Shown here: positions 1-64,000 of the stretch, one piece after another | How positions within the stretch are numbered: the stretch's first letter is position 1 | Layout of the letters: the number at the start of each line of letters is the position of its first letter | NCBI GenBank assembly: GCA_021014325.1 | Contig: CM037472.1 | Location: 25,281,063 to 25,345,062 of the forward strand | DNA length: 64,000 nucleotides | Source of the DNA: Plazaster borealis | Taxonomy: Eukaryota > Echinodermata > Asteroidea > Forcipulatida > Labidiasteridae | Direction: 5' to 3' | Program-made: the position numbers and the translations under genes | The notes under the pieces: generated by a model | Told to the model about the DNA's origin: nothing | Database searches by the model: none | What the model saw: the letters and a program-made list of their open reading frames with translations, nothing else

Positions 1-1272
1 TACCAGCCATCAGGAACATTAGTGTCTTATACATTAACATGTGCGAGAAAAGTGTAAACCAAGACACAGTTCAAATCGACATTTCAATTCTTGTTTTGAT
101 CATTGCCAAAGCTATGACCTTTAATGAAAACTAGAGGGTGTGAATGATTTTACTCATTCAACAAATTATGTAAAATACGCTATTTAAAATCAACCTTTCA
201 AAAAGCAATGTTGGACGATAATACTGTTAAAACGTATTCTGAATATCTGTACAGATATGAATGTCAGAAGTCATCCAGTGAACATTAGACTCAGTTATGG
301 ACATGTGGCAGTTGGCAAAGGTTCAAGCGCTAAACTTCATGCATGTTATTTCTGGTCATTCTTCTAATTTGTGAATTTCTTCGCATTCCACTTGATAATA
401 AAAAAGGGATTATCTGAACACAACGGCACTTTTTCACAACTGGTGTGTTGTTAAGTTTACGGGCTATTTGCCAACTGCAGCAATAAATTTCAACACCCGT
501 GGTGGGTGAAGTTCAAGTCTGCAAATGTCTACGTGTTTACCATTCATCCCATCCCGTTTTTCAGACTATAATGCCCCCCAGCGAAGGGTCAGACAATGTA
601 CGCAGAATTGATAAGAATCGGCAAGCCAACGATAAAACTATCAAACTGTATCATACAAAAGATTAAATAAAACTAACTTGTAAACCAATGTAACTAAGGA
701 AATCGTGTTTACGTGTGAGCGTTTCGTTTTTATTCGTATATAGTTGCTAAATATTGATAGTCGGATGAGTCAGTGACAAAACTTGTTTTTTTTTATCTCC
801 ATTGTATTAATCTTTCGTTGCTGTCGGACCGGAAACTGATAATTGTGTTGGCAAGATGACAAGTGCTTGATGGATATTGTGAAATATTTTGCATTGGAAG
901 TTGTTTTTGCGCACTTTCGAATTCGAAATATTATTTGCAAGTATACGAGAAAAAGAAAAAAAATCAAAGCAAACGAAATGCCAATGTGAATGACATAGAG
1001 TTTAACAGTTCTGCTCATAGTTATGACCAGCGACAGACTAAATTATCCTAAAAACTATTTGCATTCTAAGCTTTGTATACAAAACTCATAACCCGCTCAT
1101 TATATCCCTTGACCGGAGAAACGAAAGCAAAACAACAGCTTCGAGAGTTCACACTGTTCTCAAATAAACTTTCGAAGTTAATTGTTTGTTTTATATGATA
1201 CTCTCCTGTCAATAACTGCGGGCCATATAATGTTTCCATTCCTGGTGATAAGTGGGTCAATTGTTGTCTCAC
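1..1272. other. Non-coding stretch, probable intron
   Basis: This stretch lies downstream, on the minus strand, of the last C1-domain exon, which ends at 1273 with a GTGAGA donor. I see no exon, repeat or RNA gene that I can support. The open frames here are short and AT-rich. It most likely belongs to an intron of the minus-strand gene. Confidence 0.4.
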
Positions 1273-1349
1273 CTCTTCTTGGACATCGGCGATAGGGCAT
1301 GGCGGAATGATCTGATTGTGACATCGCTTGTGAACCACCACACCGCACA
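1273..1349 (-). CDS. Exon 4 of the C1-domain gene
   Basis: This 77-nt exon follows an ATATAG acceptor and ends GAAGAG|GTGAGA. It encodes VCGVVVHKRCHNQIIPPCP and a short acidic tail. It supplies the last Cys and His ligands of the C1 zinc finger. Confidence 0.75.
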
Positions 1350-3614
1350 CTATATTTAGATATGACGACATAAAAAAACTAGAAATAAATACTCTGTCAC
1401 TTCCTATCTTTATTGTAGGCCAAGGTCAAAACGAACTTCAACGTATACGCCATTCAATGCAATTCGGGTAAAAATAATACATGTCCAAATATTGCAGCCA
1501 GTCCCTTAAAGGTATTATACAGGAATGGCAAAAAACATCATGAAGCTTACTGATTATGAAGTTCATAGGTTGCTAGAACCATTTCCCCCCAATTAATTAT
1601 TCCCCTCTGAAATGAAGTCATCGTTGAGAAAACTGTATCTGAAAACCTACAAAAAAACGCAACAGCTGATTGCGGTTGTTACAACTAAAATTAAGGACAA
1701 TGTGTTTACATGCTGAACATTATGGTTTTTCACTATTTATTTTTCTCCCGACTCACAAAACAGATTAAGCCCAAATTTTCACAGGCTTGTTATTTCACGT
1801 GATCACACAAAACATGAACACTGTCTGCGACTATTTTGTCAGCTCTACCAATCCTGTAAATGATACCTTTAAATTAAAAACACAAAAACTCACATGCCTA
1901 ATGGACATAACTAAACAATTCAAACAACAACAACAACACAAATGAAGGACATGCATCGACGTGGTTTGTTTTTGGATGATTTTGGACGAATGTTTTTCTT
2001 TTTAAGGCATGACTTACCTTTACACTGGTATCCTTGGGACCAAATACCCCTGGAAAAAAATCAACAGGCAAATGTAATTGTCCTTTATATCAATATCTGT
2101 GATGATTATGAAAACATTTGCTTAAATGCACTGAAGAATTGTGACTAAACAATTTTTCGTTCATCTTTAAGGAAAAAACAGACAAACTATAAAATGAAAA
2201 ACAATGTTGAAATTGGTGGTGAACTGTTTATAAGACACAAGGTTGATTTAGTTTTACTGTTTATATCCAGAAGACTTATAGAGCCAATACATCATTCTTC
2301 ACAAAATTAAGTCGTGTTAATGTGCACTATCAAATATAATCCAAAATGTAAAAAGGTAAAAATGGAACTGAAATGCCTAAAATGACTTTAAATTTGCATT
2401 CCAAAGTTCGAATTTAATTAAACTTTCATCTGCATTGTTATAAAAATCAATTATATTTGTGTTATATAGGATAATAAAAATTACCAGATGAATTTGTTGC
2501 AGTGTGAGCAAAAGTGCGGTTGTTTGAAAGAAGTAGATCTGAACTCATGGCCGTTGTTGGTGTGGACAGTGCGCCGTCCCCTCTTCTCTTTGGTCGGTGT
2601 CTCTGGCGCAGACTCACACGCTGCTTCATCCGTCTCCGCATTCACTTTTTCTACTTCAATTGCTGCCGATTCTAATTCTTCTACTTCGATTGCTGCCGGT
2701 TCTAATTGAGAGTCAAAGTGTAGCTTTTTGATGGTTTTGGTTGCTTTCACTTAAAAGCATTGTTACGACATCGCAACGGAATTATACGAGATGGTAAAAA
2801 ATGAGCGATGTTAAAGTTGAATTTCACGTCTTGTTTATAGAAAACGAAATTTAAAGCAGGCCTGCATGGAATTTCATCTTTGAGAGGGCAATGCCATTAT
2901 TTTCATTTTGCAGAGGGCACTTTGGAAAATCTATATGGTATGGGGAACTTTTGAAGGGGCACCAAGGCCAAGACCAGGGGCAACAGAGGCCATGGCCTCC
3001 ATGAATTCCAGGCCTGGGTATTAATTCATCATCTGGGATCGGAAGAGCACAGTTATTCTAACCCATTCCGGATTCAACAATCACACTATACAACCTCTGC
3101 ATAATACAACCCAATTGTGATAATTATTATGAGGTAATTTTTTTCGAAAAATGTGAACAAAAACACCGACTAATGTTCATGTTTTGTGAGGGATTTCGCG
3201 AACGTCCCTGATATGCTTAAATCAACGTAGGAACCGATTGCTGGGGGAGACACATTTTCAATCATTAATAAGGCCTAAGGTATTCCAGACAGTCGAAAAA
3301 TCGGTGTAGGATCCTGGCAGCAATAAGATTACCTGAAACACGGTTTCAGAAGATACGACCCTAATTATACAATTTCGGTACTTGAAAGTTCCAAACAGAA
3401 TGGGAGTAAAAGGTAAGGCCTAAAACGTATCAGTTTAGAACTTCTATTGCACGGAATTGACTAACCCCCAACTGAACAGCTCGAATTCATTTTACGGACA
3501 GACAAGCCCGTGAGTGAACGCCAACATACCTACAACAACTATCGGGCTCTCCTCTCGGATCGTCTCCTCCGCAGGCTGTGTCTCCGCGTTGGTTGGTGGG
3601 GTGGGCTCACTCAT
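1273..3614 (-). CDS. Protein kinase C-type C1 domain protein, 5' four exons (partial gene)
   Basis: This is the amino-terminal part of a diacylglycerol/phorbol-ester-binding protein. Exons on the minus strand are 3614-3530, 2701-2485, 2049-2018 and 1349-1273. Introns begin GTATGT, GTAATT and GTAAGT, end in AG, and the phases fit (1, 2, 1, 0). The ATG is at 3614. About 80 residues rich in Glu, Ala, Pro and Thr come first, then a basic patch (KEKRGRR) and a complete C1 zinc finger: His, Cys-x2-Cys, the aromatic FIW, QGYQC, a Cys pair, VVHKRCH and a final Cys. The layout (basic patch next to a first C1 domain) resembles protein kinase C, where the patch would be the pseudosubstrate. No kinase domain is in the window because the gene leaves its left edge, so another C1 protein cannot be excluded. 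The acidic N-terminus is unusual for PKC. Confidence 0.7.
1510..1868. mobile_element. 359-bp MITE with TTAA target duplications
   Basis: TTAA at 1506-1509 and 1869-1872 flanks an element whose ends are imperfect inverted repeats: AGGTATTATACAGGAATGG on the left and, read inward, AGGTATCATTTACAGGATTGG on the right. It has no coding capacity. The TTAA duplication suggests a piggyBac-type transposase in trans. It lies in an intron of the C1-domain gene. Confidence 0.7.
2018..2049 (-). CDS. 32-nt micro-exon inside the C1 domain
   Basis: A TTTTTCCAG acceptor and a GTAAGT donor bound 32 nt that encode W-GIWSQGYQCK. This restores exactly the missing middle of the C1 finger, including the QGYQC motif. 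It joins exon 2 in phase 2 and exon 4 in phase 1. It is too short for ORF finders. Confidence 0.7.
2485..2701 (-). CDS. Exon 2 of the C1-domain gene
   Basis: This 217-nt exon encodes an acidic stretch with two near-repeats (AAIEVEELES and AAIEVEKVN), the basic patch, then the first half of the C1 domain (His, FKQPHFCSHCNKFI). It stops within the Trp codon of the conserved FIW at a GTAATT donor. The frame can also be read upstream of 2701, but no ATG is there and the TTAG acceptor fits the phase. Confidence 0.65.
3530..3614 (-). CDS. Exon 1 of the C1-domain gene
   Basis: The exon opens with ATG at 3614 and encodes 28 residues beginning MSEPTPPTNAETQPAEE. It ends in a strong AG|GTATGT donor at 3530/3529, leaving phase 1. 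The next acceptor, TTAG at about 2702, supplies the two missing bases and the same acidic composition continues, which supports the join. Confidence 0.55.
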
Positions 3615-3961
3615 TTTTGTCGAGTTACTTTGATTCACCGGAGAGTATCGTCCAGAGAAAAGCTGAAGCGGGAAAAAAACCTGGGATGGAAATACAGCAA
3701 CAAACTAATCAAGGTTCAGTTTCATTTGAAGATCAATGCCTTTTAAAAGTATGTCCATAAATAAAAATCAGATATACCAAATAAAAAGAATCAAATAACC
3801 TTGTCCTTCCTCTCAGTAAAACTTAACTTCTGAGTATATTCCTCTCTTGTCTCATATAATCCTTTTTATGTCATTGAGTGTTGGAAACAAAATCCTCACA
3901 ATTCTACGCAACAGGTTGCCCCAAAGAAGACTTACCTATACCGTGGGAAAATCACTTATCC

Positions 3962-4985
3962 AGGCTCTCGGACGCGACGTGGACAGACTGGGGTTGAATT
4001 GAATCGATCACGTACAAACGTCCTGTCACTGACGTATCGTGTACGGTTTTATCACGGCCTTTGGTCCTTCATACCAAAGCTTCATTATGCGAAGTGCCAG
4101 CCTTGAAAAAGGCAACGAACTTTTTTTAAAGGGGAAGTACAGTAACACCATTGAAAATACATGGCACAATTTTCCTTTCTTATCAGGCAATAATTAAATG
4201 GACGCGCTATATTTAAATATCAATCATTAAAGGGTTAAAGGGTTATATTAAGGTCTTCGAGTTTCGACATTTTTATCATGATTTCAGCTCTTCCCGAGAA
4301 GCAATTACAATATTTATGTGAAATGTTAATCTGGAGGTGAGGAAAACAGGTTGAACTATTGAATGTCAGCTCACACATTTTCAAATGGGTGTAACTTTAA
4401 GACACAAATGAATAATTAACGTTGTTATAGTTTTCACCATTCACTTTAATAAGGTCACCGCGAGTGCTACTTAACGTGCTTCAAAAGTACCATACCGAAA
4501 CACAATGACAATCAACGCTGTAGGGGTTTCCCAAACAACGTCACCATCCTCTGCACAATTGCCGGATATATGATTCTTAGCTGATGTGGTGCTATTTCTC
4601 GTATTTCTACTTTGATATTTCAGTGTTTCTTTCATGTTTCATACACATGCAGTGGCTGTTGTATATTGTACAAGTTCACAAAAATGTTTTACCAAACCCT
4701 GTCTCAAGATACCCGGTAGACCTACTATTGTTTCCACGCTGGTTAATTCTTGGGGGTTAATTGTAGTTTTCGGAGGGGGGGGGGGGGTAGGCCTATATAG
4801 GGTATCATATGCCTCTACAAACGAGTATTTACGGAGGGTATCCGAGCTAACCCCCCCCCCCGGACCCGGACTCTACCAATGACAGATAAAATATCCAGCA
4901 TCTGAAAATGTCAATTTTAGTACAATTTTTCGTACATATTCGAAGGTGGAATGCTAACCCTATAATTGTACTCAACTAACAACTA
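3962..4985. repeat. Composite dispersed repeat (copy 1)
   Basis: Bases about 3962-4400 recur inverted at 33,960-35,185, where a TTAA element interrupts them. Bases about 4385-4985 recur inverted at 8445-9225. The block is non-coding and AT-rich, with poly-G/poly-C tracts near 4777 and 4852. The TTAA at 4248-4251 is the empty site corresponding to the element at 34,124. Confidence 0.75.
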
Positions 4986-6355
4986 TATCAACTTTCTGAA
5001 TTTAAAGTAGGCCTATAACTCTTAAGAAACATGGTACTCGAATGGTCATAATTTACAGTTAATTCGTTAGAGTTTATGACTGTTATACAATTTTCTATGA
5101 GTTTGCCTTCTTGATTATTTAACATCTCAAATGTGTTACCATAAAAGGAAGATAAAAAAACTTAAGTTGAGTACGGTGGGGGGGGGGTGGGGGATGTACG
5201 GATACCCTCTGTATATACTCGCCTACGTAACTCTAGCAATTACAATTATGTAGCACACTTTTATCAAAAAATCGCTCAGTTGAGGTCGGGTTGACACTGA
5301 GGGCCGTTTACAACGAGCTTAACCATAGCTGAGTTGAAGCCATTGAGCCCCATGCAGTGCAGGGAGTGAATGCGATATTTGACAATCCATATTTTTTGTA
5401 GCTTGCTTTACCATAAAGAGCTATACCCGATAAAAAAGACTAAACCAGAGGTCAATGAATGAACACTTCATTCCCATTCGAAAGTACGGTTAAAAGCCAT
5501 GTCATACAGGGCAATCTATTCAGGCAACTTGGAGGCAACCACTAGCACTGTATGCAAAAGGAACACTTCGGCAGCGTGAACAAAAATAATCATGAAAACT
5601 GAAATGTGAATAATATTGGAGATTGCCTGGAGCGGATTGCCTATAAATTGCCTCGTGTGACATGGCCTTAATAAACTCATCATCATCATTATCAGTAACG
5701 TCATAAGAAAGGAAAGCACAAATCTACTGTTTTCATGTACGCAATATATATAGATCGATTAAATAACAGCTGTATGGTGACTATAGTCGTTAATGGTGGC
5801 GCCTCCATACCGGTATATCAGCGAACAAACACTTTTGCTTAGTAGCACATTATTATGTCAAGTGATGTCAGTGGTGCATAGGCCTACATGACATGGTTTC
5901 TTTTCATTTTCACTTGCAAAAAATAGCTTGGCCAGGATGTTTCCGTCAATAGAAGAGCCAAATTGGCCAATAAATTAAATTGCTTGATGGCGCAAATATA
6001 AATCACCCAACAACAACAATCAAAACCAATCATTGGGCCAACTGGTTCTGTCAACTTGGACCCTGACTCGGTTTATACACAGCAAGTTTTTTTGAAAATT
6101 TAATAACAATTGTTCGGGGGGGGGGGGGTTGGACACCACAAGTTAGTGGACGCACCTTTTTTTTCTTCTATGGCACCTCGCTGGCCAATTAAAGCTGCAG
6201 TTTGCGTAAGCATTTTTCTTAAACAAGATCTTAATCAACGCAACTAATGATTGTCATGTCCTGTTTCGGCGCTCTTGATAATGCCGTTTAATTTGTTTTT
6301 AAATAATCTAATGACAAAAACCCCGAATAAACTGTTTATAGAAATATAGCTTTAA

Positions 6356-6721
6356 AGGCATCGTACACGTTTGGTAATTGTCAAAGACCAGTGTTCTCAT
6401 TTGGTGTATCCCAACATATGCATAAAATAACAAGCCTGTGAAAATTTGGGCTCAATTGGTCATCGAAGTTGCAAGAAAATGATGAAAGAAAAAACGCCCT
6501 TGTTGTACAAATTTGTGTGCTTTCAGATAGGAATAAAAACATCTTGCAAGAAGTCTTTATTATTTTAGTGAGAAATTACCTCTTTCCCAAAAACTACGTT
6601 ACTTCAGAGGGAGTCGTTCCTCACAATGTTTTATACTATCAACAGCTCTCTGTTGCTCGTTACCAAGTCAGTTTTTATGCTAATATATATTTTGAGTAAT
6701 TACCAAACGTGTACGATGCCT
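6356..6721. mobile_element. 366-bp MITE with perfect 24-bp TIRs, TTAA duplication
   Basis: The element begins AGGCATCGTACACGTTTGG and ends with its exact reverse complement. TTAA stands at 6352-6355 and 6722-6725. A second 366-bp copy is at 49,710-50,075. The open frame inside (6469-6699) also occurs in the second copy, but it is a by-product of the repeat, not a gene. Confidence 0.85.
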
Positions 6722-8432
6722 TTAAACATTTTGTAATAACATGCGTAATACTACAACAAAGTTATAAAATGTTACATTTTCCGGGTAATCTAAAAGTAAA
6801 AGGTCTGCGCTCTGACCGTGTCATCGGAAGAAGTTTCTCCGTGCATGCAATTACTTGTAACCAAATCGTTGATAAGTAAAGTAGTTGTAGCTCAAGCCAC
6901 ATCGATATATACGTCTATGGCTTAATCATCCCAAGAAGTGTGAAGAAATACGCAAGCAGCCTACGAACATGGCCGTGATTATATGGCGTATAGTATTCCC
7001 CTGGGGTGGTTGGTGATGCCGCTTTGCAGATCCAATAGGCGTCTTGGGGAGGCTATAGAGTGACGAAGAAGGGTAACGAGAGAAGGATGACGCACTTAGA
7101 GGAGCAACAGCTCTATTTTCATACGGGGGGGGGGTAGATGTTTGTATTCGTCCATCGTGATTCAACATCATTGTCAGGCTTTCTGGAAGTGACCATCAGG
7201 CGTTCACCTAAGTGCCAAGTCTTGAATTCATACCAACTATTTAAAAATACCAACCACATTTTCAACCACATTTTTGGGTTAAAAGTCCTTCTTTTATAGT
7301 AACTGTAATTTAGACCCTTGAAGTGCAGTTAACAACTTTTTCGGGTTCAAGTAGCATGATTGTAGCACTGGAGGTAGTAATTTCTTGATGTAATTTGTAA
7401 CTATCTTGTCATTTTACGCATCCCCACACCCACACGTACCCCCCTCACCCCGCGGCGCCTCAATTTAGTTGGGCCCTCTCTGTCTTATTTGTCTGCCCAT
7501 TGTCCGTTCGTCATGGTTTGGGCATTGGGCGCCAAGCCAGGCAAGCCAGGCGACGTCAATACGATGTAAACTGTAAAGTAAACGCTGCACAGATAGGTCT
7601 AAGTCTGTTCAATTCAACAATTATTAATTACACATAATGAGGGACGAATTAGGAATTTAGAAATTCTGAAAAAGTCTCACGTCATTAAAGTTCCGGAATC
7701 CCAGCACGCTTCACCGGGTCTATCGCCCTCTATAGCCGTCGATCAGTACCGGTATATAGGCTACGTTTAATAATCTTTAAATTTTCCGTCGATGGGCTAA
7801 GGGAGTGTGCCTACTACAGCCACGCCAAAAGAATACTATTTGCTTCACCGAAAACTCTCGTTGTTGTTTAACTAGATTTATAAAACTAATTACCACAAAA
7901 TGCATTTATTTCATAACGAAAACTAAAGTGCGGGCTGTGTAATAACCATGCATCAATGTGCCTTGTGCATGTTTTACTTTGGAAGTTGATGTTTCGTGTA
8001 TAACAAAAACCTCCAACATCCCTATATTATTTGAAGCAATTTCTTTCCTCCATGTTTGCGGTATTAAAGATTAGTGTCATGTTTGTACCTTTTCAAAGCC
8101 ATCAGACGAGAATGTATACCATATAGGCCTAGGGTCGTTGCTCTTTAAGGACAAAGCATACGATAGCGATCATCCAACCAAAAAACACCTTTTGGTGACA
8201 TTCTGATTTGATTTTTTTCCCGCAGGTGGTTTTGGCTGACAGGAAACAGAATCCCGGGGAAACAATCGATGTTGACCAGTGTTACGGCCAAATCCTCAAT
8301 ATCTCTTTCTTGTTCTTTTCTTTACAAGGGGAGCTTTCTCGGTAATCAACGAAAGAAGGAGAACCCCCGATGTTCTCGGTGGACAGGCTTGATATCCCTT
8401 TACCGGGTTGGTGCAACATTACACCCAATACT
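6722..8432. repeat. 1.7-kb repeat, inverted copy at 59,520-61,287
   Basis: The whole stretch reappears in inverted orientation 51 kb away. Differences are scattered single bases plus a SINE piece inserted in the far copy at about 60,510-60,690. I recognise no protein domain. Open frames such as 8269-8523 recur in both copies only because the DNA is repeated. It may be a non-autonomous transposon or a segmental duplication. Confidence 0.75.
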
Positions 8433-8444
8433 CCTGCTATTGTT

Positions 8445-9225
8445 TTTATTTGAGTACTTAGGCATAGCATTCCACCTTCGAATATGTACGAACAAATTCC
8501 AATTATCGAAAATTAGTTACTAATCTTCAGGAACCAAAACCCATTGATTAGTTTTTCAACTTGTCACATTTTTTAGATTATTTTATCAGTTTTTGGCGGC
8601 CATTTTGGACGCCATGCCTTCTTGAAATCACAGTGCTAGCTTGTTCTTCTTCTTTTTAATACCCCAATTGTGTTATATAGGACCATGGAGGCTAAACAAG
8701 TTGGGTTGGTAGAGTCCAGGGGGTAGCTCGGATATACCCTCCGTAAATACTCGTTTGTAGAGGCATTCCCTATATACCACCCCCCCCCCCGAAAACTACA
8801 ATTACTTCTCCTTAGGAACCGAAAACCCATTGATTATTTTTAACCAGCGTGGAAACAATAGTAGGCCTATACTGGGTAGCTACTTGAGACAGGGTCTGGT
8901 AAAACATTTTTGTGAACTTGTACAATATACAACAGCCACTGCATGTGTGTATGAAACTCTTCCTTCATGAAAGAAACACTGAAATATCAAACTGAAAGTA
9001 GAACTACGAGAAATAGCACCACATCAGCTTAGATCATATATCCGGCAATTGTGTACAGAGGATGGTGACGTTGTTTGGGAAACCCCTACAGCGTTGATTG
9101 TTATTGTGTTTCGGTATGATACTTTTCAAGCACGTATAGCACTCGCGGTGACCTTATTAAAGTGAATGGTGAAAACTATAACAACGTTAATTATTCATTT
9201 GTGTCTTAAAGTTACACCAGTAGTA
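8445..9225. repeat. Inverted partner of 4385-4985
   Basis: Sequence from about 8715 to 9225 is the reverse complement of 4385-4870, and 8445-8510 matches 4925-4985. About 200 extra bases at 8515-8715 are absent from the first copy. The two arms are 3.5 kb apart and could fold back. Confidence 0.75.
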
Positions 9226-9259
9226 TTAGAAAGGGCGGTTCTGGAACACTTTCCCTTAT

Positions 9260-9512
9260 GAGCTATTTTACGTTTTTAGATGGCTCCCAAGGGTTCTGGC
9301 TCACTTACTCTTAGGAGCCATTTTACGTTTTTAGATGGCTCCCAAGGGTTCTGGCTCACTTACTCTTAGGAGCCATTTTACGTTTTTAGATGGCTCCCAA
9401 GGGTTCTGGCTCACTTACTCTTAGGAGCCATTTTATGTTTTTAGATGGCTCCCAGGGGTTCTGGCTCACTTACTCTTAGGAGCCATTTTATGTTTTTAGA
9501 TGGCTCCCATCT
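9260..9512 (+). repeat. 55-bp minisatellite, about five units
   Basis: Units start at 9260, 9315, 9370, 9425 and 9480. Each contains GGAGCCAT and ATGGCTCC as inverted halves around a short T-rich loop, so every unit can form a hairpin. A single unit is also present inverted at about 33,925-33,960. The frame crossing it (9445-9648) is not a gene. Confidence 0.85.
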
Positions 9513-9519
9513 TTTATTA

Positions 9520-9850
9520 ATAGGGCTCACCCCGCTCTCTTGGCGGGCTGCGACACGGCGATTTTTTTTCCTTTCATACGCTAGCTATGGGGCCACAGTG
9601 AAGCGTTCTGATTGGTCCTTTTCTGCAAAGGTCTTGCATTTTAAATAAGGTAAATTAAACAAGGCGTTTGGTACAGGGCTTCGCGTGCGGTGCGTGGAGT
9701 TTTACTACAGCGCTGGCTTGGTAGGCCTAATGTACATTGTACGCGTTATGTGTAGTGTGCTATGTGTAGGCCTTTATGAAAGAAAACGAAACAAACCTAA
9801 TTTTTTATTAGGCCCCCTACGTCCTGCCCATTTTTCTTACTCCATGGATC
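9520..9850. repeat. Inverted repeat, left arm
   Basis: This segment (GGGCTCACCCC... to the TAGGCCCCCTACG region) is matched in reverse complement by 12,705-12,985. The two arms are separated by about 2.9 kb and may be the long ends of one non-autonomous transposon. Its left end also matches 33,845-33,925 inverted. Confidence 0.7.
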
Positions 9851-10448
9851 TGTTTTCTTTTAATGCATCACCTATTGTTTGTATGTATTATAAATAATAG
9901 CATTTCTGATTCCTGCGCATATTATCAGTGTTGACTGCTGTTTCCTTGGCAAAGGATATATAGATACACAGTTCTAATTGTATCGTCATCACTTCATCTC
10001 TAGTTAAAACCATTAATGTAATGCTTTTTGATGGATTTTGATATATGAGAAATGTATCGTCTGAAGGGGAACTATAATGGGAAGCTGGTAGGAGGAATGT
10101 CAGATTTTTATGATTAAATACAACAATATTAAATTTACTAATGCATTATGCACGTCGGTACGGTCACTCTTTCGTGCGAGAAGTATCGGGTGTCGCCCCC
10201 CCCCCACCCTAATTGCTCTCTCGGTTCTCGCTCATTTCCTTATACCAATTACCGTTTGTGCAGTTTTTAACTTGTTTGGGGTCCAGGTGAATTTATTTTT
10301 TCTTGTAAATTTTTCTTTATATCATTCTTCAAATGGCCCTATAATGTTCCCATGCCGGGTTGTTTGGAAACTTTTGGGTAACAGTGTTGTGTTTGCGTAC
10401 ACTTTTATTAAACCTTGTTAACTTGAAATTGGCACTTTGTTTGTTACT

Positions 10449-10485
10449 AGCGGGAAACCCGCGCTACGCGCGGGTCCCGCTAGAG
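10449..10485. repeat. GC-rich perfect hairpin
   Basis: CTAGCGGGA plus ACCCGCGC, a TAC loop, then GCGCGGGT plus CCCGCTAG form a near-perfect 18-bp stem in otherwise AT-rich DNA. Such hairpins occur near Helitron ends, but I see no matching terminus, so the origin is open. Confidence 0.6.
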
Positions 10486-10589
10486 TTCCGTGCTGTTCCG
10501 ATTTCACAAAGCACTAAGATTGATCTTAACTTTGTACCAATCTGCTTAGCAAAGTGTGATGTCACAATACAAATTACCCTGTCACTGTT

Positions 10590-10800
10590 TGTTTATTTTT
10601 TCCCGTTCAGTTTATTATTTTCCTGTCCCGTATCATTTATTAGTCCCTTTTCTTTTTTCCTGTCCCGTATTATTTCCCCAGCCCCGTGAAATTTTTTCGT
10701 CCTGTTCATTATTTTCTCGTCCCGTTTTTTTTCCCCGTTTTGTATTATTTGTCAGTCGAATTAATTTTGTTCCCGTCCCGTTCATTATCCCCCGTTTGCG
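10590..10800 (+). repeat. Degenerate pyrimidine-rich tandem repeat
   Basis: About seven diverged copies of a 25-35 bp unit around CCTGTCCCGTATTATTT follow each other. The overlapping open frames (10360-10917 on both strands) are low-complexity by-products. Confidence 0.6.
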
Positions 10801-10899
10801 CAACTGTACGCGTTTTTGAAAATGATGTTCTTTGTTTTGTGCAAATTCCTGTACTGTGGGTCCCGCAAGACAGGTAAACTGGGCAGTTAGCACCTGAAT

Positions 10900-12700
10900 A
10901 CCTGCTACGCATAACAATGTGCACTGTTGGTGATCTGATCATAGTTCAAGGGGTTGATGCGTTACACAATGACCACGTGACGACAGTAAAGTTGCGATGA
11001 CATCATCAGATCACATCAAGACATCAGTAGTGTTAGTTTTACTGTCAACTGCCACTTTTATATAACAAAAACAATATTCAGGAAACACCCATCAAAATGC
11101 TTTATTGGAAATCGTTAATGTTTCGCCAATGAAAGTAACTGCGGAAGTGTGCTTAAATTTTAATTTGAAAAATAGAAAATGTTCAGGGGTACGTCGATCA
11201 ATATCTTAGATAAAACAAATATAAAGTAAAAACTCATTCGTAGCAACAAAATCATTCAAATCTGTTTTAAATTTTCAGTAAAACCGTTGATATACAGCCC
11301 CAAGCCTATAAAAGAGGGGCCCATTTCCACGTCAACTTTTTAAAGTTTTGTTTCAATGTGTAAGATTTTGATTGTACTAATCAGTCAACTGAAATCTCAT
11401 GAATGTTTGCAAGTAAAGCAATTCGCTGCTTCCAACTTCTGTAATTTCTGTATGCAAATAACAGGATTTGTTTTGAGGTATTCAGATTTTTGTGATAAAA
11501 ACAGACTGTTCCAAGTTTGGTCAAGGCCGCCATCAGAGTCACTAGAAGCATGAAAACAATACAACAACTTATGGAAACTTTTTGCTGTGACCGCAGTATA
11601 AATTCAGCCACAGAGGTTTTGGGTTTTCAAACGATTTCTAGACTTTTACAGTTTTTCTATATTGAGGATTGTTACGGATAAACTTTATAATTAGTAGGCC
11701 TAAGCATTAAGATTTAACTAAATTATTGTTGCCATTGACCAATTGTCTTTTAGAAACCTTGTAACCATAGGCCAATGGGTTGTTGTTGATCGACAATACA
11801 AAATACAAGCGATGAGCAATTTGCGAATTCTTTCACAATTTCCTTGGTCAGTATAGAGAAGACTCCAGTTCGTGCATTTTATCGTTTTTTTTTCCTGACA
11901 TGTGTATATGCATAAATTGGTGTGCATACCACAATGTCGTTTTCTTTGCCAAGAACTTATATAATATTTCAACATACTAAAAAAAAAATAAAGAAATTTT
12001 ATCAAATGGAAGTAAAACCAACAAACTTTGATTCGCAAATTTATAGTTTGAACTTCAATAACACTGTTAAAAAGCGTTGGGGGTAAAGTTTATGCGTATT
12101 AGACAGCAATGATGAACGAAAAATACCTTACATGCAAGAGAAAAGAACAATACCTTACATCACAGCCATTAATTTGAAACCGCGTAATGGAAATATAAAG
12201 CCTTACAATATATTTTGAAAAGTATTTTCATTCTATGTTTTAAATACTGTACTCAAGTATTAGTTGGTTGCGGGCTTACGGTTTTCTTTAGCATTTATTT
12301 ATATATCATTTATATTTTTCTCTTTCTCATTGTATTCAATGGGATATGTCTTTTTAACTTTATCTTTTGTAATAATGTACTGGAGAAAAAAGTCCCAATT
12401 TAAAGAACAATTTATATTAAAACTCAATTTCATTTGGAAAGAGCAGTAGGATTTCACTCAGAGTGAATGACGTATTTATGAAACACTTGAGAACATCTTG
12501 TAGAAACTCACTGGATTGTTTTGCACTATACAAACATTGTAAATTTAATTCTGACATTCCTCCCATCAGCTTCCTAAATAGTTCCTCTCAGACGATACAT
12601 TTTATATATATCAAAATTCATCAAAAAGCACTTACAAAATACTAAGTATTATTTATAATACATACAAGAAATAGGTGATACATTAAAATAAAATAGATCA
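10900..12700. other. Interval between the inverted arms, no gene seen
   Basis: AT-rich sequence without recognisable coding exons, RNA genes or repeat ends. It lies between the inverted arms at 9520-9850 and 12,705-13,024 and may be the interior of a non-autonomous element. Confidence 0.3.
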
Positions 12701-12704
12701 ATGG

Positions 12705-13024
12705 AGTAAGAAAAATGGGCAGGATGCGGTAGGGCCTAATTCGTCATATAGCCTAGGCCTACACATAGCACACTACACATAACACATACAATGTACCAAG
12801 CCAGCGCTGTATAACACCCCACGCACCGCACGCGAAGCCCTGTACCACAGTATACATGTAGAGTAACGCTTTGCTTAGTTTACCTTATTTAAAATGCACG
12901 ACCTTTGCAGAAAAGGACCAATCAGAACGCTTCACTGTGGCCCCATAGCTAGGCGTGTGGTATGGGGAAAAAAATCGCTGGCGGGCTCGACCCACAGCCA
13001 GCGACCCCCAACCTTAACGCCTCA
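12705..13024. repeat. Inverted repeat, right arm
   Basis: This is the reverse complement of 9520-9850, followed by a stretch (about 12,980-13,024) found inverted at 33,838-33,890. The match to 33,838 stops at about 13,025, exactly where the first palindrome of the Polinton region begins, so this point is a junction. Confidence 0.7.
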
Positions 13025-13044
13025 ACTTTCGTCTACGAAAGTTG
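13023..13044. repeat. Palindrome copy 1 (outermost left)
   Basis: Arms CAACTTTCGT and ACGAAAGTTG match perfectly around a CT centre. It stands at the junction between the left-flank repeat and Polinton sequence. Confidence 0.85.
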
Positions 13045-13058
13045 AACACGATGGAGTG

Positions 13059-14949
13059 TAGCCTTGATCAAGGCGTTGGAGATTTGTTCTCAATTTTATT
13101 TTATTGTTTTCATTTTATTTTATTTGCGCCGCGCTACCCACCCGGGCTATCAACCCACCCGAGCTGTGTGCGTGGTGTCTGTGTGCGCAGACGGTGTGCG
13201 CAGACGGTGTGCGCGTGCTCGTGTGAGCTGTTTGCGTGTCTCACCGAAACAACAACGCCCTGACGGTTCTGTCTCGAAGCAATGACTCATTACTATAATG
13301 AGCACGAAAGGCGAGACCACATTGTTCAGTAGCGGAAGTCTTGTTTACTCTATATTTGGTTTGCGGTAACACCATGTGTGTATCTACTTGCCAGGTAGAG
13401 TTGTTCTTAGAGAACTGTCTTGCTTAATTCTACTACCGCGGAGTAGATTGTTTGGGTGTTCGGGAGACTTCTCAGTTCTGAAAAGAACTGTCCTGTTTAT
13501 TAACTATTACCTGGGCGGAAGGTATAGAAATAGGCTGGGACTACTACTTTAGCTTATAGGATCGTAATTAACTGTACTACCGCGGAGTCAGTTCTTGGAT
13601 TGGTCTCAACGTTTCGACTAGCTTGCTCTAGTCATCTTGTTTACTCATTCTTATGAATATGCATGCAGTATCCAGATGTGGCTACTGCACTGGCGCGCCG
13701 GTTTGAATTTGGGAATACTTTACGGTTATAATAGTATATATATCTGAAAATGTTGCGTATTCTCCTCAGCTGAGCGAGACAATGAGGGCATGACAGGAAT
13801 TAAACAATGAGGTTGAGTGGATCGATTGTTACATACATTACATACACCATTTTCCAGCAGGAAGACGCTTTTCTGATGTGTTTTTTGTAATGACGTAAGG
13901 CCCGATTGACCATCTCCTGTCTCCATTTTGCATCATTAAACAGTGATTTAATCATTGTTGGTGCATTCATTGGAGGTAGAGTATACAAAACAAAGACCTC
14001 AATAAACTACCATTGTTGATTGTTTCATCTTGAAGGCATATAGCTCATTGCAACTTTTATATCATTTGGGCCGCCCCACTAAAAAAGAGCTGCCTAACAC
14101 CAAATTTCCCAAGTACACTCACTAGAATAGGGTAGCTAAAAATCTATTTCACATGTATCATGTGTGGCTGTATCCTGTCAATTTTTGTTTAGCAGTAAAT
14201 TCTTATCAGACACTGTCTGAGAACAATTCAAAAGTATGAAGACGGTGTGGCTGCACAGAGTCGGACTTCGAGAGGACATGTCAGGAAAACACAGATGCAG
14301 AAACTACATCAACTCCAGAATTAATAACCAAGAGAATGGCGAATGATCAGCAGCGCATAAAGCTCCAGGGGCCGCGCCCGGGTTCAGCACTTGTAGCTGA
14401 TTGACCAGCCTGGGCGACAATCACGTAGATTACCGGTCCAAAATGGCTGAGACAATGCTACACACAAACGCCATTAAGTCGGTAACTACTCACATCGCAT
14501 CACATACAGCAAGCATGATACGGTACAAAGGTCATAGTGAGAGAAGCTCGTGATTGGACGTCAAAATGAATAATCCATTTGCTTCCCATCCTGTGTTGTC
14601 TGCAATAGGTCTGACGAAAGATTTAAATATTCATGAGCTGCATACTAGCGTATCCGAGAGCCCCCCATTTTCGTCCAATATTGGACGAAAATATCAAGAA
14701 ACACATTAAACCCGGAAGTTACAGACCCGTCAAGGCTGTCGGCCTGACGGCCTCCGCATGCGGAGAGTGGTACGAGTGCGGATGACCTGCGCACAGTGTG
14801 TGTATGGGCGTCGTGCGACGTGATACACACATTACGCACAGTGTATACGGGTGGGTCGTGCGATGTGATACACACCTTACGCACACCCATACGGGTGTGT
14901 TTACGGCGTCTTTTTTGGAGTGAAAATGCGACTGCCTTGATCAAGGCTA
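13059..14949. mobile_element. 1.9-kb DNA transposon with palindromic 16-bp ends and 9-bp duplication
   Basis: GATGGAGTG occurs at 13,050-13,058 and 14,950-14,958, directly flanking TAGCCTTGATCAAGGC and its exact reverse complement. A 9-bp duplication fits a Mutator-like element. The termini themselves contain the palindrome GCCTTGATCAAGGC. I see no transposase; GC-rich CACACG-type repeats fill both ends. Removing it would join the left palindrome to sequence leading to the gene at 15,079. Confidence 0.65.
13380..13650 (-). mobile_element. Penelope-type retroelement LTR fragment
   Basis: Read on the minus strand, GACTAG, a 6-nt loop and CTAGTC are followed by GAAACGTTGAGACC. This is the arrangement I associate with the hammerhead-bearing LTR of Penelope-like elements, although the CTGA box is degenerate here. 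The block also has two CTACCGCGGAGT boxes. It lies inside the 1.9-kb transposon. A better-preserved relative is at 61,760-61,990. Confidence 0.4.
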
Positions 14950-15078
14950 GATGGAGTGTAGCACGGTATACACAATGAGTGAACCTAACTGTATACGTTT
15001 ACGTTTGTGAATAACTGGGTGGAGGATCGTTAAGACCGCTACCACGGTTGAATTTAAAATTGGCAAAGCAACCGAACT

Positions 15079-15731
15079 CTATTTTAATGTCGTTTTTGAG
15101 GTAGCTGCCGCAAGCGCTTTCATTATTGAAGCTCGGGCTTCGGCTATTAGCTCGTTTTTTGCTGCTTCGTTGGTTTGAGCTGCGTATACTTTGCGGCTTT
15201 TTTTCTGAATATCAGCTTTTATTTGTCTATATTTATTTATTTCGTTTATTACAAGCTTGAACTCTTCAGGGGAGATGTGCCCATCTTGTAACGCTTGTGA
15301 GATCACATCTGAAACGCGGTTGAGCTTAGATAGAGCGAGAACACGAATCTCATCGTGTTTTTAGCTTTTACAAGGAGCCGCCGAGAGACGAACTTACCGG
15401 CAATACCGGCAAGACCACAAACACCTGCAGCTGCTTCAAGTGCAATGACAATAGGCGCGGCTATAATTGTGGAGAGCAACCCTACACCAGTAGCTCCCAT
15501 TCCAAGGCAGGATAGAATCAACACTGTGTCAATACCATCAACGATATTGATAGATGTACGGTACTTTTTGTACAGCTTACTTCTGTCTTCTATCTCTTTT
15601 TCAAGTTTGCGTTCGAGGTTGCGGATTTCAGTCAAGCGATAATTAGAGCCTGCGTTGTTGTCTTCAGGCTCAAGAACGGGATACAATCGCTCAGTTGTTT
15701 CGATGGTAGGAGCTGTTGGTAACTTAGGCAT
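15079..15731 (-). pseudogene. Polinton-associated membrane protein, frameshifted
   Basis: The start is the ATG at 15,731 (MPKLPTAPTIETTERLYPV), which overlaps the end of the preceding gene by eight bases. After a charged coiled-coil-like region (about residues 35-65) come two hydrophobic segments (about 70-120), then a basic region. A one-base shift near 15,357-15,362 moves the frame, after which a second open frame carries an EF-hand-like LQDGHISPEEFK stretch and a Lys/Ala-rich tail ending at 15,079. The arrangement matches an uncharacterised protein I have seen with Polintons of corals and other invertebrates. The function is unknown; a virion or membrane role is only a guess. Confidence 0.6.
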
Positions 15732-16406
15732 TTTCTCGAACTTCAAGCACAACAGTTATGGGGTTGCTACGGTTCTGTAGCAACAGGTTATTTTTATCTA
15801 ACGCGCGAAGGTTCAATTGATGTATGTGCCCAACCTCAAGTTTTTGTACATAGGACAAATAGGATTTATGGATTAATGTTTTTAACACCTTTGGGTGCGG
15901 CTGGGGTTATGGCTAGTAGTGTCGAAGGAGCGGTATCAACGATGTTGGAGGCTGTAGAAAGTTGATCGAGGTGTATGTATACCCACTTGTGAATTTCGAA
16001 GTTAGAGGGTTTGTCCCCCTCGTATTCCCCATCAATCCAACCTTTTTCGCTGATACCCAACAGGCGGCGTATATCAGAGGGCATTTTTATGGCGCCGCCC
16101 CTTGGAATGCTGAACATGACTAGATTTGTTGCTTTATCTATCTCGACCGATACTTGGGGCAGCTCTTTTGTGAACAGATTTTGTAGGTATTCAAAGGTAT
16201 ATAATCCAGCAGGGATCATAATCTTTCGAGGTTTATCATCCGAGGTAGAGCGCCACAAAATTCCAGCCGAAGACCCAATATTGCGATGGCCAACCTAATA
16301 ATGCAAACCCTCTGAGGGCAGCATAGAGCTTGCCATCTGTATAATCGATTACAGTCTGGAGAAGCAACGCTTCTTCATTTTGAATATCGGTTAGTGTCAC
16401 AAACAT
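15724..16406 (-). pseudogene. Polinton accessory protein, paralogue A (frameshifted)
   Basis: The ATG at 16,406 begins MFVTLTDIQNEEALLLQ. The frame is lost near 16,300 and resumes as a segment with GLYTFEYLQNLF, LLGISEKGW and IHLDQLSTASNIVD. It shifts again near 15,870 and ends with LQNRSNPITVVLEV at 15,724. The block order equals that of the neighbour at 16,485-17,168, so the two are tandem paralogues. The family, known to me only as a conserved unknown of invertebrate Polintons, probably encodes a virion protein, but that is inference. Its stop overlaps the start of the next gene (ATGCCTAA), suggesting a compact transcription unit. Confidence 0.6.
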
Positions 16407-16410
16407 AACT

Positions 16411-16432
16411 AATCTTTTGTCTACGAAAGACT
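16411..16432. repeat. Palindrome copy, degenerate
   Basis: AATCTTTTGT and ACGAAAGACT face each other around CT with two mismatches. It sits four bases upstream of the start codon of paralogue A. Confidence 0.7.
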
Positions 16433-16484
16433 GTTAATGCAGTTATACCAAACAAAGCTTATAGCTTCAACACAGATGCATCTA

Positions 16485-17168
16485 CTAGACAGGCTTAATC
16501 TCAAGTACTGCAGTCATAGAGATGGGATTGTTATACATATCCTCACCATGTTCATCTAACACGAGAAAGTTTAGTTGATATATGTGTTCTGCTTTAAGTT
16601 GTTTGTACATAGAGTAAGCAAGGTTAACGTTTACACTGCTTTCAGATTTGAACGGGGTTGGTTAGCAGCGACGAGGGGGCGCCATCAATAATATTAGAAG
16701 CCGCATAAAGTTGATTGAGGTGTATAGAAACCAGGTTAGGAGTGTGGAACCTTGAGGGTCTTATTCCTTCTGTTTCTCCTCGGAACCATAGATCGCTTAA
16801 AGACCAGGGAGCATGCCCAATAGTGAACTCATTGCATCATCAATTTTAAAATACACAGCACCATAACTGATATTGATAGTGACAAACCCCGTTGTTTTGT
16901 TCATTCGGAGTTCTATTTGGGGTATATTTTCTTTGAAAACCTGTTGCATATCTTCAAAGGTGTACATTCCTCGAACAACTGTAATCGAGGTATAACTAGG
17001 ACTATTATAATCATAGGCAAACTTAAGATCAATATTAGAGTCAACATCAAGAGTGTTTTTTTTTAAATGCAACTCTCTTAGGGCAACACAGAGTTTACCA
17101 TTTACATTGTTAATTGCGGGTTGGAGAAGCGGCGCTTCATTTTGAATATTGGTTTGTGTAACAAACAT
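16485..17168 (-). pseudogene. Polinton accessory protein, paralogue B (frameshifted)
   Basis: The ATG at 17,168 starts MFVTQTNIQNEAPLLQ, nearly the same as paralogue A. The first 124 codons are intact and include GMYTFEDMQQVFKENIPQIE and SSLLGM. A stop at 16,797 follows a frame break. The reading continues in other frames with IHLNQLYAASNIIDGAPSSLL and finishes with ISMTAVLEIKPV at 16,485. Upstream it faces the divergent plus-strand gene at 17,242 across about 70 bases that must hold both promoters. The upstream regions of A and B are also similar, so the duplication included regulatory DNA. The function is unknown. Confidence 0.6.
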
Positions 17169-17189
17169 AGCGAACTTTGCAAATAATCT

Positions 17190-17214
17190 TTTGAACTTAT
17201 ACGAGTATAACTTA
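17190..17214. repeat. Degenerate second-type palindrome between divergent genes
   Basis: AACTTATAC and GTATAACTT are near-inverted around GA. The related perfect copy is at 22,176-22,198. It is nested in an outer AACTTTG...CAAAGTT pair (about 17,172-17,231) and occupies the place where paralogue A has the degenerate copy at 16,411. Confidence 0.5.
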
Positions 17215-17241
17215 AACCGTGCAAACAAAGTTTGTGTAGTT

Positions 17242-18474
17242 ATGTCTAACCAAGCTTTTAGCTTTAACATAGATGCATCTTACCAAACAGGTGGGGTATA
17301 CTCCGCAAAATCTCAACCCGTATTGCAACATGTTACAATACAGGTTGATACGGGGGCGGCGAGCTTTGACACCGTCTTTCCGGACATACGGCGGAGCGGT
17401 ATAGGCTGCCACATGTACAAAGTGATGATATAGTGGACACGTGGAGCTCAAACCCGATGAAATTTTGGCAAAATAAGATTAACTTTGCAGTGTGGTGTGC
17501 TACCACAGGGTGCGGTGTCTCTGCAGAAGACTATCTTAGCTCTAAGGTCCCGATGGTGCGATCAGTCTACCGCTTTCACGTATACTACCAGGTGCGAAGG
17601 ATTCTTGAAGAGATGCAGGTGCCACTCCCACAGGATGACACTTGGGATGCCTTTGATACCCCATACAACCAAAGGGCATATGAGCAAATTTGCGCGGAGT
17701 TTGGTGTCTCACCGCACACCGACTGGCGGCAGAACATCGACCAAAATAGTGGTCTTGGAACGCCGTATCATTGGTGGAAAGGTTCAGTGCTCTCTATGAA
17801 AGAAGTGAGCGATGATTTGGTTGCTAGCGGGGGTCTTAGCCCCAGCTTTGGTGTTTCGTCGAACGACTATATAAAAGACCGCATGAGCTTTGGTGATAGA
17901 CCGGCTACGTTCAGCGTCGACTACATCGGCCAGGGCCCAGAAGGAGACCAAGCATGGACGACATTTGTTCTCGACAAGTCGGAGGGCTTCACCCAACCTG
18001 GGGTTGAAAGAATCAACGACTCTATCCGAACATACGTGTGGGCTATCCTAGGCGCACAGGCACAGATTCGCTCGAGTATTCTCGGCACCGGTGCCGCATT
18101 TGACACCCAGAAACAGTTCTTAGCAAACGTTGAGGATGCGGTCTCAAGCCCCGTAGACCTCCCGAGTCCTCCCGAGTGCGGTGGCACGCTACCAAGACAT
18201 GCTTCGATACGCCCGCTCTAAGGTTGTCTATGTATTCGGAATTGGTTTGTATATGGCTCCCAGCAACATGGAGTTGCAGATTGGAACTATTCAGGACTAC
18301 AACAACGAGATTGTGATCGCGGAGCAGGGGCAAAATTTGGGCTTTAACAACGGTATCAATGCAGCAGTCGAGAGTTTGTTACCTGAAAAAGATATGGAGG
18401 GGCCTCCTGCAAGGCCAGCACGCCTAGCTCAAACTAATTTTTCGCCGAAAGTTAGTTTGATTGGCACAGCCTGA
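17242..18474 (+). pseudogene. Conserved Polinton protein of unknown function (two frameshifts)
   Basis: The ATG at 17,242 opens MSNQAFSFNIDASYQTGG. A one-base loss at about 17,430 shifts the frame, after which a 250-residue stretch carries MKFWQNKINFAVWCATTGC, NDSIRTYVWAILGAQAQ and FDTQKQFLANVEDAV. A 10-bp tandem duplication (18,158-18,177) breaks it again, and the rest (RYQDMLRYARSKVVYVFG, GLYMAPS) ends at a TGA at 18,472. I recognise the family as a conserved, uncharacterised protein next to Polinton capsid genes in cnidarians. Its location suggests a structural or packaging role. The final 12 residues are encoded by a palindrome. Confidence 0.65.
18430..18459. repeat. Extended palindrome in a C-terminal coding tail
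   Basis: CAAACTAA plus TTTTTCG and CGAAA plus GTTAGTTTG form a stem of about 14 bp with one mismatch. It encodes QTNFSPKVSL at the end of the preceding gene. Confidence 0.7.
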
Positions 18475-18485
18475 TATCGACAAAC

Positions 18486-18507
18486 AAACTTTCATATATG
18501 AAAGTTT
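18486..18507. repeat. Palindrome copy, perfect
   Basis: Arms AAACTTTCAT and ATGAAAGTTT match fully around AT. It lies 12 bases after the stop codon at 18,474. Confidence 0.85.
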
Positions 18508-18530
18508 AGCAGAAGGGCAAGCGCACTGTG

Positions 18531-18647
18531 ATGGGCGAACTGCACTTGTTGTTGGTGGCGTTGCTCCTGGTCTCGGTTGGCTCGCTCTACGCTAAACCCG
18601 TCTACGATAAAACTTTATTAACTAATCTTTTATTTATGAAAGATTAA
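18531..18647 (+). CDS. Short ORF with signal-peptide-like start
   Basis: ATG at 18,531 encodes 38 residues beginning MGELHLLLVALLLVSVGSLYA, a hydrophobic stretch like a signal peptide or a small membrane anchor, then a polar tail. Its last codons and stop lie in the palindrome at 18,624-18,645, which also contains the stop of the converging minus-strand gene. It may be a real micropeptide or chance; only the hydrophobic start and the placement support it. Confidence 0.35.
   Translation: MGELHLLLVALLLVSVGSLYAKPVYDKTLLTNLLFMKD
18624..18645. repeat. Palindrome at the meeting point of two converging genes
   Basis: Arms AATCTTTTAT and ATGAAAGATT (one mismatch) surround TT. The minus-strand gene stops inside it (18,630-18,632), and the plus-strand short ORF stops at its right edge (18,645-18,647). 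Confidence 0.8.
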
Positions 18648-19332
18648 AGTTAACAGTACACCGCCGATGGCAACAATTATTGCCCATAGGTTTCCCGCGA
18701 GCCAGCCAGCAGTTTTACTCAAGAGGTTGAGGAGCCACGATATAATGCCTCCGATGATGCCCGGTAGTGCGGCTGCAGCCTTTCCAGCTAATTGGGCTAG
18801 AAGGCGCCCGAGAGCTTGCAAATGTTTTTTCGCCCACTCTTTTATCCCATCTTTACTTGCGGGAAGTGTGGGAGGTGTTGGCGGTGTAACCCCGCCAGCT
18901 GCCCCACCAGTCAAGGCAAGAACCAGAGTGCTGATGGCAAAGCCCAGTGCAGTGATAATGGTGGCTATGGTCACACCCTGCTCGCGGAACAGGGTCCGTA
19001 GCCGATCGGCCAGAGTTTTGTTTTTATCTAGAACGCTAGATATGGTTTCACGAATTTGGCGGAACTGTGACCGAAGTTGTTGGTTGAGGGCATCAACGAT
19101 GTCTCAAGCCGCTGCGAGATCATCTTCGGCTTTTGTAATTTCACATTTGATTTGGTCCGTTTTCTCAGTTGTTCCGGGTTGCTTAAGCTCTTCGCGATAG
19201 CCCTCGATCAGCTGCTGGAGAGAAACTATTTTGCTCTCTTGCACCGCTTTCGTGCCACGCAAAGTTTTCAGGGCTTTGTCAAGTCCTAGAATCTCTCTCA
19301 TAGGCAAAATATTATCTTCTTCAGTAAATCCT

Positions 19333-19354
19333 AATCTTTCGTCTACGAAAGATT
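19333..19354. repeat. Palindrome inside the coiled-coil gene
   Basis: Arms AATCTTTCGT and ACGAAAGATT match perfectly around CT. On the minus strand it is read in frame as KSFVDERL with no interruption of the ORF. Confidence 0.9.
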
Positions 19355-19773
19355 TTGCACAAGATTGGTCAATAGATGACGTGTTAAGGTAATCATTAAC
19401 CAATTCATCTGGTACATCATCATTTGCTTGTGCTGCATTTTGTGCTATATCAGCAACCTTTTCTAACTCTTGAAGGATAGGTTGAGAATGACGACGCAGT
19501 GTACTGTCGTACCCAGGCAGGTTGAGATAATCTCGAATAGCATTTGAGCCCTCAAGGCTAAAACTTTGGGCAATAGTACCCAAGCCCAAAAACTTTGGAG
19601 AGCCTTTAGTAGCGCTTAGCCGGATCTTTTTATCACCCTCTACCCAGTAAAGCGTTTTACCATTGTCGCTGACCTCAAACCGCTTGTATTCTTTTCTATT
19701 AGGTTGAAGGGTGTAGGTACGATCTATCTCTGTATAGAAAGCATCTACTAAACGGTCTCGCTGTTCTCGCAGC

Positions 19774-19963
19774 TCGTCTGTACTGAGGTCGCCGGTCAAT
19801 TGGTCAATGCGGTCGCCGTAATCATTAGCCGATAGCCTATCCAAGGGTGCCTCGATAGGAGGTTCAGGTCGTCTGTACGGAGGTCGCCGGTCAATTGGTT
19901 AATGCGGTCGCCGTAATCATTAGCCGATAGCCTATCCAAGGGTGCCTCGATAGGAGGTTCAGG
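19774..19963. repeat. 95-bp tandem duplication
   Basis: Two adjacent 95-bp units differ at only a few bases. The unit length is not a multiple of three, so the duplication shifts the frame of the minus-strand gene around it. Confidence 0.85.
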
Positions 19964-20014
19964 AAAAATAACACTGGTGTCTTCTTTGCCTTCTGGTTGT
20001 TTTTCGGGTTGCAT

Positions 20015-20144
20015 TAAAATCGTTCATTTCAAAGCCACCTTCTGCCATATTGAATACAAAAGTTAACTTAACTTATATTAAACACTCGCCAAGGTTGAAT
20101 AAACACAAAGTTTTGAAGATTGTCTACAGAAAAGTTTGGTTTGA
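20015..20144. promoter_or_regulatory. Divergent intergenic region
   Basis: These 130 bp separate the ATG of the minus-strand coiled-coil gene from the ATG of the capsid gene. They must hold both promoters. The DNA is AT-rich, with a half palindrome (GTCTACAGAAAAGTTT) just before the capsid start. I see no clear TATA box. Confidence 0.35.
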
Positions 20145-21428
20145 ATGGCATCGTCAAAGTACGGGCGCAAACTGAATCCTCTTAGAAGCCTGCGGGATCC
20201 ACTCGGGATCAAAGGCATATGGCAGAGCGTGGTTGTAACCAACAACCCCTCCACTATCGACCAAAATCAGCAGCTCTTGGTCCGCTTTCCCAACCTTGGC
20301 GCCCAGGATGTGATTGTTCCTGGAACAGCCCGCCTCGCATTTACCATCGCCCTGACCTCGACCGACGACAAACGAACAGTGGTTCAAAACCTTGGCCAAG
20401 CCGTTGTGAAGAAAAAGACAATCAGGATCAGTGGTAATGAGGTCATGTCTATAGATGACAGCGATGTTATCGGCTGCTACACCGACCTTTGGAAAACGTT
20501 GGGAGAGCGCCGGTCTCAGGTCTACCAGGGTATTGATGTGGCGGAAGACGCTAACATGCTTAAACTGAGGGTGGGCGCTGGAGATGGTGATGGTTCTACG
20601 GCGCAAGACAAGGCTGTTGCAGATGCATACAGCAACAGATTTAGCATTCCACTAGACTTTGAACTGTTGGAGAGCCACATGCCATTCTTCCAGTCAGGCC
20701 TTGGTGACTGATTGGAGTACGAGCTTACCTTTAATGACTACAGCCGCGTTATAATGGCAACAGGTGATACAGATGCTAGCTACGTCATCGACAACATCTC
20801 TCTCGAGTTTGAAATTATGAGCGAGCCAAACTTAGCCCGAATAATTCGCATTCAGTATACTGCGCGAGTTGCCATCTTGTATGACCGCATTTTGCGCCAC
20901 CGCAAGGTCACCCTCAACAAGAGTGATACGCTGTGGAACGTCAATCTTAATGTTCCAGCCCGAAGCTTTAAGGCTGGAGCGGCGACCACATTTAACAGAA
21001 ATACAGAATTGTTCTGTAACCCCAAGATCGAAAAAGTTGAGGTCATAGTCGAAGGGAAGCCAAACCAGATGTATGCCCAGGGTATGCGTGGGTACCAACA
21101 GTGGGATGAAGTTCGAAAGTACTTCGCTAGCAGCCCTTCAACCAAGCGCCATCCCACGACTGCAATGGTCACCAAAGACCTAGCATTAGCTGATGTAACG
21201 GTAGGAGAGTATTTTACAACAAAGTACGGCCTATGGCTGGACTTGAGAAGCAACGATGATGACTCACTGCACGGCAGCGGCCGGTGCATAGAAAATGCAA
21301 GTGAGGGGGTCACAGTCCAGATCACCAAAAAGGCAGAAACGGCGGGCACATTGAACATGTATTTGTATGTTATCATGGATGCTCAGCTCAACATCGAAAA
21401 TGGTCGATATATCAGTGCGCTCTACTAA
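20145..21428 (+). pseudogene. Polinton major capsid protein (double jelly-roll type), one in-frame stop
   Basis: The ORF begins MASSKYGRKLNPLRSLRDP and runs 188 codons to TGA at 20,709-20,711. It then continues in the same frame for 238 codons to TAA at 21,426, about 427 residues in all. Recognisable blocks are NPSTIDQNQQLLVRFPNLG, KKKTIRISGNEVMSIDDSD, FFQSGLGD right before the stop, then YELTFNDYSRVIMATGD, ILYDRILRHRKVTLNKSD and MYLYVIMDAQLNIENGRYIS. These match the capsid protein of invertebrate Polintons, which forms trimeric hexons. The TGA replaces what I remember as an Arg codon, consistent with CGA to TGA. The ATPase gene follows, overlapping its end. Confidence 0.8.
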
Positions 21429-21432
21429 ACCA

Positions 21433-21452
21433 AACTTTTGTAAACAAAAGTT
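21433..21452. repeat. Palindrome just after the capsid stop
   Basis: AACTTTTGT and ACAAAAGTT match perfectly around AA. It starts five bases after the capsid stop and is read in the ATPase frame as NFCKQKL. Confidence 0.85.
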
Positions 21453-21463
21453 AAGTATAAGTA

Positions 21464-21485
21464 AAACTTTCGTACACGAAAGTTT
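21464..21485. repeat. Palindrome in the ATPase N-terminal extension
   Basis: Arms AAACTTTCGT and ACGAAAGTTT match perfectly around AC, read in frame as KTFVHESL. A 34-base segment including it (21,455-21,488) recurs at 22,845-22,878 with one difference. Confidence 0.9.
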
Positions 21486-22076
21486 AGACAAAAGTAAAAA
21501 CTTATACGAGGATGAGTTTTTACCCCACTCGGCCATCATCTGTGGCCAGACTGGCTGTGGGAAAACAGTCTTTATCGTCATACTCTGCCCCACAATTCGT
21601 TGGAACAAAACGTACCACGAGCGATCCTGGGTGTGGACAGACCCGGAGGTCTATATCATCGACCCTGGGATGGGCTTCAAAAGTGTTTGCGAGCTTTCTA
21701 CTCGATTTTTGCTGGCGAGCCGACATTGTACATCATCGACGACTGCTCAGCTAGTAAAGCTCTTACCAAAAAGAAAGACATGCTGTCTGAGCTTGCGTTC
21801 TCGGGGCGCCACGCCTCACAATCTGTGTGGGTCTTGACGCAGAAGTACAACTCGGTTCTTAAGGACCTCCGCGAGCAGACTAAGTGGATAGGGCTCTTCC
21901 ACTGCAAGGACAGAGACTCTTTTGAAGATTGCCTGCGAGAGAACGACGACAGAGGAGCGAGATCTGCTTAGACAGCAGCTATCTAAAGCTAAACATGCTA
22001 AGCTTATACTAAAGACTGCTCAGCCGGTTGCTCATCAGTTGTTAACATAGCTTAATAGATCGCTTAGCATATTACT

Positions 22077-22376
22077 ATGTGGGAGCAAACACAGCTAGCT
22101 ATACAAACTATACAGCTAGCAGTGGTTTTTATGATGTTTGTAGAATATGTTAGACTCAAGCGCAGAATAATGCATAAACTTATACAGAGTATAAGTTTGA
22201 TCTCAAAAGTAAACGTTCGTATACAAAAGTTTGTTTGCTCACATAATCTTTTGCCTGAAAACTTTTCTACAGGAAAGTTTGATTGGATTATGGATTGCGA
22301 TGATGTGATCGACCAATTGTTGCAAGAGGTTCCCGACGAAAGCCCCGTCCCGATGCTAAACAAAAGTTTGAGCTGA
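22077..22376 (+). CDS. Small Polinton ORF with N-terminal membrane segment and three palindromes
   Basis: The 99-residue frame starts MWEQTQLAIQTIQLAVVFMM, a hydrophobic stretch likely to span a membrane, followed by a basic region and an acidic C-terminus. Palindromes at 22,176, 22,211 and 22,259 make up about a fifth of it and none interrupts the frame. I do not recognise the protein. It follows the ATPase by 26 bases and precedes the next ORF by 65, so co-expression is plausible. Confidence 0.5.
   Translation: MWEQTQLAIQTIQLAVVFMMFVEYVRLKRRIMHKLIQSISLISKVNVRIQKFVCSHNLLPENFSTGKFDWIMDCDDVIDQLLQEVPDESPVPMLNKSLS
22176..22198. repeat. Second-type palindrome, perfect
   Basis: Arms AAACTTATAC and GTATAAGTTT match fully around AGA. 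They share the AAACTT/AAGTTT ends with the main family but have a different core. Confidence 0.8.
22211..22232. repeat. Palindrome copy, two mismatches
   Basis: AAACGTTCGT and ACAAAAGTTT oppose each other around AT. It is read in frame as NVRIQKF in the small ORF. Confidence 0.65.
22245..22284. repeat. 40-bp composite palindrome, inverted copy at 22,400-22,439
   Basis: The block contains the palindrome AAACTTTTCT/AGGAAAGTTT (22,259-22,280) with an asymmetric flank AATCTTTTGCCTG on one side. The reverse complement of 22,400-22,439 matches it with a few differences, so flank and palindrome were copied together. Confidence 0.75.
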
Positions 22377-22404
22377 ACTCGTCTACGAAAGATTCAGATA
22401 ATCT

Positions 22405-22426
22405 AAACTTTTCTGTAGAAAAGTTT
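22405..22426. repeat. Palindrome between two ORFs, perfect
   Basis: Arms AAACTTTTCT and AGAAAAGTTT match fully around GT. It lies in the 65-bp gap between the ORFs at 22,376 and 22,442. Confidence 0.85.
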
Positions 22427-22441
22427 CAGGCAAAAGATTGT

Positions 22442-23131
22442 TTGCAAGACCAAAAACGGACCCGTCTGGCTGCAATTGTGGCTGGCGGCTCAGCCCTAAA
22501 ATATATAGGAACCCGACTAACCCTTGCACAACTTGACGTGATGAGCGATGAAGAGATCTCTAAGCACTATAGCCGCTATGAGGCACGACTAGGGGCCTCA
22601 ATGACAAAAACCCTCGGAGCGTCTGCATTGCAGATGTATGCACTGGCGGCTAGCACATTTCTACCCATTCCACCCGAAAATAATCCCCAGCTCGTCATAG
22701 ACCTCGAGGAGGACCCCTTTGTCGGACATGCGCTGACGACAGCCTGCTGCGAGCTGTATTATCGCTATGGGATGTACTTAGCTCCGCTAACAGCAGCGAT
22801 GACAACTGCTAAGCACTGTCAATTGAAAGACACGTATAAATATTGTATAAGTAAAACTGTCGTACACGAAAGTTTAGATGACACAAAACCTGGAAACGAC
22901 ATCGACAGAAGCAACACAAGCTCTGGAGATGACAGCAGCGCAATACCTAGAGACGACATCGACGCTGTTTTAAGCCAAGAGACTAAAGATCCAAAAAAAG
23001 TTGAGGCTGGTCACAAAGGTGCAGCAGCTAGAAAAGCAAAACAAGAAGCGCTGAAAGAGCAGCTGCGAAAGGCCAAACAGAGTCTCAAGCGTAACCAATC
23101 AAACCCTCTACCATTGCAGACCGCCCTGTAG
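22442..23131 (+). CDS. Conserved Polinton protein of unknown function, 229 codons
   Basis: The frame opens without a clear ATG at 22,442 (TTG); internal Met residues follow at DVMSDEEISKHYSRYEARL. A conserved first part has ASALQMYALAASTFLPIPPE and DPFVGHALTTACCELYYRYG, followed by APLTAAMTTAKHCQ. A palindrome then encodes SKTVVHESL at the domain boundary, followed by an acidic linker and a Lys/Arg/Gln-rich helix. I know the first part as an uncharacterised protein of invertebrate Polintons. This is the only long gene of the element without a visible break. The role is unknown; the basic tail could bind nucleic acid. Confidence 0.55.
   Translation: MQDQKRTRLAAIVAGGSALKYIGTRLTLAQLDVMSDEEISKHYSRYEARLGASMTKTLGASALQMYALAASTFLPIPPENNPQLVIDLEEDPFVGHALTTACCELYYRYGMYLAPLTAAMTTAKHCQLKDTYKYCISKTVVHESLDDTKPGNDIDRSNTSSGDDSSAIPRDDIDAVLSQETKDPKKVEAGHKGAAARKAKQEALKEQLRKAKQSLKRNQSNPLPLQTAL
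22854..22875. repeat. Palindrome at a protein domain boundary
   Basis: AAACTGTCGT and ACGAAAGTTT (one mismatch) surround AC, read in frame as KTVVHESL. It belongs to the 34-base segment shared with 21,455-21,488. Confidence 0.85.
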
Positions 23132-23403
23132 GTCTCAACGAGCAAAAGCTCCCCTCGGGCGTGGGTATTCGGTACCTCTACCAGCCAGGTGAGCTAGAAG
23201 GTGGGCATCGTCGCGCAACTGACCCAGTATGGTCCCTCCGGGTGCACCGGCTTGGGCGTTCAGTTACTAAACCCAGAGAGCCCGTTCTTTATTATCTTGC
23301 GAAAGATCGTGGGGTACCGGCTCGTGGGTTTGTACGAGAAGAGCTACTTGTGGTGCCTCCCAACACCCAGCTGCCATCTGCTAAACTTTTGCTTACATCT
23401 TAG
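23095..23403 (+). pseudogene. Possible integrase C-terminal tail
   Basis: An open frame without ATG encodes DRPVGLNEQKLPSGVG, then ATDPVWSLRVHRLGRSV, EPVLYYLAKD and GFVREELLVVPP, and stops at 23,401. The W-S-V, YYL and F-EEL spacing resembles the small C-terminal domain of Polinton or retroviral integrases. I recall similar ends in coral Polinton integrases. No catalytic D,D-35-E core lies upstream, so this would be a remnant after a deletion. It overlaps the converging polymerase end by 11 bases. It could instead be an unrelated conserved tail. Confidence 0.4.
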
Positions 23404-23430
23404 CGAAAATCTCGTTGATAAAGTCATCCC

Positions 23431-23450
23431 AACTTTCGTCTTCAAAAGTT
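23431..23450. repeat. Palindrome in the polymerase tail, degenerate
   Basis: AACTTTCGTC and TTCAAAAGTT are imperfect arms read in frame on the minus strand as QTFEDES. It is 10 bases from the perfect copy at 23,461. Confidence 0.6.
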
Positions 23451-23460
23451 TGTTTTGCAG

Positions 23461-23482
23461 AATCTTTCGTAGACGAAAGATT
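23461..23482. repeat. Palindrome in the polymerase tail, perfect
   Basis: AATCTTTCGT and ACGAAAGATT match fully around AG. On the minus strand it is read as NLSSTKDS, a different frame from the KSFVDERL reading at 19,333. Confidence 0.9.
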
Positions 23483-24444
23483 AAGGTCCCTGTGTCCATA
23501 GGCTAGTGTGGTGACACCGTCTTCAGCTATCCACCTCTTTGTGTCCAAGGGGGAGAGTGATACCTTGTTCAGGTGCTGCCCGTATATTTTATGTCTCTCA
23601 GAATGCAGCACATCCATCCTGTGGCGGAAGGTCTTTTTTGTGATAAAGCCTCTTTGTACTGCCCATGTCAAATTTGTTTTCTCACAACGGACTTTTTCAC
23701 ACCTTTGGCCTTCTTGATGTTATTTCCATCAGCCTCGAGAATAGAGTACATCTTAGGCCGCAGCCCCACATACTCGGTGATGGGGCGCCCGGCGCACTCG
23801 TCCTTCATCTTACCCAATACCTTATTGTATACCGTGTTGTGGAGGTAGTGCTCTTTGGGGTAGTCAGATGTGTCGTACAGGTTCTGGTCCTCGGCTGTGT
23901 CTTGGTACACATCCTCGGTCTGGATATCGAGGAGGAGGGAGTCTGTGTCTGTGTAAAGGAGCTGACACCGATCACCATACCGAGCCTTTATCTGATTATA
24001 ATAAAAGTCGCACATACCCACGTAGGCGGGTCGGTTGAGTACCAGGCGGCTCTTATGGACCTGTATCGCTGCGAGGTTGTCATCAAAGATGTTTGCCCGA
24101 GCAAAGGCCGGGCTGGCAATAAGTCGCCTTAGCTTATCTTCTTCATCACTGCGCACCAGCTTAACGTCGACCCGCTTGCGTAGGTTCTCCATCGTTTTCC
24201 CAAATACACTATTGCTCATGAGTTTGTAGAGGTTCTTTTCGAAGTCGCTGGTTGCCTCCTTTCAGAGCTCCGTGTTCTTCCGGATGTAGGGTTCCATCCA
24301 AATGCTCTGCTCAAAGTGAAGAGCTCGATGGATCTTTTTCAAGCGCATGCCGAGAGAGAGGTACAGCTGTAGGTTGCGATAGTGTAGCACATATCGTTCT
24401 TTGTCGCGAAGATTGGGAACCAGCTCTTCAACCTCTGTTGGTGC

Positions 24445-24468
24445 CAATCTTTTGCCTGCAAAAGATTG
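24445..24468. repeat. Palindrome inside the polymerase, perfect 11-bp arms
   Basis: CAATCTTTTGC and GCAAAAGATTG match fully around CT. It is read in frame as QSFAGKRL between polymerase motif A and the NLRDKERYVLHYRNLQLYLS block. Confidence 0.9.
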
Positions 24469-24623
24469 AAGGTTGTGCTGATACTCAGACATCCACTCTC
24501 TCTGAACGACCATGCGCTCCGGCGCTAAGGGATAGGCGTTGTGTGCGTCGTGTAGCTCTACAGGGTACTCTAAGTCTACCTCTAAGATGTAGCCCTCTAG
24601 ACTGTCTACTGGATGCTCTGTTA

Positions 24624-24645
24624 AAACTTTTGTAGACAAAAGCTT
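24624..24645. repeat. Palindrome inside the polymerase palm
   Basis: AAACTTTTGT and ACAAAAGCTT (one mismatch) surround AG. It is read as KLLSTKVL about 15 residues after the motif A block. Confidence 0.85.
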
Positions 24646-25068
24646 GAGCTGCGGCTCCTCCACCCACTCAAAGCCGCCTGTAGGCAGCGACTGGCTCATT
24701 GCCCACCCATACAGGTTGTTAGCATCCAGGTAAGAAATGTACCTGTTCGGCTCGGTAGGGTTAAAGCCCTCAACCAAAGGGTTGTTAGCTCTCGCAAAGC
24801 GCTTAGATACCATGGAGATACCACCTCACATCCCCTTTTCGATGAAGAGGTGCTAGTCATAGTCTGTGATCAGTTTGAGTTCTACACCCGTCTTTTTGAG
24901 CAACGCGTCCCAAGAGAGGCCAGGACTGGTGTAGTAATGTGCGGGGTCTAAGTTGTAATGCCACATGCAGGCCTTCCGGAAGGTCTCAAAGACATCTACC
25001 AAAAGGAGCACGTCTGTGCGGTTGTAGAGGTCGTGGTAGTCTCCCATATTGCGGCATCCAAAGGTCTC

Positions 25069-25233
25069 CCACACCTTTTGCGCATGAACGTAGTCGGCCT
25101 TCCACACCTTTTGCGCATTAACGTAGTCGGCCTCCCACACCTTTTGCGCATGAACGTAGTCGGCCTCCCACACCTTTTGTGCGTGAACGTAGTCGGTCTT
25201 CAACATCTTTTGCGTATAAACGTAGTCGGTCTC
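25069..25233 (-). repeat. 33-bp in-frame tandem expansion in the polymerase
   Basis: Five 33-bp units start at about 25,069, 25,102, 25,135, 25,168 and 25,201. Each encodes 11 residues like ADYVHAQKVWE. One unit would be expected in a normal polymerase, just before the FGCRNMGDYHDLYNRTDV block. The expansion keeps the frame. Confidence 0.9.
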
Positions 25234-27352
25234 GCTAATGTACTCGTCGGACAGCTTGCTGTAGAAAGTTTCCTTCGTAGGGAGACCTGGCTCTTTAAAC
25301 CTTTCCCAAGAGTCCATGTACTTGTACAGGTAGACACCCTTGCGCAACAAAAGATTGCGCCTTTCTTTACATGGCTCGTACTGAGCCGTTATTTGGAAAG
25401 ACTCTGGCGGGTTGGCTGCTACTAACTTGTCAAGAGAGAACAGCAAGAACTGGACGCTGTCGATAAATCGGAGCTGACCAAGGGGGAAGCTGATGTATTT
25501 CTCGGTGTTGTTTGGGATGCAGGAAATCTTACCCTCTACCTTGGAAATAGCCTGTATCAAGAGGTGAGAATCATAGCCCCGCAAATTGTGGAAGACCACT
25601 GGTATGGATGTGGTTTTAGGGCTCAGCCGCAGCTTCAGGTTGCAGGCGTTGTGTGCGGCACCTCTGTATTTTCCAGTGATATGACAGTGATCGCGAACAG
25701 TATCCCCCTCAAGTGGTTTCTCACACACGTGGCAGGTGGTAGCTGTCTTAAAAGCCCGCCGGTCTTTAGGGGTCATCTTCATTGCTTTAGGGTTGGCTAG
25801 CACCGCTTTGATCTTTTGCTCCTCATCCTGGATTGCCTTTAAGAAGTGCTCCGCCGCGTCATGTCCTCGGTATTCTACGGGTAGTTCTGCCCGTCCATCA
25901 CAGCGAACGACTACATAGCAATAGCTACAAGTCTCGTGGTGCTGCGTCTTCCGAGTGTTGCTCTTCGTGGGGTCAAGCTCGGGCTCCTCTACCTTTGTAG
26001 TTAGAGCCTCAAAGTCGGCGTAGATAATAAAAGGGGCGGAAAACTGCTTGTGGTAGTTTTAAAAGGTCAGCTTATTTTTTCCCTCTTCTGGCATCTCTAC
26101 CCTCACTGCCGTCTGACCGATCCCACAGCATTCAGGCTTGTGAGCTTCTAGGAGGTCTTCTCTCGAGTGCCCATGGAGACATCTCTCACAAAAGTGCTTA
26201 CGATGCTGGTGCTTGTTTTCTTGGTAGAGAAGACGGTTTAAGTTTTTGACCCAAGTGTAGTGAAACTTGCCTGCTTTCTCGATCAGCAAGAGGTTAATCC
26301 TGAGCATGTCCATGGGCTGTTTGCTTAGCCCGTGGACGATAACACCCTTATCCCAGCCGAATATGTTAATAGCCAAGTTGTTCTGTTTTTCAACCTTCTG
26401 GATCTGAGAGTAAGGAGTAGGAGCCTCAATCCCCGTGAAATCTAGGTCATCAGTGGGATATTTGGATGGTCTATGCGCGTAAAGACCATCTCAGGCAGTA
26501 ATCATCTTTGTTCTTTACGTTGATGACCGTCTTCTTGCTTCTCACCGCTGCGGGCAGTGGAATGTATGAGCTGCCCCTCAGAGGCTGGTACCAAGCAATG
26601 TCAAGCCACAGCATCTCACTCGGTTAACCATCCACCCCGAGCCCCTTTGAGTAAATTTTTCAAGCGTCTCCTGGATGCGGGGGAAAGCCCTGTCTAGTGC
26701 CTCATTAATATCGTTAGCCTGCAAAACAGACTCTTGTTTGTGGCGGAGCACGGGATCAGTGTATTCCTCACTCCCATCGAGATTAACTTTCCGAAGTTGA
26801 AGCTTGAGAGCCAGCTGAAACTTAATACCATTAAGAGCTTGAAGCTCTTCCACAAGTTTTCGGTAAATCTGGGAGCAAACGTCGTCCAAAAAAGCTCTGG
26901 GTCTGCGCTAAGGAGATGCCCTTTAGGCACGAACATCTCCCAACCCCGCAGATATCTCCCGACAACCCGTGGGGTCTGCCTAAAGACTAGCTCATCCGTC
27001 TCTTTATGTTTATACAGCTCTAGAGTCTCATTCTGGTAGTCTTGGACCGTTCTAAACATTTTTGAAGTACTTGTCATTTATAATAGTTACGGTATAATCT
27101 ACAACGTATTTCTCTAATAGGGAGTCATTAACTCACAAAACTTAAATTTCTCTATCAACAGTAGAGAGCACGAGTTTTGCTAGTAATAAGATAAACTACA
27201 ACACACATATCTCTAATTGGGTGTTCATTTACAAAACTTGGGGGATTTCCCATGCACATTGCGCAATAAATTGGGAATTCCCCTAAAGATAAAAAACCAT
27301 TTAGACATAAATGCATTCCTAAGATATTCAATCTGCGAAATGAAAGGACTCA

Positions 27353-27556
27353 ATGTTTGTGCTTGGGTTAAAGTACCACTTAGCAAAGATCCGTAAAGGT
27401 AGAAAGATTTCTATATCCTGTAAATCTTGTGGTAATGGAGTTCGGAGTGAAATACAGCTATGCCGAAACTGTGGCCGAGATATAATAAGACTTAGGTACA
27501 TAGCTCAACAAAAAAAGCTAAACAACAATTTTCGTTGGTGTTGTCACAGCTCTTAG
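27353..27556 (+). CDS. Small zinc-ribbon-like ORF
   Basis: The 67-residue ORF MFVLGLKYHLAKIRKGRK has two Cys pairs (SCKSCGNG and LCRNCGRDI) spaced like a zinc ribbon and is rich in Lys and Arg. It lies divergent to the polymerase and converges on the palindrome at 27,569. I do not recognise it. A small nucleic-acid-binding protein of the element is possible. Confidence 0.4.
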   Translation: MFVLGLKYHLAKIRKGRKISISCKSCGNGVRSEIQLCRNCGRDIIRLRYIAQQKKLNNNFRWCCHSS

Positions 27557-27568
27557 CCAGTGTTCATC

Positions 27569-27588
27569 AACTTTCGTAGACGAAAGTT
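27569..27588. repeat. Palindrome copy (outermost right), perfect
   Basis: AACTTTCGT and ACGAAAGTT match fully around AG. It separates the converging ORFs at 27,353-27,556 and 27,587-27,790; the stop of the latter is inside or at its edge. Confidence 0.85.
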
Positions 27589-27790
27589 ACATCACAGTTT
27601 TTATTATGCAGTGTGCCGGGCAAATCTTCTTGTGCCTCCACAAGGAGAAGCTGCAGCTCAGCTCCCCACCACAATCCACACATATGTATTGCCGAGGTTC
27701 TTGTAAGCAAGGTGTCTTACGGTTCTCCAGGTGTCTCTTCAGGTTGTAGTACCTCTTAACCCTGTAGTGGACGTTACCGACTTTTGCATT
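27587..27790 (-). CDS. C2HC zinc-finger ORF fragment
   Basis: The open frame encodes YYNLKRHLENRKTPC then YICVDCGGELSCSFSLWRHK and CPAHC. This gives a C-x2-C-x12-H-x3-C finger preceded by a helix with His and Cys. No in-frame ATG is present, so it may be the end of a longer gene or a remnant. It ends at TAA 27,587 inside the palindrome. Similar small fingers occur in Polintons, but the assignment is only an inference. Confidence 0.4.
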   Translation of the reverse strand, partial: NAKVGNVHYRVKRYYNLKRHLENRKTPCLQEPRQYICVDCGGELSCSFSLWRHKKICPAHCIIKTVM

Positions 27791-28990
27791 CTATCACTAT
27801 CCTTGGCAGTCAACAACTGACACTTTTGTTACTGCGTGCACGCGGGCATATACTGCCCCACAAATGGACCCCAAGCATTCCCAACTTCTTTTAGACAGTC
27901 CACAGATTGTATAACATGTCACAGGTTTTTACCTCTAGTTTAATTAGAGCCTGCGAGCGGTTCGATTGTGAATAACGGAACGTTGCTCTAAAAGAAAACG
28001 CAACAGACAGCAAATAAGTTTGATCCTCTTCACTCAGTGGTGATTGTTATTAAACACAAATTATCTCAACATATATCAAAACAGTGAAAATGAATGTCAA
28101 TACAGATTATCAATGATTCAACACTTCAGTGGTTTAAGTAAAAAAGCAGTGTAACGACTCACAAAAATAGTAACTTGCAATCAGATTTGTTTCAACCAAG
28201 AATTCAATACAGCTATTAATTCCTACAGTGGTTGTCTCTGTCTAGAGTATTGGATGGAATGAAATAAAATATGAACGCTAAAATTCAACAAACACTTTTC
28301 AACAACTGGATGGTATTGGATCAGAAATTATCAGAAATCAAACCACTAATCATCAATGAACGTAATGAATACGGTAGTCAAAAAATAACACAAGGACATT
28401 CAACGGTATAAATGCAATCAGCAATACAATAATAAAACTGTACTAACTTCTTCAGTAATTAATAAATTTTGATAAATGTCACGCAATCAACAATGCTTCA
28501 TCAACGAGAACCAAAAGTCTAACAACTCAAAGAAATATTGACTTCAAGAAAAGATAACAATATAGCCCGCAATTTAGGCAAAACACAACGGACACTGAAG
28601 AAATTAATAACAACAAAATAGAAGAGGAATAATATATATATATATATGGATCTTAGCTGGGTTCTGTGCTTCTACAAGAACTTGAACTGGACGTAGTCTT
28701 GAAAAGGTGACATCAGATGGGCTCCGAAGTCCAAAGAATACGATCCGTCGAGTCTCAGGAAAAGGCAACAAAGGGGGGTTCAACGGGGCAAGTTGGAGTG
28801 ACGAACCGGGTCGGCCCTACCAAAGCGATGACCTATAGGACTAGTGTCTGTATCAAGAGAACACCATGAAGGATGCAAGAAAGGATTGGTTAGGAACTAC
28901 TAGTCTGTCAGCTTAAAGAGTCCATATGCATTTTTGTATACAATCTTTGAAACTTTCAGAATCATCTATCTACACATCAACAAATCCAAA
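27791..28990. other. Right flank of the Polinton, nothing recognised
   Basis: AT-rich sequence with a short (TA)n at 28,629-28,646. No exon, terminal repeat or RNA gene could be supported. The far end of the Polinton could lie in here. Confidence 0.3.
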
Positions 28991-29019
28991 TCCACTTGAT
29001 GCCTAATTTTCCTATCACC

Positions 29020-29420
29020 CCTAGGGCGGCCATTTTGAAAATCAAAATGGCCGCTATTTTGGGCATATTTAGCACATGTTTTGTGCATATGAGCACATTA
29101 AATATGATTGAATTGACAAAGATCTTTATTTTCCAAACTTGTATTAAGTATTATTCCATTTTTTAATACTTCCAATACTTTAATGTGTTTCAGCGGCCAT
29201 TTTGAATTTCAAAATGGCCACCATTAGTGTTAATACATGTACACGTATTAAATATACATTTTTGTTTCAATGTTTCACTTTTTAATTTGTTTGCTAAGCA
29301 CAGTTGGCCAAATTAACAATGGTAGTTGGTGTTAACATTTCTGGAAAAATACTGAGATGAGATTGCATCTCATTATGAAATTCAAAATGGCCGCCATTTA
29401 TGGTAATACATGAACACGAT
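29020..29420. repeat. Three palindromic GGCCATTTTGAA motifs
   Basis: GGCGGCCATTTTGAA...TCAAAATGGCCGC at 29,032, a similar pair at 29,193 and a half copy at 29,378 are spaced 160-185 bp apart. Each is followed by a similar ATACATG...ATATACATTTTYGT stretch, so this is a diverged tandem repeat of about 170 bp. Confidence 0.55.
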
Positions 29421-30195
29421 ATATACATTTTCGTATAAATGTTTTAGTTTTTTAGTTTTATTTTTTTAGCACAGTTAACATATTAGCCACTGATCATCTC
29501 TACAGTGACTAGTTTAACAAATGACAGTTGGTGTTAACATTTCTGGAAAAATACAGAGATGGGATTGAATCTAGGAGCTTTTTCTGCCAAAAAGAATATT
29601 TGTTTACAGCCAGTCAAAGAGTGGCACCTTCAGGTTAAGACAACATATTCAAAGAAAGACTGGATACCCCAAGACTCTTCCAATGGACATGTCAAACCTT
29701 CTGGAAATCCACAGATCACAACTTTGCTGAGCAAAAAATTACGATATATACTTCTAGGATATAACTTGATGATGTTGCAGAGCATCCCTTTGGGCATATC
29801 TGTCATTGCATTATTAAAAGGATAGCCTCTGGACTGGAACAAAGAGACCTTAATTTTGTTTTAACGATAACTTTGTTATTAATTTTGGATCCAAGTTATG
29901 TAAGATTAAACAATTTATGTATTTCTTGTATGCGCTTTGTATCCTTGGGAAAAGCGGCGCTTTAGCAAATTCCTCGTTATTATTATAGATTGCATATATG
30001 CATGGTCTTCTTCGAAATACAAATGCCTTGAATAACCTATCTGACTTCAATAAACAGTGGCATATGTACCTTTAAGGAAGGGATATGTCAAATTCATTTT
30101 TGTAATGTACTCATTTTCCAATAAAGAGAGTATTCACGTGAGTCGGGAAAAAAATTACTAGTCTCTAACATTGCCATTGTTTTCAATACCTTCCA

Positions 30196-30526
30196 GTGCA
30201 AAATTTGTCGACATCCAAAACATCCGATGACATCATTCTGAGAAAAATGGGTCTGTACATTTTTGTACGGGATGTTTTGGTTAATTATTGACGTTTTCGG
30301 AGCCCATTTTGAAGCTTGACATCATTGCATTTCAACAACTAATGGGTCTTTACATTCCCAGAGGGAATATTTCGTCAGACAAAAATGTCAAATTCTGGGC
30401 CGTTTTGAATGAATATCATTGGAAGTCAGGATCGGAATGAACAAAAACATTCTTGTACAAAAATGTACAGACCCATTTTTCTCAAATGATGTCATCGGAA
30501 GTTTTGGATGTTGACAAATTTTGCCC
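30196..30526. repeat. Fold-back element with about 65-bp arms
   Basis: The arm CAAAATTTGTCGACATCC through GGGTCTGTACATTTTTGTAC (30,196-30,267) is repeated inverted at about 30,455-30,526. The interior is about 190 bp and non-coding. Confidence 0.7.
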
Positions 30527-30689
30527 CGTAAGGTTCAAGGGACCCTGTAAATGTCCATAACTTTTCATGTACATTGGAAACAATTCGCCTGATTATTTTA
30601 TAATACTTGAAGATTATTTACATCAGCTCTTGTCTCGCTAATCTGTAGCTAAGTCTAGTTCTTCACGGCCTGCTTGTTTAGAATGTAAT

Positions 30690-31364
30690 ACGCCTGGTAA
30701 GTTTCCCTTATGTTGCGATATGACAATATTTGGTACATTATCTGAGATCTTAGCTATTAATGCTCTGCATGTTATGGTTGTATTGATGCCATGTTTTGTC
30801 TATTATCTCCTTATACAAATTTTCTGCCTGAATTGTGGTTATGTAGTCTCCAGAGTCAATCTCCAGAGTCAATGTTTTCCTGCAGAAACAAAATCAATCT
30901 CTGCAATGAACTGTCTCGTGTTGTGAAGGTTTTTGTAATTTGCGCATTTTTTAGGCCAATTAACTTATTTGTGCAAATATTTGGCCTAGCAACTATTGTG
31001 GTACACAATGTCCCTTGTAAGTAGGTCATCTTCTTCTATTACATCAGCGAGTTGTAATTTCCACAAATCATTGTCACTTTTTTCAACAATCTCTTTAATT
31101 GATCTTCCACGGTTGACACTTTGTTGTCAAGCATATTTGGTTTCATCTCTTTTTAGTAGTATCCCATCCTTGACAAAAGAAACACTTCTGAGGATTAAAA
31201 TGCTCAGCATTAGATCTTGTAAATTTTCCTGATTTCATACAAGGGGGTGTAGAAAATCGACCTTTTAGATTTTGTAGTGGGTCAATATTTTTGGAACCAC
31301 TTTTCATCTCTTTCATTTCATTTGTAGTTTTTGAAGTTGTATCACCAAAGCACATGCGATGCAC
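30690..31364 (-). pseudogene. Degenerate repeat-encoded protein (unknown family)
   Basis: In one minus-strand frame, FNPQKCFFCQGW is followed further on by NDLWKLQLADVIEEDDL and TRDIVYHNSC, then NLHNTRQFIAEIDF, with TAG, TAA and TGA stops between. The Cys-x2-Cys start and the D-x-VYH-x2-C block resemble an uncharacterised, highly repeated protein of cnidarian and echinoderm genomes. It is certainly not intact. Confidence 0.45.
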
Positions 31365-32639
31365 TGTGCACCTTTCTCAAGGAACTAATCCCCTGTTGTT
31401 CCACGCAGTCTTAGTGAAATATTTAAGAAATCAGGATTGCCTAATTCTCACACCTCTAATATGCATGCACACTACACAGAAATGTCTCAACTGAAGACAA
31501 ATGCTTTGGTGTTGTAAGTTTGTCATTTTTTCAGAACAACTTGACACTTATTGCACAGACTGAAATATGTTGGTTTTATTTTAGCACTGGGGGCTGATCT
31601 GTGCTCATGATGTTGAATATAGTGAGCCCATAGTCTTATCTTGTTTCACAATTTGTTGTATACAATGTGTGTGTACTAAGAACAAGTGGATTTGTATTCT
31701 TTAGTGTTTCAGGAGTAATCCCTGAAATTTTCAAAGATTGTATACAAAATTACATGTGGGGGAAGTTTTTCGACCATAAGCCCACTGACTATACTTCGGG
31801 AAGTCAACACGTTCCTTAAAGAACTACGCAAAGTGTATAACGAACACTTTCGAGGAACAATCCTTCTTGCATGAGGCCGTCTTCGCTTCTGAGGAAACAG
31901 GAGCGAAAACAGGGGATACAAACCCTGCCGAACACGCGTTGGAAACCGAGATTTCAGAACAATTTCATTGGTCCAAAAAGCTGAACAATGACGAAATCTC
32001 AACTTCCGACGGGTAACAGCCAATCAGGAATTGACCAGTCGTTCAACATTTCTTGAGAAAACGTGAACATCTTAGATTGACCTATCTAAACGGTTGTGTA
32101 CATCATGTTGGTCATCGTGGCCAAAATTCCCCTTACTGAAACAAAGGGACCACTTTTAGTTTCTAAGATTTTGAGAGGGCAAGTCAGCTTTACGGAATGT
32201 GACGACATGCCGAAAATATGTTGTGGTTGGTAGAGATGTCGTGGGAACCGGACATGTAACTTTCCTTCATGAGTTTGGCCGGACACCGGTTATATAAAAC
32301 AAAAGTGAAGGTCATGCATCAACAGCCTCAGGCGATTCCAAGGAAAAGGAAAAGAATTTGAAAATTCATTTAAAGTAACTTTCGTCGGACTACCTTAAAG
32401 GTGTTATAATCTGAATTATAACAGGGTCCGACAAACAGTTCCCACAATAACCTCCTGTTATCAATTTGTAGCTACTTGGCATCCCCATTGCTTCACTGCA
32501 ATCCCTATTGCTTCACTGCATTCCCAAAAACATCAAGACCTATGCTCCATTCACGCAGTCAATTGCCTTCATAAGCTCCGCCCCCCTTCCCAAAGGTATA
32601 CCAGGCCAGGAAATAATTCTTTGCAGGCTTTGATGAACA

Positions 32640-32880
32640 CTAGGACCCCGTTTACACTATAGATCCCGAAAGGCGGATCAGACCCGGTTCAAATCCGGCA
32701 ATGTGGATTAACGGCTAGAGTAAACGCAAAAATGCCGGATCAGACCCGGTTTAAGATCCGGCAATTTTAATCCACCTTTCGAGGAGGGTTGAATCCGGCA
32801 ATTGGTGGATCAGATCCGGCAAAGTGGATTACAAATACAAGTGTAAACGCAAAGAGGTGGATCAGACACCGCAATTCGAT
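32640..32880. repeat. Short repeats around GGATCAGACCCGG and GATCCGGCAA
   Basis: The motif GGATCAGA(C/T)CCGG and its partner ATCCGGCAA each occur three or more times on one strand, together with two GTAAACGCAAA boxes. The pattern looks like the subterminal repeats of a hAT-like MITE. Confidence 0.5.
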
Positions 32881-33837
32881 GTGGTCTTCCGGTTTCGCTA
32901 CGAATGGCGCGCTTTTCGCTTGGGCTTTGCTGCGACATCCCTCGCTGTTTATATTGTGTGCGCGTCTTCGTTGTTGTGACATGCACGGTGCACATGGACT
33001 GTGCGTGTGTGTGAAACGATTTGTTGTTTTCAGTATCACTTTATACATACATCGTTACGTTCGGAGCTTGCCTTGTTGCTTTATTTTGTTAATTTCCCCA
33101 TCTGTTTCTACCTCCATGGTCGTTGTTCACTGGTTCCGACTAATTTAGTTCATAGTTTCTTACTCCACGGTTGAACGTTGCGATCTGTAAAAGCTGGTGC
33201 CTTGAATTCTATTCCGATACATCCCCGACCACGCATTTCTCACAAAGGGAATTTCCCTTGCACCTTCGCTCCCACTGCTAGCTACACGCCATTCCTTCAT
33301 CCCCTAACAACAAAGTATAGCACACTAGGACCTAGCACATCTGCGGGTTCGAGGTGATAAATACTATGGGATGGCAGCACTGTGAAGGTACTCTCGCAAC
33401 ACGTCGTCGCGAGGAAAAACTGTTCGCTTTTTAGTGAGTTTTCTTTTAATTGTGTATTCCTAAAACTGGTTTCAATGTTTTTGTATTTAATTGGAAATAT
33501 GGCGCGCTATAATTCTGACCTTTGATCTGTTCTACGCAACCCTTGAGCTCTTTGCGAGGAGAATTCACCTGAGGATCACTGACTTGCTCGGTTGTTTTTG
33601 CTCGGCCTGGGTGAACCAACACGTCAAGGCCACTCAAACTTTTCTATTTGTTTCTCGAGTGTATAATAAAGGGAGTCAGGAAATATTAGGTTTTTTACAA
33701 AATTAATCAGTGGAGTAATTAAAAAAAATGTAAAATGTGTCAGTAGGCTACTGTCTGCTCCCTTTGGGAGAGTAAAATCGGTGGCACTTATCACGCTCCA
33801 TCGTGTATACAGGTGCGGTGTATGTCTAATTGTATAT

Positions 33838-35185
33838 GAGGCGTTAAGGTTGGGGGTCGCTGGCTGTGGGTCGAGCCCGCCAAGAGAGCGGGGTGAGCCC
33901 TATTAATAAAAGATGGGAGCCATCTAAAAACATAAAATGGCTCCTAAGAGTAAGTGAGCCCTTTCTAATACTACTACACCCATTTGAAAATGTGTGAGCT
34001 GACCGTATTTAATAGTTCAATCTGTTTTCCTCACCTCCGGATTAACATTTCACATAAATATTGTAATTGCTTCTCGGGAAGAGCTGAAATCATGATAAAA
34101 ATGTCGAAACTCGAAGACCTTAAAGGGACACACCGGCTGAATTGGGCTTTTTGGGCTACAAAATAGACTAAAATATGACTTCAACGGTCTTCCAGGAATG
34201 AAGAAGAACAGTCTATAAAAAAAATCATCAAATTTAGCCGTTTTATGAGCATTTTTAAACAAAAACTAAGGTCACGTGATAGTTTGAACCACAAACTGGT
34301 TCAAACAATCACGTGACCTTCCGAGTTAGTTTTACTTCCAGCCGTTTAAAAGTAACTTACCAAACCAAATTGAAATCTTTTTTTTACACAATTATTAACG
34401 AGTAATTGACGAAAAAGATCATGTATTCAAATTATCGCTACAAGATGTAAATAATGGTGAAAAATCCAACGTAAGATTCGCATTCAAAGAGTCCGTGTAA
34501 CGGAGGCGTGTTGCGTGGCCCAAAGGCGTGGAGAAATCACAACGTAACCCTTGGGGGCATATCCCGTCAGCCGGCGCTACATCCCATGGGGCCAGAGAGC
34601 GTTGAAACCTAGGGGCATGAACTCCTCAGCTTGCCAATAGCCGTGGCTTCGGGCCTGTCTGGGGGTTGGGAGCCAGACCATAATCACGTTTGGTTCCAAG
34701 GGGGTTTTAGGCAGTGCCCGTGTTGGATTGACTGCGCTGCACACACTCGGCTGGAAAAGCGTATACGCTGACCTTTGACCGCGTTTCGGTTTTTTCACTA
34801 TTTTTCGTTAATTGCGTGCTAATTTTATGATTTTTTTTGTTTTAACATCAAATTATTTATTGTTTGTGACTCTACTTCACTAAATTACGTAAATGGTGAG
34901 CCGGTGTGCCCCTTTAATATAACCCTTTAACCCTTTAATGATTGATATTTAAATATAGCGCGTCCATTTAATTATTGCCTGATAAGAAAGGAAAATTGTG
35001 CCATGTATTTTCAATGGTGTTACTGTACTCCTTTAAAAAAGTTCGTTGCCTTTCTCAAGGCTGTGGCACTTCGCATAATGAAGCTTTGGTATGAAGGACC
35101 AAAGACCATAATAAAACCGTAGACGATACGTCAGTGACAGGACGTTTGTACGTGATCGATTCAATTCAACTCCAGTCTGTATGGT
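33838..35185. repeat. Composite dispersed repeat (copy 2, inverted), interrupted
   Basis: 33,838-33,960 matches the 9520/13,000 repeat and one 55-bp unit. 33,960-34,123 and 34,914-35,185 are the reverse complement of 3962-4400. The break is exactly the TTAA element at 34,124-34,913. Confidence 0.8.
34124..34913. mobile_element. 790-bp TTAA element (piggyBac-type, non-autonomous)
   Basis: Ends AGGGACACACCGGCTG and, read inward, AGGGGCACACCGGCTC are flanked by TTAA at 34,120-34,123 and 34,914-34,917. The uninterrupted repeat at 4248-4251 has a single TTAA, which proves the insertion. Inside, 34,268-34,320 is a hairpin with 23-bp arms (AAGGTCACGTGAT...) and one mismatch. No transposase frame is visible. 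Confidence 0.85.
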
Positions 35186-35235
35186 GGCCCTGAAGGGACA
35201 TCAAACATATATATTTACGTAAACATTTTCGTAAA

Positions 35236-35330
35236 TATTCACGGTTTTTGCCCCAAATCGCAAATATTCACGTAAATATTAACGTAAATATTCACGATTT
35301 GTGCCCCAAATCGCAAATATTCACGTGAAT
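35236..35330. repeat. About 50-bp direct repeat upstream of the asparaginase gene
   Basis: TAAATATTCACG, a variable triplet region and GCCCCAAATCGCAAATATTC occur twice in tandem. They lie 110-200 bp before the start codon at 35,442. A regulatory role is possible but unsupported. Confidence 0.5.
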
Positions 35331-35441
35331 ATCATCATCGATTCTTTTATGATACAAATAATAATAATTACCTCAACTAACTCATGTGAGTAATTAAATT
35401 CCACTTGCAGTCATTGATAACATGTGCACACAAGTCACATC

Positions 35442-35661
35442 ATGAAAAGGTCCGATTTGAACGTTAGAAGATTGTCGATGTCGTCCAACGGGACCGTGAG
35501 AACTCATCTGGACAACAACGGCGGTCCCATTCGCGCGCCAGTCAGGCCGAAGCCAGCCCGTAGGACGAGCAACCAAACCGACCCATCCATGGAAGAGACC
35601 GAATCTCGAGTGCTCGTATTGTACGTAGGGGGGACAATTGGCATGTATAAAGAAAATAATG
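35442..35661 (+). CDS. ASPG: ASPG exon 1
   Basis: The exon starts at ATG 35,442 ([15 protein letters not shown]); the longer frame upstream begins with GTG, not ATG. It encodes the basic extension and the first catalytic block ending [11 protein letters not shown]. The donor is G|GTGAGT. A 4.5-kb intron follows. Confidence 0.88.
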
Positions 35662-38600
35662 GTGAGTAGTAGATTGTCTAAACAATTATAAGTCACTCAG
35701 ACCATGGAGCAATGCCGACACTTTTCCATAAATGATTTAGGCCTAACATTTTGTAAACTCTGTCTGCTGTGTGCATGCTGTGTGTTACTTCCCTGATCAG
35801 TGTGATGGGCATGGTTTGGGAAGTTGCAATGCCTCATATATGGGGACTGCTCTATATTCCGACACCCCTATGTTCCGACACCCCTATGTTCCGACAACCC
35901 CCTCATGATTTACATACACTGAAAACTGTATTAAGTCAATTGACTAAAAAAAATTAGTCATGCAGACAGTCTTATTTGACTGATTAAAAGATTGTCATTC
36001 ATGAGTAATTTTGACTAATTATAATTAGTCGTGAAAAAATGTCTTATTTTACTAATCTGTCACCTGGATTAGTAATGCACGAAAATTAATTAGTAATGCA
36101 TACAAATTAATTAGTAATGCACAAAAATTAATTAGTATTGCAAGGCAACTAATTTGTCATTTTCATTCATTTAAGTAGTCATTCGACTATTTTAGTTGGT
36201 CGCACTTAGCATAATTAGTCTTGCTTTTTTCTTCATTGGTCACTCACAAGGGAAGCAATGTACAAACATTTGATGCAAGGTTGGTGAAACTACAACAATA
36301 TTGAGCACATTCGCAACATAAGAGATATCAATTTGAGACAGGTCTTCATCAAGTTTCCCTATAACCTAAGTAGGCCGCGTAAAAGCATCAAAATATCCCA
36401 TATTAAAGGGTACACCCCTGTCACATGCTGAACCTTGAGACCACGGGAAACCTTAGAGACAACTCGACCACCATTGCTTCGACGAGTCGACTTTGACATC
36501 GAGACATCATGTATGTTACATGCATGATTCTCCATACTCACAAGTCACGAAATAATTTTAATATGATATTTCCCGTACTTACCCGGTGCCATGCTTGGTC
36601 CTAAACAGTTGGAAGGTTCCCCACTATCTATACATGTGGTACCATTCAATACCATTGACTGGAACATACAAGTCAATTATTGTTTACATATTTATGTGAG
36701 CTGCACAAGCCACCACCTTAGTTTACACGTTAACACAGAAAGATCAGACTGAAAAAGAGCGGGAACTTTTCAACCACAAAAACTACAGGCTGTTGACTAA
36801 TTAAAGATTGGAATTAGTCTTTCACGAATACATTAGTCATCCAATTAGTGATGTGCATTTCAGTTAGTAAATTCAAAATGAAATGACTACCTGCATTGGT
36901 AAATCAGCAGTTTAACAATTAGTCAAAGCACACAATTAGTAATACAACTTATTTAATTAGTCTTGCAAAAAAAGAAGTTAGTCTGCAAGTTTTTCAAATT
37001 AGTCAAAACGTCTTTTATTAGCATTTTTGACATACAAATTAGTCATTCCCTGAAGGACTAACCTTTTATTCGCGTTTGACTAATCTTTTTTGCAAATTGA
37101 CTAAATGATGTTTTCAGTGTAGGATTAGGGTTAGGGTTAGGGTTAGGGTTAGGGTTAGGAATAGGAAAATACACCAGGGTTGTCGGAACAAAGGGGTGTC
37201 GGAACATGTCGGAACATAGGGGTGTAACCCCTCATATAGTCATATAGGGCCTAAAGCATTTTCTGCCTGATATTGGAGTTCAATGGGTCCCATATACCAC
37301 CTTTTAACATTATTCTAGTGTAGTAGACGAGTTTCATTATAGGTCCAGCTGCTCAAGTCTGCATCAAGTCGAACCTTTTCTCATTTTGCTCCCCACACCT
37401 GGAACGCACTGACTATATCCCCATCAGAGAATCCAACTCTTTATGCAAATTCAAGAAGTGTATCAACAATTATTTATACCCAATCTAATGCGCTGCGTTC
37501 TTGATGTAGTGGCGCTTTATAAATTCCTTGTATGTATGTATGTATATCTTGGGGTGATTTGGCCTCACTGTTTTATGGGTTTTTGTATATATATGTGGCA
37601 TGTTGTTCAATTTTTAATATAACTTTTTAAAACAATTCGTATAGTCCATCTGCTTTACATTTCTACATGTTAATAATGATCATGGTACAGGCAGCTGTGG
37701 AAGCCCAATATGCTACATCTGTCTTGTCAGAGACCGGAGAACGATTGTTTCCATTTACCGCTTGTTTAAGTTTATTTGTTTATTAGTTCTTCGGATAATT
37801 TGACCTCACTACCTCTTTGGGGATTTCTTTATACTTGTGTTCTTTTTAAATTCATTTCTCCCCCTCCACTCATAACTTTGGCTGTTAGTGTACAGTCAAT
37901 CAAAGTTTGCATTTACAGTCAACATAAACTCTCAATTTGACACTTCAAACCGGATGTTGGAGGTCAAGCAATTTCTTCATTTTCTCAAGTTTCTTTTTTC
38001 AACCCAAAGTTTTTTAATTTTATTTATTACATTGCAAGTTATTAAATGTTATCATTCAACACTAGGATATATGTTTTTAAGGGTGGGAAAAAATGATGCG
38101 ACAAAAATCCAAGTGCACAGTCATACAATATTGCACCCCTCTTTAATCTCTCATAGCTGATGGCTGGCTCAGATGTGCGCAGAAGCTCAGTGTTAACCTT
38201 TTTGTTTTTGCAACATTTTACAGATTTGAGATAGACCCAGTATTAAACTGGGTACTGGGGAACTGAATTCCTCTTTTCTCATCATTTGAGCAATATGTGG
38301 AGCTTCACAATGTGCAGGAAATTCATTGGCAAATTGCCGAAACACACTCTAGACCAGGGGGGGGGGGCGGAAGGGGTATTGCGCAAGAAATTGCAATCGC
38401 GGTTTCGGTACACTCCATTTTAAAAAGAGGTGAAGACCAATAAAAAAGAAAAAGAAAACCATATATACCGTTAACATTTTCTCTTTAACAGCACTGAAAA
38501 CATAACAGTATATATTGTAAGAGCATTTTCAATTGTTAAGGTGGTTATTTTTATGTAAAATGCGTAAAAATATTACCCAAAATTTTCCGTTGGTTTATTG

Positions 38601-41600
38601 CAGCAGCTAACGTGTATGAATGGGTCTAGGTGGGAATTTCATTACAAAACGTCTCCCCTAAAATAGCCACAAATATCGACAAAATGATTTTTTTTGGCTA
38701 AACGTAATATTTAAGGATAGATCTTTCATTTCTGAAAGTTTGAACAAAATCCCTCCGTACATCCTCTAGATATTTTACGGTTTTTAGAATGTTTTTTTGA
38801 GAAAATGGTTTCTGCTATACCTGGTTTGCGTGCAAACGATCGTCCGTCAAACGGATGTCAACGGACGGGAACATTTGCCGTAGGTAATATTAGTTATGAG
38901 GCTAAGTACAAATCTTAAACAGATATGTAATACATGTCGTTTACGTTAAATGTATGTTGTTTATTAAATTATAAAATTACTGAAGCAGTTGGTAACGCAA
39001 ACAAAAACCATTTACGAGTGTTCTCTAGTGTAAAGATTTGGTGAATTTACAAGATTTGAAGAAAACGATACCCTCTGATAAAATGGACTCGCCCAAGTAT
39101 TTTTAACGGCACGCGTGTAATTCAAATCTTGTACGATAGGCTACATGTACACACATGCACATAGGGAATGTGTATACCCTGTGTATATACCCTGTGTATG
39201 TACGTGTAGTAGGCCGTGTTTTGTTGTGGAGCTTCGACCAGTCCATGCACGTCGCGAGAGTCGAATGAGATTGTTTTCAACGTAGGTGGCGCGTTGGTGG
39301 CGTTACCCCTTCCGCCCACCCCTGCTCTAGACATACATTTGCCTTGGGCACTTGTACGACCGTCAAGGTCAAAATTTAAAAAGAGGAGTTTAGCACCCCA
39401 TTTATTGACAGTAAAATGAGATGAAGAGATGTTAATTTTGCATCGGAAAAAAAGAATATTATTTGTTTTTTGCCCTGACACTGATGTGTATTAGGACAAG
39501 TAACAAAAATAACAAGTTTCTCATCCAGACTTTAAAAAAAAAAAGAGGAGGCAGGGCTTTACTATTTACTATTTTTTAATTTTTTGCTATTTTTTTCCAA
39601 GATGGCCGCCATGCTAAATATGGCTGCCAAGGTATATTTATTCACAGACATTGTGCTATTTGAGTTTACTGATGCAATGTATGACAAAACAGATGATTTG
39701 TATCATTTCAGTCCACTTGCTAAGCAAGTTTCAAAATTCAGAAACGGCTGTTGTATTGCAAAGGTACAAAAAAGAGTCTAGACAAATTCTTAGGCAAAAA
39801 TAAACCAAGGAACTTTGTGTGTTTTTTCGATTATTTTTTTTTGTTCTTTTTCTTTTTCTAAAATAGTAAAATGGTATAGAGTAAAAAAAAGGAGGCGGCG
39901 GCAAAAAAGGAGGCGGGCGGGGACGAGAAACTTGTTATTTTTGTTATTTGGCCTTATGCACTGCCATACTCAGTACTTTCCCGAATCCTGTGAAAACAAT
40001 CCACTGGCATATCTCTCGGATTGGGCCCGAACCAACAATGTTTGCTATGCTAGATTTATGACAGTGAAATAAAGAAAACAACAATGATAATTTGTTATTA
40101 ATGTTTTGGGTGTTTTTTTCTTTTCGTTTTGTAGTTTATGTGTCAAAACCAGGTTACATGTATAAACTTGTGCGCTCCCTAACCATGCTGAATGATGAAG
40201 AGTATGCATCTCAACTGGAACAAACTCCAGAAATTCAAGAAAAACCCTTTGCTTTGCCGTAAGTACTTTTTATTTCTGCTCCTTTCTTGAAACATGAGAC
40301 CATTGCAACTTTTTATTTTGTTTGATTTATTTGGGAGTTCCACTTTTTATTCTATATTGCAATTTCCAGCAGTGGTTGATACCAGGAGACATTTGACAGG
40401 GCTTATTTTGGTGACCACTTATCCAGTCACCTATCATAACATTGCATCCAGGCATGCAAGTATTTAGCTGTTAAGCTGATTTTTTCGAAAAACACTGTAA
40501 AATGTTTGGTGTACTTGGGCCGTTTCCCCATTTTGTTTCAAATTACAAAGTTGCATGCCAGGTCTGAAGAATGCATTGGATTATTTGTGCTATGGATGCA
40601 CACACCCCTCCACTCGACATCCACCCTCTCAACTCCACACCCTCTCCACTCCAAACCCACCACCCCTCCACCCACACCCCTCCACTCCACATCCTGCCTC
40701 CAAACTCACCCCTCCACACTCACCCCTCCATACTCATTCCTCCAATTCACACCCCTTACATCTACCCTCTCCACTCCAAACTCACCTCTCCAAACTCACC
40801 CCTCCATACTCATCCCTCCAATTCACACCCCTTACATCTACCCTCTCCACTCCAAACTCACCTCTCCAAACTCACCCCTCCATACTCATCCCTCCAATTC
40901 ACACCCCTTACATCTACCCTCTCCACTCCAAACTCACCCCTCCATACGCACACCCTCCATCCCACACCCCTCCACTCCACATCCACCCTCTCCACTCCAC
41001 ACGTGCCAAATCCACCACTGAGGTCAATTTTTATTAATTTTGTTACTATTGTTGTTTGTTTTGTTTTTCAACTTGGTGGCCCAAGCAGTCTCCCATGGGT
41101 TCCAGCATGTACATTGTACAGAGACACAATAAAAACTTCAAACATACAACAAAAAAGCACAAACATGAGGCAGATTTTTAAAAAAAATTTCAGTAAAACA
41201 TTGTTGTTAAAACATTCTATGTTTAAATGTGTTCACAATTGTTTACACTACAGCTTGTCAAAAGAGCGCCATCGTGTGATCTATGACATCCACGAGTACA
41301 GCATTCTAAAAGACTCCAGCAACCTGAACATTTCAGATTGGGTAGAGATGGCTGAGGATATCAGCAGATACTACAGGATGTATGATGGGTTTGTTATCCT
41401 TCATGGCACTGACACCATGGCGAATACCTCCTCAGCCCTGTCTTTCATGTTGGAGAACCTTGGTAAGCCGGTCATACTCACCGGGGCTCAAGTGCCACTG
41501 CCGGAGCTTCGTAGCGATGGGAGGGACAACCTGCTCGGGGCCATCTACATTGCAGGGCACTATGCCATTCCTGAGGTGAGGCTGGTACAAATTTTCATGC

Positions 41601-44600
41601 GACTGTTTATTGAAAAAGTTATAATACAGGTGTCCCAAGGCGCTCTATATTAAGACAGGTATGCAGGGCTATTTTGAAAACTATAAGACCAAATTATACA
41701 GCACCTTGTAAAGGCAATTTGCAGCAAACAAACCATGCCAGAAACACCTGGGCGAGCCTCTCCTCTTAAAAATAAGTGTATTGGGTTCTTCAGCAGGCAT
41801 TACAAAGTACACATGACCTACGGCTTTACGTCCCATCCGAATGGCGGATCAAACTCTATGGTTAAATGTCTTGCTTAACTCTTTCATGCGCCGACCGGTT
41901 TAAGTCCTTTCAGAAAAATAATTGTAAAACAAAAAATAAAGATTGCACGGCCACACAGTTTTCAGAATCGGAAAGAGGACTCTTGAGGGTGCTATTGTGA
42001 CCTGTTTTTCTTTTGGGGGTCGCCATTTACAAAAAATGAGTAAACAAGTAATGTGTCCATATGATCAATTTATAACTAACATAAATGGTACAAGAAAGGG
42101 TAAAAGACATAACACTTGGACCCCAACCCACTCTGACATCACCAGAGCTTGAGCCCGGTGCACTAGACCACTCGGCCACAAACACTGGGGTCATAGGGGT
42201 CGCTCCCCACTCCCTAATTGTCCCCAGGAGTTTGTAGAACCATTCAAATTCAAGTTGACTGGGATGGAGGTTGTTGTCTTTGAGAAAAGATTCAACAAAT
42301 TAAGAAAACAAGTTTACCAAATTAAGAAAACAAGTTTGGCGTGTCGTGGCCGAGGAGAGAAGAACACCGAACATAAGCTCTGGTGTTTCCGTTCAGCAGA
42401 GTGTGGGCTCGAATCCCAGTCGTGACACTTGTGTCCTTAAGCAAGACACTACCACATGCTTCGTCCTTCGGATGGGACATTAAGCTGTAGGTCCCGTGTG
42501 TTGTGTAAGGCACGTAATAGAACCCAGTGCACTTATTGTAAAGAGAAGGGGTTCGCCCCGGTGTTCCCGGTTTGATTGGCTGCATATTGCGCCACAGCAC
42601 CTTGTAAACCATTACATGGTGCTATGCAAAGGATAGGGTCTCATACTTCAACACGTAACTCCACTTACCTTGTAGGAAATATACTGAGCGCTTTGAGACA
42701 CCCATCGGGAGTATAAAGCGCTATATAAGAACTGCGTATTATTATTATTTATTATTACCAAACTTTAAGTGATGTAACTGGTGACTGATGGCATTTTGTT
42801 GATGATCAATGTTATATTTGCTTCAAAATTGTTTTGATCGGTCTGAATGTTGTAATGTAACATTTTCTTTTTAGGTGACTTTATACTTCAATGATAAACT
42901 CTATCGAGGCAATCGCGTTGTCAAAGTGTCATGTGATAGTTTCCACTGTTTCGATTCGCTAAATTTTCCACCACTGGTCTCAATGGCTGTCAATATAATA
43001 GGTGAGTAGTGAGTTATGGGGTTGTTTGTTTGTTTGTTTGTTTGTTTGTTTGTTTGTTTGTTTTTCATTTTTCCAAAGAAAAAACAATCAAGTATCGTTG
43101 ATGAAATGTGGCCTTTGTATTTTATTTGAATCAAAACGACTAGTAGTCTATTTAATGAGTTCAGTCAGTTCACATAAACTCTGCATTAGAGACTTATTTA
43201 ATAGTACAAAAATTAAAGAAAGTTCATTATTTTCTCAGTGTCAAGTTGATAACTATGAACAAATAACCTATATTTGCAGTTTATAGACTTCCTAAATTAG
43301 CAGTGATAAATTTTGAGATATTTTAATTTACAACAAGTGTTCACTGGTTACAAATTCCTCTTTTTTTCTCTACTCATTCTTTGCTTTGCTTTACTAGTTG
43401 CCTGATGATAATCTTGGTGTTCTCTTTGTTAGTTGAATGGGGAAACATCTTCCGTCCAAACACCTTGGAGAGTCTTAATATCCACTCCAGCATGGAGAGC
43501 CAAGTGGGTCTCCTCAGGCTCTTCCCTGGTATCACAAAGGAAACGGTAATACAAATCACCACTAAATCCCAGTACCAGACTTAACTTTATTCAAGAAAGT
43601 TCACTATTTTTCTCAGTGTCAAGTTGACAACACACAAACAGAAAAGCTTGTCAATGCTTTTGTAATTTGTCACCTTTATTACTGCTGGATTGCCTGACTC
43701 ACTCGTCTCATTACCCGATTAAGAAAATATGAACCCATTACTCCAGCTATGCAATCACTCCATTGGCTTCGTATTCATGCTCGCATTATTTTTAAGATTC
43801 TTCTCCTAACATTTCAATGTCGTCATGAAATTGGTCTCATTTACCTGAATGATCTGCTCACTGCATACATGCCTGCAAGAAACCTCCGTTCTGCAAACAA
43901 AGACATCCTTGTTATTCGTTCAACACTGTTCATTATCTACTCATGAGTAGTTACCTTGACAAGTTGTGTCTGGTGCTATTTATCAGTATTTTTAAGAAAC
44001 AAAGTTCTTGTGGACAAATTGAATATGAATGGTAATACATTTACTGAATGGCTCATCGTTTTTAGCCTTTCCTGTTTTTCCTACTTGGTCATTCATTACC
44101 TTTTCCACCTTCTCCCAGGTGGAGGCCTTCCTGGGCCCGCCAATAAAAGGAGTTGTAATGCAGACATATGGGTCAGGAAATGGCCCAGATGAAAGGGTGG
44201 ACTTCATCCAAGCAATCAAAGAAGCAACGCAAAGAGGAGTGCTGATCATTAATTGTACTCAGTGTCCAAAAGGCTCGGTGTCTCCTACTTATCAGACAGG
44301 AATGGTAAGTTCCTTCAACTTCCCTCTGTGTGTAGCCATGTTTACCTTTCAGAATCCCACAGAACACACTAAAGCGAAATGTTTTCCAAATTTGACTTTG
44401 CATACTAGAAAACAACTTCTTTGTAATCTTCCAAGTTATAATCAATCATGATTACGATAATGATTTTTATCCATTTCAGCAATGCCAAGTATTGTCCCAT
44501 TGCACAACGCGCAGCGCACTTACTGCCATTTTGGGATTAAAGATTTACACAAAGAAATTTACACTTCAAAAATGATGGAATGGTAGACGCGCATTGTGCA

Positions 44601-47600
44601 GAGGTGCGTTCCGCGTTGTACAAGGGGTCAATGGTTGATATTTTGTCTCAGCAGTTGTAATTCACACAATCATGCTGGTAAAGAGATGAAGATTTCCTAT
44701 ATAAATGAATTATTCCACGTTTTTCTTGAATTCCTGAATCAGGCTCTACTTGATGCTGGCGTGGTCCCTGGATGTGACATCACACCAGAAGCTGCTCTGA
44801 CTAAGCTGTGCTACATCCTGGGCAAGAAGGAGTTGTCCAAGGCGCAGCAGCATGAAATGCTGGGCAGAAACCTACGGGGAGAGATTAGGACCACTCTGGA
44901 GAACAGACAGAGTTTAACTCTAAAAGACAGTAAACTGATCAGGGCGGTCGTTGACACCCTGGGGGTCACTACCACTAAGGTATGGTTTCTTCAGCGGCAG
45001 ATATCTTTAGCAAAAAAACGTTGATGCTAATATTCAAGCTGGGCATGATTCCACAACTTAATTTTTCTGATCTTCTTGGATTTCACCGTCACGTTAAAAT
45101 TCTTTCTAGTACTAAAGTGACCGATACATGTTATTTACAGCTCATGTTGGTATAGAATATCTTATTTTGGGAAACTGACTTGGTAATTGTTCATCTATTG
45201 TTGGGTGAACCAAGAAAAACTTACTAGAAACAGATTTGAACCCTGCTACCTCCGGGTTTTACACCGGCCCGTTAAGCGGGGGGTTGCAGGTTCAAATCCT
45301 AGTGTAGTCAATTTTTCTTTGTTCACCCCAAAACTAAAAGGTTATTCAAAGTTTTGGATAAGTCATGATTTAACTGCTGCAGCCTGCAACCTTATTATGT
45401 ATTTGTGATCTTTTAATTATTGATTTGATTCTGAATTATTTTGAATGCAGTTTATTGCAAATGTTGTATCTTCTTTTAATTTGTAGTCTTGCTGTTGCAA
45501 CATCCATGACTTGCCTTCAGTATGATTTGTACTAGATTTAAATGGTTGAAGCTATGTTCTTGAATCCATCCAAAATAATAAAGTGTAAAGGATTTGAAAT
45601 TCGTTATTGATCTTGCAGGAATTTAAGGCAGTACAAGATGCTCTGTTCCCTCTCATGATGTGTGCTGCTGCAAAGAATGGGGATCTTGCATCACTCCAAC
45701 ACTTTAAGAATTTTGTAAGTATGAGTAGTCTGGCGCCTTTGAATGGTCCTCCAGATACTGTGCGCCATATAATTTATCTGTTATTATCATTATTATTTGT
45801 AAACTAGAATAAAATATGTTATCTCTGTTCATTTGAAGCTCCACCTATGATTTATTTAAATCTTTAAGGCCAAGTATAACAAACAAAAGTAGATTGCCTG
45901 GGGTTTTGGTTTTTTTAATTATGAGGATGGGGGTCTTTTTAATTGTATTATTTCTTTCAAGGAGGAAAGAGCCATACTAGAAATTTGATGGCTTTGTGGA
46001 ACTGAGAAGTCCAAAATATGGGTAAATTAAATAATCGTCGAAAGAGTGGTGCCTGAAAATGCATGAAAAATGAAGTATTTTTAGGGAGTTGAAAAAAAAG
46101 AATGCTGCTTCAAAAAGGATGCGGGTGGGAACGATCAACTCGATAATATATTTATATTTTTTACTTGGCTTTTACATGCAACCAACTTGTTTGTGAAAGT
46201 GCAAAGCATTTGAGACGATGAAGAATTGTTGTTCTTCAGAGATGCAGAGTCAGTTAAGCTTTTAAGTGTTATCTTGCAGGCAGACTGTCACCTCTGATTC
46301 AGATTCGAATTCCGCCTCGGAATCAGTTCTCGCATGGTCATCAGTCCTTACATGAATATGTGGATTTTTCATGTCTAGGATTTTCCTCACATCTAAAAAA
46401 TTAAGTCTTCATCATCTTCTCTACACAGATCTACGGGTTACAGTGCAAGTCGGTTTTTTTGAGAATCATTTGGTTTCATTACCTCAAAGATATCAAATCA
46501 ATCAATCAATCTATGTAAACCATGTAACTCACTAAGTGTGTCGGTTCAAATCCCGGCCTGGCAGGTCACTTGTGTCCTTGAGTAAGATACTTTACCATAA
46601 TTGCTTTGCCCTTCTGATGGGACGGAAAACCGTTGGTCCCGTGTGAGGAAAGGGAGTGCCCATAAAAAAACCCCAGAACACTTATCATGGTAGAGTAGGG
46701 GGTTTACCTTGGTGTTTCTGGCTCATCACAAGCACCCTTGTCTTCAGGTTTCATGCTGTTCCTCAGGCTTGCGAGTTACAGTGATTTGAGGATCTTGGTG
46801 TAACTAATTTTGTGCAATAGTCTTACATTTTTTATTCTTATTCTTGGCTTTCTTGTAATATGGCGTATTGGGTTATTTGGGCTTTTTGGGTCGGCTGCTG
46901 GTAAATTCTCCCTCTAGTTGTTGTAGGAGAGACCTTCAATTTTGTATATAATTTTGCTGTATTTTCTATATATTTTATAATTGTAATTTCTGTTTAATAT
47001 TTTTTGTGAAATTTTAAAAACTTGTTTGACTTGTTTGTTCTTGTACTTTGTTTTGCCTTTGTATGTTGTTATTGTCTGGATCGCCTTTAGATAGTGATTA
47101 TTTTCGCTCTTTGATTATCCTCAGGCTTGTTCTTTGTAGTCCTGTTTGTATTGTTAGTTCTTTGTATGTACTGTATGTGTGCTGCCTGAAAATAAATAAA
47201 TAAATAAATCAATTATTTAATTAATTAAATTGGCTTTTGAGGCAGCCTTAATTTCATTACCAGAAATGAATAACTCCCTTAATTTCTATCTCTGTACAGG
47301 ATGGTGATTTCACTGTGGCTGATTATGATGGCCGCACACCATTACACCTAGCAGCTTCTACTAAGAATGTTGAAGTTGTCCAGTACTTACTGGAAAATGG
47401 CTGCTCAGTTCATCAGAATGACTCTTTCGGAAATACTCCATTCTTTGAGAGTATTCGATGCAAGTAAATATTTCTCCAGCTGTGTATTTTTTTGGCCAGG
47501 AATGAAAACACTGTTATTTCAGTAATTTGTATCCAACAAGTATCTCTGGATCTATCTGAAAGTATAGTATGACCCCATGATGAATGCCCATTCTATACAT

Positions 47601-50600
47601 TAGTATTATTAGTAGTAGTAGTAGAAGTACTAGGTAGTAGTAATAGTAGTCATGGTGGTATTAGTGGTCATGGTGGTAGTGGTCAAGTTGAATCAGCCAA
47701 AAGGTAACGATAATGCTGCGCTGCATTCAAGAACTTTATTTCTCAGTACAGACTTCTGTCACATGTAACTGTACGTATGGTGATTAGAACCCTTAACCTT
47801 TACAGGTCCCTAGAAACTTGCTAACTGCAAGACATTACCACCCGTGAGTGACGCCCCCTCTTATTGTTATATTTTCATCTCTCATTAATTTTTTGACATC
47901 CTAGTGACTTCTTTACAAACCCAGTTGTTGTCTATGATTACTTAAGCTTGATTTTGTTTGTTTTTAATTAATTTTTAATTAATTTTTAATTAATTTGGTA
48001 GAGACAAATAATATTAAGAATTTTGGGTTGAAAACAAAAATTATGTCAAATCCATCTGTTTTTAAATAATTAGTGCTTCTAATAAACAATCGAATTATGT
48101 TAGCCAGGCCTGCCTGTCAAATCCAGCCATCTCTGTAATAAAGTGGCCTTGCTCAAGAAGCTGGCAAGACATGACTTGACAAGCCAAGCCTGGTAACAGA
48201 GAACAGACATCTGAACAGATTGTTCCACTTATCAGTGGGTTAGGGTTAGGGTCATCTGTGTTTGTGTGCATTGGTATGCACATTTTGTGTACAGTTGTAT
48301 GCCAGGAACAAGTTTCACAGCCCATAAAAAAAAAACCGCAACTGTGGGAACTGACCCCCCCCCCCCCCATCTTAGATATGTGGAATGGTCCTGTCTGGGA
48401 TATAGTGGACGGTCAAGTCGCTCAGGGCTTTGCAAGTGAATAAAAAACTAAAAAACTTTAAATTTACCACTAAAATTTGTCAGGGTCACACATGCACAGA
48501 GCACAGCTTAACTAACAATGAAAGTAGAAACAAGATATATATGTCACAAGAAATTACCTAGTGATTCTGAGACACTTAGAATTAACCAGAATTTGCTCAA
48601 TAATATGCAAATAAAGCAATGTTTACATTATAAGCTAAGTGCAATATGTTTTGTTTCTACTTTCATTGATATAATCTGTGCTCTGTGCCTAATCACCATA
48701 CGTACAGTTACATGTGACAGAAGTCTGTACTATAAGAAATAAAATTCCTGAATGCAGCAATGCAGCACAGCATTACCGTTAACTTTTGGCTGTATCAATA
48801 AGGTTTAATAAACCTTGGCGGGAATTGATTACTTTGGGCGAAGAAATTGGCACTAACTTTGCAAAACTTCGAAATCATGTAGCTAGCGAACGCTTAGTTA
48901 CCGCAACAGCGCCCTCAATAGATGTAACAAAGTTCTCTGAGTTTGGCCGTAACAGTAGTAGTTTCTCACAGATCTTGCAGCCTGAAGGCTGAACTGCACA
49001 GTTGCTATAGTATGTTTAAAGCTATATTACATATTCAATACAATTCAAAGCTGAATAACACAACAAGACAATAACTTGAATTGCACAAGCAATATTAATA
49101 TTTTTTTTAAATACATAATGCTGTAAATCCACACTACAAATGTATGGAGAGAAGTTTTGTTTATTAGGCAACAACTACAAGGAAGCATACTGCAAGTCTC
49201 AAATTTGGAGAGACCGGAGGACTTGTTGCTGAACAATTTCACTGGACCGGATTTTTTTTTACAAGACCGGAAAACAGTTTCTACACAGTTTAACATAAAC
49301 TGTTTTTGTTTGAACAAGCACTAAGACATCTGTCTCAGTGAAAGTTATATTAACAGACTCAAAGTCAACATTTGAACAATTTTGTTGTTGTTCAAGATAG
49401 TACACAGTCAGGTGTTATTATTTCATTTGAAAATACAAGACCCCAGACTTGCCTGGTAATGAGTTTATTGGAGCGATGCCAAAATCACTGCACCTCTGGC
49501 CTGTGGAGCTATCGCTCACATCCATGATTGATGGCCTTATTGCATTATTATGGCATTCACTATAATTGCTCCTGATCCCCCCAAGAGTAAATGTGTACCT
49601 GCGAGGGTAGAGATTGTTGATATGGATTATTAGCAATCTGTGCGCCCATTTGGCTTCCTGCTGGTGCTGTCTACGCCTAAGGAGTTGAGATGGTTTCAGG
49701 AATGCTTAAAGGCATCGTACACATTTGGTAATTGTCAAATACCAGTGTTATCATTTGGTGTATCCCAACATATGCATAAAATGACAAGCCTGTGGAAATT
49801 TGGGCTCAATTGGTCATCGAAGTTGCAAGAAAATGATGAAAGAAAAAACACCCTTGTTGTACAAATTTGTGTGCTTTCAGATAGGAATAAAAACTTCTTG
49901 CACGAAGTTTTTATTATTTTAGTGAGAAGTTACCTCTCTCTCAAAAACTACGTTACTTCAGAGGGAGTCGTTTCTCACAATGTTTTATACTATCAACAGC
50001 ACTCTGTTGCTCGTTACCAAGTCAGTTTTTATGCTAATATATATTTTGAGTAATTACCAAACGTGTACGATGCCTTTAAGGCCCGATGAAATGCGGTAAT
50101 TGTATTGTAAGGGGATTTTATAAAAGCACATAATAAATACACATTATTAAACAGTACATTCAGAGCTGACTACTATTTGGGCTAGCTAAGCCCCTTGTAC
50201 TTAAGCAGCTCTATGAAATTGGGCCCAGATTTGAAAGTGGTGTTGAAAAAATGTACATAAATCTAACAGTTTAATGCTGGGCCCAATTTCATAGAGTCGC
50301 TTTAGCGGATAATATTGCTTAACAATTGTCTGCTAAGCAAAACAAAGGGCAGGACACCAGTTACAAATTGTAAATGTGACATGATAGTTTGGCTGGTAAC
50401 CTTATTCTGGTAAGCATAATTTTTTTTGTGCTAAGCTACTTTTTGTGCTTGAGCAGCTCTGTGAAACTGTGCCCTGATAATTTTCACTTTGTGTTAATTT
50501 TGTGCAGAAACATTGAAGTCATCAAGCTGATTAAGAAGACAGGAGGTCATCTCATGAACTCTTGTGCAAGTGAAACAGGAACAATTCTCTGCCAGTAAGT

Positions 50601-50962
50601 CAAAGCTAAAGAAACTTGCTTTCTAGTTATAATATTGTAGATTCCAAGAAAATTCCTGTAGTATTGCTGATTAAGTAACACCTAAAATATCTTTCAAGAA
50701 TCATAATGATTTTCCTATTTTACTGATTGTCGATTTTGTGTTTACCTTTAAAATATCATTACGATATATAGCCTGAATCTATAAATGTAAAAGACTATAC
50801 CATATTTAGGTCCGCTCTAGTCTTGGTGCAAGGCGTTGTTTTTCAGTCTCACTCGACTATTGCGATGCTCCTGATCCAAACACTATGATGTATACAAGAA
50901 CCATCGAACGATAGCGGGTGCTGTTTCCAAAACTCCACTTATTATTATTATTATTATTATTA

Positions 50963-50996
<34 letters not shown>

Positions 50997-52930
50997 GCAT
51001 TTAGGTACGCTATATCGCAGCGTTTACAGTAGTAATGAGCAATATATCAACAAATCATTAAACATTATACATACAAAACAACAATAATACATCAATTAGG
51101 AAAGAGGTATGTTTTGAGGATCTTCTTAAACACATCCACTGATGGAGCAGATTTAATATAGGATAGGGAAGTTCATTCCACTCCTTAGCTGCTGTAACAG
51201 TGAATGTACGATCTCCTGCCTTACTACGAGTCATGTGGAAAGGTAGCCGAAATGGATCTGCATTGGAGCAAAGATTTATTCCATCACCCAAGGCCCACCA
51301 CACGTAACAGGTTCACGGCTTCCAGCGAACGCCCTCTATCGGTGGAATTGTCGCGCCGTGTATGTATAGTCGAGAGTGCATGGTTTTACTCACAATGTAA
51401 GAACATCTTGCACCATAACTCATCCTGTGTTCCCAATAAAGTTTTACTTCTTTTCCAAGGGTCAATAAATCTCAATGCTTGAAGAAAACTCAAGAGTTGG
51501 TGATTAGTCAAAATAATATGATTCAGGAAGTTTAATCTGAAATGCTTACTCTGCATAAAATTGGTTGTGCCAATAGTTTGATGTCTCTGTTTGAAATGCT
51601 GTTAGTTGTCTATGAATCTGATCAATTTAACTATCTCTGCCAGGCAGGAAAAAATCAGCCACAATTCTAGAAAACATTAAAAGACAAGACCATCACGCAC
51701 TTCGAAAAAGCGAAAATGTAAAATCCTCTGAGCTAGCACTTTATGCTTGTTGAAAGTGATAATATCCATATTACATTGTCTCTGCACAGCGCAGCAGCGA
51801 TGGATGACAGTGCTACCCTGGAAGCTTTCCATATCGCTGGAGTGGACATCAATTCGACCGACTACTGCGGTAACACTCCATTACATGTGGTAAGAAACAA
51901 GCACGTCTGAATATAAACTGATGTCCAAATAGTGAAAAATTCAAATTTAGGTATTCTCGGTGTAAAGCACAGGCGAAAAAAATACTGCCTCGAGCCTGAA
52001 TCCCAATTAATTGTATTTTTTTAATTGTACATACATGGTGTTTTCTACTTCTTTAACTACTTTTGTTTTGTTACTAATTAAGCACGGGGTTGCATGTTCC
52101 CAGCATATGTATATAACTTATGCAGTTCTTGACCCGCAAAATGATTATGTTCATCTTAGTGTCGTTTTTGTTCCTGGTTAAAAATTCATTTTGTAATCGG
52201 TGCCCTCTAACGATGTGCATTCTCTCTTAAATCTCTATTCTTAGTTTTTGTCACTGTTTGCTGTTGACATTGATGTATTTTTTTATAAGTTGTCTTGACT
52301 TTTCATGTAAGGTTGTTTGGTGTTTGTCGTTGCCAAATAAATAATAACAGTAATAATACTAATAATAATTTTTTTCAGTTATACATTTATGTAGGCATGA
52401 TATTCTTCCTACTTTAGTCTGATTTTCAATTTTTTCGTCCTTGGGAAAAATCAGAAAAATTGTGATTAAATAGCTCGATTTATGTCATATTTTAGTTTGT
52501 AAATGTTCGGCTCTGTAATTGTCCCATTAAACTGTAATGAGTTAATGTAGAGTTGTATTTCTAAAAAAGTGTTTGGTGGTATGAAATAAAAGGAGATATA
52601 TACATCCACTGTTGGGAGAAAAACAAAATAATAGTAATAATTTCAGAAACAATCAAAATCAAGCAAACCTTGGAAATAGGTTTGAAAGGACTTGAAATTG
52701 TTTGGATGGAATGCCCGTCTTATAAATGGACGCCCTGAATTAATGCATTTCCTCCGCTCTTCTTGCCTCAGGCTGTGAGGAAGAGAAGTGAAGCCTGCAT
52801 CAAATTCCTGCTGGCAGCCGGAGCAGACACCACCGTCAAGGACTCCCACAATGCAACAGCACTGTGCATCGCAAAAGAGCAAGGTGTACAAGATGTTGTG
52901 AATCTTCTCCAAGGTGTAGTGATTAGCTAG
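35442..52930 (+). CDS. ASPG: L-asparaginase / 60-kDa lysophospholipase with ankyrin repeats, 12 exons
   Basis: The enzyme hydrolyses asparagine to aspartate and ammonia; mammalian relatives are also described as lysophospholipases. Exons: 35442-35661, 40135-40258, 41254-41575, 42875-43001, 43433-43545, 44119-44304, 44743-44979, 45619-45714, 47300-47463, 50508-50594, 51790-51889, 52772-52930. All introns are GT-AG and every phase fits, giving 644 residues. The N-terminal 57 or so residues are a basic extension. [13 protein letters not shown] carries the first catalytic Thr, [18 protein letters not shown] the second Thr-Asp pair, and ILTGAQVPL and [11 protein letters not shown] follow. The C-terminal third has ankyrin repeats ([23 protein letters not shown]). 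This domain order is that of animal ASPG, with a length slightly above the usual 570. The reading frame is intact, so the gene is probably functional. Confidence 0.93.
35917..37119. mobile_element. 1.2-kb mariner-type element with TA duplication
   Basis: CACTGAAAAC and GTTTTCAGTG ends are flanked by TA on both sides. Similarity continues inward (AAGTCAATTGACTAA against its partner). Both ends are packed with more than 20 copies of ATTAGT/ACTAAT. No transposase frame is visible, so it is non-autonomous. Confidence 0.65.
37125..37159 (+). repeat. Interstitial telomere-type repeat (TTAGGG)5
   Basis: Five perfect TTAGGG units plus TTAGG lie at the right edge of the mariner-type element. A shorter two-unit run is at 48,239-48,251. 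They are far from any chromosome end signal. Confidence 0.9.
37340..37560 (+). mobile_element. LINE 3' end (CR1/L2-like)
   Basis: Broken frames give [15 protein letters not shown] and [12 protein letters not shown], the typical last residues of a non-LTR reverse transcriptase. GCGCTTTATAAATTCCTTG and (TGTA)n follow as a 3' tail. Confidence 0.5.
40135..40258 (+). CDS. ASPG: ASPG exon 2
   Basis: After a TTTTGTAG acceptor it encodes [20 protein letters not shown] and a Glu-rich helix, ending before a GTAAGT donor. It continues the asparaginase N-terminal domain where the active-site lid of the family lies. Confidence 0.85.
40590..41015 (+). repeat. C-rich minisatellite, 76-bp units
   Basis: Units starting at 40,741, 40,817 and 40,893 are nearly identical, and diverged CACCCCTCCACTC-type sequence flanks them. 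All three frames are open because the DNA lacks G on this strand; the long Pro/Thr/Ser/His frames here are not genes. Confidence 0.9.
41254..41575 (+). CDS. ASPG: ASPG exon 3
   Basis: The largest exon encodes [18 protein letters not shown], the HGTDTMA catalytic block, [19 protein letters not shown] and [12 protein letters not shown]. The acceptor is ACTACAG and the donor GAG|GTGAGG. An upstream frame reading through the 76-bp repeat is not part of it. Confidence 0.92.
41740..41890 (-). repeat. SINE fragment, minus orientation
   Basis: The reverse complement carries AAGCAAGACATTTAACC, GGATGGGACGTAAAGCCGTA and GGTCATGTG, the central block of the SINE at 42,330-42,760. Confidence 0.6.
42330..42760 (+). 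mobile_element. tRNA-derived SINE, near full length
   Basis: The head GTGTCGTGGCCGAGGAG (A box) and GGGCTCGAATCCC (B box) resemble a leucine-type tRNA gene. A central block CCTTCGGATGGGACATTAAG and GGTCCCGTGTG follows, then a 3' block ending GCGCTATATAAGAACTGCG and (ATT)n. It lies in ASPG intron 3. Shorter copies are at 46,530 and 60,510. Confidence 0.8.
42875..43001 (+). CDS. ASPG: ASPG exon 4
   Basis: It encodes [20 protein letters not shown] and [16 protein letters not shown], the end of the asparaginase N-terminal domain. The donor G|GTGAGT leaves phase 1. Confidence 0.88.
43023..43062 (+). repeat. (GTTT)n microsatellite
   Basis: About ten GTTT units begin 21 bases after the exon 4 donor. 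Confidence 0.9.
43433..43545 (+). CDS. ASPG: ASPG exon 5
   Basis: It encodes [20 protein letters not shown] and [14 protein letters not shown], the linker into the C-terminal asparaginase subdomain. The acceptor is TTTGTTAG and the donor GTAATA. Confidence 0.88.
43700..43946 (+). mobile_element. LINE reverse-transcriptase C-terminal remnant (CR1/L2-like)
   Basis: The frame reads [30 protein letters not shown] and [13 protein letters not shown], the conserved region after the reverse transcriptase domain of CR1/L2-type LINEs. It is truncated at both ends and lies in ASPG intron 5. Confidence 0.7.
44119..44304 (+). CDS. ASPG: ASPG exon 6
   Basis: It encodes [15 protein letters not shown], the family's conserved YG-GN block, then [20 protein letters not shown]. 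Both splice sites are strong (TCTCCCAG and GTAAGT). Confidence 0.92.
44743..44979 (+). CDS. ASPG: ASPG exon 7
   Basis: It encodes [20 protein letters not shown], the typical end of type I asparaginases, and a charged helix-rich linker. Confidence 0.9.
45225..45312 (+). repeat. tRNA-like sequence, SINE head fragment
   Basis: GGTTGCAGGTTCAAATCCTA is a good B box and T-arm, and GCCCGTTAAGCGGGGGG forms a short hairpin before it. There is no convincing A box or acceptor stem, so this is not a tRNA gene. Confidence 0.45.
45619..45714 (+). CDS. ASPG: ASPG exon 8
   Basis: It encodes [20 protein letters not shown], the first ankyrin-like helices after the catalytic domain. The donor is GTAAGT. Confidence 0.85.
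46526..46760 (+). mobile_element. tRNA-derived SINE, truncated
   Basis: GTCGGTTCAAATCCCGG (B box) is followed by CTTGAGTAAGATACTTTACC, CTGATGGGACGGAAAACCGT and TGGTCCCGTGTG, the same central block as the SINE at 42,330. It lies in ASPG intron 8. Confidence 0.75.
47300..47463 (+). CDS. ASPG: ASPG exon 9
   Basis: It encodes a full ankyrin repeat, [20 protein letters not shown] to [10 protein letters not shown], and the start of the next ([14 protein letters not shown]). It ends in phase 2 at GTAAAT. No longer ORF marks it. Confidence 0.9.
47690..48800. mobile_element. 1.1-kb element with about 105-bp inverted ends
   Basis: AATCAGCCAAAAGGTAACG through CTGTACGTATGGTGATTAG (47,690-47,790) returns inverted at about 48,690-48,800. 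A second internal inverted pair (CAATGAAAGTAGAAACAAG at 48,516 and about 48,665) makes the right half fold on itself. It lies in ASPG intron 9 and is non-coding. Confidence 0.65.
49710..50075. mobile_element. 366-bp TTAA MITE, second copy
   Basis: TTAA at 49,706-49,709 and 50,076-50,079 flanks an element of exactly the same length and family as 6356-6721, in the same orientation. The inverted ends read AGGCATCGTACAC. Confidence 0.85.
50278..50480. mobile_element. MITE-like fold-back with TGGGCCCAATTTCATAGAG end
   Basis: The left end TGGGCCCAATTTCATAGAG and the right part AGCAGCTCTGTGAAACTGTGCCC are inverted relatives. A diverged, incomplete copy is at 53,690-53,835. Both are AT-rich with TGCTAAGCAAAA boxes. 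Confidence 0.55.
50508..50594 (+). CDS. ASPG: ASPG exon 10
   Basis: It encodes [20 protein letters not shown] and GTILCQ, finishing one ankyrin repeat. The acceptor is TTGTGCAG and the donor GTAAGT. Confidence 0.82.
50939..50996 (+). repeat. (ATT)n microsatellite, LINE tail
   Basis: About 19 ATT units with one GTT change. It lies on the 3' side of the minus-strand LINE remnant at 51,058 and is probably its tail. Confidence 0.9.
51058..51303 (-). mobile_element. LINE reverse-transcriptase C-terminal end
   Basis: The minus-strand frame reads [20 protein letters not shown] and EWNELPYPI, the conserved last region of non-LTR retrotransposon reverse transcriptases, and stops before the (ATT)n tail. 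It is 5'-truncated and lies in ASPG intron 10. Confidence 0.75.
51790..51889 (+). CDS. ASPG: ASPG exon 11
   Basis: It encodes [20 protein letters not shown] and [10 protein letters not shown], another ankyrin repeat. It is too short to stand out as an ORF, but both splice sites and phases fit. Confidence 0.85.
52772..52930 (+). CDS. ASPG: ASPG exon 12 (last)
   Basis: It encodes [20 protein letters not shown], the final ankyrin repeat, and ends at TAG 52,928-52,930. I saw no clear polyadenylation signal nearby. Confidence 0.88.
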   Translation, partial: AVRKRSEACIKFLLAAGADTTVKDSHNATALCIAKEQGVQDVVNLLQGVVIS

Positions 52931-52984
52931 AGGAATTCACACTTAATTGATTCCAAGTACTTTCCCCAAGCCATGTTAAAAAAA

Positions 52985-53430
52985 AAACACAGGCATTTTT
53001 ACTCGGGTGGGGTTCGAACCCACCTTTGCCATTCTTGAGCAGATGTCTTACCACTATATAGCCTTGCCGGTAGCTAGAGGCAGTTTGAATCCTATATTCT
53101 AGCAGCTGGTACCACAACGATTTTAACAGATGGTAAAAAAAAGGATTTGAACTGCCTCTAGCTTCCAGGCGAGCTCGGGGGTCTAGTGGTGAGACATCTG
53201 CTCTAGAATTGTAAAGGTCATGGGTTTGAATCCCACCTGAGTATAAGGCCTGTGGATTTTTTTCACATGACTCGGGGGGAAATACTGAGTAAACAGTGCT
53301 TAACACACACATAGGTGTGTAGGTAAAATACATATGAGAGTCGAACTGCCGCTGGCTACCGGGCAAGCTCTGTGGTAAGACATCTGCTCTAGAATGGCAA
53401 AGGTCGTTGGTTCGAACCCCACCCAAGCAA
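52985..53430. repeat. Cluster of three tRNA-like SINE heads
   Basis: GGGTTCGAACC-type B boxes with the AGTGGTAAGACATCTGCTCT A-box region occur at about 52,995-53,070 (minus), 53,175-53,245 (plus) and 53,365-53,430 (plus). All share the TCTAGAATGGCAAAGGTC core and the GGATTTTTTT tail with the array at 63,210-63,620. Confidence 0.7.
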
Positions 53431-53893
53431 TATACCTTTGGATTTATTTATTTATTCATTTATTTAAATTCTTTATCCCCGATGCGAATTTAAGATATAT
53501 TAAATTATTTTCACCGACATATCATTTAAAGGTGATCCGAAATGGACCAATCCACCAAGCTCTGCCAAACGTAGTTAATGCCTAGCATCGGCACATCTCC
53601 TTGTAAGAACAAGTGAATATTCTGGGATCGTACTCCCTACACCAATTTCTATTCAAGCAGGACGAATTGCTATAAAGAAAATTTATTTGCCAAGGAAATT
53701 AATAGCAGGGCACCGGTTGCAACACTGTGAATGTCATGGCATTTTGGCTGGCAACCTGTTTCTGCTAAGCAAGATTTTTTTCTGTAATTAGCAAGTTTTT
53801 TGCGCTTTACCAGCTTTATGAAATTGATCCAAGGCATTGCACTTCTTAGTTATTTCGAACACAAAATTGTATCATAATCCTTTTTTCTCTTGA

Positions 53894-54050
53894 AGGCATC
53901 GTACACGTTTGGTAATTGTCACAGACCAGTGTTCTCACTTCGATGACCAATTGAGCCCAAATTTTCACAGGCTTGTTATTTTATGCATATGTTGGGATAC
54001 ACCAAGTGAGAACACTGGTCTTTGACAATTTCCAAACGTGTACAGTGCAT
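53894..54050. mobile_element. 157-bp hairpin derivative of the TTAA MITE
   Basis: It keeps both AGGCATCGTACACGTTTGG-type ends and about 50 bp of each side; the middle is lost, so the two halves form an almost continuous palindrome. TTAA is intact on the right (54,051-54,054). Confidence 0.75.
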
Positions 54051-54274
54051 TTAAGATGGCAACATGATGTCAATGCATAATGTCCATTGGTCAATGTGTC
54101 ATTGGGCGGGGCTTGAACGGATCAATCCTTTGATCAGCTTTGATCAGCGATATCAAACCAATCTCTGTACAAAAAAATCAAGAAAATCTTTAATTACCAC
54201 CAATGTAAATCAAAAGTTTACTTGCCATATTTTTGTGCAATCCATTTGAAGAGTATTATATTTTATTATATTTT

Positions 54275-54790
54275 ATGGTTTTACTGGTCTTTGACCCTAA
54301 CAGAGAAACCTGGACGCTAGAAAACTGATCTGTGGGTTTAAGGAGTCCTTCCTTTCATTACATGATTAAGCATTTAGTTACATTGATGCTTTTAATAATG
54401 TTATCTAAGATAATACAGAAATTGAATTATAATAATTCAATACATTTTACTTTTAATATTTCATTTTTTGTATTGTTAATCGGCTTGCAAAAAACGAGTC
54501 GCTAAATTTGTTAGCTAACTCTGTGCAACTCTATATCCGCTTGCTTTAGCGTACTTTGTTTTACCTCTGAAATATTGCTGTATTTGTAAAACCTGTTTTC
54601 TGGTTTTATTTTTCAATCACTCAGAGGTATCGCCGATTTATTTTTGTTTTTGTCAACTTAGTATCCACATATTAATAACTGGATTATTCTCTATTACTTA
54701 CACTTGTTGTATTACATAATCCTTATCTTTAACAGTTAACTTTAAACCTTCTTACTTTGAGTTTACTTTACTTGTTATGTACAATTTATC
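54275..54790. repeat. Direct repeat, outer copy (DIRS-type 3' region)
   Basis: GGTTTTACTGGTCTTTGACC through AACTTTAAACCTTCTTAC recurs directly at 55,452-55,790, immediately downstream of the recombinase gene of the minus-strand DIRS-like element. The outer copy contains about 190 bp more in its middle (54,380-54,570). Confidence 0.75.
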
Positions 54791-55144
54791 TCTTATATGT
54801 ACGATTTGTAGGGGCAAACGGCCCAGTTATCCTACAATACGCCGACTAGAACTCCTCAAGCCTTCGGGTAATCTAGACGGTTGGTGTAAAGGCCGGACGG
54901 AGGGGATGGAGGCGGTGAACGTTTGTCACTTGCTCCCATACTCTCGTGGTGCTGGCAATATGGAAAGTGGTGCACTCGCTACAACCCACCGGTCTTTGCG
55001 TTTAAACAATCTTTTGTTTATTGTTGTTTACCACAACAGCCCGATTTGCATGTTGATGAGCTTACATAACCACCTTGAGAAAGCCGTGCCTGCCTGTACA
55101 CTGTAAAAAAAGTATAAACACTTTTCTAAACACTTTCTTGCTAT

Positions 55145-55380
55145 CACTTTGTAAACACGTCCTAATGATTAACATGTTTAATAGCTAAACGTCTAATGCA
55201 CTAGACGTTTAGCTATTAAACATTTTAATGTTTAATTTCTAAAATCTAATGTTTTAATCTAAACTTCTAATGTTCAATGTCTAAACATATAATGTTTAAT
55301 ATCTAAACACCAAGTGTCCTATACTGCTAAACACTAAACATGTCTAAACATGTTAATCATTAGGACGTGTTTACAAAGTG
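55145..55380. mobile_element. 236-bp MITE with 36-bp perfect TIRs
   Basis: CACTTTGTAAACACGTCC and onward to ATGTTTA is exactly inverted at the right end. Inside, TAGCTAAACGTCTA and its complement (55,182-55,215) form a second hairpin, and many TAAACAT boxes are present. It lies between the two DIRS-type direct repeats. Confidence 0.8.
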
Positions 55381-55451
55381 GGGCTGTGCACCAGCACTTT
55401 GCAGACTAGTTGCTCCATAAATGCAATTAAGTGTTTCTTAATTTTTCTTTA

Positions 55452-55790
55452 AGGTTTTACTGGTCTTTGACCCTAACAGAGAAACCTGGACGCTAGAAAA
55501 CTGATCTGTGGGTTTAAGGAGTACTTCCTTTTATTACATGATTAAGCATTTAGTTACATACTGTATTTGTAAAACCTGTTTTCTGGTTTTATTTTTCAAT
55601 CACTCAGAGGTATCGCCGATTTATTTTTGTTTTTTGTCAACTTAGTATCCACATATTAATAACTGTATTATTCTCTATTACTTACACTTGTTGTATTACA
55701 TAATCCTTATCTTTAACAGTTAACTTTAAACCTTCTTACTTTGAGTTTAGTTTACTTGTTATGTACAATTTATCTCTTATCCGTACGTTT
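55452..55790. repeat. Direct repeat, inner copy (DIRS-type 3' region)
   Basis: This copy matches 54,275-54,790 in direct orientation and borders the recombinase stop at 55,924. A DIRS/Ngaro-type element carries split direct repeats at this end, which fits the arrangement. Confidence 0.7.
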
Positions 55791-55923
55791 TGTAGGGGCA
55801 AACCGCCACAAGACGACCCTTGCAATTGCTGCTGACTATTGCTTGGGGCGGCTCCCCAACAAAAAGACCCCCAGAGACCTCCCAAGTCTTGTCACCTCTA
55901 TTAACTTAAATTGTTCATATTAC

Positions 55924-56880
55924 TTATAACCTGATATAGCTTCTAAATGCATTGGAATTCCACCTACCCATTGCTCTAATTTCTGTATCGGAAAAAACCG
56001 CAGGAAAAAGCATGGCAAGCTGCTCCGATCCTAAAACTATGGCCTGTATACAGCCGCGGTTCTAAGCCCACAAATTTCACTGTTGCTTGTAAGATGCTGG
56101 CAAATTCGGTTCTTTTAACCGGCCTCCCGCTCGGTCAGCAATAAAGAAATTCGGAGTGAAAGGAGTGACGTTGGGCCATTGTCAAAGCTTCCACTGGACA
56201 GAAGGCATCCCCTGTTCTCCCTATATCTATGCTGACTTGCCTTCCGCGTGAATGCTTGAAATTGCTAAACAGCAATTTTAAGCCCCGGTTGTCTGGGCAT
56301 TTATGAACACTAGCAAACCTTACAACATTCTGTGTGTTTTGATTTGAGACCGTTATTTCCCCTATCCTTAAAAACGCTGCAAAAGCTAGCAGGAACATAC
56401 TTTTATACATTAGCCTTTGATACAGTGACTGCGAACGATGTTCTAGAGCGGTTGTAATCTTATGGAGCAAGCCTTGCGTAATCGGTAGCCGCATGTGCAC
56501 ACTTGTTTTTTTGCACGCCTAAAACTGCTTTCTGAACCAAAAAAGACTGCCCCGGTTGTGGCAAATCGTATAGTTTGTGAATGAAATTAATGGCAGGCAG
56601 GTGAGTTAAAATCGTACTAGCCGCCTATTTGGCTTCGCTTAAGTGTGTGACGAACAAAGCAGCCACGATTGGCTCTAGTGGGAGTGAGCCTGTAAAACCA
56701 TATTGTGCCAGGAACTGTATCAAAACCTCTTGTGCTCTCCGATAAGTCTTCCATGTTGCCTCGGCCATGGAATCTGATAATAGTTTCAGTAACCCTGGAA
56801 CCAGTTCTGTGGCTGTATTGCCTGAGGTAGTATAGTTGGCTGCTTCTCGGCCCATCATGGGGGGCTAGCTGTTTGAAGGC
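55924..56880 (-). pseudogene. DIRS-type tyrosine recombinase, frameshifted
   Basis: The enzyme integrates circular cDNA in DIRS retroelements. The N-terminal DNA-binding part has AEATWKTYRRAQEVLIQFLA. After a shift near 56,620 come ILTHLPAINFIHKLYDLP and FLVQKAVLGVQ. The catalytic core has FAAFLRIGEITVS with the first Arg, then in another frame HSFRIGAA (His-x2-Arg) near 56,030 and AFRSYIRL with the probable catalytic Tyr, ending at TAA 55,924. At least three frameshifts disable it. Confidence 0.75.
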
Positions 56881-56892
56881 TTCTATCTGTAA

Positions 56893-58593
56893 TCATGCTC
56901 TATGTTGTAATCGAGATAATTTGTCTGCTAACACGTTTTTTACGCCAGGAACATGGGTTGCTTTAAGTTGGATATTATACACCATTACTTCAATAACTAA
57001 TTTACGTATTAATGTCATAATATCTTTGTCCTTAGTGGAACTTGCATTAATTATGCTGACCAAAGCCTCATTATCTGTGTGGACCATGATCCTTTTGTTT
57101 TCAAATGCCTTGCCCCAAACGCTTACTGCAGCTACTATTGGGTACAGTTCTTTTAAGGTAATGCCTGATTGGGTCCAAACCTCCGGCCATTTCCAATAGA
57201 ACCAGTGTTCTTGATAGATTGCTCCGTAACCGAGCGACCCAGAGGCATCTGTATGAAAGTGCAGTGTGTGGGCTGGTAACCATTGTTCCGAGAGGAAAAA
57301 TGCTCTGCCGTTGAACTTTTGCAAAAATAACAGCCATGCCTGTAAGTCTCTTTTGGCTTCTTTGTGAATCCTTACAAAGTGGTTAGGATGTTTTAAACCT
57401 ATCGTTAAATTTATCAGTCTCCTCAAAAAGGCCCGCCCTGGTCGGACGACTTTACAAGCGAAGTTAAGCAAACCTATGATGGATTGTAGGTTTCGTAGGG
57501 TAATTTTTTCTTTTGCTAGGGTTTCACACACTAAATTGCGTGCTTTGTTTAGCTTGTCGGTTGGCAGGCGAGCGGACATTGAATGTGCGTCTAGCTCGAT
57601 ACCTGTAAATGTAATGCACTGTGAGGGCCCCTCTGTTTTTTCTTTTGCCAGGGGGATCCCTAACGTTGCACTTAATGTTTGAAAACCCTCTAAGTCGCGT
57701 TGGCCAGTTTTAGTTGAAGTTGAAATAATCAGGAAATCATCAAGGTAATGAACTATACCACCGGGATTAAACGTGTTGCTATCCATTCAATTGCAGTGCT
57801 GAAACGTTCAAAAATAGCACAGCTTGACCGACAACCCATCGGTAATGTCTTGCCATGGTAAAATTTATTTTCCCAAGAGAAACCAAGCAGGTTATGATCT
57901 TGTGGGTGAATTGGTATGATTTTGAATGCTGATTGTATATCCACTTTTGATAACAGACATTCTGGGCCGAAAAAATTCAAAATCCTGATAGCATCATCTG
58001 TTGACGCATAATGAACTGTGGAATTAAAGTCTGGAATCCCGTCATTAACCGACTCCTTTACCGGATGAGATAAGTGATGAATAACCCGAAACTTTCCTGG
58101 TTGTTTTTTTCGGAATTAACCCAATTGGGCTTACTCGGAAATTCGGAAGTGGAATTGAATTGAACGGACCCGCTATTCTACCATTTTGAAGTTCAGCCCT
58201 GATTTTTTCTGTAACCCTTTTGGAATGTTCACTTGCCGAGCGTAAGTTCTTAGACATCTGCATTTTTGGTGTGCCTGTGAAACCAAGTCGAAAACCCGAC
58301 GAGAAACCCTCAATTAAGTATTTGGCCTTTACTTTATCATATCCTATCAAATATTGTTCTAAGGTTTGTCTATTTACTGGTGTCACCGGGTCGCACGTGG
58401 CGCGGGTCGCCGTATCCCCTTCCTGAACCCCTTCGGTTTTGCTCCTGTTGAAGCCTCTTTGTAGGGAGTTTTGCCTTGGCCTTGCCCAATGTGACCTTGA
58501 AAATGCCCCACGGCCACGAAAGGTAGGCTGGGAGTTACTTATTCTACAATGGTTTCCTGGGTGAAAACGCGTGAGGTCTCGAAATGAATTCAA
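56893..58593 (-). pseudogene. DIRS-type reverse transcriptase and RNase H, frameshifted
   Basis: After a Gln/Arg/Ser-rich start, the polymerase carries RIAGPFNSIPLPNFRVSPIG and LIPKK. A slip in a T-run near 58,108 follows, then SKVDIQSAFKIIPIHP, LPMGCRSSCAIFERF, and after another slip near 57,786 VHYLDDFLIIS, the YxDD-type active site. RNase H follows with FHTDASGSLGYGAIYQ, TLKELYPIVAA and MVHTDNEALV and ends LADKLSRLQ at 56,893. The order RT, RNase H, tyrosine recombinase identifies the DIRS/Ngaro group. No methyltransferase domain was seen. The 5' end is cut by a MITE remnant near 58,565. Confidence 0.8.
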
Positions 58594-58755
58594 ATATTTT
58601 ACTGAGAAATTACATTTTTCTCAAAAACGACGTTACTTCAGAGGGAGCCGTTTCTCACAATGTTTTATACTATCAACAGCTCTCCATTGATCGTTACCAA
58701 GTAAGTTTTTATGCTAACAATTATTTTGAGTAATTACCAATAGTGTCCAGTGCCT
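58566..58755. mobile_element. Truncated TTAA MITE of the 366-bp superfamily
   Basis: The right half (TTTCTCAAAAACGACGTTAC, ACTATCAACAGCTCTCCATT) ends AGTGTCCAGTGCCT before TTAA at 58,756. The left half is missing where DIRS sequence begins, so one element interrupted or truncated the other. Confidence 0.7.
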
Positions 58756-59519
58756 TTAATATCTTGAGTGAACACCACTTCCTTTCGAAGATCAAAGTTT
58801 GTTCAATCATTATAAGGATGTGCATAACACCATAGAGTGAAAATAAAAATGATGACAGATTTACACAAAACTTTGATATTGAATTTTTGTTTGACAAATG
58901 AGTAAAATACAAAAAAATGACCTCGTGGGTCCAAAATTCAATGGTTGGAAAACAGTGATGGCTTTTCAAACTAGTTTCTCTTGACTCCGATGGGACCGAT
59001 TGAGTCATACAAAATGCGGATAAGAGGCTCGATCTCAAAGAGCTAAGATTGATCTTTGATCTTAACTGCGAACCAATCTTAATTGCTAAGCAAAGTGTGA
59101 TGTCACAATACAAACCATTATGGTAATACTGACAACTCATCAACCCATGCTTTATGAAATCTGATGAAATCTAGCCCTTTGGCAATATTACCATAATGTT
59201 GGCCGTGTGCTTAAAACCTCATAATTTGAATCTTCTAAAATAAAAGTTATTATAAACTTTCGACGTATAGTGCACAATCCAATTTGAGGTTTCTACAGGT
59301 GGCAAGAATGGATATAAGTTTACCATTGAATGATAAGTGTACTCCCTTATGCATATTTTAAAAACCTATAGATCCAGTGACTAATTTACTTTCTTCAATT
59401 TCAATCCCAAGAAAAGATTATTGCACATGAAGACTGCGCTATTTTATAGGCTAATGGTAAAAGCCAGCTATTTTTAACTATACAGGAGGGAAAATAATTC
59501 CCCCTCAGCAACGATCCAC

Positions 59520-61287
59520 CGAGCGTAGTGGACCGGAGTATTGGGTGTAATGTTGCACCAACCCGGTAAAGGGATATCAAGCCTGTCCACCGAGAACATC
59601 GGGGGTTCTCCTTCTTTCGTTGATTACCGAGAAAGCTCCCCTTGTAAAGAAAAGAACAAGAAAGAGATATCGAGGATTTGGCCGTAACACTGGTCAACAT
59701 CGATTGTTTCCCCGGGATTCTGTTTCCTGTCAGCCAAAACCACCTGCGGGAAAAAAATCAAATCAGAATGTCACCAAAAGGTGTTTTTTGGTTGGATGAT
59801 TGCTATCGTATGCTTTGTCCTTATAGAGCAACGACCCTAGGCCTATATGGTATACATTCTCGTCTGATGGCTTTGAAAAGGTACATACATGACACTAATC
59901 TTTAATACCGCAAACATGGAGGAAAGAAATTACTTCAAATATAGGGATGTTGGAGGTTTTGTTATAATCCCACGAAACATCAACTTCCAAAGCAAAACAT
60001 GCACAAGGCACATTGATGCATGGTTGTTACACCCACTTTAGTTTTCGTTATGAAATAAATGCATTTTGTGGTAATTAGTTTTATAAATCTAGTTCAACAA
60101 CGAGAGTTTTCGGTGAAGCAAATAGTATGCTTTTGGCGTGGCTGTAGTAGGCACACTCCCTTAGCCCATCGACGGAAAATTTAAAGATGATTAAACGTAT
60201 ACTAATTCCTAATTCGTCCCTCATTAAGTGTAATTTATTGTTAAATATTGAACAGACTTAGGCCTATCTGTGCAGCGTTTACTTTACAGTTTATATCGTA
60301 TTGACGTCGCCTGCCTTGCCTGGCTTGGCGCCCAATGCCCAAACCATGACGAACAGACAATGGGCAGACAATTAAGACAGAGAGGGCCCAACTAAATTGA
60401 GGCGCCGCGGGGTAAGGGGGGTACGTGTGGGTGTGGGGATGCGTAAAATGACAAGATAGTTACAAATTACATCAAGCAATTGCTACCTCAGTGCTAAAAT
60501 CATGCTACTTGATTGGCTGCATATTGCGCCACAGCACCTTGTAAAGCATTACATGGTGCTATGCAAAGGAATAGGTCTCATACTTCAACACGTAACTCCA
60601 CTTACCTTGTAGGAAAAATACTGAGCGCTTTTAGACACCCTTCGGGAGTATAAAGCGCTATATAAGAACTGCATTATTATTATTATTATTATTATTACTT
60701 GAACCCGAAAAGTTGTTAACTGCACGTCAAGGGTCTAAATAAAAAGAAGGACTTTCAACCCCAAAATGTGGTTGAAAATGTGGTTGGTATTTTTTAATAG
60801 TTGGTATGAATTCAAGACTTGGCACTAAGGTGAACGCCTGATGGTCACTTAGATGTTGAATCACGATGGACGAATACAAACATCTCCCCCCCGTATGAAA
60901 ATAGAGCTGTTGCTCCTTTAAGTGCGTCATCCTTCTCTCGTTACCCTTTTTCATCACTCTATAGCCTCTCCAAGACGCCTATTGGATCTGCAAAGCGGCA
61001 TCACCAACCACCCCAGGGGAATACTATACGCCATATAATCACGGCCATGTTCGTAGGCTGCTTGCGTATTTCTTCACACTTCTTGGGATGATTAAGCCAT
61101 AGACGTATATATAGATGTGGCTTGAGCTACGACTACTTTATCAACGATTTGGTTACAAGTAATTGCATGCACGGAGAAACTTCTTCCGATGACACGGTCA
61201 GAGCGTAGACCTTTTACTTTTAGATTACCCGGAAAATGTAACATTTTATAATTTTGTTGTAGTATTACGCATGTTATTACAAAATGT
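59520..61287. repeat. Inverted copy of 6722-8432
   Basis: It is the reverse complement of 6722-8432 with scattered changes and one SINE piece inserted at 60,510-60,690. It borders the MITE at 61,292, just as the first copy borders the MITE at 6356-6721. Confidence 0.75.
60510..60690 (+). repeat. SINE 3' part inserted in the repeat copy
   Basis: GATTGGCTGCATATTGCGCC through GCGCTATATAAGAACTGC and (ATT)n matches 42,570-42,760 closely and is absent from the partner repeat at 6722-8432. Confidence 0.75.
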
Positions 61288-61291
61288 TTCA

Positions 61292-61629
61292 AGGCATCGT
61301 ACACGTTTGGTAGTTATTCAAAATATATATTAGCATAAAAACTGACTTGGTAACGAGCAACAGAGAGCTGTTGATAGTTTTTGAGAAAAAAGTAATTTCT
61401 CGGTAAAATATTTGAATTCATTTCGAGACCTCGCGCGTGAGGTCTAGAAATCACATCTGAAAGCACACAACTTCGTGTGACAAGGGTGTTTTTTCTTCCA
61501 TTATTATCTCGCAACTTCGATGACCAATTGAGTTCAAATTTTTCACAGGTTTGTTATTTTGTGCATAATGTTGAGATACACCAAGTGAGCAGACTGGTCT
61601 TTGACAATTACCAAAGGTGTCCAGTGTCT
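61292..61629. mobile_element. TTAA MITE, related copy
   Basis: The left end AGGCATCGTACACGTTTGG and right end GGTGTCCAGTGTCT differ from each other, so it is a mixed or diverged copy. TTAA is intact at 61,630-61,633 and changed to TTCA on the left. Internal palindrome: CGAGACCTCGCGCGTGAGGTC. Confidence 0.7.
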
Positions 61630-61759
61630 TTAAACAATTAACCTTTTTTGAATAATGTCTTGCATTGTTGGAGAACACAGCTTATAAAAGTTACCGTATG
61701 CTTTAAGTATTGTTTGAAGCTTTGCATGGTTTGGAAAAATAAGAAGTAACTATAAATAA

Positions 61760-61990
61760 ATAGTAAACTTGCGGGTACAACCATGTGTAAAATCTCGTTT
61801 GCGGGAGTGTTGGCTCTGAAAAGAGCCAGTGTGGTATCGACGTTTCGAACAGTAGGCCTATACTCTGCTCGTCTTCAGGAGAAAATACTCAAACAATATT
61901 TAACCCTGTGGTGTTCACTCAAGAAGAATCATACACATAGGCCTAAGAATCATACATCATAAGAATCATAAGAATCATACACATGGTTGA
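61760..61990 (-). mobile_element. Penelope-type LTR fragment with hammerhead-like fold
   Basis: On the minus strand CTGAAGA is followed by GAGCAG, a loop, CTGTTC and GAAACGTCGATACC. This is the box-stem-box order of a hammerhead ribozyme as carried by Penelope-like LTRs, with one extra base after the CTGAAGA box. A GGCTCTGAAAAGAGCC hairpin stands beside it. Confidence 0.45.
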
Positions 61991-62334
61991 ACCCGCAAGT
62001 TTATTCTTTATTTAAAGGTACTTCTTAGTTTTATGATTTGTTAAAATGTGTGGGCTTGTGTGGGCTCATGATGAGGATCGGATCGACTAAGAAAGCAAGT
62101 TTAAACTTTATTTTGAAATAATCTATTGACAGTACCGGTATTTCATAAAATTTCGAGAATCCTTGCTCTTCAAGACTGAGACTGAGGTCGATGGGGAGAC
62201 ATACATTTCCTATACTCACACGAATAAAAACAATGCCTTGAATTGTTCCGTCACTAATGGGTTTCCAAATAATTACCTCTTGAGGGCGCTATAGGATAAG
62301 TTCCATTGATCTCCATTATACTGGAGATCAATGA

Positions 62335-62505
62335 TAAGTTCATAGACTTTTTCGCAAATACGCGGTACGCGGTCATTTGCCATGGAATGAGGTACATGCT
62401 GGTCTAGTTAGCGACACATTTTGATCGCTAACTAGACCAGCATGCACATCAGTCCACGGCTAACGCATGCGCACGGAGTATTTGCGAAGTAGTCTATGAA
62501 AGTTG
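62335..62505. repeat. Fold-back element with perfect 20-bp inner arms
   Basis: CATGCTGGTCTAGTTAGCGA (62,395-62,414) is exactly inverted at 62,425-62,444 around a 10-nt loop. Outer arms (TCATAGACTTTTTCGCAAAT and ATTTGCGAAGTAGTCTATGA) are imperfect. Confidence 0.8.
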
Positions 62506-62552
62506 CACCGCACTAAAAAAAAAAAGCACTGAGAAAAACATGCGCCAAGTCT

Positions 62553-62610
62553 TGTATCGCGAATAGATTGTTAATCCCACTAGTATCGCGAATAGATTGT
62601 TAATCCCACA
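62553..62610 (+). repeat. About 29-bp tandem duplication
   Basis: TATCGCGAATAGATTGTTAA plus TCCCAC occurs twice, joined by TAG. Confidence 0.85.
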
Positions 62611-62665
62611 GCTTTGTCTGTACATAAAAACAAGTTAAGGTTATAACTTTTAAGGGGAAACTTGT

Positions 62666-62937
62666 CCAATATTGAGCATTATTTCAGTAGTGATTGATGC
62701 GTGAATGCTTTCTGGGAAACGCTAAAGGCGGATTTGACCCATTACTACAGCGTATTGTCAAACATCCAACAAATAAACAACATCCGGCAATGGTGTCGGG
62801 TGCTCCAATATTGAGCATTTTGTGATTGATGCGTGAATGCTTTCTGGGAAATGCTGAAGGCGGATTTGACCCATCACTACACCGTATTGTCAAACATCCA
62901 ACAAATAAACAACATCCGGCAATGGTGTCGGGTGCTA
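62666..62937 (+). repeat. About 135-139 bp tandem duplication
   Basis: CCAATATTGAGCATT starts at 62,666 and 62,805; each unit ends in TGGTGTCGGGTGCT. The units differ by a 6-bp gap and a few substitutions. Frames read through both are by-products. Confidence 0.85.
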
Positions 62938-63204
62938 TTTAATTACCAAGGCATTTAAATCATATCGAATCCTATGGGTAATGATTGACGGGGAAAATTG
63001 CCTGATGTATTTCAAAATAGGGCCTTGCGTTTCAAGCAAACGACGCACATTATGTTCTGCCTATAATAGGTTATTTTTTTAAGGCAAGATAATTAACATA
63101 ACAGTTTTTGAGGCTTAGGCCTACTTGACATTTTAGTTAGTTCCAAACGATAATAAAATGATATGAAGTACTGAAACCTTTTTTTCAGTAGTAAATTGGA
63201 ACCA

Positions 63205-63625
63205 CGGCACCACACCTTAGTGGTAAGATATCTACTCTAGAACGGCAAAGGTCGTGGGGTTCGAATCCCACCCGATTATGCCTGTGGTTTTTCTTGTCTT
63301 ACCATAGACCACCGAGATTGCCCGATAGATTGTGCCTCTAGCCACCGTGCAATCTCGGTGGACTATTGTGGTAAGATATATACTCTAGAATGGCAAAGGT
63401 CGTGGGGTTCGAATCCCACTCGATTATGCCTGTGGTTTTTCTTGTCTTACCATAGACCACCGAGATTGCCCGATAGATTGTGCCTCTAGCCACCGTGCAA
63501 TCTCGGTGGACTAGTGGTAAGATATCTACTCTAGAATGGCAAAGGTCGTGGGGTTCGAATCCTACCCGATTATGCCTGTGGAGGTTTTTTTCTTCGTGAA
63601 AGTACTGAGTATACAGTGCTTTACA
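63205..63625 (+). repeat. Tandem array of three tRNA-like SINE heads, about 147-bp period
   Basis: GTGGTAAGATATCTACTCT (A-box region) and GGTTCGAATCCCA (B box) recur at about 63,222, 63,370 and 63,516. Adjacent heads are joined by the same ACCACCGAGATTGCCCGATA spacer. This is a tandem, not a dispersed, arrangement. Confidence 0.8.
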
Positions 63626-63864
63626 CACATCGGTGTATGGGTAAAACCAAATAATATTTATAGTTGATCAACTGACAAGGCATTTCGGAAGTGAGTTTTT
63701 CAGGGAATTCACTGAGCTGGAAAATAAGTTCAAAATTCACGCCTTCTGAAATGCCACTAGTTGATAACCAGAGCATTGCACATGCATCATAGAGCCAAAG
63801 ACAATGTTTAGCAAATCATGTCAATTCTTTTAAGAGGTGAAATGCTGATTTGGTAAAAACTATA

Positions 63865-64000
63865 CCGTAAGTCTACGGAGCGCTTTTGGTGCCTACGGAA
63901 CACCGGTGATAGGGACTACGGAACACTCGTGCTCAGGGCCGCTACGAAATACTGGTGCCTATATAGGCCCAAGGAACACTGATGTATAATGCCTATACAG
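63865..64000 (+). repeat. Degenerate repeats of TACGGAACACYGGTG
   Basis: Five diverged units of about 25-33 bp (CTACGGAGCGC, CTACGGAACACCGGTG, CTACGGAACACTCGTG, CTACGAAATACTGGTG, CAAGGAACACTGATG) run to the window edge. Confidence 0.65.

Follow-up and report, generated by a model that had tools for sequence, protein, structure and literature searches.

To our knowledge, the spread of hairpins in frame within genes has so far been described mainly from mitochondria and from Rickettsia. The palindromic elements of Rickettsia are bacterial and roughly 100–150 bp long. In the account of PMC6649704, the arms of these elements lose their identity over time, and the same source describes coding palindromes in the mitochondrial genes of Nematomorpha, perfect repeats of up to 284 bp for which template switching is discussed as a cause. 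The hairpin repeats termed RHE and SIR belong to the mitochondrial DNA of sponges, placozoans and fungi (PMC2800124, PMC7813641), and the elements of Allomyces are reported to be without flanking duplications (PMC2800124).

A decayed Polinton of Plazaster borealis carries a dispersed hairpin family of about 20 related 22-nt sequences. The window, which is the whole stretch of 64,000 nucleotides analysed, contains both the element and its neighbours. We read the palindromes as short hairpin repeats that have multiplied by insertion within this Polinton lineage, and give this reading a probability of roughly 0.58. Spread is supported by a sequence family far above chance, private insertions that coincide with palindromes, covarying arms, nesting, a composite that recurs in inverted form and a lack of target duplications. 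Genes recognised in the element are:

21355..21971, forward strand: ATPase-like gene in two frames, with weak family matches
22068..23131, forward strand: conserved accessory gene with no assigned function, in two overlapping frames
23393..26490, reverse strand: type-B DNA polymerase spread over several ORFs and including an endonuclease VII-like region; decayed, with an in-frame stop and frame changes

The polymerase search returned 5906 proteins at E≤1e-10, with PF03175 in 35 of the 120 matches listed. The ATPase-like gene matched Pox_A32 at E 0.009, below the curated cut-off, and the PHROG terminase large subunit at E 1.2e-05. The ORFs at 20145–21428, which we take from gene order only to be capsid-like, gave no PHROG match, and IMG/VR yielded no relatives of the accessory alignment, the ATPase-like piece or the capsid-like piece. 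No retroviral-type integrase was found among the ORF pieces scanned with Pfam, which represent part of the ORFs of a decayed copy. The neighbours are of nuclear type (asparaginase domain pieces and a reverse transcriptase among them) and the genes around the palindromes are Polinton-like, so the locus is non-mitochondrial. Inverted comparison of 12953–16000 with 25501–30500 revealed no terminal inverted repeats, the sole good match being the outermost palindrome pair, and the ends of the element may be lost or located elsewhere. The original prediction spoke of a 14.6-kb element; the figure is simply the span from the first palindrome to the last, and such limits are putative.

The palindrome sites are as follows.

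13023..13044, no strand: outermost left copy, outside recognised genes; over its 22 nt it matches the reverse complement of the 27568 copy exactly
16411..16432, no strand: palindrome with 2 arm mismatches, between ORFs
17186..17215, reverse: degenerate second-type palindrome adjoining a family-1 half arm, within ORF 16797-17279
18429..18460, forward: related imperfect palindrome of 32 nt, at the end of ORF 18157-18474
18486..18507, no strand: perfect palindrome between converging ORFs
18624..18645, reverse: palindrome across the stop codon of ORF 18630-19103
19333..19354, reverse: perfect palindrome, translated KSFVDERL, in a variable linker of ORF 19104-19898
20116..20137, no strand: degenerate copy with 3 mismatches, immediately upstream of ORF 20145-20711
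21432..21453, forward: palindrome, PNFCKQKL, just past ORF 20712-21428 and within the start of the ATPase-like ORF
21464..21485, forward: perfect palindrome, KTFVHESL, in the ATPase-like ORF ahead of the GQTGCGKT motif; its 34-nt context is found again at 22845
21494..21523, forward: degenerate palindrome of the second type, within the ATPase-like ORF
22176..22198, forward: second-type palindrome with AAACTTATAC arms, in a linker of the accessory gene
22211..22232, forward: palindrome copy, VNVRIQKF, in a linker of the accessory gene
22246..22282, forward: composite of the left part of a 24445-like palindrome followed by palindrome 22259-22280
22378..22393, forward: truncated copy, comprising one arm and the centre, within the accessory gene
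22403..22441, forward: inverted copy of the 22246 composite, holding palindrome 22405-22426
22854..22875, forward: palindrome, KTVVHESL, in the tail of the accessory protein
23430..23451, reverse: palindrome in the C-terminal tail of the polymerase, its arms carrying 3 mismatches
23461..23482, reverse: perfect palindrome, NLSSTKD, in the polymerase C-terminal tail
24445..24468, reverse: perfect 24-nt palindrome, QSFAGKRL, in a polymerase loop; +3 aa
24624..24645, reverse: palindrome, KLLSTKVL, in a polymerase loop; +3 aa
27568..27589, no strand: outermost right copy, outside recognised genes

A degenerate symmetric 22-mer was used to scan region 12954–27700 (14.7 kb) and the rest of the window (1–12900 and 27701–64000; 49.2 kb). 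Within the region 13 sites have ≤1 mismatch, 16 have ≤2 and 17 have ≤3, against 0, 0 and 2 in the rest of the window; the comparison with shuffled sequence agrees, 100 dinucleotide shuffles of the region giving means of 0, 0 and 0.07 and maxima of 0, 0 and 1 at the same thresholds. All 13 positions predicted from inspection do carry a palindrome (13/13), with arms of 9–11 bp, at most one mismatch and a 2-nt centre, and the accompanying claim that there are none outside holds at ≤2 mismatches for the other 49.2 kb of this window. Family copies beyond those 13 lie at 16411, 22211 and 23430 (≤1 mismatch to the 22-mer) and at 20116 (3 mismatches). A second type of palindrome, whose arms read AAACTTATAC, occurs at 22176 and in degenerate form at 21494 and 17186, with a related one at 18429, and inclusion of related and nested palindromes brings the total to 22. 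The unit measures 20–24 nt and composites about 37 nt. Seven single copies folded as DNA at −5.6 to −7.3 kcal/mol, and of two composites one folded poorly (z −1.4). One 34-nt block is present at both 21455 and 22845, and the composite at 22246–22282, in which one palindrome sits inside another, reappears in inverted orientation at 22403–22441 with 41 of 46 aligned positions identical.

Matches to the core 20-mer in IMG/VR (58 contigs, one exact site each) were attributed to chance, each of the 58 fetched stretches having at most two sites at ≤3 mismatches. Fifteen distant loci were obtained by polymerase alignment, 2 from IMG/VR and 13 from GTDB, totalling 89 kb. The family was not found in them, apart from a single site at 3 mismatches (L071), and their palindrome lists contain no matching family; given the shortness of many of the loci, the negative tells little about Polintons in general.

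The two arms of the palindromes change jointly. Cells altered on both sides number 15 against 4.7 in shuffles, and the covariation score is 0.287 against 0.108, neither value being reached in any of 500 shuffles (0/500 for each). The scan leaves each arm free to vary at four columns; there, complementarity is seen at 55 of 64 positions, compared with 37.0 after shuffling (reached in 0/5000). Decay of CpG as the source of the paired changes was set aside because it cannot produce the A-T/T-A exchange at column 3 and because CpG depletion of the region is only mild (0.84). Covariation bears directly on the view that the palindromes are binding sites, about one per kb, for a dimeric element-encoded protein acting in replication, packaging, segregation or transcription, and are held by selection. 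A symmetric core, CTTT..AAAG, kept in nearly all copies would suit such sites, as would the distribution of copies across the element and the location of the outermost two, which match each other exactly in reverse complement over 22 nt and sit close to either end of the gene block. A dimer would, however, take variants in each arm independently, nested and truncated copies have no obvious role as sites, and the extra residues that go with copies in two proteins are not predicted by the gain of sites through point mutation. Binding sites are therefore an unlikely explanation, although the foremost of the alternatives.

Those extra residues emerge from protein comparison, in which the lengths of relatives differ at palindrome sites. 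In the 187-aa polymerase piece just two blocks are missing from at least 90% of the 120 relatives among the matches listed; each is 3 aa long and both lie within palindromes, an overlap with a chance probability of 0.012. The block at 24445 is missing from 119 of these 120 listed relatives and that at 24624 from all 120; relative P0159 likewise has 3 additional residues at the 24445 position. The net gain at each polymerase site is 9 nt compared with a palindrome of 22–24 nt. The difference implies replacement or loss of native sequence, and these are not clean insertions. The linker of the accessory gene is 42 aa long here and 8–22 aa in 32 relatives; it exceeds that of the nearest relative, P0001, by 78 nt and contains 82 nt of palindromic DNA, and at the inserted columns 26 to 28 of the 28 covering relatives have gaps. 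Linker 2 of the same gene (128 nt) falls inside the range of 30 relatives (18–45 aa), and the one around 19333 varies too widely; neither is informative on insertion. Two palindrome-free cases were discarded: an apparent insertion at residues 6–18 of the accessory C piece was taken for an out-of-frame stretch that overlaps the ORF before it, and two short blocks in the piece of ORF 19104-19898, gaps in 28 of 31 relatives, are shared by P0122-P0124 and hence were not counted. Palindrome peptide signatures searched in 157 proteins gave one match beyond the window's own, NLLHTKD in P0001 at the tail position equivalent to 22854, which we judge compatible with chance.

Insertion might also be the work of conventional transposition, by a host or element transposase, of a tiny non-autonomous transposon or of leftover terminal repeats. 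A discrete repeated unit with nested copies is what this would leave, but target duplications are absent (16 sites average 2.75 nt and 3000 random positions 2.71 nt), no flank motif was found at the palindrome sites, the net gains in the polymerase do not equal the unit length, and the 49.2 kb of neighbouring DNA has no copies. We consider it rather improbable.

Where palindromes overlap ORFs they mostly read through in frame, as had been proposed: 16 of 17 such sites are free of stops in an ORF frame, a count that is partly by construction since ORFs were defined from stop to stop. Avoidance of conserved cores is weak. None of the 22 sites lies in a core (P 0.0011), the cores having been drawn after inspection; with the two-copy polymerase piece counted as core the figures become 2/22 (P 0.019) and, for strict copies, 2/16 (P 0.093). 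Copies that coincide with the stops of ORFs 18157-18474, 18630-19103 and 20712-21428 or lie close to them, and those in the polymerase tail, recall transcript 3′-end hairpins, and the transcripts of Mimiviridae are described as terminating at hairpin-forming palindromes (PMC4402537). Several intragenic copies, which precede the GQTGCGKT motif of the ATPase-like ORF and the conserved accessory core or lie in the middle of the polymerase, and so upstream of conserved domains, would nevertheless truncate the message, which makes this role very doubtful. Least probable by a little is the view that each palindrome arose separately where it stands, through local template switching in imperfect inverted repeats and with no dispersal: template switching is held to homogenise the arms of such repeats (PMC8604942, PMC8794818), but one sequence family is common to sixteen sites, a composite some 46 nt long appears again in inverted form and a 34-nt block is repeated, so that shared sequence already disfavours it.

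If the palindromes are hairpin repeats multiplied by insertion, they would have spread while the genes were still under constraint, with copies persisting mostly in linkers, tails and intergenic gaps. Copying may have relied on template switching where hairpins form in single-stranded intermediates of replication, the single strands probably being those displaced in protein-primed replication. Template switching could also keep the two arms alike, and breaks might be supplied by the endonuclease VII-like domain of the element. Taken as a whole, a family of mini-hairpins that encode protein and spread by themselves within a virus-like element of a eukaryote, away from organelles and bacteria, copied by template switching on single strands of protein-primed replication and tolerated in frame in polymerase, ATPase-like and accessory genes, is a tentative proposal to which we give somewhat less than even odds. 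Were it right, hairpin proliferation would also befall nuclear virus-like elements, beyond mitochondria and Rickettsia, and palindromes would add peptides to the replication and packaging proteins of such elements. The role of strand-exposing replication in driving hairpin spread would become testable, and the palindromes would serve as private marks for ordering copies of one Polinton lineage.

The hairpins of Mimiviridae, as characterized in PMC4402537, resemble the present family in being palindromes at gene ends in large DNA viruses, whereas many Polinton copies are intragenic and share one sequence. The Nematomorpha palindromes resemble it in lying within protein-coding genes with their arms kept matched; those described are long and confined within genes, and the Polinton family is one short sequence across several genes. 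The likeness to Rickettsia drawn in the original prediction stands for behaviour, in that private insertions coincide with palindromes and nearly all palindromes overlapping an ORF are read through; it lends no support to descent from the Rickettsia elements or membership of them. In both cases palindromic DNA lies in frame within many genes and is translated (PMC6649704), here at the level of protein comparison; the Polinton units are however only 22–24 bp, in a eukaryotic element, and their arms stay matched or change jointly where those of Rickettsia are said to diverge. Judged by features and not by sequence, the closer analogue is the mitochondrial hairpin repeats RHE and SIR (PMC2800124, PMC7813641). 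There too a short hairpin family is dispersed in one replicon, mainly in intergenic DNA and also in coding genes; theirs is an organellar setting, while the Polinton family is nuclear and inhabits a virus-like element with its own type-B polymerase.

The original prediction listed 13 palindromes between 13023 and 27569, and all 13 are present in the sequence. With the palindrome shape written as a degenerate symmetric 22-mer and run across the window, the region 12954-27700 contains 13, 16 and 17 sites when up to one, two and three mismatches are allowed; the remaining 49.2 kb that was scanned gives 0, 0 and 2, so the claimed confinement holds within the window. Enrichment over shuffled sequence is likewise borne out, 100 dinucleotide-preserving shuffles of the region averaging 0, 0 and 0.07 sites at these thresholds. 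Near-absence from both the other 49.2 kb and the shuffles means that the family is real and, within the window, local. The full list comprises 22 sites, the degenerate copies having been picked after inspection of the sequence. It includes a second palindrome type with arms AAACTTATAC at 22176 (degenerate forms at 21494 and 17186), the related palindrome 18429, the truncated 22378 and the degenerate 20116. Eight other long palindromes listed outside the region (score at least 11) are without the family sequence, and no part of the window matches an Rfam family at its gathering score.

Other repeats lie nearby. Two near-perfect palindromes, 53 and 62 nt long and unrelated to the family, occur outside the element at 34268-34320 and 55168-55229, and two alike GGCCATTTTGAA palindromes 169 nt apart (29026-29219) are perhaps another repeat unit. 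Long inverted arms at 9581-10064 and 12588-12952 (91-95% complementarity, ~2.5-3.2 kb apart), ending beside the first palindrome, are probably a separate DNA transposon.

The genes concerned are as follows.

21355..21971, plus strand, ATPase-like gene
22068..23131, plus strand, conserved accessory gene
23393..26490, minus strand, polymerase
24856..26058, within the polymerase, endonuclease VII-like region

The polymerase is of type B and is split among several ORFs on the minus strand. Its middle piece of 187 aa has 5906 protein matches at E<=1e-10; among the 120 relatives listed, 35 carry PF03175 (precomputed) and two are named to species, both molluscs (Mytilus edulis and Elysia marginata). 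Another piece contains an endonuclease VII domain. The endonuclease VII-like region also occurs in 13 of the 15 distant polymerase-bearing loci fetched, which are without the palindrome family, and is therefore a general part of these polymerases rather than peculiar to the palindrome-bearing case; it may cut cruciforms beside the palindromes, a suggestive but not specific association. One distant polymerase-bearing IMG/VR contig, L060, has an 18-nt perfect palindrome that occurs twice (4666-4683 and 4791-4808, 125 nt apart). Matches to the ATPase-like ORF pair are weak only. As no terminal repeats were found for the element and no integrase among the ORF pieces scanned, the label 'Polinton' rests on the polymerase and gene set. 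Stops or frame changes split the polymerase, ATPase-like and accessory genes, and the element is thus a decayed copy. The neighbouring DNA holds a reverse transcriptase ORF and asparaginase domain pieces (40571-45024, three ORFs, apparently host-gene exons), as in a nuclear genome. Tandem repeats are present in polymerase ORF 24853-26058 (33 nt or 11 aa, four to five in-frame copies, 25063-25233) and over the start of ORF 19104-19898, extending past it (95 nt, 97% identity, 19770-19959).

The palindromes are consistent with the spread of a hairpin repeat within this element. In an alignment of the polymerase piece with the 120 relatives listed, the window residues that 90% or more of the covering relatives lack make up exactly two 3-residue blocks, one inside palindrome 24624 (missing in 120/120) and one inside 24445 (missing in 119/120, a single relative, P0159, having three extra residues there); the chance of both overlapping the two palindromes is 0.012. 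The polymerase tail, which holds 23430 and 23461, runs 32 aa past the YGH motif, as against 4-13 aa in the four distant loci that retain the equivalent GH (L059, L062, L067 and L068), counted from that GH. The accessory gene has a 42-aa linker ahead of its MDCD motif, where the 32 relatives (out of 120) in which the motif pattern was found have 8-22 aa. The excess of this linker over the 16-aa one of the closest relative, P0001, is 78 nt; palindromes 22176-22198, 22211-22232 and 22246-22282 within it total 82 nt, and its 26 inserted columns are gaps for 26 to 28 of the 28 relatives that cover them. Three other places do not decide for or against insertion: a second accessory linker (128 nt versus 18-45 aa in 30 relatives), the tail around 22854 (~3 aa longer than that of P0001) and the variable linker around 19333.

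The net gain at each of the two polymerase sites is 9 nt, so part of the native sequence was replaced, which suits template switching better than clean transposition. The flanks have no target duplication (2.75 versus 2.71 nt), nor do they show any motif (0.22 bit at most, equally high at positions 10-12 and 1-2). Copies are also nested and repeated: in composite 22246-22282 the left part of a 24445-like palindrome runs into a second palindrome, the composite recurs inverted at 22403-22441 (41/46 aligned positions identical), and a 34-nt block holding one palindrome occurs at 21455 and, 97% identical, at 22845.

A fixed binding site for a dimer fits less well, because arm types vary and covary between copies and copies are accompanied by extra protein residues. 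In a gap-free alignment of sixteen copies, set against 500 shuffles, 93.8% of cells are paired, 15 are altered on both sides (4.7 shuffled) and the covariation score is 0.287 (0.108 shuffled), none of the three being equalled in any shuffle. Weaker measures are pairs with two-sided change (5 versus 2.4; 2/500) and further pair types (7 versus 5.5; 44/500). Since the search had started from palindromes, a retest was restricted to the four free-arm columns of the scan: 55/64 positions are complementary against 37.0 with shuffled partners (0/5000 reach 55), and in the 13 strict copies 44/52 against 32.1 (1/5000). Kinship among copies can inflate all these figures. Folded as DNA hairpins, seven single copies have energies of -5.6 to -7.3 kcal/mol, and one composite has -3.7 kcal/mol (z -1.4).

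Hairpins at transcript ends fit poorly, as several copies lie ahead of or inside conserved domains. ORFs overlap 17 of the 22 sites, and a stop-free reading in an ORF frame, as predicted, is seen for 16 of these 17, partly by construction since the ORFs are stop-to-stop stretches. Conserved cores (3873 bp, limits drawn after inspection, the polymerase piece with two copies excluded) contain none of the 22 sites (5.85 expected, P 0.0011). Avoidance of conserved sequence is nevertheless only suggestive, because counting that piece as core gives 2 sites against 6.7 (P 0.019), or 2 against 4.9 for the 16 strict copies (P 0.093).

Single strands become exposed during protein-primed replication. A hairpin repeat could have spread by this route, with hairpins on strands bared in the element triggering template switching, which would in turn perfect the palindrome arms. 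PMC8604942 and PMC8794818 describe hairpins as favouring template switching, and switching as making arms perfect.

No such palindrome family in a Polinton/Maverick is described in the titles and abstract openings among the literature matches listed. Stable structures are rare in coding sequence, Rickettsia palindromic elements being one example, according to the introduction of PMC6649704; these elements and the coding palindromes of nematomorphs, treated in the same paper, parallel the palindromes found here. The nearest known kind are the RHE and SIR of mitochondrial DNA (PMC2800124, PMC7813641).
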